A stretch of DNA of 45,609 bases, taken from NCBI GenBank assembly GCA_017631875.1, contig JAGBSL010000034.1, positions 1 through 45,609 of the forward strand, read 5' to 3'. This document shows, one piece after another, positions 1-45,609 of the stretch; the first letter of the stretch is position 1, and the number at the start of each line of letters is the position of its first letter. A model generated the notes under the pieces. The model was not told where the DNA came from. It did no database searches and saw only the letters and a program-made list of their open reading frames with translations. Position numbers and translations under genes: made by a program. The DNA comes from Bacteroidales bacterium (GTDB lineage Bacteria > Bacteroidota > Bacteroidia > Bacteroidales > UBA932).

Positions 1-198
1 GGGCAAAACAAAAGCCCCACAAAAATGCGGAGCCAACACAAAAACACAAAACATTGATGGTATTTACGTCGCACGGAAGGCGACATCAACATTTTAGCAT
101 TTTTTCAAGTGGTTGCAAGCGGTCAAATCTCTCCACATTTTCGGGGCGCAAAGGTAGTCAAATTTTTTGATTTGCAAACATTTAGTCTGGATTTTTTT

Positions 199-226
199 AG
201 ATTTCTCGACTTCGCTCGAAATGACA
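199..226. repeat. REP-like interspersed repeat copy
   Basis: A 28-nt stretch whose reverse complement recurs exactly at 30120-30147 inside the M3 peptidase gene. The core on the minus strand reads TCGAGCGAAGTCGAGAAA and is itself partly palindromic. I recognise this as a type of short interspersed repeat common in Bacteroidota intergenic DNA. Apart from it and the promoter at 295-302, I see no gene in positions 1-338; the short open frame at 109-294 runs through this repeat and is not credible. Confidence 0.75.
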
Positions 227-294
227 TCCATAAGACCCGGCTAAATGACAATATAAAAGTGTTAATAATCCTTTATAAAACCATTAAAATTTAG

Positions 295-302
295 TATCTT
301 CG
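295..302 (+). promoter_or_regulatory. Candidate -7 box (TATCTTCG) for the TonB receptor
   Basis: TATCTTCG matches the Bacteroides -7 consensus TAnnTTTG except at one position and sits 36 nt before the ATG at 339. No clear TTTG -33 element is seen at the usual distance. The stretch between is A/T-rich, as expected of a leader in this phylum. Confidence 0.4.
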
Positions 303-338
303 CGCCATAAAAATCCTATTATTTTTAACTAAAACGTT

Positions 339-3300
339 ATGAAACAAACAATTAAGTGTCTTATTGCTGCTTTTGCAGCAATGCTTATGAGCGTAGCTGC
401 CTTTGCACAGGTAACTACTTCAGCTCTGGGTGGACGTATTGTTGATGCTAACGGTGAGCCTGTAATCGGCGCTGCGGTAGTTGCTACCCACGAGCCTTCA
501 GGTACTGTCTATGGTGTTATCACCAACGAGGACGGACGTTATGCTATCAACGGTATGCGTTCCGGTGGCCCTTACAAGGTAGAATTCTCGTGCCTTGGCT
601 ACCAGCCGCTCACTTACACAAATGTATCTCTTCAGCTCGCTGAGACAACCGCTCTCAACGGACAGCTTGCAGAGGATTCACAGATGCTCGGAGAGGCGAT
701 GGTAATCGCTGCTTCGGCATCTAAGTTCGCATCTGAGAAGACAGGTGCAGCTACCAACATCTCAACCGCTCAGATTACTTCTCTTCCAACAGTAAGCAGA
801 AGTATCACTGACGTTACAAGACTTTCTCCTTACGGAGGTAACGGTATGAGCTTCGCAGGTGCTGACGGACGTACCGGTAACTTCACAGTCGACGGAGCCA
901 ACTTCAACAACAACTTCGGTCTTAGCGACGGTCTTCCAGGCGGTGGATCTCCTATTTCAATCGATGCAATCGAGGAAATGCAGGTGGTTATCTCTCCTTA
1001 CGACGTACGTCAGACAAACTTCATCGGTGGTGGTGTGAACGCAATTACTAAGTCTGGTACTAACAAGTTTAGAGGTACAGCTTATGTTTATCACCAGAAC
1101 CAGGATCTTCATGGCGATACCGTTGACGGAACTCAGATCGATGGTGCACGTGCGAAGGATATGAACACAACTTATGGTTTCACTCTCGGTGGACCTATCA
1201 TCAAGAATAAGCTCTTCTTCTTTGTGAATGCGGAGTATACTAAGAAGCCTTCGATTGTGAATCGCTGGAGAGGAACTTCGGTAGTAGATGAAAATGGTAA
1301 TGGTGTAGGAGACCCTGACAACTATATCTCACGTACAACTCTTGCGGATCTTGAGAGAGTTTCCAAGTTTGTAGAAGATAAGTATGGTTATGACACAGGA
1401 TCATGGACTGATTTCCCTGCTGACGAAAGCAACAGAAAGCTCCTTGCGCGTATCGACTGGAATATCAATGATAATCACAAGCTCGCATTGCGTTACAACT
1501 ATACTTTGAACAGACGCTGGAGTTCTCCGAACGGAACTTCAATGGATGGTGGTTCGCGTCTGTCAAGCTATCGTATGTCAAAGAATTCAATGTCCTATGC
1601 CAACTCGATGTATTCTCAGGATAATCTTGTGCACTCATTGTCATTGGATTTGAACAGCCGCTTGTCAGATAACCTTTCAAATCAGTTCCTCATAACATAT
1701 TCACAGCTTGATGATGTACGAGGCACGACTTCAGACATGTTCCCGTTCATCGACATCAAGAAGGACGGAGATAACTATCTTTCTCTTGGATATGAGTTGT
1801 TTACCTTGAACAACGGTGTTCACAACACTATTGCAACACTCAAGGATGACCTCACTTATTATGCTGGTAATCATAAGGTTGTATTTGGTCTGAGCGCAGA
1901 ATATCAGATGGCTGACAACGTGTACATGCGTAACGGTACCGGTTATTACAGATACAACAGCGTAGATGATTTCATCAGTGGAGCAGCTCCTGAGGTTGTG
2001 GCCCTTACCTACGGTTATGATGGTGAGGAGCAGCCTGCTGCCAGAGTGCGTTTCTACAAGGCTGGCCTTTATGCTCAGGATGACTGGAACGTAAACGACA
2101 ACTTCAAGCTCAGCTATGGCCTCCGTCTTGATGGATTGTTCTTTAATAATGCAGATGTTGTTACAAACAATGCAATCCTTGACCTTGACTATTATGACGA
2201 TAACGGAAATGTCCGTCATATAGATACAGGTAAATGGCCATCTGCAAGCGTGACAGTTTCTCCACGCGTAGGCTTTAACTGGAATGTCCTCGGCAATAAC
2301 GCTCTTAAGGTACGTGGAGGTACAGGTCTCTTCTCAGGACGTATTCCTCTCGTGTTCTTTACAAACATGCCGACCAACAGCGGATCAGTTCAGTATAAGG
2401 CTGCTATCGGACCTTCAGGCGACAAGGTTGATATGAATAACTTTGCAGGTGGACTTGTTGTTGATAAGAATGGCAATCCTACAATCGCTGCTCTTCGTGA
2501 CAAGCTCGTTTCACTCGGATATCCATACTCTTATTCACCTGAGGACGGAGTCCTTCCTTCTGCTATCGCAGCTGTAGATCCTAAGTTCAAGATGCCACAG
2601 GTTTGGAAGACATCTTTGGCAGTTGATTACAACTTCCCTACATCTTTCCCATTCTCTATCACTGCAGAGGGTATTTTCAACAAGACTGTGAATGCCGTAT
2701 GTGCTTCTGACTGGAGCCTGCTCCCGCCAGAGGGATTCCCTAAGTTCAATGGCGTTGACAACCGCCCTATCTTCCCTACCGGATATCGTCAGGGTACGAA
2801 GGCAATCGTTCTTGAGAATACTTCAAAGGGATATGGTTGGTCTGCAAACGTGACTATGAGAATGCAGCCGATCGAGGGATTGTCTTTGATGGCAGCATAT
2901 ACTCATACTGTAAGCAAGGAGGTTACCGGTATGCCAGGTTCAGATGCTGAGTCTGCAATGTACTATGTTCCTACAGTTGCAGGTATCAACAGAACGGGAC
3001 TTCACAATTCGCAGTATGTGACACCTGATCGCGTTGTCGCTTCGGCAACTCATTCAGACAAGTCAGGTAACCACTTCAGCTTCATCTACGAGGCATGGAG
3101 AGGTGGATACAACTATTCATACATGCTTACAAATGATATGAATGGTGACACATACACGTATGACGCTATGTATATCCCTACTGATGAGCAGGTAGCAAAC
3201 AACGAGTTCAGATTTGTTTCAGAGGATGATGCAAGCCGTTTCCTTGCTTATGTTCATAGTGATAAATATCTTAGCAAGAACCAGGGTAAATATGCTGAGG

Positions 3301-3644
3301 CTTACAGCGTATACTCTCCATGGGTTCACAGGGTAGACTTCAGCTACAAGCATGATTTCAAGGTGAACATCGGCAAGTCTGTAAACACTTTGCAGCTTTG
3401 TCTTGATATCAAGAACCTTCTTAATATGTTCAATTCAAGCTGGGGCGTTTCAAAGCATCTGAATCCGGATGTCTTTACTACTGGAGAGGCCCGTATTCTC
3501 AAGTATGAGGGTATGGACGCTGATGGATATGCTACATTCTCTACAGTTAAGGGCATTGATGGAAATACTCAGAGGTATGATTATAACCATGCTCTCGGTC
3601 AGTGTTGGTATGCTTCTATCGGTATCAAATACTTGTTTAATTAA
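339..3644 (+). CDS. TonB-dependent receptor, Oar-like
   Basis: Outer-membrane active transporter of 1101 residues. It has a signal peptide (residues 1-23, ending AFAQ), a carboxypeptidase-regulatory-like domain (about 27-110, with GRIVDANGEPVIGAAV and NEDGRYAI), a TonB plug (about 140-245, with FTVDGANFNNNFG and GGGVNAITKSGTNKFRG) and a long beta-barrel ending in IGIKYLFN. The plug-to-barrel sequence resembles the Oar-like receptor group rather than classical SusC, and no SusD partner follows. The next gene starts 16 nt downstream and encodes a BACON lipoprotein, which may be its surface partner. The substrate cannot be read from sequence. Family assignment is firm; the Oar-like subgroup is likely. 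Confidence 0.93.
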   Translation: MKQTIKCLIAAFAAMLMSVAAFAQVTTSALGGRIVDANGEPVIGAAVVATHEPSGTVYGVITNEDGRYAINGMRSGGPYKVEFSCLGYQPLTYTNVSLQLAETTALNGQLAEDSQMLGEAMVIAASASKFASEKTGAATNISTAQITSLPTVSRSITDVTRLSPYGGNGMSFAGADGRTGNFTVDGANFNNNFGLSDGLPGGGSPISIDAIEEMQVVISPYDVRQTNFIGGGVNAITKSGTNKFRGTAYVYHQNQDLHGDTVDGTQIDGARAKDMNTTYGFTLGGPIIKNKLFFFVNAEYTKKPSIVNRWRGTSVVDENGNGVGDPDNYISRTTLADLERVSKFVEDKYGYDTGSWTDFPADESNRKLLARIDWNINDNHKLALRYNYTLNRRWSSPNGTSMDGGSRLSSYRMSKNSMSYANSMYSQDNLVHSLSLDLNSRLSDNLSNQFLITYSQLDDVRGTTSDMFPFIDIKKDGDNYLSLGYELFTLNNGVHNTIATLKDDLTYYAGNHKVVFGLSAEYQMADNVYMRNGTGYYRYNSVDDFISGAAPEVVALTYGYDGEEQPAARVRFYKAGLYAQDDWNVNDNFKLSYGLRLDGLFFNNADVVTNNAILDLDYYDDNGNVRHIDTGKWPSASVTVSPRVGFNWNVLGNNALKVRGGTGLFSGRIPLVFFTNMPTNSGSVQYKAAIGPSGDKVDMNNFAGGLVVDKNGNPTIAALRDKLVSLGYPYSYSPEDGVLPSAIAAVDPKFKMPQVWKTSLAVDYNFPTSFPFSITAEGIFNKTVNAVCASDWSLLPPEGFPKFNGVDNRPIFPTGYRQGTKAIVLENTSKGYGWSANVTMRMQPIEGLSLMAAYTHTVSKEVTGMPGSDAESAMYYVPTVAGINRTGLHNSQYVTPDRVVASATHSDKSGNHFSFIYEAWRGGYNYSYMLTNDMNGDTYTYDAMYIPTDEQVANNEFRFVSEDDASRFLAYVHSDKYLSKNQGKYAEAYSVYSPWVHRVDFSYKHDFKVNIGKSVNTLQLCLDIKNLLNMFNSSWGVSKHLNPDVFTTGEARILKYEGMDADGYATFSTVKGIDGNTQRYDYNHALGQCWYASIGIKYLFN

Positions 3645-3660
3645 TTAATTGAAAGTCAAT

Positions 3661-5292
3661 ATGAAACTTAGAAATATCATAGCTTCGTTTCTGGCTGTTG
3701 TTGCAATGGCTGTAGGCTGTACACAGGAGCTTACCGGCAATCTCAGCACGATTCAGCTTGATCAGTCAACAGTTGTTTTCCCTGAGGAGGGAGGATCGGT
3801 GACTATTACAGTCACTGCAACGTCAGACTGGAAAGTTGATGCAGCTACAGTGCCTGCTGAGGTTACAATCACTCCTATGGAGGGTAAGGCAGGCGAGACA
3901 AAAATGACAATTTCGACTAAGGGATCTGCCAATGATATCAATGCTGACATCGTTATTCTTGTGGGTGTTCAGAAGCAGTTCATCAAATTCTATCAGCCAG
4001 GTGATCCTGCTCTGAAGCCTCAGTTCGATGAGTTCGTTGCAGGAAACTACTGGATCATGTGCCAGGAGGCTGACGAGTGGTTTGCACTCAAGAGCAGTGG
4101 CTGTACTATTGATGACAGCGGATCTTATAGCTATCTTTATAGCGTGCCTGCTGTTGTAGCAGAGGACGGATCGCTTTCAAGCACTGCGTCTAATGTATTT
4201 ACTTTTGAGGCAGTAGAGGGCGGCTTCATCATCATGGATCCTGCCGGCGGATATCTCTATCAGGTGGCTAAATACAACAACTTCTACCTTACATCAGACA
4301 AGGCTCAGGCATCTGTATGGACAGTGGCTCAGGTTTCTGAGAATGAGTTCATGCTTGAGATTCCTGCTCTCAGCAAGTGGATGCAGTACAGCACAGGCTA
4401 TGATTCTGCTGGTGCATATGCTACTGCCCAGGAAGGTGCTACTCTTCCTAAGCTTGTAAAGGCTGAGGCTCCTGCTGCGGATCCTTTCGTTATCGAGCAG
4501 ACTGAGTTCGAGCTGCCAATCGAAGGTGGTGAGATTCTTGTTCCTGTAACTTACAATGGTGTAGATCTTCACGTTAGTGAGATGCCAGAGTGGCTGTCTT
4601 TCTTCGGATACCATGATGGAAACCTCAAGTTTGCATATGAGACAAACGAAGGTGGCAAGCGTGTAGCTGGTGTTGTTCTTTCAACTTGTATGGAAGACGG
4701 CCGTGAAGGTGAGGTAGAGCTTACATTCACACAGGAGGGTGTTCCGCCTGTAACTATCCCTACAATTGCAGAAGTAATCGCTGCAGGTGCTCAGACTGAA
4801 GCTCAGACAGAGGGTATCGTTGTTGCAACTTACGGTCGTGGTGTGCTTCTCTCTGACGGCACTGGCCATATTCTTGTATACCAGGGTTCTGCAATGGAGC
4901 CGGTTGTCGGAGACAAGATTCAGGTTGTAGGAGAAACAACTCTTTACGGTGGAATGCTCCAGTTCAAGAATGTTACAGTAACTCCTATATCTTCTGGCAA
5001 TGAGGTTGTACGTCCAGAGCCTACAGTTCTTGATGCTGCCGGCATGGACGCTCAGTTGGCAAAGACAGTTGTTGAGTATATCGAATACGTAGGAACACTT
5101 TCAGTTTCAGGTAACTACTACAATGTAAACATTGATGGTGCTGAAACTGCAATCGGTTCTCTCCAGTATATCGACGCATCTGCTCACCCTGCTGCTGTTG
5201 ACGGTGCAAAGATCAAGGTAAGAGGCTACTTCATCGGCGTTTCAAGCGGCAAATATGTCAACACTATGACAGTTGCTGTCGAGGCAGTTTAG
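3661..5292 (+). CDS. BACON / OB-like surface lipoprotein, C-terminally truncated
   Basis: The ATG at 3661 gives a lipoprotein signal (MKLRNIIASFLAVVAMAVGC, lipid Cys20); an upstream in-frame TTG at 3649 is less likely. Modules in order are a BACON-like domain (about 25-112), a trefoil-like module (about 115-268, GNYWIM to LPKLVKAE) that recurs in the 8697 gene, a second beta-sandwich (about 272-360) and a DUF5689/OB-like module (about 363-543, TIPTIAEVIAAG). It probably binds polymer at the cell surface and follows the Oar-like receptor by 16 nt, so they are likely co-transcribed. The frame ends at a TAG at 5290, but same-frame coding continues after it (see 5293-5637). The present product therefore seems to lack about 115 residues. 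Exact ligand unknown. Confidence 0.85.
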   Translation: MKLRNIIASFLAVVAMAVGCTQELTGNLSTIQLDQSTVVFPEEGGSVTITVTATSDWKVDAATVPAEVTITPMEGKAGETKMTISTKGSANDINADIVILVGVQKQFIKFYQPGDPALKPQFDEFVAGNYWIMCQEADEWFALKSSGCTIDDSGSYSYLYSVPAVVAEDGSLSSTASNVFTFEAVEGGFIIMDPAGGYLYQVAKYNNFYLTSDKAQASVWTVAQVSENEFMLEIPALSKWMQYSTGYDSAGAYATAQEGATLPKLVKAEAPAADPFVIEQTEFELPIEGGEILVPVTYNGVDLHVSEMPEWLSFFGYHDGNLKFAYETNEGGKRVAGVVLSTCMEDGREGEVELTFTQEGVPPVTIPTIAEVIAAGAQTEAQTEGIVVATYGRGVLLSDGTGHILVYQGSAMEPVVGDKIQVVGETTLYGGMLQFKNVTVTPISSGNEVVRPEPTVLDAAGMDAQLAKTVVEYIEYVGTLSVSGNYYNVNIDGAETAIGSLQYIDASAHPAAVDGAKIKVRGYFIGVSSGKYVNTMTVAVEAV

Positions 5293-5637
5293 GATGAGAC
5301 TCCAGTAGTTGATCCATGGGAGACTGCAGCAGTTTTCACAAACCCTGCAGAAGGTGACGATGCAAAAAGGAGTCTCCATACTTTGCAAACTACTTTGACA
5401 TCCAGTTCACAGATGGTGAAGGTGAGACTGAAGTATGGTGGGGTTGGACTACAACATAATATCACAAAGATGAGATGGTACACCGTATGGGAGATCAAGT
5501 TCCCACGTACTTATATTGATACTTACAAGTCTTCAGCAAACACTGTACGTATGTCAGTTATGGTTTGGATGGATTGGGGCGACTACTGGGTTATCCCAGC
5601 CCGTGGCAACGAAATGCTTAAGGTTACTCTTCAGTAA
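5293..5637 (+). pseudogene. Broken C-terminal tail of the upstream BACON lipoprotein
   Basis: Immediately after the TAG stop, the same frame reads DETPVVDPWETAAVFTNP and, from about 5457, HNITKMRWYTVWEIKF to the final KVTLQ stop. Between 5361 and 5456 the convincing reading is one frame over: KKESPYFANYFDIQFTDGEG and ETEVWW. One extra A in the A5 run (5364-5368) and one fewer G in the G4 run (5440-5443) would join the pieces into one frame, and a GAG in place of TAG would fuse it to the gene before. The lesions are therefore one nonsense change and two compensating homopolymer indels. Either a decayed domain or sequencing error could explain them. The ATG at 5383 could start an 84-residue product, but I do not think it is a gene. 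Confidence 0.7.
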
Positions 5638-5658
5638 TCAATCATCATAATATTTTTC

Positions 5659-5701
5659 GTCCCTACCCGGGACGGGCCAAAAGTTCTTCGAGCCTTTTGG
5701 C
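5659..5701 (+). terminator. Two stacked hairpins
   Basis: CGTCCC (5659-5664) pairs with GGGACG (5669-5674), and GCCAAAAG (5676-5683) pairs with CTTTTGGC (5694-5701). Neither has a clear T-run. They precede the canonical terminator at 5716 and may assist it. Confidence 0.35.
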
Positions 5702-5715
5702 TATAATATATATGA

Positions 5716-5746
5716 ACGGACGATCCGACAGGACCGTCCGTTTTTT
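5716..5746 (+). terminator. Rho-independent terminator
   Basis: ACGGACG (5716-5722) pairs with CGTCCGT (5735-5741), with an inner TCC/GGA pairing, and the stem runs directly into TTTTTT. It ends the transcription unit of the receptor and BACON lipoprotein. Confidence 0.8.
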
Positions 5747-5761
5747 ATGTATCAATAATTC

Positions 5762-5787
5762 ATTAGATTTGTATTTGCAAATCTAAT
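5762..5787 (+). promoter_or_regulatory. -7 box TAGATTTG inside a 10-bp inverted repeat
   Basis: ATTAGATTTG (5762-5771) and CAAATCTAAT (5778-5787) form a perfect inverted repeat with a 6-nt spacer. The left arm contains TAGATTTG (5764-5771), a match to TAnnTTTG. The repeat lies 4 nt before the ATG at 5792, so it could be an operator or a start-site hairpin. Confidence 0.5.
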
Positions 5788-5791
5788 TACT

Positions 5792-8158
5792 ATGAAAAAA
5801 TCCCTTATATACGGTGCATTAGTGGCAGTATTGGCCCTTGTCGGCGCCTGCGAAAAGCCCGTGCAGCCGCAGCAGCCGGTGGATCCTGATCCGCAGCCGA
5901 AGCCGGAACAAGGCTTCGTCGAGGCTGTTCCCGATACCGTAACATTCACAAATGCCGACTTCATATATTATGGTGACATCACCGGTGAATCCTCTTCGGA
6001 TGACTGGGTGGTGAAGCTGTATACCGATATGGAGATCGATGATTTCGGCAATCCTGTCGGTCCGGGAACCGTGACCCAGCTCCAGCTGAATGCGAAATTT
6101 GATGAAAATCAGGGAGCTGATCCTTCGAAACTCAAGGGCGTATACCGTGAAATGATGAACTCCGGCAACTTCGCTCCGGGAACGTTCGTCAGCGGCTACA
6201 TGGTGAGGCTGGATCTCCCGGGACAGACCATCGAGATGGGCGACGGTACGTTCTACGCTGACCTCTTGGAGGGTTCTACCGAGATGGACTATGACCTTAT
6301 TGATGAAGGTGCAGTCAGCATACAGCCAAACGATGACGGTACATATATAATAGAAGGTGTTCTTGTCGGAAAGAAATACACCAAGAGGTACTTCAAGTGG
6401 ACGGGAAACATTGAGCCGAGGAATTATGTTCCGGAAGAGACTCCGAACAGTACGCTCAAGCAGGACATGACCGGTCTGACCTTCGATCAGGGCCAGCTGC
6501 AGGACAAGGGTGACTACTTCTACCGCATGGACGAGAGCTACCGCTGCCTTCTGATCTACCTCGGAGACGAGTCTGTGGACATGAGCGCGTCAAGACCAGC
6601 GGGAGACGGCGCTGTGCTGAGATTAGAAGTGCTTGTGCCGTGGGATGTGGACATAACCAAGGAGGGAATCCCTTCGGGTACATATAAGATGACCGACAGA
6701 AACCTTGACACATCCATTGACAAGGACAACATCGTTCCCGGCGTGGCAATCCCTGGCCTTCCGAACGTGTTTGCAGCGTGGAAGGTTGCAGGAGCTTGGT
6801 ACTATGAGCTCGAAGGCGGCGAGTGGAGCCAGACATATGCCCGTATAGACGAAGGTGAAATAGTGATCAATAATCACGGCGACGGAAGTTATACGATCTC
6901 ATACGATCTGCTTGACTGCCAGACTGTTCCGAAGAAGATCCAGGGCACTACGACTCTAGCAGAACTGCCGATTCCGGGCAAGCCGGGTCAGGGCAATCAG
7001 GATGTCGTCCTTGATGCCAATACCTATGCACTAGACAAGGAGAAAGCCTCATTCGGCAGCGTAGAGCTGACTAATCTCGGCGAGTATATATGTATCGCTG
7101 CAACTCCTGCTGAAGGCGTGCAGAGTTTCGATGCAGTCTTCGAGCAGGACGAGTACTTCTATGTGGCGATATCGCCGCTTCTGAACGGCAAGGAGTTCGA
7201 CCTGATGACCGAGAACGACCTTTACACTGTAATGAGTACGCTTGACGGAGCGTTTCTTGAGACTGTGGCTCCGGACATGAAGGATGAAATCAAGGAAGGA
7301 AAGTGCCTCTTTAATTATGAGGACGGAAAGGCTACTGTGGAGGTACGTCTGACCCTGGCGGATGGAACGAAACTGGCGGCGAAGATGGAGGCGGAAGAAC
7401 CAGGTATCGTCGTGAATGAGAATATTTTTGCCATAGGCGGAGACGAGAAGCCTGTCCGTACGGCATTCTACATGAAGGAGGACGGCCTGACGACTCTTTA
7501 TCTGACTCCTGCCGGCATAGATTATTTCGAGGACATATCGATCACGACATATTATGCGTATATAGTATTGGACGATACCCAGTGCAACGGCAGGGCGTTG
7601 GATGTGAGTGATGTCGTGGCGGTTGGATACGGCGACAACTTCAATGAAATATATGTGGATTCACGTGAGGTTTCGGCTAAGGGAGCATTGAAGGTGTTTG
7701 CTGACCCGTCTGATGCATCGCACTATCAGGTTTCCGCCGACATAACCTTCGGAGGAACGACCCTGAAGATCAGATACGACGGCAATGCTATCGATGCCGG
7801 CACCAAGGAGGTTGTGAAGAATGAGGTCATTTATAACGGCGAGACTTACGGCATCACAAATGTGATTCTCAATATGCAGCCGGATCCTGTGAGCCTTACA
7901 TGTGCAGTGATGATCTTCACCGCAAGAGGCGATATGGTAAGCATAACCCTTCCGGTAAACTTCCTTGACGGCAATGCTCACGGCTTCTCTCAGAGCCCGG
8001 ACCTTTACATGGACTATGACGGACAGAGATACAGCAAGGCGACCGGCTACAGCGGTACCATAACTGTGGCGGAAGACGGTGACACGATAAGAATAGATGC
8101 TACTAATTACGATAACCTGAAGATAACTTATGAAGGACCTTATGAAGCTGAGAGTTAA
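5792..8158 (+). CDS. Large multi-repeat lipoprotein of unknown function
   Basis: Lipoprotein signal MKKSLIYGALVAVLALVGAC (Cys20), then a Pro/Gln-rich spacer (about 24-40). The remaining 740 residues consist of five loosely related beta-rich segments: about 45-225, 235-400, 405-545, 545-690 and 690-788. Several contain a strand pair around a YYGD or Y(I/F)Y pattern and a T-I-x-Y/E type edge. I recognise no catalytic motif and cannot assign a named family. Its 3' end overlaps the start of the 163-residue lipoprotein gene at 8130 by 29 nt, so the two are translationally linked. The base composition is richer in CCG and GCG codons than the receptor gene upstream. It has its own promoter at 5764. 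Confidence 0.8.
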   Translation: MKKSLIYGALVAVLALVGACEKPVQPQQPVDPDPQPKPEQGFVEAVPDTVTFTNADFIYYGDITGESSSDDWVVKLYTDMEIDDFGNPVGPGTVTQLQLNAKFDENQGADPSKLKGVYREMMNSGNFAPGTFVSGYMVRLDLPGQTIEMGDGTFYADLLEGSTEMDYDLIDEGAVSIQPNDDGTYIIEGVLVGKKYTKRYFKWTGNIEPRNYVPEETPNSTLKQDMTGLTFDQGQLQDKGDYFYRMDESYRCLLIYLGDESVDMSASRPAGDGAVLRLEVLVPWDVDITKEGIPSGTYKMTDRNLDTSIDKDNIVPGVAIPGLPNVFAAWKVAGAWYYELEGGEWSQTYARIDEGEIVINNHGDGSYTISYDLLDCQTVPKKIQGTTTLAELPIPGKPGQGNQDVVLDANTYALDKEKASFGSVELTNLGEYICIAATPAEGVQSFDAVFEQDEYFYVAISPLLNGKEFDLMTENDLYTVMSTLDGAFLETVAPDMKDEIKEGKCLFNYEDGKATVEVRLTLADGTKLAAKMEAEEPGIVVNENIFAIGGDEKPVRTAFYMKEDGLTTLYLTPAGIDYFEDISITTYYAYIVLDDTQCNGRALDVSDVVAVGYGDNFNEIYVDSREVSAKGALKVFADPSDASHYQVSADITFGGTTLKIRYDGNAIDAGTKEVVKNEVIYNGETYGITNVILNMQPDPVSLTCAVMIFTARGDMVSITLPVNFLDGNAHGFSQSPDLYMDYDGQRYSKATGYSGTITVAEDGDTIRIDATNYDNLKITYEGPYEAES

Positions 8159-8621
8159 ATATATTATAATGGCGGCGCTTCTAGCGCTATATTCCTGTGA
8201 AAAGCCGGAAACCCCGCAGGTGCAGGACCCTCCGCACCAGGAGGAACAGCAGCCGGTGGTGGAGCCACCTATATGTACATACGAATACGACGGAAAGGAA
8301 TATCCGGTGTATTCTGTCGTCTGGTCTGCCGATGAAAGCCAGATCATGGTCAAGATATCTCCGTTCAAGGAAGATCAGCCGCAGACGACCTATGCTGTCA
8401 TTGGCATAAATTCTGCTTTGGCGGGCGTGGAAATCGATGTCGATATGGCTTGGCACAACGATGACTATTACTTCATTTATGAGGACCCTATCATGTATTA
8501 TTCGCAGTACAGGCATCTTCAGTCTGGCGTCATAATGATCGAGAAAAATGCAGAAGATGGATACAAGGTGCTTGCTGACATCGTTCTCCCTGATGGAAAA
8601 ACATTTAAATTCGAGTACTAG
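8130..8621 (+). CDS. Small lipoprotein overlapping the preceding gene
   Basis: 163 residues with a lipobox LLALYSC, followed by a Pro/Gln/Glu-rich spacer and a single beta-rich domain (about 50-163). It begins inside the last codons of the gene before, in another frame. The alternative ATG at 8142 gives MKLRVKYIIMAALLALYSC and overlaps by 17 nt; either start is possible. The domain (YEYDGKEYPVYSVVWSADES) resembles the fifth segment of the upstream 788-residue protein (VIYNGETYGITNVILNMQPD), so it may be a detached single-repeat relative. Function unknown. Confidence 0.75.
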   Translation: MKDLMKLRVKYIIMAALLALYSCEKPETPQVQDPPHQEEQQPVVEPPICTYEYDGKEYPVYSVVWSADESQIMVKISPFKEDQPQTTYAVIGINSALAGVEIDVDMAWHNDDYYFIYEDPIMYYSQYRHLQSGVIMIEKNAEDGYKVLADIVLPDGKTFKFEY

Positions 8622-8623
8622 TA

Positions 8624-8654
8624 TTGTTCTAATTGATTTTAAAATGTATATTTG
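8624..8654 (+). promoter_or_regulatory. Bacteroides-type promoter for the 1446-residue gene
   Basis: A TTG (8624-8626) lies 20 nt before TATATTTG (8647-8654), a full match to the -7 consensus. The leader to the ATG at 8697 is about 40 nt. This suggests the gene is transcribed on its own, ending at the terminator at 13060. Confidence 0.65.
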
Positions 8655-8696
8655 TATCCCTTCGAGATAAAAATTCAACCATAAAATAATAGCATT

Positions 8697-11600
8697 ATGA
8701 AAATCAAACATTTGCTTATCGGTATGCTGGCTATGGCAGCAGCCGTTGCGTGTAAGCAGGACGAGCCTGTCGAAACGCCGAAGCTCGAAGTTGACAAGGC
8801 GACCGTAGAGGTCGCTGCGACAGCAGGTGAGGCTTCATTCAATGTTACTTCAAATCAGAACTGGGTTGCTTCGGCAGATGCTGACTGGGTGTCTCTCGAG
8901 CCGGCAAGCGGCTCTGCTTCAGAGAAGGCGGTAGCGGTAAAGGTTACAGCTGAAGATAACGAGACAACTGCAGCACGTGAGGCTACAGTGACAGTAAAGG
9001 CTGGTGACTTGACCAAGACAGTAAAGGTCACTCAGGTAGCGGCTGGCGAGACTCCAGGTCCTCAGCCGGGCCAGTCAGAGTGGGCTCTCGTAGGTTCGTT
9101 CAATGAATGGAATGCGGAATCGGATCTTTATCTTTCAGTTCTTGATGAGGAGTACTTCGTATACTACGGCTTCGAGCTTGCAGCAAACGATGAGTTCAAG
9201 TTCCTCAAGGGCGGCGCATGGCCACCAGCAGGTACTGAGGTCGGTGGTAACGGTCTTGTAGAGCCTAATACAATCCAGCCAGCAGGCGGATCGAACATCA
9301 AGGTTACAGAGGCCGGCAAGTACGATATCTACCTCGCGGCTGATCTTGCAACATTCTATGTAATGTCAGAGGGTAAGCTTCCTGCAGAGGCAGTAGAGCC
9401 AGCTCCAGTTGAGAATACATGGGGAATGATGGGTTGCTTCGTTGACAACCAGTGGGCAACTGACGTTCCAATGACCAAGGAAGGCGAGTGGATCGTGGCA
9501 AAGGGCGCACAGTTCACCGAGCTTACATTCAAGATCCGCGCAAACGCAAGCTGGGCAGACGGCACAAACATCGGCCGTGCTCCAGGTTCAGAGCGTGCCT
9601 ATGTCAACGCTAAGATCGAAGTAGTTACAGCAGAGTATGCAAAGGCAAACCTCAGCGGTGACGCAGCTGACATCAAGCTTGACGGCGAGCCAGGTACATA
9701 CGACGTATACTTCAGCTTCGAGAATCTCGAGGTTTACGTGATGGAGCAGGGCGCAAAGCCAGGCGAGAAGGAGCCAATTATTCCTGAGACTCCTGCGGAA
9801 ATCACTTATACAGTTGTAGGTACAATTGCTGACAACGTATGGTCAAACAACGCTGAAATCGGCCTCATGGCTAAGGACGGCGATTATCTCGTGGCTAAGA
9901 ACATTCCTTTCGTATGGAACTCTACATGCTACGGTGGAAACTACAATATCATCGAGTTCAAGATTCTCGAGACAGGTACATGGGACGGTTTTGCATATCC
10001 TGAGAAGAACGTTGACCAGTATGCAAATGCTGAGATCACAGTTCAGGTAGGTGGCGAGAACATCGCTCTCAACGCACCTGAAGGAAACTATGACGTATAC
10101 TTCGACAAGGCAAACCTCAAGGTGTGGGTTATGGAAGCTGGCTTCAAGCCAGGCGAGAAGGAGCCTCTCATCCCTGAGGAAGTTGAGCCTGTAACAGAAG
10201 GCGTTATCTGGGAGAATGACGGTACAGTAGGTGCAGCGACTTGGTCAGCCAGCCCATACCGTTTTGCAAAGGAAGGAATGGACGGCCTTAACGAGTGCTG
10301 CGCGCAGATTCCTGCAGCAGTTTGGGAAGGAATGAAGATCGCTCCGTTCTGCGTGAACGTTAAGCCGGCTACTGCAGAGACAGAGTGGTGGCAGATCCGC
10401 ATCCTCGACGGATGGTGGACTAAGAATGACGAGTCAGGCGCAAGCGACATCAATCCTCAGTCAGAGGGTCTGGTAAATAACGGTGACGGTACATACACAT
10501 TCCAGGTTGACCTCGCATCTAACCCAGAGCTTGTTGCTCTTATCGACGCTCAGCACCTCCTCTTCGCAGGTGACGGCTTCATCATCAACAAGATTTACTT
10601 CGGTGACCTTCCAACTCCAGGAGCTCCTGAGCTCCAGAAGTCAGAGTGGGCTCTCGTAGGTTCATTCAATGATTGGAAGCCAACATCAGATATCTATCTC
10701 TCGGTTCTTGATGAGAACTATTTCGTATACTATGGCTTCGACATGCCGGCAGGTGGCGAGTTCAAGTTCCTCAAGGGCGGTGTATGGCCACCAGAAGGAC
10801 AGGAAGTAGGCGGTAACGGTCTTGTACAGCCTAACACAATCCAGGCTGCAGGCGGCTCGAACATCAAGGTGAACGAGGCTGGCAAGTATGACATCTACCT
10901 CGCTGCTGACCTCAGCAAGTTCTACATCATGTCAGAGGGCAAGCTCCCTTCAGAGGCTACAGAGCCAGCTCCAGTCGAGAAGACATGGGGTATGATGGGT
11001 TGCTTCGTTGACAATCAGTGGGCTAAGGATGTTCCTATGACCAAGGAAGGCGAGTGGATCGTCGCTAAGGGCGCACAGTTCACAGAGCTCACATTCAAGA
11101 TCCGCGCAAACGAGAGCTGGTCTGACGCTACAAACATCGGTGTCGCTCCTGGTTCTGCAAAGGGCGAAATCAACACTAAGGTATCTGTTGTTACAGCAGA
11201 GTATGCTAAGGCGAACCTCGGCGGTGACGCGGCTGACATCAAGCTCAATGGTGCTGCAGGTACATATGACGTATACTTCAGCTACGAAAAGCTCGAGCTT
11301 TACGTGATGACTCCAGGCCTCAAGCCAGGTGAGACTCCTGCACCAGAGTATACTCTTGACGGCAAGCAGTGGCTTCTTCAGGTAGTTGGTACTACTGTCC
11401 TCGTAGATCTCGGTCTTTATGAGGAGGGTGCAATGGTGATTGCTCTTCCAACAATGGACGAGAGCGGTTTCGGATGCTATATGTACGGCGCTTACGAAAT
11501 TGAGAAGGCAGATGCTAAGTCTGGAAAAATCATCTTTACTCAGTATGACCCAGAGTGGGACGAGTTCATGGATCCTGTCGAGTATCCATATTCAGAGCTT

Positions 11601-13037
11601 GCTGAGGATGTGGTTTATCTCGCCATGGCGAATGTACCAGGCGCAGAAATGCCATCTCCATACAATGCGGTATCAGAGCCTTACGAGATCATTTTCGATA
11701 ACCTCGGTGGCGAAGAGCCTTCAGGCGCTATCGAGAACGGTGAGTACTGGTTCTTCAACGGTGATAAGGTGATGGCACCTCTCGCAGAGGGCGTTACTAC
11801 TGGAACTCTTCCAGCAGGCAACGTGATCAGCGGCGCAAGCACTGAGAAGAACATCTTCACCCTCACTTACGATCCAGACTGGACATACTACACAATCCAG
11901 GACTCATACGGCCGTTACCTTGGTCAGACAGACGAGACAGGCAACATCACTGTTACTGACGTTCTTCCAACTGACGACACATACGCATTCTATCTTTGGG
12001 CTGTAGAGATAGGTTATGGCGAGGCATGCTCAATCTACAATGCATCATATTACTATGACATCACTTACTCGGCAGCAGACAACAAGTGGGTGCTTGTTGA
12101 CGGCGGATACGAGACTCCAAGCATCCTCCCTACTCTCGTAAAGGCTGAGAATCCAGTTGAGGAGCCAGTAGTGCCATCATTCGAGGCAGGCCAGTACTTC
12201 ATCATGGATGGAAAGGGTAAGATGGTCTCACCTATCGCCGAGGGTTCAACATATGGATATTGGAATGTAACTCCTGCGGTCGAGGATGGTGATGCTTACA
12301 TCGGATATGCCGAAAATGTATTCACTATTGCAGAGGTTGATGGTGGCTATACAATTCAGGATGTTTACGGAAGACATCATTACATGACTACTTACAATTC
12401 ATTCTCAGTGTCTAAGAACACTCAGAGCGACAATAGCCATGTATGGACTATCGATCTTCAGAATGACGGATCATACGCTATCGTAAATGCTAAGACTGGC
12501 AAGACAGTTCAGTTCAGTTCATATGGTAACTATGCTCCATATACTGATGTTACAGGGGCGCTTCCATATCTTGTAAAGGCTGACAAGGTGGCTGAGAAGC
12601 CATCGGCACCGGAGGAAGAAGTTGCACAGTTTGCAACTAACGTAAAGTGTACTACAGTTTCATCAGCATATACTGATGGCGTTGCAACAGTAAACGGCGT
12701 TGCTGATGTGTTTACCCTCAAACTTGGAACTTCTAAGCTTAATGGTAAGGCAAAGGTAACTGTTCCTGCAGGTTCTACCGAGGTGACTTATTATGCAGTA
12801 GGCTGGAAGGGAACTTCTGCAAAGCTTCAGTTCTCAGTAGATGGATCGGTTGTGTCAAGCCAGTCTATTGCAGCAAATACAGGTGCGACCGGTAACTCTC
12901 CATATACTATGACCGTTGCTGACTCAGATCACTATACTGTTTCATTCGGTTCTCCGCTCGAGGCTGATACAGAAGTGACAGTAGAGACAACAGGTTCTGC
13001 TTACCGTGCAATCCTCTTTGGTATTCAGGCAAAGTAA
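8697..13037 (+). CDS. BACON lipoprotein with SusE/F-like binding repeats
   Basis: 1446 residues. Lipoprotein signal [19 protein letters not shown] (Cys19); acidic residues just after the Cys suit surface export. A BACON domain (about 30-115) is followed by SusE/F-like modules starting with VGSFNEWN. A 230-residue unit (127 to about 357) recurs at 649 to about 879, near-identical in protein and DNA (from 9075 and 10641). Related modules lie between (about 364-485 and 500-640). Two trefoil-like modules follow (about 1010-1155 and 1160-1300), then a C-terminal beta domain (about 1305-1446) shared with the 18950 gene. It is probably a long, multivalent carbohydrate- or polymer-binding surface protein. 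No catalytic motif was seen. No SusC/SusD genes adjoin, so the ligand is open. Confidence 0.88.
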   Translation: MKIKHLLIGMLAMAAAVACKQDEPVETPKLEVDKATVEVAATAGEASFNVTSNQNWVASADADWVSLEPASGSASEKAVAVKVTAEDNETTAAREATVTVKAGDLTKTVKVTQVAAGETPGPQPGQSEWALVGSFNEWNAESDLYLSVLDEEYFVYYGFELAANDEFKFLKGGAWPPAGTEVGGNGLVEPNTIQPAGGSNIKVTEAGKYDIYLAADLATFYVMSEGKLPAEAVEPAPVENTWGMMGCFVDNQWATDVPMTKEGEWIVAKGAQFTELTFKIRANASWADGTNIGRAPGSERAYVNAKIEVVTAEYAKANLSGDAADIKLDGEPGTYDVYFSFENLEVYVMEQGAKPGEKEPIIPETPAEITYTVVGTIADNVWSNNAEIGLMAKDGDYLVAKNIPFVWNSTCYGGNYNIIEFKILETGTWDGFAYPEKNVDQYANAEITVQVGGENIALNAPEGNYDVYFDKANLKVWVMEAGFKPGEKEPLIPEEVEPVTEGVIWENDGTVGAATWSASPYRFAKEGMDGLNECCAQIPAAVWEGMKIAPFCVNVKPATAETEWWQIRILDGWWTKNDESGASDINPQSEGLVNNGDGTYTFQVDLASNPELVALIDAQHLLFAGDGFIINKIYFGDLPTPGAPELQKSEWALVGSFNDWKPTSDIYLSVLDENYFVYYGFDMPAGGEFKFLKGGVWPPEGQEVGGNGLVQPNTIQAAGGSNIKVNEAGKYDIYLAADLSKFYIMSEGKLPSEATEPAPVEKTWGMMGCFVDNQWAKDVPMTKEGEWIVAKGAQFTELTFKIRANESWSDATNIGVAPGSAKGEINTKVSVVTAEYAKANLGGDAADIKLNGAAGTYDVYFSYEKLELYVMTPGLKPGETPAPEYTLDGKQWLLQVVGTTVLVDLGLYEEGAMVIALPTMDESGFGCYMYGAYEIEKADAKSGKIIFTQYDPEWDEFMDPVEYPYSELAEDVVYLAMANVPGAEMPSPYNAVSEPYEIIFDNLGGEEPSGAIENGEYWFFNGDKVMAPLAEGVTTGTLPAGNVISGASTEKNIFTLTYDPDWTYYTIQDSYGRYLGQTDETGNITVTDVLPTDDTYAFYLWAVEIGYGEACSIYNASYYYDITYSAADNKWVLVDGGYETPSILPTLVKAENPVEEPVVPSFEAGQYFIMDGKGKMVSPIAEGSTYGYWNVTPAVEDGDAYIGYAENVFTIAEVDGGYTIQDVYGRHHYMTTYNSFSVSKNTQSDNSHVWTIDLQNDGSYAIVNAKTGKTVQFSSYGNYAPYTDVTGALPYLVKADKVAEKPSAPEEEVAQFATNVKCTTVSSAYTDGVATVNGVADVFTLKLGTSKLNGKAKVTVPAGSTEVTYYAVGWKGTSAKLQFSVDGSVVSSQSIAANTGATGNSPYTMTVADSDHYTVSFGSPLEADTEVTVETTGSAYRAILFGIQAK
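9075..9765 (+). repeat. 690-bp internal duplication, copy 1
   Basis: Direct repeat within the 8697 gene, starting TCAGAGTGGGCTCTCGTAGG, matched 1566 bp downstream. It encodes one SusE/F-like pair of modules (VGSFNEWN to YVMEQG). Confidence 0.8.
10641..11330 (+). repeat. 690-bp internal duplication, copy 2
   Basis: Second copy of the unit at 9075-9765, with the same opening TCAGAGTGGGCTCTCGTAGG. Differences are scattered and mostly conservative, so it is an in-frame gene duplication rather than an assembly artefact. Confidence 0.8.
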
Positions 13038-13059
13038 GACATTGACATATCACTTTTCT

Positions 13060-13090
13060 TCAGGCGGCCCTCGGGTCGCCTGATTTTTTT
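13060..13090 (+). terminator. Rho-independent terminator
   Basis: TCAGGCGGCCC pairs with GGGTCGCCTGA (one G-U wobble) and runs into TTTTTTT. A near-identical hairpin ends the paralogous 17546 gene at 18820. Confidence 0.88.
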
Positions 13091-13110
13091 AGATTAATGC
13101 AATAATTGTA

Positions 13111-13118
13111 TAACTTTG
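13111..13118 (+). promoter_or_regulatory. -7 box TAACTTTG, 4 nt before the start codon
   Basis: Full match to TAnnTTTG ending 4 nt before the ATG at 13123. Transcription would start at or near the A of the ATG, giving a leaderless message. The sialidase gene has the same arrangement. Confidence 0.55.
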
Positions 13119-13122
13119 TATT

Positions 13123-15087
13123 ATGAACAGATTGTCTATACTTAGTGTTATATTATGCGGTTTACTCTTCTGGGGCTGTGACAAGCCGCAGCAGGAGGAG
13201 CCGGACGTGCCGCAGGAACCGGTAGTGGATTTTGTGCTGGAGGTGTCGGATATTACAGCAACGTCATGTCATTTTTCGGTTGTGCCGAAGGATGACCAGA
13301 TGTCTTATGTGGTAATGCTTGTTCCGAAGGCGGATTTCGATTCATATGAAGATGAATACAAATACCAGGATGATGACCTTGAGTGGTTTACACAGAAGGC
13401 GATCGAAGAAGGGAAAGACCTGGCTCAGTGGCTGGAAGGATTTCTGAAGAAGGGGCCTTTTGAGGCAGACGAGGAAGGTCTGATGCCTGGCGAGTCGTAC
13501 TATCTTTATGCTTACGGTCTTGATTATGAGGGATATTTTACCACAGGCGTGACCAAGAAGGAGTTTGCCACGCCGGAGATCCAGCAGACCGATCTGTCAT
13601 TTGAAATTGATGTTACGGACATCGGATTGACCAAGGCAACCGTGAAGGTTCAGGCAAGTGATGACAAGGCTGTGTTCTTTATGAATGTATTTTCAAAGGA
13701 GCAGTACGAGCAGTGGGGAGGTGGAGAAGTTGCCTTCTCCAATCACGCGCAGGCTCTGGTTGACTATTATGTGACAATGGGAAGAACGCCTGAGGAGATG
13801 GTTACCAATCTCGGCAGTGTGGGTAGGGGAGAGCTGGTCTTTGACGATCTGACAGATGATACCGAGTATATTGCATATGCAGTCGGAATCGACGAGAACT
13901 TTTTCGTGAACTCCAAGGCGACTGTGGTCAACTTCAGGACTAAGAAAGTCGTGGAGTCTTCAATCACATTTGAAATCGATATCAGGGAGACTACATATTG
14001 CTCGGTAATCGGTACCGTGACCCCGTCAAATGCCGATCAGTTCATCTGTGCTATACAACCTAAGGCTCAGCTTGAACAGTTCGAGTCGGATCAGGACATA
14101 ATGTACGAACTTGTGGCAACCTATCAGCAATGGGATGCGATGGAGGACGTGCTGTATGCTGGTGAGGCGGTCGAGCTGGAACCGATATCGTCTTTGAGCC
14201 CTTCGACGGAATATGTCGTTTTGTGTTTCGGCTGGGATGAGGCACCTACTACCGGCTTGACAAAAACAGAGTTCGTCACCCTTGCCGAAGGCGGAAATCC
14301 TCGTGCCCAGGAAATGACCTTTGCCCTGTCTGATATCATTCATAATAAGGTGACTGTCAATATCACCCCAAAGCTCGGTCTGCACTATTTCTACGACTGT
14401 ATGTCTGTGGAGACATTGAACGAATACATCGTTTCGGAAGGCTCTGAAGATGAGGCGATCTGCCGTTTCATAGACGAGAGGATAGATTATGGCGCCGAGT
14501 TCTTCAATTGTACCCGCAAGGAGTATCTTGAGGATATGGGTGCTGCTTTGGGTAAGCAGAGATGGACCTTTACCGGTCTTGAGGAGGATAGTGAATATAT
14601 AATAGTTGCCGCTACCGTAAACATGACCACCGGCAAGATCGCTTTGAGAAAACCTTTCAAGAGTGATGTATTCCGTACGACAATACTGATTGAAAGTGAT
14701 GCTGCTGTGACCTTCGTGATTGATAAATATTATGACGGAACGGAGCTGGCTGAGCTTGATCCCGTGCAGTTCAGCAAGTGCAAGGGAATGGTTATGGTGC
14801 CTTATAAGATAGTACCTAACGCTGATGCCGTGCATTGGAGAACCACATTCACATACGGAGAGTTCGCTTCATGGGCCGAAAGGGATGATATCCTGTTCGA
14901 GCTTGATTACAAGTGCGATGAGGATAAGACACAGGGTTTTGCGGTGGTGCATTATGGCCAGGTCGTAGCGTTTCTTGGTATGGCTGAGAATGAGGAAGGT
15001 TATACGGGACCTTATACGGTTTATGAGTTTACAGCTCAGAAAGGCGGAGCATCCCCTGCCCGGGAATTCATTGATTCATTGAAATAA
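13123..15087 (+). CDS. Lipoprotein with four FN3-like repeats
   Basis: 654 residues. Lipoprotein signal MNRLSILSVILCGLLFWGC (Cys19). Four FN3-like repeats of 120-140 residues follow. Each opens with a strand such as LSFEIDVTDIGLTKATVKV or ITFEIDIRETTYCSVIGTV and closes with a (T/S)EYxxxAxGxD type strand and a PEI/TLA hinge. The last 130 residues form a distinct C-terminal domain (from about residue 525, AAVTFVIDKYYDGTEL). The 15959 protein has the same plan with a similar tail (VLKFFDGDALY). No catalytic motif was seen; such proteins are usually surface-exposed and bind or scaffold. It is first in a tight operon: 6 nt to the Omp28-like gene, then the second FN3 lipoprotein and a BACON lipoprotein. 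Confidence 0.82.
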   Translation: MNRLSILSVILCGLLFWGCDKPQQEEPDVPQEPVVDFVLEVSDITATSCHFSVVPKDDQMSYVVMLVPKADFDSYEDEYKYQDDDLEWFTQKAIEEGKDLAQWLEGFLKKGPFEADEEGLMPGESYYLYAYGLDYEGYFTTGVTKKEFATPEIQQTDLSFEIDVTDIGLTKATVKVQASDDKAVFFMNVFSKEQYEQWGGGEVAFSNHAQALVDYYVTMGRTPEEMVTNLGSVGRGELVFDDLTDDTEYIAYAVGIDENFFVNSKATVVNFRTKKVVESSITFEIDIRETTYCSVIGTVTPSNADQFICAIQPKAQLEQFESDQDIMYELVATYQQWDAMEDVLYAGEAVELEPISSLSPSTEYVVLCFGWDEAPTTGLTKTEFVTLAEGGNPRAQEMTFALSDIIHNKVTVNITPKLGLHYFYDCMSVETLNEYIVSEGSEDEAICRFIDERIDYGAEFFNCTRKEYLEDMGAALGKQRWTFTGLEEDSEYIIVAATVNMTTGKIALRKPFKSDVFRTTILIESDAAVTFVIDKYYDGTELAELDPVQFSKCKGMVMVPYKIVPNADAVHWRTTFTYGEFASWAERDDILFELDYKCDEDKTQGFAVVHYGQVVAFLGMAENEEGYTGPYTVYEFTAQKGGASPAREFIDSLK

Positions 15088-15093
15088 ACATAT

Positions 15094-15954
15094 ATGAAAG
15101 CATTAAAATTTCTTTTCGCCGTGTGCTTAGCGGTAATTGTGTCCTGCACAGAGCAACAGGAGGAACCTGAAATTCCAGCAGGGGATGTGACCGTTCCGGA
15201 GCTCCCGGCCGACCCTGAGCCAGGCAATACATCATTTAATCATAGGATACTCTTGCTTCAGCATACCGGAACATATTGCTCTAACTGTCCTAACCTCATG
15301 ACTTCGCTCAAGGCGTTGTCTGAGATGGATGAGTATGCGTCCAAGTATCAGCATGTTGCAGCTCATTCGTATAATGAAACAGGCGATCCTGCATACTCAC
15401 AGGCAGCAGCCAATCTCTCGCAGGCCTTCTGCAGCGGATACTATCCTGAACTGACGTTCAATCTGACGAAAGAGAATACAGGAACCTCCTTGGCAGTCAG
15501 CACCATAACCGGCATCATTGACCAGCTCCACAAGGAGACGGCAGATGTCGGAATCGCGGCAGCAGCCGGACTTACCGGTAATGCTCTTGGAGTGAATGTG
15601 CAGATCAAGGCCGCAAAGGCAGGTCAGTACCGCATTGCGGTCTGGGTGCTTGAGGACGGCATCAGAGGCAAGCAGGAGGGAGCAAGCGAGGATTGGATGA
15701 ACACTCACGGCAATGCCCTAAGGGCGATGGCGGGCAATACTCTCAACATGCGTATCTACGGAGAAAAGATGGGTGAGCTTCAGGTGGGACAGACTGCGGA
15801 GAAATTTTTCTCGGTTGTTCTGGATGAGGCATGGAAGGCGGAGAACTGCAAGGTGCTGGTTCTTGTCAATGCAGCAGGTGCTGACGGCCGATATGACCTA
15901 GCGAACTGTATCCTTTGCCCTATAGGTGGTGTAGTGACATATGATTATAAATAA
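15094..15954 (+). CDS. Omp28-like lipoprotein with thioredoxin-type CxxC
   Basis: 286 residues. Lipoprotein signal ending VIVSC (Cys18) and an acidic/Pro spacer. From about residue 50 it reads ILLLQHTGTYCSNCPN, the opening of the Omp28-related family, a thioredoxin-like fold. C62 and C65 form a CxxC pair followed by Pro, so redox activity is possible though unproven. The second half (about 140-286) is the beta domain usual in this family. It sits 6 nt after one FN3-like lipoprotein and 4 nt before another. A role in surface adhesion or redox handling of surface proteins fits the context but is inference. Family assignment is fairly sure. Confidence 0.8.
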   Translation: MKALKFLFAVCLAVIVSCTEQQEEPEIPAGDVTVPELPADPEPGNTSFNHRILLLQHTGTYCSNCPNLMTSLKALSEMDEYASKYQHVAAHSYNETGDPAYSQAAANLSQAFCSGYYPELTFNLTKENTGTSLAVSTITGIIDQLHKETADVGIAAAAGLTGNALGVNVQIKAAKAGQYRIAVWVLEDGIRGKQEGASEDWMNTHGNALRAMAGNTLNMRIYGEKMGELQVGQTAEKFFSVVLDEAWKAENCKVLVLVNAAGADGRYDLANCILCPIGGVVTYDYK

Positions 15955-15958
15955 AATC

Positions 15959-17518
15959 ATGAAGAACTTAAGATATCTTGTGATGATCGTGGCTGCCATG
16001 CTGATGGCGGCTTGTAATAAGACCGGACAGGGTCCGGAGGAACCGCAGGGCGGAGCTTCGGGATTCAAGATCGAGGTCTTTGACATGAATTCGAGCCACT
16101 GCAAGGTGAAGATCGTGCCGGAAAACAAGACGGCTCCGTACTTCTGTGGCGTGGCTACGGAGGATTACCTCAAGACCTTCGGCCCTCTTGATGATATGAT
16201 GACGACAGCTACAAATTTCATCGAGACTACTATTCTGGAAAATAGCGATGTGGCGATATCGGACCTGATGAAAGTCGGAGAATATGAGAGGGAAGTCACA
16301 GGTCTTAAGCCAGAGCAGAGGTTTGTCGTGTTTGCCTGTCATACAGACGAGACCGGCGCTGTCACATCGGAGATTGCCATGGTGGTGGAGACAACTCCGG
16401 CTTTGGAGCAGGTCAGCATGGAGTTTGATATTGAGCTGGATCAGATCACTGCGACTTCTGCAATGCTCTTCATCACTCCTACTACTGATGACGAATACGT
16501 ATGGCTGGAGTTTCCTGAGGATGTGTACAAGGATATGACCATGGAGGAACTTCAGGAATTCCTTCTGAAGAACTACAAGCCTTTCTTCCCGCTGCACACA
16601 AATACCGGAGAGATGGTCCACTCTTTCGATGACAAGCTTGATCCTGACACCGAATATATGATCATCGTATTCGGTTATGACGGCGGCCTGACAACTCCTC
16701 TGTTTACGGAGAAGTTCCGCACTCTTGAGCCGAATGACCCATCTGATGTGACTTTCGATATTTCATATAACAATCTTACAGCACGCAGTGCGACCGTGAC
16801 GTTCAAACCGTCAGACGCGAGTGTGGCATATCTGGCTATCGTGGCTGGAGAGGACGAACTGGGAAGAAACGGCGGTCCTACAGCTGAAGGTGTCAAGAAG
16901 TTGATAGACAAGGAGATAAAGAAGGCTATTCTGGTGGGAGACTGCGAGGATCGTGCTGAATTCGCCAAGTATTATGCCCAGAGGGGCACTGCTACCGGCA
17001 ATTTCTCGCTTAAGCCGGGAATGAGACACTATGCATGTGCCGTATGTCTTGATGCCGATGGTGAATATGCTTCCGAGGTTGCCATTTGCTGGTTCGATGC
17101 TCCTGCTGAAGGCGCTACTGACGCTTCGGTTTCTGCTTCCGTCCTGAAATTCTTTGACGGAGATGCTTTGTATGCATCGAATCCATCCTATTCGGATTTT
17201 GCAGGCTGGGCGGTTGTACGCCTGAAGTTCGAGCTTGGAGGTTCTGCGACAGATGCCATTTTTACGATTTATCCTGTAGATGTGTTGGAGCAGGAAGGCG
17301 CTACTGACGATGATATCCGAGCTCTGCTTCTTGATGACTCTCTGCTTGGAGAATATAACTTCAACATAGAGGCCCTGACTGACGTTCAGCTGGAGTGGGG
17401 ATATGACTATAGATTGTATGCAATCCCATTCGATGCCTCCGAAAACACAGGCGAGCTCTTCAAGCTCGATATACCTGCATTGTCCAGGGAGCAGGCTTCT
17501 CCGGTTTCAGAGTATTAA
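15959..17518 (+). CDS. Lipoprotein with three FN3-like repeats
   Basis: 520 residues from the ATG at 15959, which gives MKNLRYLVMIVAAMLMAAC (Cys19). An earlier ATG at 15941 overlaps the previous gene and only adds MIINKI. Three FN3-like repeats start at about residues 35, 150 and 263 (FKIEVFDMNSSHCKVKIV, MEFDIELDQITATSAML, VTFDISYNNLTARSATV), then a C-terminal domain from about 395. It is a paralogue of the 13123 product with one repeat fewer. Four nt separate it from the Omp28-like gene, and the next gene starts 27 nt later. Function unknown beyond likely surface binding. Confidence 0.82.
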   Translation: MKNLRYLVMIVAAMLMAACNKTGQGPEEPQGGASGFKIEVFDMNSSHCKVKIVPENKTAPYFCGVATEDYLKTFGPLDDMMTTATNFIETTILENSDVAISDLMKVGEYEREVTGLKPEQRFVVFACHTDETGAVTSEIAMVVETTPALEQVSMEFDIELDQITATSAMLFITPTTDDEYVWLEFPEDVYKDMTMEELQEFLLKNYKPFFPLHTNTGEMVHSFDDKLDPDTEYMIIVFGYDGGLTTPLFTEKFRTLEPNDPSDVTFDISYNNLTARSATVTFKPSDASVAYLAIVAGEDELGRNGGPTAEGVKKLIDKEIKKAILVGDCEDRAEFAKYYAQRGTATGNFSLKPGMRHYACAVCLDADGEYASEVAICWFDAPAEGATDASVSASVLKFFDGDALYASNPSYSDFAGWAVVRLKFELGGSATDAIFTIYPVDVLEQEGATDDDIRALLLDDSLLGEYNFNIEALTDVQLEWGYDYRLYAIPFDASENTGELFKLDIPALSREQASPVSEY

Positions 17519-17545
17519 CGTAAATAATAACCTAATTATAGTATT

Positions 17546-18799
17546 ATGAAAATCAAACATTTGCTTATCGGTATGCTTGCTGTAGCAGCTGCCGTGGCTT
17601 GTAAAAGGGCGGATGAGCCCGTTGTAGAGCCTAAACTTGATGTCGACAAGGAGGCGGTAGAGGTTGCTGCGACAGCTGGCGAGGCTTCGTTCTCTGTGAC
17701 ATCAAACCAGCCATGGGCTGCAGATTGTGACGCTGACTGGGTGTCTCTTGATCCGGCAAGCGGTTCGGCTTCAAATGTGGCTGTTACTGTAAAAGTTACA
17801 GCCGAGGATAATAAGACAGCCCAGGCACGTGAGGCTACAGTGGCTGTCAAAGCTGGCGAACTTATGAAGACCGTAAAGGTAAGTCAGGCGGCTGGAAAGG
17901 CAGAGGAGCCTGCTCCGGATCCAACACCTGAACCAGAGCCTGAACCAGATCCAACTCCAGAGCCTGAACCAGATCCAACTCCTGATCCAGAACCAGAGCC
18001 GACTCCGGATCCAACCCCCGACCCGGAACCCGAGCCAGAGCCGACTCCGGATCCAACACCTGAACCAGAGCCAGAACCGACTCCTGATCCAACTCCAGAG
18101 CCTGAACCAGATCCAACTCCTGATCCAGAACCAGAGCCGACTCCGGATCCAACCCCCGACCCGGAACCCGAGCCAGACCCGACTCCGGATCCAACACCTG
18201 AACCAGAGCCAGACCCGACTCCGGATCCAACTCCAGACCCTGAGCCAGAACCGACTCCTGATCCAACCCCAGATCCGGAACCCGAGCCAGACCCGACTCC
18301 GGATCCAACACCTGAACCAGAGCCAGAACCGACTCCTGATCCAACCCCAGATCCGGAACCAGAACCGGAGTTGCCTGAAGATTGCATGGTTGCGGAGTTT
18401 GTGCTTGCTGACGAAGGCATGCCGAACAAGTACGATGTGGACAACTGGAAGTTCTGGGTAGACAATAACGTGTCGATCCGATTCAGACAGGGATCTTCAG
18501 GAACTGAGCCTAAGTATTATACTGAGGATCAGTCAGTTCGCATGATTCAAGGCGGATCTACTCTTGAGGTGATGACAAACGAGCACACGGATTATGTGGA
18601 GAGTAAATATACCATCAAGGCTATTGAAATTACTTTTGCATCAGGTCAATGTTACCTTACCCCTGATACAGGAGAATTCTCTGCCGAGGGAGAAGTGCGC
18701 ACTTGGACAGGTTCTGCTGTAAATGTCAAGTTTATTGCTGACGGTACGGATAAAAGCCATCGTGCATATGTAAAATCAATCAAAGTATACTATCAGTAA
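17546..18799 (+). CDS. BACON lipoprotein with long PT/PE/PD linker
   Basis: 417 residues. The first 32 nt of the gene are identical to those of the 8697 gene, and the BACON domain (about 30-115) is close to that of its paralogue. Lipid Cys19. Residues about 124-275 are almost wholly Pro alternating with Glu, Asp and Thr, a stiff, negatively charged stalk. The C-terminal 140 residues (from about 278, [11 protein letters not shown]) form a beta domain with the pattern [20 protein letters not shown], a module I have the impression accompanies other Bacteroidota surface lipoproteins. The stalk would hold this domain away from the membrane. It is last in the operon from 13123 and ends at the terminator at 18820. 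Long open frames on the other strand here are by-products of the repeat. Confidence 0.85.
17910..18370 (+). repeat. Minisatellite coding the Pro-Glu/Asp-Thr stalk
   Basis: Tandem degenerate 6- and 12-nt units of the type GATCCAACTCCA and GAACCAGAGCCG. A higher-order period exists: the 92 nt at 17948-18039 recur exactly at 18086-18177, 138 bp (46 codons) later. All periods are multiples of three, so copy-number change would keep the frame. Confidence 0.9.
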
Positions 18800-18819
18800 C
18801 AGCTTTATTCGAATATTCG

Positions 18820-18849
18820 TCAGGCGGCCTTCAGGGTCGCCTGATTTTT
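18820..18849 (+). terminator. Rho-independent terminator
   Basis: TCAGGCG pairs with CGCCTGA around a GCCTTCAGGGT core, followed by TTTTTGTTTT. It is nearly the same hairpin as at 13060, behind the paralogous gene. Confidence 0.85.
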
Positions 18850-18870
18850 GTTTTGTGGTAGGTCTGTGGG

Positions 18871-18902
18871 TTTGCAAAAGTGCTGATTCATAGCTATATT
18901 TG
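18871..18902 (+). promoter_or_regulatory. Consensus Bacteroides promoter
   Basis: TTTG (18871-18874), 20 nt, then TATATTTG (18895-18902). This matches both -33 and -7 elements at standard spacing and is the best promoter in the window. The leader to the ATG at 18950 is about 45 nt. Confidence 0.75.
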
Positions 18903-18949
18903 CAGATTCAGATAAAAGCAAGAATAGTAATTTAAAAATAAAGCAAGAC

Positions 18950-21733
18950 ATGAAACTCAGAAATCTATTTCTTGGAGTGTGTTCGGCTGTAGCGGTATTT
19001 GCTGCATGTCAGCCGCAGGAGGAGAACCTCGGCACTCCGGACATCTCTATCGACAAGAACGAGATGACATTTGAAGTGGCAGGTGGCGAGCAGCAGCTTG
19101 CCGTGACTGCAACACGTGACTGGAAGGTCGAGACTGACGCTGATTGGGTGGTGGTATCACCTGAGTCAGGCGCTGGTTCGCTTGAGCCTCAAACAGTTAC
19201 AGTTACAGCTCTTGAGAACACAGGCATGGACCGCTCTGCTGACCTCAAGTTCACAATCGGCATGAAGAGCAAGTATCTGACAGTATCTCAGGCAGGTCCT
19301 GGCGGATCGGTAGAGGCTCTCATCGTTTATTCTAACGACTTCGACAAGGAAGAGGCTACCAAGACTTATGGCAGCAGCAACGGCAGCTGGCCATATCTCG
19401 ATCAGTTCGAGGGATGGAAGAATGCAACTGGAACAGGTGCGGCTAATGTGACATATTCATTCCAGGGTATGTCTGCACGCGCAAACTCAACTTCAGACAG
19501 CAACTACTCAGACTATGCAGGTTCAGGTAAGAACAACATGTTCTTCGGTTCTGCCGCATATTTCTCGACAAACAACATCGCTCTTAACGGTGCTACAGGT
19601 CTCACCCTTACTTTCGGTACTGAGAAGTATTCACAGGACAACGGAAGCGTATTCACAAACTCGGAGTACAAGATCTTCCTCAGCAACGACGGTGCTAAAT
19701 GGGTAGAGCTCACTGACTATACATTCGCAGGTGGCACAACAGAGGGCCGCTGGAACATCGCGACAGCAAACTTCACCGTTCCAGAGGGCACTGAGAACCT
19801 CTCTATCTGCATGCAGGTTACTGTAGCAAGCTCATACCGTATGGACGACATGAAGCTTGTGATGTCAGAGGGTGGTGCGGCAGTAGACTTCTCTAAGGGT
19901 GTCGAGATGGATTTCGCAGCTGGTAACACTGGCGGTGGAAACCAGGGTGGCGGTGCATCTGATGCAAACGCTATCTACAGCAACAACTACGATAAGTCGG
20001 CAGCAGTTCAGGGCTCGAACGGATGGCCTTTCCTCGACAGCTCGGATGCATGGAAGAACGCTGCAGGTACAGGTGCTGCAAACGTGACTTACGCTTCAAA
20101 GAACGTTACAGTAAGAAACAACTCGAACTCAAACGGTAATTATTCAGACTACGACGGTTCGGGTCTCAACAATATCTTCTTCGGTAAGGACTATCCTTAT
20201 TTCGCAACAAAGAACATCGCTCTTGGCGGTGCTACCGGCTTGACTCTTACATTCGGTACAGAGAAGTATTCGCAGACTCTCGGCAGCACATTCACAAACA
20301 GCGAGTACCACATCTACCTCAGTAACGACGGTACAAAGTGGGTTGAGCTTACTGACTATACATTCGCTGGTACAGCTGACGGAAGATGGAATGTGGCTAC
20401 TGCAAACTTCACAGTTCCAGCAGGTACTGAGAACCTTTCGATCTGTATGCAGGTTGATGCAGCAAGCGCATACCGTCTTGATGACTTCAAGCTTGTGGCA
20501 TCAGAGGGTGGTGCAACTGTAGATTTCTCTGCTGCAGTAGAGAAGGACTTCAATGCTGGCGCAACCGGTGGTGGAAACGAAGGCGGTGAGACTCCTACTC
20601 CTCCAGCAGGTGACGGTTCAGTTGTAACCATCGCAGAGTTCCTTGCAAACGGCGGTTCTGCAATCGAGGGTATCGTGATCTCTAACATGGATCTCAACAA
20701 CCTCACTTCAAAGAAGGGTATGTACATCCAGGACGAGACAGCTGGTCTTCAGTTCTACCTTGCAGCAAACCACACTTTTGCATTCGGTGACAAGGTTAGA
20801 GTGGATGTTTCAGGCGTTTCTGTAGGTGAGTACAACGGCGCCGTACAGATCAGCGGCCTTGCTCTTGACAAGATCACAAAGATATCTTCAGGCAACACTG
20901 TTACTCCTAAGACAGTTACAATGGCTGACTTCCTCGCAAACAAGTATGAGGGCCAGTATGTGGCTATCGAGGGTGTTCAGGTGGCTGACGCAGACCTCAG
21001 CAAGACATTCGTGATGGGTGGTGCTCATACAAGCATCAAGGTAGAGGATGCAAACGGAAACTCATTCGTCATCTTCTCATCTAAGTATGCTACTTACGGT
21101 ACTCAGACTGTTCCTCAGGGATCAGGTACAATCAAGGGTATCTCTTCAATCAACAACGGCAACATGCAGATCATCTTCGCTCAGAATTCTGACTTTGCAG
21201 GTCTCACAGGTACACGTTTCGACGGTACTGAGGTGACTCCTCCTGCAGGTGGCGGAGACGAAGGTGGTGAGGATCCTGTGACACCTCCGTCAGGCGGTGA
21301 GGGACAGTATGATTCCAATATCACTTGGACTCTTGGCGCTAATGCTTATGATGGATCATCATCTTCTTCACAGAAGGCGACAATCAACGGTATAGATGTT
21401 GACAACATCCTTAAGTTAGGTAAATCGAAGGAGGGCGGTTCTGCTACACTCAACATTCCAGCAGGAACGTCAAAGGTAGGTTTCTATGCAGTCGGTTGGA
21501 AGGGTAATACTGTTAAGCTTAATTGTTCGGTAGGTGGACAGAATGTAGAGCTGTCTATTGCTGCTAATGATGGAGCATCTGGAAATCCTGAACCAAGATA
21601 CATTATGACGGTTTCGGAGTCAGATTACTATACTATTGACATTCCTTCAGGCGCAACAGAAATGGTGCTAAGCACAACAGGAACATCAAACTGTCGTGCT
21701 ATCATCTTCGGAATCAAGACTCTTTCTGAGTAA
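18950..21733 (+). CDS. BACON lipoprotein with duplicated module and DUF5689-like domain
   Basis: 927 residues. Lipoprotein signal MKLRNLFLGVCSAVAVFAAC (Cys20). A BACON domain (about 27-115) is followed by two near-identical modules of about 200 residues (122-325 and 341-545), each with YSNxxDK, GTGAANVTY, LTLTFGTEKYSQ and ENLSICMQV; they look like galactose-binding-type beta sandwiches. A DUF5689/OB-like module follows (about 554-765, VVTIAEFLANGG), then a Gly-rich linker and the C-terminal beta domain (about 785-927, KVGFYAVGWKG) shared with the 8697 protein. Gly/Pro-rich linkers separate the modules. The OB-like part relates it to the 3661 and 27347 proteins, and it lies just upstream of the nuclease genes. 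It probably binds polymer at the surface; the ligand is unproven. Confidence 0.85.
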   Translation: MKLRNLFLGVCSAVAVFAACQPQEENLGTPDISIDKNEMTFEVAGGEQQLAVTATRDWKVETDADWVVVSPESGAGSLEPQTVTVTALENTGMDRSADLKFTIGMKSKYLTVSQAGPGGSVEALIVYSNDFDKEEATKTYGSSNGSWPYLDQFEGWKNATGTGAANVTYSFQGMSARANSTSDSNYSDYAGSGKNNMFFGSAAYFSTNNIALNGATGLTLTFGTEKYSQDNGSVFTNSEYKIFLSNDGAKWVELTDYTFAGGTTEGRWNIATANFTVPEGTENLSICMQVTVASSYRMDDMKLVMSEGGAAVDFSKGVEMDFAAGNTGGGNQGGGASDANAIYSNNYDKSAAVQGSNGWPFLDSSDAWKNAAGTGAANVTYASKNVTVRNNSNSNGNYSDYDGSGLNNIFFGKDYPYFATKNIALGGATGLTLTFGTEKYSQTLGSTFTNSEYHIYLSNDGTKWVELTDYTFAGTADGRWNVATANFTVPAGTENLSICMQVDAASAYRLDDFKLVASEGGATVDFSAAVEKDFNAGATGGGNEGGETPTPPAGDGSVVTIAEFLANGGSAIEGIVISNMDLNNLTSKKGMYIQDETAGLQFYLAANHTFAFGDKVRVDVSGVSVGEYNGAVQISGLALDKITKISSGNTVTPKTVTMADFLANKYEGQYVAIEGVQVADADLSKTFVMGGAHTSIKVEDANGNSFVIFSSKYATYGTQTVPQGSGTIKGISSINNGNMQIIFAQNSDFAGLTGTRFDGTEVTPPAGGGDEGGEDPVTPPSGGEGQYDSNITWTLGANAYDGSSSSSQKATINGIDVDNILKLGKSKEGGSATLNIPAGTSKVGFYAVGWKGNTVKLNCSVGGQNVELSIAANDGASGNPEPRYIMTVSESDYYTIDIPSGATEMVLSTTGTSNCRAIIFGIKTLSE

Positions 21734-21750
21734 AAAAGGAGAATTTAATT

Positions 21751-21790
21751 CATCAGAAGGGACTGACCGAGTGGTCGGGCCCTTTTGATG
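21751..21790 (+). promoter_or_regulatory. Long hairpin just before the nuclease start
   Basis: CATCAGAAGGG (21751-21761) pairs with CCCTTTTGATG (21780-21790) through one wobble, and CTGACC/GGTCGG extends the stem inside. There is no T-run after it, so it is a weak terminator or an attenuator 12 nt before the ATG at 21803. Confidence 0.5.
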
Positions 21791-21802
21791 GTCTTAATAA
21801 GA

Positions 21803-23014
21803 ATGAAGAAAATCGTATCGATATTCAGATTTACAGCTGTTCTGACACTGATCAGTGCTCTTGTCTTCAGCTCTTGTGATCCGCTTGGAAGCACAGGGAT
21901 TGGAGTCGAAGTGTTCGGGATTACCATCAAGAACCCTAAGGTCGATTCCGGCAAAGGCCAGCAGTTCGTGAACGTGAAGTGCAGCGGTGAGTGGACCCTC
22001 ACTCTCGTGTCGGAGGACGGCACTCCGGATTGGGCGACGCTTAGCGTTGACTCCGGTGTGGGCGACAAGTCCAATGTCGTGCTTTCTTATGGCGTCAATG
22101 ACGGCGAGAATACCAGAACGCTTACTATTTACCTTGACAATGGAAGTCAGACAGTGTCATGTAAGATGGAGCAGCTTCCTGCAGGTCAGCGACCTGATGA
22201 TGACATTGATGATCCGAACGACGATCCTAATGATGGTCAGACAGGTAATGTCGACCTTGCAAAGACAGGATGGCTTGAACTTCCTGCCATGGACAATCCG
22301 AATCTGGGATACTATGCCCATCATTTCAAGATGAACGGCAAGACATACCGCAACTACTCGTTCGGATGGAGCCAGAAGGACCGTGTGGCACTCTGGGTGG
22401 CATATCCGCTCTGTAAGCTCTACACTAACGGAAATGTAGGTCGTACAAACGCATGGGCACTTGACCCGCTTCTTGGAGAAGATTCGGCTGCGCCGTTCGG
22501 AGGTTATGCAGGTGATTATGCGCGAGGCCATCAGCTTCCTTCTGCTGACCGTCAGTGCTGCTATGATGCCAATGCACAGACCTTCTACGGCACAAACATG
22601 ACTCCGCAGCTCAATGCCCACAACGAGAAGATCTGGGCAGATCTTGAGAACAAGGTCAGAGGCTATGCAAACACTTCGGATACTACATATGTGGTTACAG
22701 GTGTTATTGTAAGCCCATCCAGCAAGAAGGAGAGGGATTCATACGGTCAGAGTGTGACTATTCCGGATGCATATTTCAAGGCTGTGCTGAAATACAGCAA
22801 GTCCTCGACCCTCGGTGCATGGAATGCGGCAGCATTTTATCTTGAGCACAGGGCGTATTCGGGCAGCGTCAGCAAGGAACACTCTATGTCGATCGATGAA
22901 CTTGAGGAGATGACAGGAATAGATTTCTTCGTGAACCTTCCTGCTAAGATCGGTGAAGATCAGGCGGCGAAGCTTGAAGCGGCTGATCCGGCTAATTCAT
23001 CAGTTTGGTGGTAA
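21803..23014 (+). CDS. BACON-NUC1 DNA/RNA non-specific endonuclease lipoprotein
   Basis: 403 residues from the ATG at 21803 (MKKIVSIFRFTAVLTLISALVFSSC, Cys25); upstream in-frame TTG/ATG codons only add a few residues through a hairpin. A BACON-like domain (about 35-125) and an Asp-rich linker (DDDIDDPNDDPNDG) lead to a NUC1-type nuclease domain (about 155-403). The motif reads DYARGHQLPSADRQ, with H243 as the expected general base; the family's DRGH has Ala in place of the Asp. A downstream TNMTPQLNAHNEKIW fits the metal-binding Asn region. The enzyme would cut DNA and RNA at the cell surface. It is 5 nt ahead of a second nuclease-family gene and starts a run of genes to the TonB receptor and DUF5689 lipoprotein. 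Confidence 0.9.
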   Translation: MKKIVSIFRFTAVLTLISALVFSSCDPLGSTGIGVEVFGITIKNPKVDSGKGQQFVNVKCSGEWTLTLVSEDGTPDWATLSVDSGVGDKSNVVLSYGVNDGENTRTLTIYLDNGSQTVSCKMEQLPAGQRPDDDIDDPNDDPNDGQTGNVDLAKTGWLELPAMDNPNLGYYAHHFKMNGKTYRNYSFGWSQKDRVALWVAYPLCKLYTNGNVGRTNAWALDPLLGEDSAAPFGGYAGDYARGHQLPSADRQCCYDANAQTFYGTNMTPQLNAHNEKIWADLENKVRGYANTSDTTYVVTGVIVSPSSKKERDSYGQSVTIPDAYFKAVLKYSKSSTLGAWNAAAFYLEHRAYSGSVSKEHSMSIDELEEMTGIDFFVNLPAKIGEDQAAKLEAADPANSSVWW

Positions 23015-23019
23015 AAGAT

Positions 23020-24099
23020 ATGAAAAGAATATTAATCGTTTTTGCAGCGCTGGTGCTTCTGGCTTCCGGCGCACAGGCCCAGGAAAAGGGCTCTAAGAAC
23101 TATGTCATCGGATTCTATAACCTTGAGAATCTGTTTGATACATACAACGATCCGGCAAAGAACGACGAGGAATTCCTTCCTGATGGAAAGAACCAGTGGA
23201 CTGAGGTGAAGTACCAGAAGAAGCTTCAGAACATGGCCAAGGTCATCAGGAGCATGAAGGAGGAAAACGGTGCATGGCACGCCCTTCTTGGAGTTTCCGA
23301 GATCGAGAACCGTCTTGTGCTTGAGGACCTGGTTATGGAACCTCAGATTGCAGAGGCAAACTACCAGATCATCCACTATGACGGTCCGGACCGTCGTGGT
23401 GTGGACGTGGCCCTGCTTTACAAGCCGGAGGTGTTCACCTTCCTTGACAGCGAGTCGATTCCGTTCACATTCGAGGGCAGCTCTATCGACTGGATCCAGT
23501 CGCAGGAGGAACGTGACTACTTCAGGACACGTGATATCCTGATGGTTCATGGCCTTATCGACGGCGAGCACTTCGCCATCTATGTTGCTCACCTTCCTTC
23601 GCGCGCCGGCGGAAAGAAGGGCGGCAACCAGCTCCGCGACCGCGGCGGCGAGATCATGTATAACCATGCAATGATGATGCAGCAGAAGTATCCTGGCATC
23701 AAGATCGTGTGCATGGGCGATATGAACGATAATCCTACAGACCCGTCTATGGCGGAGTATCTCCATGGAAGAGAGTTCAGGGAAGATGTGACCGATGTTG
23801 ATTTCTTCTGTCCTTTCACATCAATGCTCAAGGCCGGCTTCGGTTCGCTTGCATATCAGGGAGTATGGAGCATCTATGACCTTCTTTTGGTGAACAATGC
23901 CCTTGCAAACCCTGCAGAGGGCTCATTCGGCCTACGTCAGCTCCATAAGAAAGGTTACTATGGACGTGTATATAACCCTGCCTTCCTGACCAACCAGAAG
24001 GGCCAGTACAAGGGCACTCCGTTCAGGACATTCTCCAACGGAGCGTTCATCGGAGGCTACAGTGACCACTATCCGACTTATATTGTAATTACCAAATAG
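23020..24099 (+). CDS. Secreted endonuclease/exonuclease/phosphatase family protein
   Basis: 359 residues from the ATG at 23020, 5 nt after the NUC1 gene; an in-frame TTG at 23005 overlaps that gene and is unlikely. Signal peptide ends at LLASGAQAQ (about 21), so it is periplasmic or secreted. EEP-fold motifs appear in order: FYNLENLFD (N34), GVSEIENR (metal-binding Glu, about 94-96), a VAHLPSRAGG His region (about 190), CMGDMNDNPTD (about 234-244) and SDHYP near the C-terminus (D349, H350). Family members hydrolyse phosphodiesters in DNA, RNA or nucleotides. Next to NUC1 it would trim the oligonucleotides made by that enzyme. Exact substrate unknown. Confidence 0.9.
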   Translation: MKRILIVFAALVLLASGAQAQEKGSKNYVIGFYNLENLFDTYNDPAKNDEEFLPDGKNQWTEVKYQKKLQNMAKVIRSMKEENGAWHALLGVSEIENRLVLEDLVMEPQIAEANYQIIHYDGPDRRGVDVALLYKPEVFTFLDSESIPFTFEGSSIDWIQSQEERDYFRTRDILMVHGLIDGEHFAIYVAHLPSRAGGKKGGNQLRDRGGEIMYNHAMMMQQKYPGIKIVCMGDMNDNPTDPSMAEYLHGREFREDVTDVDFFCPFTSMLKAGFGSLAYQGVWSIYDLLLVNNALANPAEGSFGLRQLHKKGYYGRVYNPAFLTNQKGQYKGTPFRTFSNGAFIGGYSDHYPTYIVITK

Positions 24100-24105
24100 T
24101 GAAAG

Positions 24106-24198
24106 AGATTGCCACGTCGCTGCGCTCCTCGCAATGACGTGTGTAAATTGATCGTTTATACGTCATTGCGAGGAATCCGAAGGATGACGTGGCAATCT
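24106..24198. repeat. REP-like composite inverted repeat
   Basis: The left arm (24106-24140, AGATTGCCACGTCGCTGCGC...) and right arm (24160-24198) are inverted copies sharing outer AGATTGCCACGTC and inner CCTCGCAATGACGT. It fills the 115-nt gap before the TonB receptor. A second element with an identical 35-nt left arm lies after the receptor at 27185. Confidence 0.85.
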
Positions 24199-24214
24199 CC
24201 ACAACAGTAAAAAT

Positions 24215-27178
24215 ATGATAAAGAAACTATTTTTAACAATTGCAGCAGTGCTTTGCTCGGCGGCTCTCTTCGCTCAGAGGAGCGACTTCGGAGGAGTTAC
24301 AGGTACGGTAGTGAACCGTGCAGGCAGGGCACCGATCGCCGGCGCCGAGCTGACCCTTTCGCAGGGCGGTGACAAGGTCGCTTCGGCTACGTCTGATGCT
24401 GACGGAAAGTTCCTCATGGAGAATCTTCCGAACGGCATGTACGACATGAAGGTTGTGGCTCCGGGCTTCCTGGATGCCAATGTGAACGTGACTATCGAAG
24501 GCTATGTGAAGGACCTTATCTTCGTAGGTATGATCATAGAGCAGGTGGTTACCGAGGTTGATGATTCAAACTTTGCGGAGTTCGATATGGACGACTCGGG
24601 CTTCGAGGATGCTCCTTCTATCCTCTTCGGATCGAACGACCCGTTCACCAACATCGCAAGCTTCGGATTCAGCAACATCCGCTTCAAGAACAGAGGTTAT
24701 ACAAATGAGTCTCAGGATGTTTACCTCAGCGGCATCAGAATGAACGACGCTATCACAGGCTACTCTCCATTCTCTCTCTGGAGCGGTCTTAATGAGGCCA
24801 TGAGGGCAAAGGAGACAACTGTGGGTAACGAGGTATCAGACTACGGATTCGGAGGATACAACGGTGTGACCAATATCCACGCGATGCCGTCAAGCGTACG
24901 CACAGGCTGGAGATTCAGCGCACTGACAAACAGCGCCCTCTACCGTCTCCGCCTCATGGCGACATACGCTTCAGGCGAGCTTGACAACGGTTGGTCATAC
25001 GCTTTCAACGTGTCTGCGCGTATCGGTGGAAACGACTGGGTTGACGGTGTGTTCTATCGCAACTTTGCATACTATGCAGGTGTTGAGAAGAAGTTCGGCG
25101 ACATCCACCGCCTCAGTCTCGTGACCTTCGCGGCACCTGGCCAGCGCGGCGCACAGAACGCTTCGACTCAGGAGGTTTACGACATGATGGGCGACAACAT
25201 GTATAACTCCAACTGGGGTTATCAGAACGGAAGAGTCCGTAATGCACGTGTCCGTAAGACATTCGAGCCTATCACCATCCTCAAGTATACTGCAACTCCA
25301 ACAGACAACCTCGAGGCTTCGGCGACGCTCCTCTGGAGAACCGGTAAGAACGGATACACTGCCATGGACTGGTATGATGCACCGGATCCACGTCCGGATT
25401 ACTACCGTAACCTTCCGAGCTACTATTGGATGGATGATCCTGACTACGGCCGCCAGAACGCAGAAAAGGCAGCATGGGCTCAGTATGCATGGGAGGAGAA
25501 CATTCCTGAGTATGCCCACCTCAACTGGGACAGACTCTATAATGTGAACTGGAATAACCTTGACGCCAATGGTGTGGCACGCTCCAAGTATGTGCTCGAG
25601 GAGCGTCGCGTGGACCAGAACGATATCAATCTCGGTGCTAACGTTAAGTGGAATGCAAGCAAGGCGTTCACTGTTACAGGTGGCATCAACTACAAGTGGA
25701 ACCGCACTGAGTACTATAAGATCCTCGACGATCTTCTCGGCGGTAACTACTATGTGAACATCGACCAGTTCGCAGAGCGTGACTTCGCTTCTAATCAGGC
25801 TATGGTTCAGAATGACCTGGATTATTATCTGGCTCATGGACAGGCACAGGTTCTCGTTCAGGGCGACAAGTACGGCTATGATTACTATGCAAATGTCCGC
25901 AAGGCAGACATCTGGGCTAACGGATCGCTCGACCTCGGCGGATTCAAGGCAAACCTTGCGCTCCAGGCAGGATATGAGACATTCTGGAGAGAGGGTCTCG
26001 TGAGAAAGGGTCTCTTCCCAGGTCTTAACGATGACGGAACTGAGTTCATGGTGGACGGAAAGAGCCTTACTTCATATGAGACTGTAAACGGCGAGCTTGT
26101 CCCTATCACTTCGAAGGGCAAGTCTGCGGTTTCAGACTTCTTCACATATTCTGGAAAGCTCGGTCTTCAGTACCATTTCGTGGGCGGTCACAGAATTTAT
26201 GCTAACGCAGCTTACTTCAATGACGCTCCTACATTCGCTCAGTCATTCATCTCGCCTCGTACAAGAAACTCTCTTGTACCGAACCTCGAGACAATGAAGA
26301 CCATCTCTACTGACCTGAACTACCAGTTCAGCAGCAACGGATACAATGTGCGCGTGACCGGATTCTTTACCAAGATCATGGACCAGACAGACATGATGAG
26401 CTTCTACGATGACTCGCAGAACTCGTTCACAAACTTCGCCATGAGCGGCATCGACCAGCGTCATATGGGTATCGAGCTCGGATTCAAGGTTCCTCTTCCA
26501 GTACAGGGACTCTCTGTCGAGGGTGCTCTCAGCTGGGGCGAGTACATCTATACTTCGACTCCACGCATGACCCAGACAGTGGATAACAGCGCAGAGATCG
26601 TTCATGATAATGCGCCTGTTCCTTACTGGGCAAGCCATCCGATCTACAAGAAGTACACTGATGACTTCGGCTCAGTGGCATACGAGACAGATGCTGACGG
26701 CAACTATATCGTAGAGAAGAACCAGAAGCACTATGTGCCTTCTACTCCTCAGCTTGCGGCTGACCTCGGTCTTAACTACCGTACAAATTCATACTGGTTC
26801 TTCGAGATCGATGCCCAGTACTTTGCTAAGTCATATCTCGATATGAACCCAGGTTACAGGACTGACCTTGCTGTGAACGGACCTGACGGAGTATTTACTC
26901 CGGTTGAGGTCGAGTACATGGCCGCTCAGGAGGAGTTCAAGCCTGTATTCCTGCTTAACGCAAGCATCGGAAAGTCATGGTACATCGACCGCAAGTATAA
27001 CTTCGGATTCTCTATGAACATCCAGAACATCACCAACAATAAGTGGGTGAAGACAGGAGGTTACGAGCAGACCCGTCTGATCGACTCAGAGAGCGCAGAG
27101 CGTTTCTACCGCTTCGATTCGAAGTACTTCTACATGCAGGGAATTAATTATATGTTGAACCTCTATTTCCGATTCTAG
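24215..27178 (+). CDS. TonB-dependent receptor of the nuclease locus
   Basis: 987 residues. Signal peptide MIKKLFLTIAAVLCSAALFAQ; carboxypeptidase-regulatory-like domain (about 28-110, GTVVNRAGRAPIAGAEL, DADGKFLMENLPNGMYD); plug (about 135-235, FGFSNIRFKNRGYTNESQDV and VYLSGIRMNDA); barrel ending MLNLYFRF with terminal Phe. It imports a bound ligand with TonB energy. It has no SusD partner; instead it lies between an EEP nuclease-family gene and a DUF5689 lipoprotein, which suggests uptake of nucleic-acid breakdown products or phosphate-containing oligomers. That role is inferred from context only. Both flanks carry REP-like inverted repeats, which may shape transcript stability between the genes. 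Confidence 0.93.
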   Translation: MIKKLFLTIAAVLCSAALFAQRSDFGGVTGTVVNRAGRAPIAGAELTLSQGGDKVASATSDADGKFLMENLPNGMYDMKVVAPGFLDANVNVTIEGYVKDLIFVGMIIEQVVTEVDDSNFAEFDMDDSGFEDAPSILFGSNDPFTNIASFGFSNIRFKNRGYTNESQDVYLSGIRMNDAITGYSPFSLWSGLNEAMRAKETTVGNEVSDYGFGGYNGVTNIHAMPSSVRTGWRFSALTNSALYRLRLMATYASGELDNGWSYAFNVSARIGGNDWVDGVFYRNFAYYAGVEKKFGDIHRLSLVTFAAPGQRGAQNASTQEVYDMMGDNMYNSNWGYQNGRVRNARVRKTFEPITILKYTATPTDNLEASATLLWRTGKNGYTAMDWYDAPDPRPDYYRNLPSYYWMDDPDYGRQNAEKAAWAQYAWEENIPEYAHLNWDRLYNVNWNNLDANGVARSKYVLEERRVDQNDINLGANVKWNASKAFTVTGGINYKWNRTEYYKILDDLLGGNYYVNIDQFAERDFASNQAMVQNDLDYYLAHGQAQVLVQGDKYGYDYYANVRKADIWANGSLDLGGFKANLALQAGYETFWREGLVRKGLFPGLNDDGTEFMVDGKSLTSYETVNGELVPITSKGKSAVSDFFTYSGKLGLQYHFVGGHRIYANAAYFNDAPTFAQSFISPRTRNSLVPNLETMKTISTDLNYQFSSNGYNVRVTGFFTKIMDQTDMMSFYDDSQNSFTNFAMSGIDQRHMGIELGFKVPLPVQGLSVEGALSWGEYIYTSTPRMTQTVDNSAEIVHDNAPVPYWASHPIYKKYTDDFGSVAYETDADGNYIVEKNQKHYVPSTPQLAADLGLNYRTNSYWFFEIDAQYFAKSYLDMNPGYRTDLAVNGPDGVFTPVEVEYMAAQEEFKPVFLLNASIGKSWYIDRKYNFGFSMNIQNITNNKWVKTGGYEQTRLIDSESAERFYRFDSKYFYMQGINYMLNLYFRF

Positions 27179-27184
27179 TACTAA

Positions 27185-27331
27185 AGATTGCCACGTCGCT
27201 GCGCTCCTCGCAATGACGTGATGCGCATCTCGCCAGGCAAGTCACAAATACGGCGCATAAAGCAAGTCACAAATGTGACGGACCAGGTAAATGCATACGT
27301 CATTGCGAGGGCTGAAAGCCCGTGGCAATCT
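27185..27331. repeat. REP-like composite inverted repeat
   Basis: Left arm 27185-27219 is identical over 35 nt to 24106-24140; right arm 27297-27331 is inverted (outer AGATTGCCACG, inner CCTCGCAATGACGT). The spacer holds a short tandem AAGTCACAAAT pair. The element lies between the receptor stop and the DUF5689 start, and an open frame through it (from 27188) is spurious. Confidence 0.85.
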
Positions 27332-27346
27332 GTAACACGAAAAGTT

Positions 27347-28441
27347 ATGAAAAGAATTTATATAGCAATATTGGCAGCAGCGGCGCTCTTCGCAGGATGC
27401 GAGGAGTTCCAGCCGGTGATCAACCAGGGCAGATATCCTGATCCTGCGCAGGAGAAGCTCTACACCGACGATGATTTCGGAAAGTTCACTCCGATCTCTG
27501 AGGTGAAGCAGATGTATGTCGACAACGGCAGCAAACCTTACGACATAACAAAGCACTGCGTTATCAAGGGTCAGATCATCACTTCTGACCAGACAGGTAA
27601 CATCTATAAGAGCTTCTATATCCAGGATGCTACAGGCGGTATCGAGATCAAGATCGGAAAGAGCGGTCTCTATAACGATTATAAGGTAGGTCAGTGGATC
27701 TATGTAGACTGTACTGACCTTACAGTAGGAAGCTATGAGGGCATGCTCCAGATCGGCTACAAGGACGAGACAGGAGAATATGAGACAGCATATTTCGAGC
27801 ATTCTGCAATTATCGACCAGCACGTCTTCAAGGGTGCGATGGCTGATGAGAAGGAGATCATCAAGCCTGTAACCATCTCTGGTAACCAGATCTATGATGA
27901 GAAGTATCTCGGTACCCTCGTGACTATCGAGGGCTGCAAGTACTCTAACCTTGTGTTCCTTATCGGCTACATCGATCCTAACATCGTGAAGGAGTCGGAC
28001 AAGAAGTCTAACTGGAACCGTTTCTTCCTTGATGAGGAGGACGGTCATAACTGGAACATCACCTCATGGGCAATGTCCGAGAGCTGCTTCAAGATGCATG
28101 TCGATAATGGCGACTTCGATGCGGCAGTGATGAATGATGGTGTGACAGTAGGCGAGCGCAAGAGTCTTATCAAGCCTCAGCCTTACACCATGAACCAGTT
28201 CTTCGAGATGCCAGGTCTTTCCGGCAATCAGAGATTCCTTCAGGTACGTTCAAGCGGATATGCGAAATGGGCTGACGTGAATATTCCTGAGGCTGTCCTC
28301 AACGGTGAGGCTACCGTAACCTTTACCGGTGTTCTCACAAAGTTCGAGAATGACCGACAGTTCACCCTCATCGACCTGAACGGCGTGAAGAAGGCTGACG
28401 GTTCACCTTGGTATGACGCAAACAATAAAGAAATCAGATAA
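27347..28441 (+). CDS. DUF5689-domain lipoprotein
   Basis: 364 residues from the ATG at 27347, which gives MKRIYIAILAAAALFAGC (Cys18). An upstream in-frame start at 27188 would run through a REP-like repeat and is rejected. The DUF5689/OB-like module (about 45-215) contains PISEVKQMYVDNG, a YIQDATGGIEI core and SYEGMLQIGY. The C-terminal half (about 230-364) ends with a second OB-like stretch (ATVTFTGVLTKFENDRQFTL). I recall this family often next to TonB receptors and EEP proteins in Bacteroidota. Here it likely serves as the receptor's surface lipoprotein in place of SusD, possibly binding nucleic acid through the OB-like fold, which is inference. The M3 peptidase gene begins 2 nt after its stop. 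Confidence 0.87.
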   Translation: MKRIYIAILAAAALFAGCEEFQPVINQGRYPDPAQEKLYTDDDFGKFTPISEVKQMYVDNGSKPYDITKHCVIKGQIITSDQTGNIYKSFYIQDATGGIEIKIGKSGLYNDYKVGQWIYVDCTDLTVGSYEGMLQIGYKDETGEYETAYFEHSAIIDQHVFKGAMADEKEIIKPVTISGNQIYDEKYLGTLVTIEGCKYSNLVFLIGYIDPNIVKESDKKSNWNRFFLDEEDGHNWNITSWAMSESCFKMHVDNGDFDAAVMNDGVTVGERKSLIKPQPYTMNQFFEMPGLSGNQRFLQVRSSGYAKWADVNIPEAVLNGEATVTFTGVLTKFENDRQFTLIDLNGVKKADGSPWYDANNKEIR

Positions 28442-28443
28442 AC

Positions 28444-30471
28444 ATGAAAAAACTTTCACTTATCGCTACAGTAGCTATGGCAGCAGTTGCATGCAACACG
28501 ACAAATCCTCTGATCGAAGGATGGGATACCCCTTACGGAATTCCTGATTTCGGTGCAATAAAGGAGAAGCATTACATCCCTGCGCTCGAGGCAGGTATCG
28601 CTCAGCAGCAGGCAGAGATCGACGCTATCATCGCAAACGAGGAGGCTCCTACATTTGCAAATGTAGTCGAGGCTTATGAGGCATCGGGTGCTATCCTTGA
28701 CCGCGTTGTCGGCGTTCTCTTCAACCTTTCAGAGACTGATGGAACAGATGCTCTCAATGCAGTTATGGAGCAGGCTCTCCCTATGCTTTCTTCGCACTCG
28801 GACAACATCACTATGAACCCTGCGTTCTTCGCTAAGGTTGATGCCCTTTATCAGGACATCGAGAATCTCGGCCTCAACCAGGAACAGAAGATGGCACTCA
28901 AGAAGCTCCACAACAGCTTCGTAAGCAACGGTATCGCTCTTGACGAGGCTTCTCAGGCACGCATGCGCGAGATCAATGCAGAGCTTTCATCTCTTTCAAA
29001 CACATTCGGAAACCGTCTCCTCGCAGAGAACAACGCTTTCGCAGCTGAGTTCGGCGTGACCATTTCAGAGTACGGCGAGGCAATGGCAGCGACAGCTGAC
29101 CGCGCTCTCCGTGAGAAGATGTTCAGAGCATACGCTTCACGCGGCAACAACGGCAATGAGAATGATACAAAGGACCTCATCATGAAGATGATGGCTCTCC
29201 GTATCGAGAAGGCTAACCTTCTCGGTTACGAGAACCCAGCCCAGATGATCCTCAACGACAAGATGGCAGGCAATCCTGAGACTGTGGACACATTCCTCGC
29301 AGGCATCATCGCTCCGGCTGTCGAGAAGGCTAAGGCTGAGATCGTGGACATGCAGGCTATCATGGACCAGGACATCGCTGCAGGTCTTCTTCCTGAGGGA
29401 TCGAAGATCGAGGCTTGGGACTGGGCTTACTATACTGAGAAGGTGCGTGTAGCTAAGTACGCTCTCGATGAGGAGCAGACAAAGCCATACTTCCAGATGG
29501 AGAATGTTCGTCAGGGTGTGTTCGACCTTACAACAAAGCTCTTCGGTCTTCAGTATGAGAAGCTTGAGGGTATCCCTACATACCATGCTGACGTAGAGGG
29601 ATTCAAGGTTATGGACGCTGACGGTTCGCTTATCGGTGTGATCCTTACCGACTACTTCCCACGCAGCACAAAGAGAGGCGGCGCATGGATGAACAACTTC
29701 GTTAACCAGGAGATCGTCAACGGTGTTGAGATCCGTCCTGTAATCGTAAACGTAGGTAACTTCGCGAAGCCGGTTGACGGCAAGCCTTCGCTCATGACCC
29801 TCGACCAGGTGGAGACACTCTTCCATGAGTACGGACATGCACTTCACGGCCTCCTCAGCCAGTGTACATACAAGAGCGTTGCAGGTACATCTGTAGCACG
29901 CGACTTCGTGGAGCTTCCTTCGCAGATCATGGAGAACTGGGCATTCCAGCCAGAGGTTCTTGCTACATATGCACGTCACTATGAGACAGGCGAGATCATC
30001 CCTGCAGAACTCGTGGAGAAGATCAACGCTACAGGTACATTCAACCAGGGCTTCATGACCACAGAGCTTGCAGCTGCTGCCATCCTCGACCTCAAGTGGC
30101 ACATGCTCGAGTCACTTCCTGTCATTTCGAGCGAAGTCGAGAAATCTTTCGTAGAAGAGTTCGAGGCAAAGGCATGCGCAGAGATGGGTCTCATCGACGA
30201 GATCATCCCACGTTACCGCACAACATACTTCGCCCACATCTTCAGCGGCGGATACAGCGCAGGTTACTACAGCTACCTCTGGGCAGAGGTGCTTGACAAG
30301 GATGCATTCGAACTCTTCATGGAGAAGGGCATCTTCGACGCTGAGACAGCAATGTCATTCCGCAAGAATGTCCTCGAGAAGGGTGGCAGCGACGAGCCGA
30401 TGGATCTCTACCGCCGCTTCCGTGGCGCAGATCCGGACCCTGCAGCCCTAACTCGTGCTCGCGGTCTCTAA
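28444..30471 (+). CDS. dcp: M3 family dipeptidyl carboxypeptidase, lipoprotein
   Basis: 675 residues, the usual length for Dcp-type M3 metallopeptidases. Lipoprotein signal MKKLSLIATVAMAAVAC (Cys17). The zinc motif LFHEYGHALHG gives H461, E462 and H465, with the third ligand Glu near 490 (VELPSQIMENWAF). RYRTTYFAHIF and GYSAGYYSYLWAEVLD are the conserved substrate-binding region. It removes C-terminal dipeptides from oligopeptides in the periplasm or at the surface. It follows the DUF5689 gene by 2 nt and is probably co-transcribed. Residues 560-568 (VISSEVEKS) are encoded by a REP-like repeat lying in frame, between KWHMLE and the conserved C-terminal part; the linker seems some residues longer than I expect. 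Probably still active. Confidence 0.93.
   Translation: MKKLSLIATVAMAAVACNTTNPLIEGWDTPYGIPDFGAIKEKHYIPALEAGIAQQQAEIDAIIANEEAPTFANVVEAYEASGAILDRVVGVLFNLSETDGTDALNAVMEQALPMLSSHSDNITMNPAFFAKVDALYQDIENLGLNQEQKMALKKLHNSFVSNGIALDEASQARMREINAELSSLSNTFGNRLLAENNAFAAEFGVTISEYGEAMAATADRALREKMFRAYASRGNNGNENDTKDLIMKMMALRIEKANLLGYENPAQMILNDKMAGNPETVDTFLAGIIAPAVEKAKAEIVDMQAIMDQDIAAGLLPEGSKIEAWDWAYYTEKVRVAKYALDEEQTKPYFQMENVRQGVFDLTTKLFGLQYEKLEGIPTYHADVEGFKVMDADGSLIGVILTDYFPRSTKRGGAWMNNFVNQEIVNGVEIRPVIVNVGNFAKPVDGKPSLMTLDQVETLFHEYGHALHGLLSQCTYKSVAGTSVARDFVELPSQIMENWAFQPEVLATYARHYETGEIIPAELVEKINATGTFNQGFMTTELAAAAILDLKWHMLESLPVISSEVEKSFVEEFEAKACAEMGLIDEIIPRYRTTYFAHIFSGGYSAGYYSYLWAEVLDKDAFELFMEKGIFDAETAMSFRKNVLEKGGSDEPMDLYRRFRGADPDPAALTRARGL
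30120..30147 (+). repeat. REP-like repeat inside the M3 peptidase gene
   Basis: 28 nt identical to the reverse complement of 199-226, core TCGAGCGAAGTCGAGAAA. It is read in frame as VISSEVEKS, a peptide typical of this repeat when translated. Confidence 0.85.
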
Positions 30472-30496
30472 TTCTGCATCACACAGATCTAAATAG

Positions 30497-30538
30497 CAAT
30501 CGTCTCGGAAAAATCGCAATGTTTTTCCGAGACGATTG
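30497..30538. repeat. RAYT-type palindrome 1
   Basis: CAATCGTCTCGGAAAAA and its exact reverse complement, 17 bp each, with an 8-nt loop. It lies just after the M3 peptidase gene, where it could also end transcription in both directions. A half copy (ATCGTCTCCGAAAAA) follows at 30571-30585. Confidence 0.88.
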
Positions 30539-30610
30539 TCATTTTGCGGCCTTTTGCCAAGTTTCCCTTCATCGTCTCCGAAAAAGAGGCCAGTTTTTAC
30601 AAGACAATCC

Positions 30611-30618
30611 TATCTTTG
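30611..30618 (+). promoter_or_regulatory. -7 box TATCTTTG, 4 nt before the sialidase start
   Basis: Full match to TAnnTTTG ending 4 nt before the ATG at 30623, the same spacing as at 13111. The message would be leaderless or nearly so. Confidence 0.55.
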
Positions 30619-30622
30619 CAAA

Positions 30623-31876
30623 ATGAAGTCATATATCAGATCCATAGTTACCGTAGCAGCCGTCCTTCTGTTGGCTGCCTCTTGCGGAGTCAAGCAGAAT
30701 ATCAGAGAACATGTGCTGTTCCAATCCGGTGTTGCCGACAGCATTCCTTACCGCATTCCAACTATAGCGAAGATGCATAACGGAGATATCCTCGCCTTGA
30801 CTGATTACCGCCTTTGCAACATGGATATCGGTTATGGCAGGGTAGATATCCATGGCCGTATTTCACGTAATGGAGGAAGGGCATGGGGCGAAGAGTTCGT
30901 CCTGATCGAAGGTTCGGGAGTGTCTGGAGCGACCGACTGCGGTTTCGGTGATGCCGCTATGGTTGCTGACAGGGAGAGCGGCGATGTGCTTGTGATTATG
31001 GTCTGTGGAGAGACTGTCTATTGGCATGAGACCACGACCAGGCAGAACCCGAACAGGGTTGCAGTTTTAAGAAGCAGCGACAACGGCAAGACATGGAGTC
31101 AGTGGGAAGAGATAACAGAATCTGTATATACACTCTTTGATGATTCTGTTCATGGCTGTGTGCAGAGCTGCTTTGTCGGCTCGGGCAAGATATTTCAGAG
31201 CAGACAGATAAAGGTCGGAAGTCATTATCGAATTTATGCGGCGTTGTGCGCACGCCCAAACGGCAACAGGGTAATCTACAGCGATGATTTCGGTCATACA
31301 TGGCACGTCCTTGGCGGACCGGATGCTCTTCCTGTGCCGAATGGTGATGAGCCTAAATGTGAGGAACTTCCGGACGGACGCGTAATCATCAGTTCAAGAG
31401 CATGGGGAGGCCGTTATTTCAATATATATGAATATACTGACATGGCTTCCGGAGCTGGTGCCTGGGATGAGGTAGTAGGGTCAGGAAAGAAGGTTAACGG
31501 CTGCGCGTCACTCGAAAACGCCTGCAATGGAGAGCTTCTGATTGTCCCGGCAGTCCGCAAGGAAGACCGCAAGAAGGTCCACCTTGCACTTCAGTCAGTT
31601 CCACTGGGACCCCAACGAGCCAACGTCGGCATCTATTATAAGGAACTGCCGGAAGACATCGCATCCATCACTCCAGAATCCTTTGCTGCAAATTGGGAAA
31701 AGCCGTATCAGGTATCCGACACCACTTCCGCATACTCCACAATGCTTCAGCTGAAGAACGGTAACATCGCCTTCTACTACGAGGAATCCATCACTCTGAA
31801 TGGCTGGGGCTACGACATGGTTTATAAGGAAATTCCTCTGGAAATCCTGACCTCTGGCCGCTATTTCAGTAGATAA
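30623..31876 (+). CDS. GH33-type exo-alpha-sialidase lipoprotein
   Basis: 417 residues from the ATG at 30623 (MKSYIRSIVTVAAVLLLAASC, Cys21); a start at 30536 would read through a palindrome. Sialidase motifs: the Arg of YRIPT (R44), Asp boxes SSDNGKTW and SDDFGHTW plus the degenerate SRNGGRAW, an EPKCEELPDGR segment carrying the expected Glu, an ISSRAWGG Arg, and a SAYSTM Tyr near the end, the likely nucleophile. It would release terminal sialic acid from glycans outside the cell. It has its own -7 box and sits between REP-like palindromes. The mannosidase cluster nearby suggests a shared N-glycan target, as sialic acid caps complex N-glycans. GH33 is likely but other BNR-repeat enzymes cannot be excluded. 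Confidence 0.85.
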   Translation: MKSYIRSIVTVAAVLLLAASCGVKQNIREHVLFQSGVADSIPYRIPTIAKMHNGDILALTDYRLCNMDIGYGRVDIHGRISRNGGRAWGEEFVLIEGSGVSGATDCGFGDAAMVADRESGDVLVIMVCGETVYWHETTTRQNPNRVAVLRSSDNGKTWSQWEEITESVYTLFDDSVHGCVQSCFVGSGKIFQSRQIKVGSHYRIYAALCARPNGNRVIYSDDFGHTWHVLGGPDALPVPNGDEPKCEELPDGRVIISSRAWGGRYFNIYEYTDMASGAGAWDEVVGSGKKVNGCASLENACNGELLIVPAVRKEDRKKVHLALQSVPLGPQRANVGIYYKELPEDIASITPESFAANWEKPYQVSDTTSAYSTMLQLKNGNIAFYYEESITLNGWGYDMVYKEIPLEILTSGRYFSR

Positions 31877-31878
31877 AC

Positions 31879-31918
31879 AAACGTCTCGGAAAAACAATAG
31901 TGCTTTTCCGAGACGTTT
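31879..31918. repeat. RAYT-type palindrome 2
   Basis: AAACGTCTCGGAAAA (31879-31893) and its exact reverse complement (31904-31918), starting 2 nt after the sialidase stop codon. It can double as that gene's terminator hairpin. Confidence 0.88.
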
Positions 31919-31950
31919 ATCGCTTTTCTCTATTTTGTCACCAAATTGAC

Positions 31951-32003
31951 TATTGTCTCGGAAAAATCCTGTTGTTTTTCGAAGACGATGAAAAACAACA
32001 GGA
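31951..32003. repeat. RAYT-type palindrome 3 with overlapping second hairpin
   Basis: TATTGTCTCGGAAAAA (from 31951) pairs imperfectly with TTTTTCGAAGACGAT (31975-31989). TCCTGTTGTTTTTC (31967-31980) also pairs perfectly with GAAAAACAACAGGA (31990-32003). The two folds exclude one another. The element precedes the RAYT gene by about 70 nt. Confidence 0.75.
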
Positions 32004-32069
32004 CTTTAAAAAAAGTTTTTCTCTTTTTTTAACACTTAGTCAAAATATCGTCATAGATTAGGTGCAAAA

Positions 32070-32990
32070 ATGAAAAAGACCTACCATCTATGCTTGTCTG
32101 GTGGCAATGAAGTGATGTGTCGCCATGACAGGGATTATATCCATGCTAATAACTGCCTATGTCTTGCAGCTCATAAAACTGATTCTTCGTTATTGGCGTA
32201 TAGTATCATGTCAAATCATACGCATATAGGTGTAAGGACAGAAGACCCTTACGCCTTTATGAAGGCTTTCCGGTATCCATATAACAGATACTTTAACCAA
32301 AGATATGGCAGAAAAGGAATGCTCGGTGAGAGGCATTTCTTCCAAAGTGAGATTGATGGGATATACCACTTTCTTGCAATGATTTCATATATATTGAGAA
32401 ATGCCTTGCATCATGGAGTATCGGCTACTCCGTTCGGGTATAGGTATTCTTCTATCTGTGCACTGTTTCGTGAGGAACTGGGTTATTTTGTTGAACCTGA
32501 GCTGATGCCGAGGAAGTCACAATACCTCTATCTTCCGGGCAATGACCCACTTCCTGATGGATTTAAAATGGATGTTTCAGGATTGATTCTTCCACAAAGC
32601 GTAATTGATGTCGCAGATGTCGAGCACCAGTTTTCTACTGCCCGAACATTCCTATACTACATGAACAGACTTTCCGGAGAGGCATGGGAGAAAGAACAGC
32701 TGCAGGATGCTGTCAATGTTCCTCCAATAACGCTTGAACAGATTGAGAGCTGTGTCAGATATCAAGATCTGAAGACAATGCTGGGAAACGAGCACGGAAG
32801 GGCAAACTATAATGCAATGAATGACATACAGGTCTGTTGTATAATAGATAAGATGTTAGGAGAGAGGTCGGTTTATGAGGTGTCGCAGGATGAAATAGAT
32901 CGTTTGTCAAAATATCTTCGTGGTACCTGTCACATTTCACAAGATCAGGCTAACAGATGCCTTGCCGGTAGATTGTTGTTGAACCTTTGA
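32070..32990 (+). CDS. RAYT: REP-associated tyrosine transposase (Y1_Tnp)
   Basis: 306 residues. The HUH signature is SIMSNHTHIGV (H50, H52), and the single catalytic Tyr is Y107 in ISYILRNALHHG. GERHFF and RNALHHG are typical of IS200/IS605-like RAYT proteins. The second half (about 180-306) is helical with a C-terminal region ending CHISQDQANRCLAGR. Such proteins nick and join REP hairpins and are domesticated single-copy genes rather than free transposons. Five palindromes with the core GTCTCGGAAAAA surround it within 2.6 kb, so they are its likely substrate. There is no accessory gene and no flanking target duplication that I can see. Confidence 0.9.
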   Translation: MKKTYHLCLSGGNEVMCRHDRDYIHANNCLCLAAHKTDSSLLAYSIMSNHTHIGVRTEDPYAFMKAFRYPYNRYFNQRYGRKGMLGERHFFQSEIDGIYHFLAMISYILRNALHHGVSATPFGYRYSSICALFREELGYFVEPELMPRKSQYLYLPGNDPLPDGFKMDVSGLILPQSVIDVADVEHQFSTARTFLYYMNRLSGEAWEKEQLQDAVNVPPITLEQIESCVRYQDLKTMLGNEHGRANYNAMNDIQVCCIIDKMLGERSVYEVSQDEIDRLSKYLRGTCHISQDQANRCLAGRLLLNL

Positions 32991-32991
32991 T

Positions 32992-33030
32992 TATCGTCTC
33001 GGAAAAACTGCCACTTTTTTGAGAGACGAT
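32992..33030. repeat. RAYT-type palindrome 4
   Basis: ATCGTCTCGGAAAAA (32992-33006) and an imperfect inverse TTTTTTGAGAGACGAT (33015-33030), starting 2 nt after the RAYT stop codon. Confidence 0.85.
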
Positions 33031-33063
33031 GACGGAAAACATGGCAAAAGGGTCAAAACAAGA

Positions 33064-33101
33064 ATCGTCTCGGAAAAATCACATTGTTTTTCCGAGACGA
33101 T
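33064..33101. repeat. RAYT-type palindrome 5
   Basis: ATCGTCTCGGAAAAA (33064-33078) and its exact reverse complement (33087-33101), loop TCACATTG. It lies between the convergent RAYT and ROK genes. Confidence 0.88.
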
Positions 33102-33163
33102 GATATTGGGTTTACTGTAGGTGTCCGTTACCCGTAGATATTGCCTCCCGAAAAGGGAAAGGG

Positions 33164-34267
33164 TTATCTGCTGAGCTGATGCAGGGCAAAGGCGTAGGCG
33201 CCGAGTGAGACGGCCTTGTTGGCTCCGATCTTCGAGAGGGCCACGCCGATGCGCTTCTGCGGGTCGTATGTGACTTCGATCTCGCTGTTGTAGATCTTGA
33301 GCTGGCGCTGCTCTCCCTTGAGGAACTGTCTGAGCTCTTCCTTGTCATCAAGATCGTATACCTTGCTGGCGAGCTTGTTGATTTCCTCGCCGTTGAGGCG
33401 CTTCATCTTGCCTCTGATGCTCTCGAACATAGAATCCTTGATGTATTTATATGCTCCCGAGAGTCCGCCTCCGATCACTACCAGTCCGTCTATGATGGAT
33501 ACTGTCATTGCTATGACATCTCCCAAAGCCGCTCCAAGCTGCGCGAACGCTCCCTTTGCCGCTTCCATGTCACCTTCCTTCACGCCCTCTGCGATCTCGA
33601 AGATGTCCTTTGGAGACAATCCATGATCAGGGTTGCCGCTCAGTTCGCCGTACATTCTCTTGACCGCTCTGATGGAGATACCCTCCTCTGCAATCACGTC
33701 AGGACGTCCTTTCAAAGGAATGCTGAACATCTCGATACATGAGTTGTCACCTCTGTTGAGCTGTCCGTTCGCAACCACACCGATACCGAGTCCTGTTCCG
33801 AGGGTGAATCCCACAAGGTTCCTGTATCTCTTCCTGTTACCATAATCGTCAAGCATCTCGTTCACTTCCGGAAGAAGACCGCCGAGGGCCTCACCGTAGG
33901 CATAGAGGTCTCCGTCGTTGTTGATGTATACAGGCATGCTGAACTTCTTCTTGAGATATGGTCCGAGGGCCACTCCCTCACGGAATGCAGGGAAGTTGAG
34001 CAGCTGGCCTCCGATGATGCCGTTAGGATAGTCGGCAGGACCTGGGAATGCGAAGCTGATCGCCGCAGGACGCTCGTCCAGCTGGTCGATGATGGTCCTG
34101 AAGCCCTCTACCATTGTGCTGAGACACTTGTCCAGATCGTCAGCATAGGCTGGGAGAGTAAGAGGCTCGACGATGAATTCTCCTCTCTGCATGGCTCCGA
34201 AAACCATGTTTGTACCTCCTGTATCAAGGGTCAGGATGATGCGGGGGTCTGTGGTATAGCTTATCAT
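33164..34267 (-). CDS. ROK family sugar kinase, lacking the zinc motif
   Basis: 367 residues, cytoplasmic. An ATP-binding LTLDTGGTN (residues 13-20) and the catalytic Asp in INNDGD (about D118) match the ROK family, as does FTLGTGLGIGVV (about 154-165) and VVIGGGLSG. The usual CxCGxxGCxE zinc-binding signature is absent: the expected place reads RGDNSCIEMFSIPLKGR. This marks an atypical ROK member. It likely phosphorylates a hexose such as glucose, mannose or an amino sugar. It lies 55 nt downstream of the mannosidase genes on the same strand, so a role in using released mannose is a reasonable inference. A -7-like box in the gap suggests it can also be transcribed separately. Confidence 0.88.
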   Translation of the reverse strand: MISYTTDPRIILTLDTGGTNMVFGAMQRGEFIVEPLTLPAYADDLDKCLSTMVEGFRTIIDQLDERPAAISFAFPGPADYPNGIIGGQLLNFPAFREGVALGPYLKKKFSMPVYINNDGDLYAYGEALGGLLPEVNEMLDDYGNRKRYRNLVGFTLGTGLGIGVVANGQLNRGDNSCIEMFSIPLKGRPDVIAEEGISIRAVKRMYGELSGNPDHGLSPKDIFEIAEGVKEGDMEAAKGAFAQLGAALGDVIAMTVSIIDGLVVIGGGLSGAYKYIKDSMFESIRGKMKRLNGEEINKLASKVYDLDDKEELRQFLKGEQRQLKIYNSEIEVTYDPQKRIGVALSKIGANKAVSLGAYAFALHQLSR

Positions 34268-34286
34268 AATTGTGCGGTTAGTTCTA

Positions 34287-34294
34287 CGAAGATA
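34287..34294 (-). promoter_or_regulatory. Candidate -7 box (TATCTTCG) for the ROK kinase
   Basis: Same octamer as at 295-302, 20 nt upstream of the ROK start. No -33 element is evident. Confidence 0.35.
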
Positions 34295-34312
34295 GTTAAA
34301 TTTTTGGAATAT

Positions 34313-34340
34313 AGATCCTTCACTATCGTTCAGGATGACA
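34313..34340. repeat. REP-like repeat overlapping the GH92 stop codon
   Basis: AGATCCTTC, then ACTATC, then GTTCAGGATGACA: an imperfect inverted pair of a third Bacteroidota repeat type. It supplies the final residues CHPER and the TAG of the GH92 gene. Confidence 0.65.
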
Positions 34341-36566
34341 GTCAGACGTCATCTTGAAGTCGATGACTGCTCCGGCAGCCAGGTGCTTATGCTTGAAGAA
34401 ACTCTCATTCCATTTGCTGCAATTGACCTTCATGCTGCGTACATATCTGTTTTCAGGCCCGTTGTCCGGTGCATTGATCTCGAGGTCACAGCCGTTTTCA
34501 AGGTGTACGACAGCCTTCTTGAACAGAGGAGCGCCTACAGCGTATTCGTCCGAACCAGGACATACCGGATAGAATCCCAGTGCGGAGAATACATACCACG
34601 CTGAAGTCTGGCCGTTGTCCTCGTCGCCGCAATATCCGTCAGGAGTCGCGCTGTAGAGCCTGTCCATTACCTCGCGTACCCATTTCTGGGTCTTCCATGG
34701 CTGTCCGGCCCAGTTGTAGAGGTAGATCATGTGCTGCGCCGGCTGGTTGCCGTGGGCATAGTTACCCATGTCAGCAACCTGCATCTCAGTGATTTCATGG
34801 ATACGGTATCCATAGTAGCTGTCGTCGTAGATCGGCGGAACGACGAACACGGAGTCAAGCATGGAGGCGAATTCATGAGCACCGCCCATCGCCTCCATGA
34901 GGCCGTCCACGTCGTGGAACACAGACCATGTATAGTGCCATGCGTTGCCCTCTGTGAAGGCCCCGCCCCATTTGTACGGGCTGAACGGTTCCTGGAATGT
35001 GCCGTCGAGATTGCGTCCGCGCATGAGATTGTGCGACGGGTCGAACACGTTCTTCCAGTTGCCCGAGCGTGCCTCCCACTTAGCGATCTCCTCGGCAGGT
35101 CGGCCGAGTTTCTTCGCCAGCTGTAGGATACACCAGTCGTTGTATGCGTATTCCAGGGTGCGGGCAACATTTTCATGGATCCCCACATTATATGGAATGT
35201 AACCGATGGTGTTGTAGTATTCATGTCCGAGACGGCCGGTCGAGTTGACCGTAGGGTGGACGTGCTCAGTGCCATATACGATGCAGTCATAAAGCGTCTG
35301 CCAGTCCTCTCTCGGAGTGATGCCTTTCAATATGGCATCTGCAACCACAGATGCGGAATTGTTGCCGACCATGCAGCCTCTGTGGCCCGGGCTGGCCCAT
35401 TCTGGAAGGAACTCATTCTCACGGGCGATGTTGGCCAGGCCCTGCTGAATCTCCTCATTCACAGAAGGATACACGAGGTTAAGTAGAGGGAAGAGTGCGC
35501 GGAATGTGTCCCAGAATCCTGTGTCTGTATAGAGGTAGCCGTCGCATACTTCTCCGTTGTAAGGGCTATAGTGGATAGGCTTGCCGGTCTCATCGATTTC
35601 ATAGAACTTGCGAGGGAAAAGGGTAGCACGATACAGGCAAGAGTAGAATGTCCTGTACTGCTCTTCGGTTCCGCCACCGACCTCGATGCGGCCGAGGACC
35701 TCGTTCCAACGGTCCCGTCCCGCTTCCTTGACCTGCGCGAGAGTGCGGCCTTCCACCTCCTTGAAGTTGGTCCATGCCTGATCGAGGGATATGAAAGATG
35801 ATGCGGCCTTGACGCTGACCTTCTCGCCGCGTGAAGTCTTGAAGCTTACGGATGCAATGATACGGTCGCCTTCAAGTTCGCTGGCCCCCTCTGCTGGAGC
35901 TGCAGGTCCGTCATAAAGCCTCCAGCTTTCAAACGGCTTGTCGAACTGCAACACAAACCAGTTCTTGAAATTATCAGGCACACCGCCGCTGTTTTTGGTC
36001 GTGTAACCGACGATTGCGTTGCGCTCCGGCAGTACCTTTATATATGAACCCTGGTCGAAGGCGTCTATGACCACTCCGGATGTTTCGCTTTCAGGGAAAG
36101 TGAACTCGAAGACGGCAGCGCGCTCGGTAGGGGAGAGCTCTACATTGATGTCATGGTCAGCCAGATAGACCTGATAGTAATACGGCTTTGCAGTCTCGCT
36201 CTTGTGTGAAAAATAGCTGGCGCGGGCATTTTCGTCCACATCAGCGGCGTCGCGCACCGGCATGATGGCGAACTGGCCGTAGTCATTGATCCATGGCGAA
36301 GGCTGGTGTGTCTGCTTGAAGCCGCGGATCCAGTTCTGGTCGTACCTGTATGCCCATCCGTCGCCCATCCTTCCTCCCTGCGGGGTCCAGAAGTTCATTC
36401 CCCATGGCAGCGCCACAGCGGGGTAGGTGTTGCCCGTTGAGAAGGCATGATGCGAAAGCGTGCCGGTCAGCGTGGACACATAGTCCACAGGCTCGCTCAC
36501 AGTCTCTACATATTCGCTGCATCCTGCAAGCATGAGCGCCGCTAAAATATATAATGTTTTTTTCAT
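34323..36566 (-). CDS. GH92 alpha-mannosidase, alpha-1,2 signature
   Basis: 747 residues from the ATG at 36566 (MKKTLYILAALMLAGC, Cys16); a longer open frame reaching 36887 lies inside the upstream gene and is rejected. GH92 enzymes are Ca-dependent inverting exo-alpha-mannosidases. Motifs: TEGNAWHYTW (E539, expected general acid), GYRIHEITEM (H590-E591), YAHGNQP, and CGDEDNGQTSAW (D648, D650, expected base region). The intervals match those I recall for the alpha-1,2-mannosidase BT3990 (Glu533, His584-Glu585, Asp642, Asp644) exactly, so alpha-1,2 specificity is likely. Its start overlaps the stop of the GH92-GH125 gene by one base (TGATG), so translation is coupled. The last residues come from a repeat. 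Confidence 0.92.
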   Translation of the reverse strand: MKKTLYILAALMLAGCSEYVETVSEPVDYVSTLTGTLSHHAFSTGNTYPAVALPWGMNFWTPQGGRMGDGWAYRYDQNWIRGFKQTHQPSPWINDYGQFAIMPVRDAADVDENARASYFSHKSETAKPYYYQVYLADHDINVELSPTERAAVFEFTFPESETSGVVIDAFDQGSYIKVLPERNAIVGYTTKNSGGVPDNFKNWFVLQFDKPFESWRLYDGPAAPAEGASELEGDRIIASVSFKTSRGEKVSVKAASSFISLDQAWTNFKEVEGRTLAQVKEAGRDRWNEVLGRIEVGGGTEEQYRTFYSCLYRATLFPRKFYEIDETGKPIHYSPYNGEVCDGYLYTDTGFWDTFRALFPLLNLVYPSVNEEIQQGLANIARENEFLPEWASPGHRGCMVGNNSASVVADAILKGITPREDWQTLYDCIVYGTEHVHPTVNSTGRLGHEYYNTIGYIPYNVGIHENVARTLEYAYNDWCILQLAKKLGRPAEEIAKWEARSGNWKNVFDPSHNLMRGRNLDGTFQEPFSPYKWGGAFTEGNAWHYTWSVFHDVDGLMEAMGGAHEFASMLDSVFVVPPIYDDSYYGYRIHEITEMQVADMGNYAHGNQPAQHMIYLYNWAGQPWKTQKWVREVMDRLYSATPDGYCGDEDNGQTSAWYVFSALGFYPVCPGSDEYAVGAPLFKKAVVHLENGCDLEINAPDNGPENRYVRSMKVNCSKWNESFFKHKHLAAGAVIDFKMTSDCHPER

Positions 36567-39500
36567 CAGATTATATTGTTCAATACGTGTAGTCTGCCGT
36601 CGTCGATGATCTTCAGGATGAGTTCTCCGAAGAGGGTGTTCTGCCATGCGAACCATTCGCGGGTGAAGACCTCGCTGTCGTGCTTGTAGAACGACTCGTG
36701 CATGAAGCCGGTGCCGGCGTCTGTGGTCATCAGCTGGCAGATGCAGTCGCGGATCTCCTCGTCGTCGTCCGACGTGAATGCCTTCATCATGATGCTCATA
36801 GGCCAGATGACATCCGACATGATGTGTGGTCCGCCGATGCCTTCGCCCGCAGCTCCGCGGTGGAAATACGGATTGGCTTCGCTCCATACGAAACGGCGTG
36901 TATTCATGTAAACGGGGTCATCAGCAGGCACGTCTCCGAGATAGCTCATAGCCAGAAGCGACGGCACGTTGGCATCGTCCATCAGGAACCGGCTGCCGAA
37001 TCCGTCCACTTCGTAGGCATATATCTTTCCGAATTCAGGGTGTTCATAAACGGCGTATTCCTTCAATGCCTTTTCGACCTCTGAGGCCAGCGAGAGGCAC
37101 TCTGCAGCAAGTTCAGGGTCTTCATTCACTTCGGAAAGTATCTCCGCAGCCTTGCGTAAAGAGCTTACCGCCATAAAGTTAGATGGGACGAGGAACTCGA
37201 ATGTAGTCGCATCGTCAGAGGGACGGAAGGCTGATGCTATGAGGCCAACGGGGTTCACCGGATTGCCCTTTCCGACAACGCATTTGGTGTCCAGCTGACG
37301 GTCGGTAACTCGCAGGAATCTATATCTGCCAGGGCCATCCTTGCGCTGCTGCTCTCTCATAACAGCTACCATCTTGCTGATCGCCTCGTACCATGTGGAA
37401 TCGAAAATAGTGTCGTCTCCCGTCTTCTTCCAGTATTCATATGCAAGGCGGATAGGGTAGCAGTGCGAGTCCAGTTCCCACTTGCGCTCAAAAACATATG
37501 GGTTAGCTGCAGGCCAGTCTGTCTCATTAGCTGCGCCCACAGGGTCGACATTGAATGCATTTGCATACGGGTCTATGCAGATACATTTGAACTGTCTTCT
37601 GATTACACCTGCAATCATCTTGCGAAGCGCCGGATCATCGTTTACATAGCGGACGTATGGCCATACCTGCGCTCCCGAGTCGCGCAGCCACATGGCAGGG
37701 ATGTCTCCCGTATATACGAACGTATCCGGCAGACCTTCAGAGTCCTCGTCATAGTGGACCGTAGTGTCGAGAGTGTTCGGGTAGCAGTTCGCGAACATCC
37801 AGCGAAGGCGGGGATTCTCCAGCAGTCCGCATACCCTTTCGATTTCCTGCTCCACAGCTTCGGATGTGAACAGACGGTCCTCCACGAGAGGGCGCTGGTC
37901 CTCATATGTTTCCGGTTCGGAAGCGCAGTACCACACCTTCGGCTCCGAGCCCATCGTGATGATGAGCTCTCCGCCTGCGGCGATGTCCTTATGCTCTATA
38001 TAACCCTTTGTATATGCCTTTCCGTTGAGGGTGATGCTCTGGATGTACTTGTTTTCGGAGCTGCTGCCCTCCGCAATGATCCTGAAAGTACCGCCGTCAA
38101 CCTCGATCTCAGCCTTGTCGAAGAGCGGCGTTCCGAACCAGTAGCGTCCCGATGCCGGTTCGACCTCATAGAATCCGAGTGAAGAGAGAATGTACCACGA
38201 TGACATCTGTCCCACATCCTCGTTGCCCGAAAGTCCGTCAGGCTCAGCACTATAGAGTGTCGCGAGAACTTCGCGGACCTTATTCGCAGTCTTCCATGGC
38301 TGACCTGCCATAGTGTAGAAGTAAAGGATATGGTGGCTTGGCTCGTTGCCGTGGGCATATTGTCCGATGAGTCCGGAAATGTCCGGTGATGACTCTGCTC
38401 CTTCTATTACAGAAGACACGACAAAGAGCGAATCAAGCTTGTCAAGGAATGCGTCCTTGGTGCCGAAACAGCTTACAAGACCTCTGAAATCATGTGGCAC
38501 GAGCCATGTGTACTGCCATCCGTTACCCTCGCAGTAGTCGTCTGCGCGGTGGGTCGATGCGAACGGGCTGTATTCCGTGCGGAACCTTCCTCTGCTGTCC
38601 TTTCCCCTGATGAATCCGAGTTCATGGTCGAACAGGTCTACGTATGACTTGCTTCTGTTGAGGAAATGCTGGTAGTCATCTTCCTTTCCGAGCACCTTTG
38701 CGGCGTTTGCCAGGGCGCCGTCAGCCAGGGCGTACTCAAGGTCATACGCCACGGACTCATTCATGAGGTCGCATGGGATGTATCCGTATTTCATCCTATG
38801 CTCCTGACCTCTGTCCGGTCTGAGGGCAGAAGCCTTCATAGCCTCAAAGGCGAGTTCATAGTCAATTCCCGGGAACCTCTTTACAATAGCGTCGGCCACA
38901 GGGATGATTCCTGGATTTCCGACCATGCAGTTGGTCTCGCAGCCATGCAGATGCCATACAGGGAGTTTGCCCTGCTCCTTGTAGATAGCGAGCATGGTGT
39001 TGATCATGTCTGTGTATCGCTCGCTCTGGAAGATGCTGTAAAGCGGCATCGCTGCCCTGTAAGTGTCCCAGAGTGAGAAGGTTGTATATGTCTGATAGCC
39101 AGGGTTTTCGTGCTCCTGTCCGTCTGCCCCTCTGTAGCATCCATTCACGTCGCAGAACGTAGATGGAGCGATCATAGCGTGGTAAAGGGCGGTGTAGAAT
39201 ATCTTCAGAGCCTCATTGTCCTTGCCCTCTACCTTTATCTTTCCAAGCTCATGGTTCCATGCCTGATCGGCAGCCTTGGCAGTCGCCTCAAAGTCCCATC
39301 CAGAAAGTTCCGCCTTCATATTGGCGTATGCTCCCTCCATGCTTACAGGTGAGAGCGCTACCTTCATCATGATCTGCTCCTGCGGCTCTGCTTCAAAGTA
39401 TGCATGAGCGAAGGCTGCCATGTCCTTGAATTCGTCCTGCCATATCTGGATGTCGCCTCTGATGACCTTGAAATCCTTGAACGGCTTTGAAAACTCGGCG

Positions 39501-40162
39501 TAGAAATACACCTTCTGGTCGTCAGCCCAGCCTCGCGAGTACCTGTATCCCCTCAGCGCCTGTCCGTTCGGGTCCGGCTGTCCGGTCATAGGGTCAACCC
39601 TTTCAATCTGGGCATCCATAGGCCTATCCCAGCATCCTCCGTTCATGAGGTTGATGACGATGCCGGCCTCTTCCGACTGCGGGAAGGTGTAGCGGTGCAG
39701 GCCCACGCGGTTGGTGGCGGTCATCTCCGCAGTAATGCCGTAGCGGGTCAGAGGCACGCTGTAGTAGCCCGGTCTCGCCACCTCGCGGCTGCGGTCAGCG
39801 TATGACCACATTCCTGTAGACGGATCCTCCTCGCGTCCACGACCGTATGTAACCTCGCCGACCACCGGCATCACGGTGATGTCGAACAGGTCTCCGATAC
39901 CGGTTCCGCTGAGGTGCGTGTGCGAGAATCCGATCACCGTCGAGTCGCTGTCATGGTAGCCCGAGCACCAGTCCCACTCCTGCGGGATGCTCGTCGGTCC
40001 GAGCTGCACCATTCCGAACGGCACGTTCGCTCCTACGAACACATGTCCGTGTCCGCCGCTGCCGATCTTCGGGTCGACGTAGTCTGTGTAACTGGTTATT
40101 TCGTAGTTTGGCGTGCAGCCAAGCACCAACAGTGCGGCAATTGCTAATTTTATCTGGCGCAT
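36566..40162 (-). CDS. GH92-GH125 fusion mannosidase, lipoprotein
   Basis: 1198 residues carrying two glycosidases. Lipoprotein signal MRQIKLAIAALLVLGC (Cys16). Residues about 25-750 are a complete GH92 domain (YVDPKIGSGGHGHVFVGAN, CEGNGWQYTW with E545, YAHGNEPSHH, GNEDVGQMSSW with D649). Residues about 762-1198 are a full-length GH125 domain (GDIPAMWLRDSGAQVWPY, RRQFKCICIDPYANAFN). Its D983/D984 (RPSDDATTF) and E1156 (MHESFYKHD) lie at domain positions that fit the catalytic Asp and Glu known in GH125. GH92 removes alpha-1,2/1,3-linked mannose and GH125 alpha-1,6-linked mannose, so one protein could strip branched mannan. The GH92 half lacks the His-Glu pair of alpha-1,2 enzymes. A terminator stands upstream at 40189. 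Confidence 0.93.
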   Translation of the reverse strand: MRQIKLAIAALLVLGCTPNYEITSYTDYVDPKIGSGGHGHVFVGANVPFGMVQLGPTSIPQEWDWCSGYHDSDSTVIGFSHTHLSGTGIGDLFDITVMPVVGEVTYGRGREEDPSTGMWSYADRSREVARPGYYSVPLTRYGITAEMTATNRVGLHRYTFPQSEEAGIVINLMNGGCWDRPMDAQIERVDPMTGQPDPNGQALRGYRYSRGWADDQKVYFYAEFSKPFKDFKVIRGDIQIWQDEFKDMAAFAHAYFEAEPQEQIMMKVALSPVSMEGAYANMKAELSGWDFEATAKAADQAWNHELGKIKVEGKDNEALKIFYTALYHAMIAPSTFCDVNGCYRGADGQEHENPGYQTYTTFSLWDTYRAAMPLYSIFQSERYTDMINTMLAIYKEQGKLPVWHLHGCETNCMVGNPGIIPVADAIVKRFPGIDYELAFEAMKASALRPDRGQEHRMKYGYIPCDLMNESVAYDLEYALADGALANAAKVLGKEDDYQHFLNRSKSYVDLFDHELGFIRGKDSRGRFRTEYSPFASTHRADDYCEGNGWQYTWLVPHDFRGLVSCFGTKDAFLDKLDSLFVVSSVIEGAESSPDISGLIGQYAHGNEPSHHILYFYTMAGQPWKTANKVREVLATLYSAEPDGLSGNEDVGQMSSWYILSSLGFYEVEPASGRYWFGTPLFDKAEIEVDGGTFRIIAEGSSSENKYIQSITLNGKAYTKGYIEHKDIAAGGELIITMGSEPKVWYCASEPETYEDQRPLVEDRLFTSEAVEQEIERVCGLLENPRLRWMFANCYPNTLDTTVHYDEDSEGLPDTFVYTGDIPAMWLRDSGAQVWPYVRYVNDDPALRKMIAGVIRRQFKCICIDPYANAFNVDPVGAANETDWPAANPYVFERKWELDSHCYPIRLAYEYWKKTGDDTIFDSTWYEAISKMVAVMREQQRKDGPGRYRFLRVTDRQLDTKCVVGKGNPVNPVGLIASAFRPSDDATTFEFLVPSNFMAVSSLRKAAEILSEVNEDPELAAECLSLASEVEKALKEYAVYEHPEFGKIYAYEVDGFGSRFLMDDANVPSLLAMSYLGDVPADDPVYMNTRRFVWSEANPYFHRGAAGEGIGGPHIMSDVIWPMSIMMKAFTSDDDEEIRDCICQLMTTDAGTGFMHESFYKHDSEVFTREWFAWQNTLFGELILKIIDDGRLHVLNNII

Positions 40163-40188
40163 AATGTATTGGTTATCAGTGCTTTGTT

Positions 40189-40222
40189 AAAACCGCGTGC
40201 CGCAAAAGGGGAGCACGCGGTT
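40189..40222 (-). terminator. Rho-independent terminator after the third GH92 gene
   Basis: On the minus strand AACCGCGTGC pairs with GCACGCGGTT (10 bp) and leads into TTTT. It lies in the 74-nt gap between the GH92 gene and the GH92-GH125 gene, so it may limit read-through. I see no clear -7 box for the next gene. Confidence 0.75.
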
Positions 40223-40236
40223 CTTGTAAGTTGTTG

Positions 40237-42468
40237 TTACTCAGCGGTTTTGCCGCCAGGCTTTCCGGTAAGCAGGTCGGCGTGGCTGATACGGCCTTTC
40301 ATGTGGCGGCCCTTGGTGATGACCAGGCGGTCGCGGCCGTCGCAGTACTTAGGGTCGAGGGTGATCTCGATGTGGTCGAAGCGAGGGGTGGTCAGCGTGT
40401 ATGACGGATCGCCGGGGCAGTCAGGGTAGAAGCCCATCATGGAGAATACCGCCCATGCCGACATGGTGCCGGTGTCGTCGTTGCCCGGAAGGCCGGCAGC
40501 CTCAGTCGTATAGTGTCTGTCGAGCAGCTGCGAAATGATCTGCGCGGTCCTCCATTCCTCGCCCTTGAAGTAGCTGAAGAGGTATGGATATGCGATGTCC
40601 GGCTCGTTTGCAGGATCATAAAGACCTTCGTCGAATACCTTCTGGAGTTTAGTCACGAACGCCTTGCGGCCGCCCATCAGTTTGGCCAGACCGAGCACAT
40701 CATGAGGCACATAGAAGGTGTAGTTCCATGCGCTGCCTTCGTGGAAGCCAGGTACAGGCTCGAAGTTTTCGCCCTGGCGGGGATTGAATGGCTCCAAAAA
40801 GCTTCCGTCTGCATTCAGAGGCCTGAGGGTGCCGAAAGTAGGACAGTAGTAGTGCTTGTAGCCGAGAGACTGCGTGCGGAACTTCGCCGCATCCTCGGTG
40901 TGGCCAAGGTCCTCGGCAAGAAGTGAAAGCGCATAGTCGGCTATGTAGTATTCGAGTGCATGGGACACCGAATTGTCTCCCGATGCGTCGGCTGAATATA
41001 ATCCGAGCGGCACATAGCCTTCGGCCAGATATGGGTCTATGTCAGGACGCATGAGATTCTGTGCGCCTGGGGTGGTAGCGGACTTCACGAAAGCCTCATA
41101 TGCTGTCTCGATATCAAAGTCGCGCAGGCCCTTGAGCCATGTGTCCGTGATGACGGCAATCGCAGGATCTCCCTCCATCGTGAATGTCTCACGTCCGAAA
41201 AGCTCCCACTTAGGCATCCATCCCCATTCCTTGTACATAGAGACCATCGAACGGACCATGTCCAGCTGTCTTTCCGAGTAGACGAGGGTCATCAGCTGGT
41301 GCAGATTGCGGTAGGTGTCCCATAGCGAGAATACGCTGTAGCGGTTCTGTCCTTCAGGAACGCGGCCCACGCCATCCGACTCCATCAATGGATACTCTCC
41401 ATTGACGTCGTTGAGGATGCTCGGATGGATCAATGTATGATAAAGAGCGGTGTAGAACACCTCCAGGTCCTTTTCTGAACCTCCTGTAACCTTGATGCGC
41501 GACAGGTCACATTCCCATGCTTGTCCGGCTGCAGCGCGAACGGAGTCGAAGTTTGAAACTCCCGGCGCGAGCTTCGCCTGCTCGGCATCCAGATTCTCCC
41601 AAGCATTCTCACAACTCACGAAAGACACTCCCATCTGCAGTTCAACCTGCTCGCCCTCCTCGGTGTCGAATGAAAACCAATATCCGACATCATTTCCGGC
41701 TATCTCGCGGCCGTAGCGCTCATATATCTTGTATGTTCCGTCATCCGGAGTCCATGCTCCCTCTACTCCGGTAAGAAGCGGTTGGAACTTCCAGAAACCG
41801 CCCTTCGACGGCACCTTGTTGATGCGGATTGCGAAATATACAGGGAATACAGCCTGCGAATTATAACAGAATGTACCGGCGAGGCGCATGCCTTCGATCT
41901 CTGTCTCGCTGACTTTTCGGATCCATGCTCCGGTCTCATTGGTCAGTCCCTCGCCGAAGTTCACGAGGATGTTTCCCTGACCGCCTGGGAAGGTGTATCG
42001 TTCGATCGAGGTGCGGGTTGTCGCGCTGACCTCAGCCTTGATGCCATGGGCCAGCAGCTCACAGCCATAATAGCCTGGTTCGGCCACCTCAGAAGTGTAT
42101 TCGGATCCATAAACATGGTAATCCACCATAAGCGGGCCGCTTGTAGGCATGGTCAAAGCGAGACCCACCTCCGGGCATCCGACGCCACTGAGATTGATAT
42201 GTGAAAATCCTGTAAAATACTTATTGTCAGAGCTATAAGGGGTGCTCCACCATCTGCTGTCCTTGTCATATCGGTTGAGATCCGACCCCATCACATTGAA
42301 CGGAGTCACAGACATCATTCCGTTAGGGCATAATGCCCCCGGATTGGTCGTTCCATAATTTGACGACCCGATGAACGGGTTCACGTGGTCGGTGAGCTTA
42401 GCCTCCTGCGCGTAAGTTGAAAAGCATACGGTGCAAAGCGCTAGTGCGATCAGTCTGGTAATTCTCAT
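40237..42468 (-). CDS. GH92 family mannosidase, divergent subgroup
   Basis: 743 residues. Signal peptide MRITRLIALALCTVCFSTYAQ, so periplasmic or secreted rather than lipidated. GH92 motifs: VNPFIGSSNYGTTNPGA, FSHINLSGVGCPE, SLWDTYR, FHEGSAWNYTF (E577, expected general acid), DPANEPDIAYPYLF (E622), GLPGNDDTGTMSAW (D665). The stretch between the general acid and NEP is about 20 residues shorter than in the other two GH92 proteins here and lacks the His-Glu pair, so the +1 subsite and linkage preference probably differ. It starts 2 nt after the CotH gene, with which it forms an operon, and is followed by a terminator. Confidence 0.92.
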   Translation of the reverse strand: MRITRLIALALCTVCFSTYAQEAKLTDHVNPFIGSSNYGTTNPGALCPNGMMSVTPFNVMGSDLNRYDKDSRWWSTPYSSDNKYFTGFSHINLSGVGCPEVGLALTMPTSGPLMVDYHVYGSEYTSEVAEPGYYGCELLAHGIKAEVSATTRTSIERYTFPGGQGNILVNFGEGLTNETGAWIRKVSETEIEGMRLAGTFCYNSQAVFPVYFAIRINKVPSKGGFWKFQPLLTGVEGAWTPDDGTYKIYERYGREIAGNDVGYWFSFDTEEGEQVELQMGVSFVSCENAWENLDAEQAKLAPGVSNFDSVRAAAGQAWECDLSRIKVTGGSEKDLEVFYTALYHTLIHPSILNDVNGEYPLMESDGVGRVPEGQNRYSVFSLWDTYRNLHQLMTLVYSERQLDMVRSMVSMYKEWGWMPKWELFGRETFTMEGDPAIAVITDTWLKGLRDFDIETAYEAFVKSATTPGAQNLMRPDIDPYLAEGYVPLGLYSADASGDNSVSHALEYYIADYALSLLAEDLGHTEDAAKFRTQSLGYKHYYCPTFGTLRPLNADGSFLEPFNPRQGENFEPVPGFHEGSAWNYTFYVPHDVLGLAKLMGGRKAFVTKLQKVFDEGLYDPANEPDIAYPYLFSYFKGEEWRTAQIISQLLDRHYTTEAAGLPGNDDTGTMSAWAVFSMMGFYPDCPGDPSYTLTTPRFDHIEITLDPKYCDGRDRLVITKGRHMKGRISHADLLTGKPGGKTAE

Positions 42469-42470
42469 GA

Positions 42471-44486
42471 CTATTTCCTAATCAGTGCGTCAAGCGTGTT
42501 CAGACGGGTGTTGATGTGGTTGCGGACGGTGCCGAGTTCGGCCTCGTATGAGCCGAGGGCCTGGTAGTTCATGTGCACCCACTGGTTGAGGATCTTCCAT
42601 CTCTTGAAGTTCAGCTGCTGGGATTCGTTGAGGAGTTCCGCGGTGTCTTCCATGTATGTGGCGAGGTCCTTGAGGTTGCCTTCGTTGAGGGCGGCTTCCC
42701 AGAGCTCCACAAGGCGTGCCTTGGCCTGAGGGTCCTCCTTTACGATTCTCATGACGATGTCCTTCAGTCTTCCTCCTGCGAACGATCCGTTGACTGCGCA
42801 GAGGTAGTCATAAGAGACTATAGGATGCGTGCGATAATCGTTGTCGAACGAGAGGTCATTGTCCCATGTCGGACCTGTGTGCAGCTTTCCGTCTGCGTCA
42901 TCCTTGTACATGTACACGCTCCAGAATGCATCGGTGTTGGCGCAGAACTCGCCGACGATGAAGTTGCGCAGGAAGCTGTCCAGGTCAAGATATTTGCGGT
43001 AGCCGTTGTTCGGGTCGGTGAAGTTCGAGGAGAGAGCTGCCGATTCGAACTTGTTGAAAAAGTCGTTTATGAACTTCCTCTGCTGGTCGGTGATATCTTC
43101 CTCGTCCGGGTGCTTGATGGTCACCGGAATGCCTGTTGCTGAAGCGAACATAACCTCCTCGTCCCATGCATATGCGTCAATTTCTATAAGATATCCGTCC
43201 TCAACCGGTACTCTGTCATCATCAGCTTCTACCTGGTCGCAGAGCTGGTAGCATCCGCGATACTCGCCGTTGATGATAAGGTCCACAGGGTGGCAGAACG
43301 GTGTGTATGGCTGACCGACCCTTCTGCTGACTTCGAAGGCGAGGATGTTGCGCATGAGTGTCTTGTCTCCGTGATTGCTGATAAGCGTCCACTTCTTGGC
43401 TGATGCAGGTGCTCCGAGCGGACTCTGCTTTTTGTCAAACTTGAGTCTGTACGGCTTCTTTTCGAAGTTCCAGCTGGCGTTTCCGCGGCCGCGTATCTCT
43501 GTTCCGCTGGTTGCCAGAAGGTTGGTGCCGTTTTCAGATATGATGTAGACGTTGCTTATCAGGTCTTTGGTCTTTTCGATGACCTCCTCTCCGCCGGCGA
43601 TATTCACCACCACTGTCGGAAGGTTGGTGAGCTGATACAGTTTCGAATCGTCTCCTTCGGACTTGTAGCCATGGAACTCAAGCTCCGCGAGATTGCATCG
43701 CACGTCATACGGGCTGACATAACGCACATATCTGAATCCGCGCGAGCAGTCCACCTGTCCATAATGCATGACTCCCTCCGAAGCCGCCGACTTGATCATG
43801 TATATAGGCAGCGCGTCGCTGAAATCAGGCTCATTCGCACCCTCGATCACGGCCAGCTCCACGCGTCCGCCCTGCGTCTTGCGAGGGGAGTAGCCCACCT
43901 TCGTAATTACATGCTTTTCGCCGAGGTCAAGGCCCACCCATGTGCGTGAGCGGTCATATGAGGCAAAGAAGGTGTCAAAGTTGCCGTCGAATACGTTGTT
44001 CTTGGTGTTGACAGTGGTCGACATGGCATTTCCATTGTCATAGTCCACCGAATACTGGCTGCCGATAATCGTTCCGGTAAGTTTTTCCGGTACCGTTTCC
44101 AGTTCTGTCCTTGCTATGGTATAGTCAGAAGTCCAGGTCCTTTCGTTCTGCTTGTCTTCCACCCATCCCCAGATGTAGTAATCCGTGTCATCTTCCAGAC
44201 CGGTTATCGTTGTCTGGTATCCGACATGAGTAGGTTTGCTTGGAATCACCTTTTCCTTGCCCTTCTCCCTGTCGGGAGTCTCGCAATAGACGATACCCCA
44301 GCCGTCCAGTTCCTTCATGTCCGCAGTCCTTACGGAAAGCGTAAGGTCGATGGACTTGGTATCCAGACCGTTGATCTCTATGCTGACTTCAGCCTGTGGT
44401 GTCGGTGGCTGCGGGTCAATGTCAACATCCTTGCAGCCGGCAATAAGCGGGCTCAAAGCAAAAAGTGCAAATGCAAATCTATTCAT
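42471..44486 (-). CDS. CotH-kinase lipoprotein with F5/8C-like domain
   Basis: 671 residues from the ATG at 44486 (MNRFAFALFALSPLIAGC, Cys18); an earlier start at 44537 would lie within the terminator hairpin. An FN3-like domain (about 30-125) comes first. An F5/8-type C-like, carbohydrate-binding beta domain (about 140-275, VFDGNFDTFFASYDRSRTW) and a CotH kinase domain (about 290-620) follow. CotH signs are EIRGRGNASWNFEKKPYRL, NHGDKTLMRN and TGPTWDNDLSFDND. CotH domains in spores and fungi phosphorylate proteins or mediate attachment; in Bacteroidota their role is unclear. It leads the operon with the GH92 gene 2 nt downstream, so it may bind or modify the mannan target. Confidence 0.88.
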   Translation of the reverse strand: MNRFAFALFALSPLIAGCKDVDIDPQPPTPQAEVSIEINGLDTKSIDLTLSVRTADMKELDGWGIVYCETPDREKGKEKVIPSKPTHVGYQTTITGLEDDTDYYIWGWVEDKQNERTWTSDYTIARTELETVPEKLTGTIIGSQYSVDYDNGNAMSTTVNTKNNVFDGNFDTFFASYDRSRTWVGLDLGEKHVITKVGYSPRKTQGGRVELAVIEGANEPDFSDALPIYMIKSAASEGVMHYGQVDCSRGFRYVRYVSPYDVRCNLAELEFHGYKSEGDDSKLYQLTNLPTVVVNIAGGEEVIEKTKDLISNVYIISENGTNLLATSGTEIRGRGNASWNFEKKPYRLKFDKKQSPLGAPASAKKWTLISNHGDKTLMRNILAFEVSRRVGQPYTPFCHPVDLIINGEYRGCYQLCDQVEADDDRVPVEDGYLIEIDAYAWDEEVMFASATGIPVTIKHPDEEDITDQQRKFINDFFNKFESAALSSNFTDPNNGYRKYLDLDSFLRNFIVGEFCANTDAFWSVYMYKDDADGKLHTGPTWDNDLSFDNDYRTHPIVSYDYLCAVNGSFAGGRLKDIVMRIVKEDPQAKARLVELWEAALNEGNLKDLATYMEDTAELLNESQQLNFKRWKILNQWVHMNYQALGSYEAELGTVRNHINTRLNTLDALIRK

Positions 44487-44511
44487 GGCGTCATCAGTTT
44501 CAGTTAACTTA

Positions 44512-44519
44512 CAAATATA
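44512..44519 (-). promoter_or_regulatory. -7 box TATATTTG for the CotH-GH92 operon
   Basis: Full match to TAnnTTTG, 25 nt upstream of the CotH ATG on the minus strand. It overlaps the end of the inverted repeat at 44515-44567. A -33 TTG is not clearly placed. Confidence 0.5.
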
Positions 44520-44567
44520 GCAAAAAGAAAGTCGCAACAGACCGTTGCGACTTTCTTTTTGCTATAT
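44515..44567. terminator. 23-bp perfect inverted repeat, likely two-way terminator
   Basis: Arms 44515-44537 and 44545-44567 are perfect inverses with the loop CAGACCG; the stem includes GAAAGTCGCAA and A5/T5 tracts. It ends the gpmI message on the minus strand and would also work in the other direction. Its outer arm overlaps the CotH -7 box. Confidence 0.85.
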
Positions 44568-44575
44568 CTATAAAT

Positions 44576-45609
44576 TTATACAAGCGGCTCGCCGGTCATG
44601 GCGGCAGGCTGCTCGATGCCCATCAGCTTGAGGATTGTCGGAGCTACGTCAGCGAGCTTACCGTTCTTCACCTCCTTAACCTCCTCACCGGCGTTAATCA
44701 CGATGAATGGAACGTCGTTCAAAGAGTGAGCTGTGTTAGGTGTGCCGTCCTCGTTTACAGCGTAGTCAGCGTTACCGTGGTCAGCTGTGATGAGGATCAC
44801 ATAGCCCTGTGCCTTTGCTGCCTCAACTACCTTCTCGACGCATGTGTCAACGGCTGTAACCGCCTTGCGGATAGCCTCGTAAACACCTGTGTGGCCGATC
44901 ATGTCGCCGTTAGCGAAGTTCAATATAATAAGGTCATTGCGACCTGTGTTGATAGCCTCGACGAGCTTCTCAGTAACCTCTGGTGCGCTCATCTCAGGCT
45001 GAAGGTCGTAAGTTGCAACCTTTGGAGAGTTCACGAGGATACGGTCCTCATTCTCGAAGAGTGACTCTGCACCACCGTTGAAGAAGAATGTAACGTGTGC
45101 ATACTTCTCGGTCTCAGCGATACGGAGCTGGTTCTTGCCTGCCTTCGAAACTACCTCGCCGAGAGTCTCCTGTACGTTCTCCTTGTCGAAGAGGATGTGT
45201 ACGCCTGTGAATGATGCGTCGTACGGAGTAAGGCAGCAGTAGTAGAGTGGAAGTGTGTGCATTCCGAACTCTGGCATGTCCTGCTGTGTGAGAACAGCTG
45301 TGAGCTCACGCGCACGGTCGTTACGGAAGTTGAAGAAGATCACTGCATCGCCCTCCTGGATCTTTGTAAGAGGCTGACCGTCAGCACCTGTCACTGCGAT
45401 AGGCTTGATGAACTCATCGGTAACGCCCTCGTCGTATGAAGCCTGGATAGCCTCGGTAGCAGAAGTTGCGTATACGCCCTTGCCCTCAACGAGGAGGTCA
45501 TAAGCCTCCTTAACGCGCTCCCATCTCTTGTCACGGTCCATAGCGTAGAAACGGCCACATACAGTAGCGACCTTTCCTGTAGACTTCGCCATTTCAGCCT
45601 CGAGAGCCT
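44576..45609 (-). CDS. gpmI: 2,3-bisphosphoglycerate-independent phosphoglycerate mutase (3' part)
   Basis: The reading frame is open to the window edge, so the N-terminus is missing; about 344 C-terminal residues of the usual 505-515 are present. The enzyme interconverts 3- and 2-phosphoglycerate in glycolysis in the cytoplasm. Recognised stretches are [60 protein letters not shown] and the metal-binding [10 protein letters not shown] with [11 protein letters not shown]. Codon use is strongly biased, as for a highly expressed housekeeping gene. The Met near the edge (45592) is internal. It is separated from the CotH operon by the inverted-repeat terminator. Confidence 0.96.

Follow-up and report, generated by a model that had tools for sequence, protein, structure and literature searches.

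The window, a stretch of 45,609 nucleotides from a Bacteroidales bacterium of the UBA932 lineage (GenBank contig JAGBSL010000034.1), carries an array of two nuclease genes, a gene for a predicted TonB-dependent-type outer-membrane beta-barrel receptor and a gene for a DUF5689 lipoprotein, flanked by a larger lipoprotein gene and a peptidase gene (Table 1). Family matches found the four array genes at the positions and on the single strand that the original prediction, made from the sequence alone, had assigned to them, and the DUF5689 module that it had read in the 18950 lipoprotein was also recovered, together with a BACON domain. The NUC1 and EEP_3 genes are separated by 5 nt, and the M3 peptidase gene starts 2 nt 3′ of the DUF5689 lipoprotein gene. 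Scans for promoters and terminators gave matches at chance level only. As predicted, no SusD was found: the 23 window ORFs scanned gave no match to the family (E limits of 0.1 and 0.01). GH92 and GH125 genes are located on the opposite strand from 34323, and the enzymes of the array itself belong to PF01223 and PF19580. Neither a SusD beside the receptor nor polysaccharide-degrading enzymes in the unit, two features of a polysaccharide utilisation locus, were found.

Table 1. Genes of the array and its flanks, with positions in the window
Gene product	Position	Strand	Family match	Remarks
Larger lipoprotein	18950..21733	+	BACON PF13004; DUF5689 PF18942, E 5e-34	Probable accessory member
NUC1	21803..23014	+	Endonuclease_NS PF01223, E 7e-35	Predicted surface nuclease lipoprotein
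EEP_3 nuclease/phosphatase	23020..24099	+	Exo_endo_phos_3 PF19580, E 5e-91	Predicted periplasmic
Predicted TonB-dependent-type outer-membrane beta-barrel receptor	24215..27178	+	CarboxypepD_reg PF13620, E 4e-14	Match to N-terminal domain
DUF5689 lipoprotein	27344..28441	+	PF18942, E 1e-41	Predicted at surface
M3 (Dcp-like) peptidase	28444..30471	+	PF01432, E 2e-129	Possible co-transcribed passenger

NUC1 belongs to the Endonuclease_NS family by its domain match and its catalytic motifs, with the D of the DRGH motif replaced by A and RGH retained. Its sequence matches the solved chains of NucA, Serratia nuclease, EXOG and EndoG, and the alignment of its catalytic domain to NucA has E 1e-15. Unlike the NucA/Serratia-type non-specific nucleases, NUC1 is a lipoprotein with a BACON-like stretch and does not conserve the first residue of DRGH. 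A lipobox (LVFSSC) read from the sequence is consistent with its prediction as a surface nuclease. The original prediction labelled this protein BACON-NUC1; the nuclease part stands, whereas the BACON match reaches 22.0 bits and is under the Pfam cut-off of 25 bits. EEP_3 is assigned to Exo_endo_phos_3 by its domain match and by all six of the patterns that we take to be the EEP motifs. Among 79 EEP_3 relatives, these patterns were found as GD.ND in 79, SDH.P in 79, FYN.EN in 77, E.EN in 77, RG.D in 61 and H.PSR..G in 42. A Sec-type start without a lipobox was present in 69 of the 79 relatives according to a crude pattern, which points to the periplasm more than to the surface as the site of EEP_3. 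EEP_3 is probably located in the periplasm, rather than at the surface as the original prediction had implied.

Regarding the receptor, none of the plug and barrel models (PF07715 and PF00593) reached E 0.1 in the window protein; PF00593 is carried by many of its 120 listed relatives, and one Flavobacterium member of the receptor group bears the name plug-domain protein. A sequence search of solved structures with the receptor returned only small N-terminal or chance matches. Eleven remote relatives of the receptor (20-22% identity) are found on viral contigs, and a distant Phocaeicola receptor record contains no DUF5689 at all. The DUF5689 protein of the array has a lipobox followed by EEF, a pattern that was counted in relatives. 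Searches of solved structures with DUF5689 sequences gave no convincing relative for the OB-like fold suggested in the original prediction, one giving no match and the others best E values of 0.07 and 0.98. Inspection by eye also shows a pair of similar internal repeats in the 18950 lipoprotein, beside its recognised domains.

The gene order was compared across the 80 best related Bacteroidales loci, 75 of which have NUC1-EEP_3-receptor-DUF5689 complete, the other five being cut by contig ends; NUC1 precedes EEP_3 in 77, the remaining three being cut in the same way, and DUF5689 is adjacent downstream of the receptor in 78. A relative of the 18950 lipoprotein sits upstream of NUC1 in 65/80 loci, and the M3 peptidase lies downstream in 57/80. 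A phylum sample of 38 loci with the same receptor group was set against a control of 22 paralogue loci. DUF5689 is adjacent to the receptor in 37/38 phylum loci versus 0/22 paralogue loci, although in four of the 22 the queries missed the receptor itself, and the absence of DUF5689 there could partly reflect insensitivity. EEP_3 is adjacent in 23/38 versus 1/22, and small EEP-type matches occur within 20 kb of three of the 22 paralogue loci. The conservation of the array far exceeds that in the paralogue control, and the four genes are one conserved unit; the conserved synteny proposed as a check of the original prediction was thus observed. One locus (L153) has the receptor without DUF5689. 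As an adjacent EEP_3 is missing in 15/38 phylum loci (12 of these in a Flavobacterium-like clade), and as NUC1 or Endonuclease I was seen in 3/38 only, the nucleases are not obligatory for the receptor group. In the Riemerella/Chryseobacterium family, DUF5689 is adjacent in 20/20 and EEP_3 in 19/20 loci, hand-chosen out of 140 positive genomes. In Flammeovirga and Aureibacter, the receptor-DUF5689 pair is accompanied by two EEP nucleases and Endonuclease I, the latter being fused to DUF5689 in Flammeovirga, and in Prevotella F0039 by NUC1 and an OB-fold protein.

A link to function comes from Riemerella anatipestifer, in which RA0C_RS04915 and RA0C_RS04920 are both essential for natural transformation, according to the available excerpts of PMC8459023. 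Two TonB proteins are needed for a normal transformation frequency in this bacterium; according to the excerpted report, transformation is lowered in both the tonBA and the tonBB mutant, and the tonBA mutant shows no reduction in iron acquisition (PMC8383284). A Chryseobacterium relative of the receptor led to Riemerella, and the R. anatipestifer locus was assigned by gene order and by its receptor, which shares 94% identity with a protein carrying the name R. anatipestifer. Its order is ComEC, an unknown gene, a carboxyl transferase, EEP_3, the receptor and a DUF5689+DUF5017 protein, with ComEC three genes beyond EEP_3; this fits RA0C_RS04895 to RA0C_RS04920, provided that the tags step by five. 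The window receptor is 28% identical to that of R. anatipestifer over its full length (residues 1-987, E 2e-104), the two EEP_3 proteins are 29% identical (E 3e-57), and the DUF5689 proteins are 30% identical over 188 aligned positions (E 3e-18), the homology covering the DUF5689 region. In the tree, the window and R. anatipestifer receptors fall within a single clade with support of 0.963, from which 24 paralogues are separate. On these comparisons, the window pair is homologous to RA0C_RS04915/RA0C_RS04920, sharing the order of the DUF5689 partner, the EEP_3 neighbour and the receptor clade. The two loci differ in that EEP_3 is divergent in Riemerella and co-directional in the window, that the 19.9-kb Riemerella stretch has no NUC1 match, and that the Riemerella DUF5689 protein has the extra DUF5017 region. 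Two other candidates were rejected: a Flavobacterium receptor as a near-Riemerella form, as proteins named Flavobacterium showed otherwise, and the paralogous receptors as Riemerella relatives, by neighbourhood counts and the tree. The identity of 33-34% between Flavobacterium-like receptors (L133 versus L138-L140) does not fit the 59.6% Flavobacterium figure for RA0C_RS04915 in the excerpts of PMC8459023.

The array is probably a TonB-powered outer-membrane nucleic-acid importer, to which a surface nuclease was added in Bacteroidales and in which EEP_3 would probably act in the periplasm. What it carries is very probably nucleic acid; the link drawn in the original prediction gains support from the conserved array and from the homology to the Riemerella pair, with its shared gene order and receptor clade (PMC8459023, as excerpted). 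The receptor and the DUF5689 lipoprotein may act like a SusCD pair without SusD: on the outside of the cell, the lipoprotein would capture nucleic acid, DNA being the likeliest form, for passage into the periplasm through the TonB-powered barrel, both DNA binding by DUF5689 and DNA passage through the barrel being inferred. NUC1 would cut long polymers at the surface, and EEP_3, by its signal peptide, would act in the periplasm on material that has entered. The array resembles a SusCD-type polysaccharide utilisation locus in its barrel with an N-terminal regulatory-like domain, its adjacent surface lipoprotein and its predicted surface depolymerase, and differs in lacking the SusD family and in having nucleases in place of glycosidases. 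As the pair is homologous to one essential for Riemerella transformation, DNA uptake is likely the shared function, food being only one possible use; in the source Bacteroidales, the imported material may be used for nutrition or to supply phosphate no less than for transformation. Against the importer stand the receptor identity to Riemerella of only 28%, the phylum loci without adjacent nucleases, the L153 locus and the Phocaeicola record without DUF5689, the small EEP-type matches near paralogues, the lost D of DRGH in NUC1 and the consideration that transforming DNA would be cut shorter by a nuclease at the surface.

A broader reading, which we put forward tentatively as having somewhat less than an even chance, sees in the pair the outer-membrane DNA channel that has been missing for the class Bacteroidia, ancestral, pilus-independent and TonB-driven. 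In Riemerella and its relatives it would serve transformation; in gut Bacteroidales it would have gained a surface nuclease for feeding on DNA, possibly while still transforming, and EEP_3 would be a periplasmic uptake nuclease. A narrower possibility, doubtful yet deserving serious weight, is that the Bacteroidales array serves only the use of nucleic acid for carbon, nitrogen or phosphate, NUC1 fragments being imported and then trimmed by EEP_3 for salvage, and that it has no part in transformation. The constant place of NUC1 before EEP_3 in Bacteroidales and the nuclease-rich versions in two Cytophagales records agree with this, as does the assimilation of DNA carbon in sediment by Bacteroidota (Lutibacter) in the excerpted account of PMC8289736. 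However, the homologues that have been studied by experiment have a role in transformation, and the 23 window ORFs scanned, several of which matched no family, gave no match to a nucleotidase or nucleoside-transporter family.

It is rather unlikely that the array serves only natural transformation in Bacteroidales, as its outer-membrane stage, with nucleases that process incoming DNA like the uptake nucleases of other competent bacteria. The homology to the Riemerella pair speaks for this, and 18 genomes of relatives contain ComEC (18/18), DprA (18/18), a NamZ/DUF1343 protein (17/18) and an HhH protein whose frame spans 200-360 codons (17/18). One of these HhH proteins is homologous to that of Riemerella; of 14 HhH stretches, L219 gave a wrong frame and was left out of the alignment. 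The ComEC, DprA and HhH families do not discriminate, since they also match in 10-11 of 14 control genomes, and a Flavobacterium genome (G172) has the receptor with no NamZ/DUF1343 match. The phmmer ComEC queries missed a ComEC found by Pfam in L190, so ComEC absence elsewhere says nothing. The receptor and the HhH protein occur together in 39/39 genomes versus 27/208; HhH is suspected to be nearly class-wide, and this count was not used as evidence. In Porphyromonas gingivalis, the excerpts of PMC11532111 call the route of DNA into the periplasm unclear, leaving room for such a stage. Set against it are the extracellular cutter NUC1 and a literature search that turned up no competence report for the source clade.

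Import of an unrelated ligand, such as a metal chelate or a peptide, with the nucleases as chance or clean-up neighbours, is improbable: the closely spaced M3 peptidase gene would suit it, but EEP_3 and other nucleases recur at the receptor group far more than at paralogues, and the excerpts of PMC8459023 make a homologue essential in transformation. Most improbable is the destruction of surrounding DNA (biofilm matrix, phage DNA or host DNA traps) by NUC1 and EEP_3 with import secondary. Such destructive roles are ascribed to extracellular nucleases of other bacteria in the available part of PMC6085458; this version leaves unexplained a receptor-DUF5689 core that persists without adjacent nucleases.

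The importer may also be compared with the 'DNA-degradation loci' of Ca. Izemoplasmatales, described in the excerpts of PMC8289736, which likewise co-localise DNA-degrading genes. Lamin-tail domains, one of which also occurs in the Flammeovirga member, and nucleic-acid-binding domains are recurrent in them. Those loci belong to another phylum and have probable nucleoside/nucleobase transporters, in contrast to the outer-membrane receptor of the array. The pair bears on how DNA crosses the outer membrane of Bacteroidota, a T4P-like conjugation pilus of P. gingivalis being reported, in the excerpts of PMC11532111, as not involved in DNA entry. In its available text, PMC8459023 describes homologues of the Riemerella pair as spread in Bacteroidetes, yet those of RA0C_RS04915 as found only in Flavobacteriaceae, the family that its synteny analysis covered; the present comparison shows this pair, with nucleases recurring beside it, in Bacteroidales and Cytophagales. 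DUF5689, which the literature search found named in one paper, thereby gains a probable role, and a class-level hypothesis on DNA feeding and gene transfer by gut bacteria becomes directly testable.

Regarding the organization of the array, the ORFs and Pfam matches agree with the positions and strand originally predicted for four genes, encoding an Endonuclease_NS lipoprotein (NUC1), an Exo_endo_phos_3 nuclease (EEP or EEP_3), a TonB-dependent-type barrel protein (the receptor) and a DUF5689 lipoprotein. The plug and barrel of the receptor are putative assignments from the family labels of its relatives. In a scan of named genomes, all loci of the best 80 of at least 574 confirmed relatives were inspected, and the predicted four-gene order proved to be conserved, being complete in 75 of these 80 Bacteroidales loci and truncated by contig ends in the remaining five. 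Among these best 80, EEP lies upstream of the receptor in 79, DUF5689 downstream in 78, NUC1 ahead of EEP in 77, and a relative of the larger DUF5689/BACON protein (the 18950 lipoprotein) ahead of NUC1 in 65. As the 80 loci are mutually related, the counts indicate retention within Bacteroidales, not independent events. The intergenic gaps from the 18950 lipoprotein gene to the M3 peptidase gene are 69, 5, 115, 165, and 2 nt; the peptidase gene also follows the DUF5689 gene in 57/80 relatives.

Features of the array and its surroundings
Feature	Position	Strand	Match or remark
BACON lipoprotein	17546-18799		long Pro-Thr/Asp-Pro-Glu repeats
18950 lipoprotein	18950-21733	+	larger DUF5689/BACON protein
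NUC1	21803-23014	+	Endonuclease_NS, E 7e-35
ARGH of NUC1	22520-22531	+	A in place of D of DRGH
EEP	23020-24099	+	Exo_endo_phos_3, E 5e-91
Inverted element pair	24107-24199		contains CGTCATTGCGAG
Receptor	24215-27178	+	CarboxypepD_reg, E 4e-14
Inverted element pair	27186-27335		contains CGTCATTGCGAG
DUF5689 lipoprotein	27344-28441	+	DUF5689, E 1e-41
M3 peptidase	28444-30471	+	
BNR sialidase-like gene	30536-31876	+	NeuramTDE0471 (best NCBIfam match), below cut-off
Y1/REP-associated-type transposase gene	32070-32990		
Glycosidase region	33164-45592	-	three GH92 genes (one fused to GH125), ROK gene, CotH-kinase protein, phosphoglycerate-mutase-like gene

The glycosidase region is an alpha-mannosidase cluster, apparently with no link to the nucleic-acid array, and the repeats of the BACON lipoprotein probably form a surface spacer. 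The element pairs flanking the receptor gene, which we take to be REPIN-like, carry CGTCATTGCGAG, present in four exact copies in the window versus 0.31 expected with one mismatch allowed.

Signal peptides and lipoboxes were called by a crude pattern, which found a lipobox in the DUF5689 lipoprotein of 73/78 relatives and in NUC1 of 54/77, and none in EEP of 69/79. On these counts we assign NUC1 and DUF5689 to the surface and predict a periplasmic EEP, which departs from the original model. All six EEP motif patterns are present in the window protein, two of them being less regular among relatives. The RGH of NUC1 was found in 74 of 77 relatives and not in three, preceded by D (28), A (18), T (16), Q (4), N (4), S (3), or G (1). 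The equivalent D-to-A change reportedly weakens Anabaena NucA; therefore, the window NUC1, with its ARGH, is a predicted nuclease.

Experimental information on related genes comes from natural transformation in Riemerella anatipestifer. PMC8459023, the one paper in the searched library that mentions DUF5689, describes a transposon screen and the abolition of transformation by markerless deletion of RA0C_RS04915, a carboxypeptidase-regulatory barrel, or RA0C_RS04920, a DUF5689 protein with DUF5017. According to a companion paper, PMC8383284, normal transformation frequency requires tonBA and tonBB, and iron acquisition is not lowered in the tonBA mutant. The window receptor aligns with its Riemerella counterpart over its full length (28% identity, E 2e-104); EEP (29%, E 3e-57) and, across 188 aligned positions, DUF5689 (30%, E 3e-18) also match theirs. 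The genome used is identified by gene order and by its receptor, which shares 94% identity with a named R. anatipestifer protein. Its locus reads, by Pfam, ComEC (PF03772), an unmatched gene, carboxyl transferase, divergent EEP_3, receptor, and DUF5689 with DUF5017. The three genes between ComEC and the receptor match the spacing from RA0C_RS04895 to RA0C_RS04915 if locus tags rise in steps of five, as in the table of PMC8459023, and EEP_3 would then be RA0C_RS04910. In a tree of 75 receptors, the 51 group members, including those of the window and Riemerella, form a single clade (support 0.963) separate from 24 paralogues; inside it, Riemerella, Chryseobacterium, and Flavobacterium form one subclade (1.0), and the window, Flammeovirga, and Aureibacter another (0.847).

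PMC8459023 gives two accounts of distribution, one with homologues across the Bacteroidetes and one in which those of RA0C_RS04915 turned up in Flavobacteriaceae alone; the second range is too narrow. Of eight plasmid-collection records matched by the receptor, two are short hits from outside the phylum. Homologues with 29–32% identity lie beside DUF5689 and nucleases in four records (Flammeovirga, Aureibacter, Bacteroides finegoldii, and Prevotella F0039), where the partners are EEP_3, a second EEP family, NUC1, an OB-fold protein, and Endonuclease I, the last in one case fused to DUF5689. DUF5689 is absent from the Phocaeicola record (24% identity), and the Persicobacter relative is 22% identical. 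In a phylum sample, the receptor profile matched 75/247 genomes at E 1e-30, with a high-scoring group of 39 genomes (two matching in two pieces). At the 38 loci other than G001, a genome counted among the Bacteroidales loci, DUF5689 adjoins the receptor in 37, EEP_3 in 23 (of which 21 are head to head and 2 co-directional), and in three the examined stretch includes NUC1 or Endonuclease I; the corresponding numbers for 22 lower-scoring paralogue control loci that we selected are 0, 1, and 1, with small EEP-type matches at three. The receptor is near universal in one family, by inference Flavobacteriaceae (177/199 genomes, E 1e-100), and in the Riemerella/Chryseobacterium family (140/148, E 1e-120); at 20 loci that we selected from the latter 140 genomes, DUF5689 adjoins in all and EEP_3 lies head to head in 19. 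In six of the 38 loci (L137, L138, L139, L140, L161, and L163), the main receptor has a paralogous receptor no more than about 12 kb away, and locus L173 has a paralogue close to matches for Endonuclease I and ComEC. The DUF5689 model also matches in Bacillus subtilis, a control genome.

The array may serve natural transformation or nucleic-acid utilization as food: the experimental record of the Riemerella homologues favors the former and the dedicated surface nuclease the latter. Among 18 genomes behind the 80 Bacteroidales loci, ComEC and DprA occur in all, and a NamZ/DUF1343 protein and an HhH protein in 17 each, one HhH protein being homologous to that of Riemerella (E 5e-18). ComEC, DprA, and HhH families also match in 10–11 of 14 control genomes, and NamZ/DUF1343 has no match in one receptor-bearing Flavobacterium genome. 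The HhH protein occurs in 39/39 receptor-positive genomes versus 27/208 others; we suspect that it is nearly class-wide, so its co-occurrence does not decide between food and transformation. In the paper library searched, we found no report on nucleic-acid utilization with Bacteroides and TonB, and on DUF5689 with TonB nothing beyond PMC8459023; other work may exist. DNA import by the array appears probable. Protein identities and gene order are observed, and every transport step of the proposed path is inferred: NUC1 would cut nucleic acid at the surface, the DUF5689 lipoprotein would capture it, and TonB-driven passage through the receptor would lead to trimming in the periplasm, followed by salvage or by handover to HhH and ComEC proteins.
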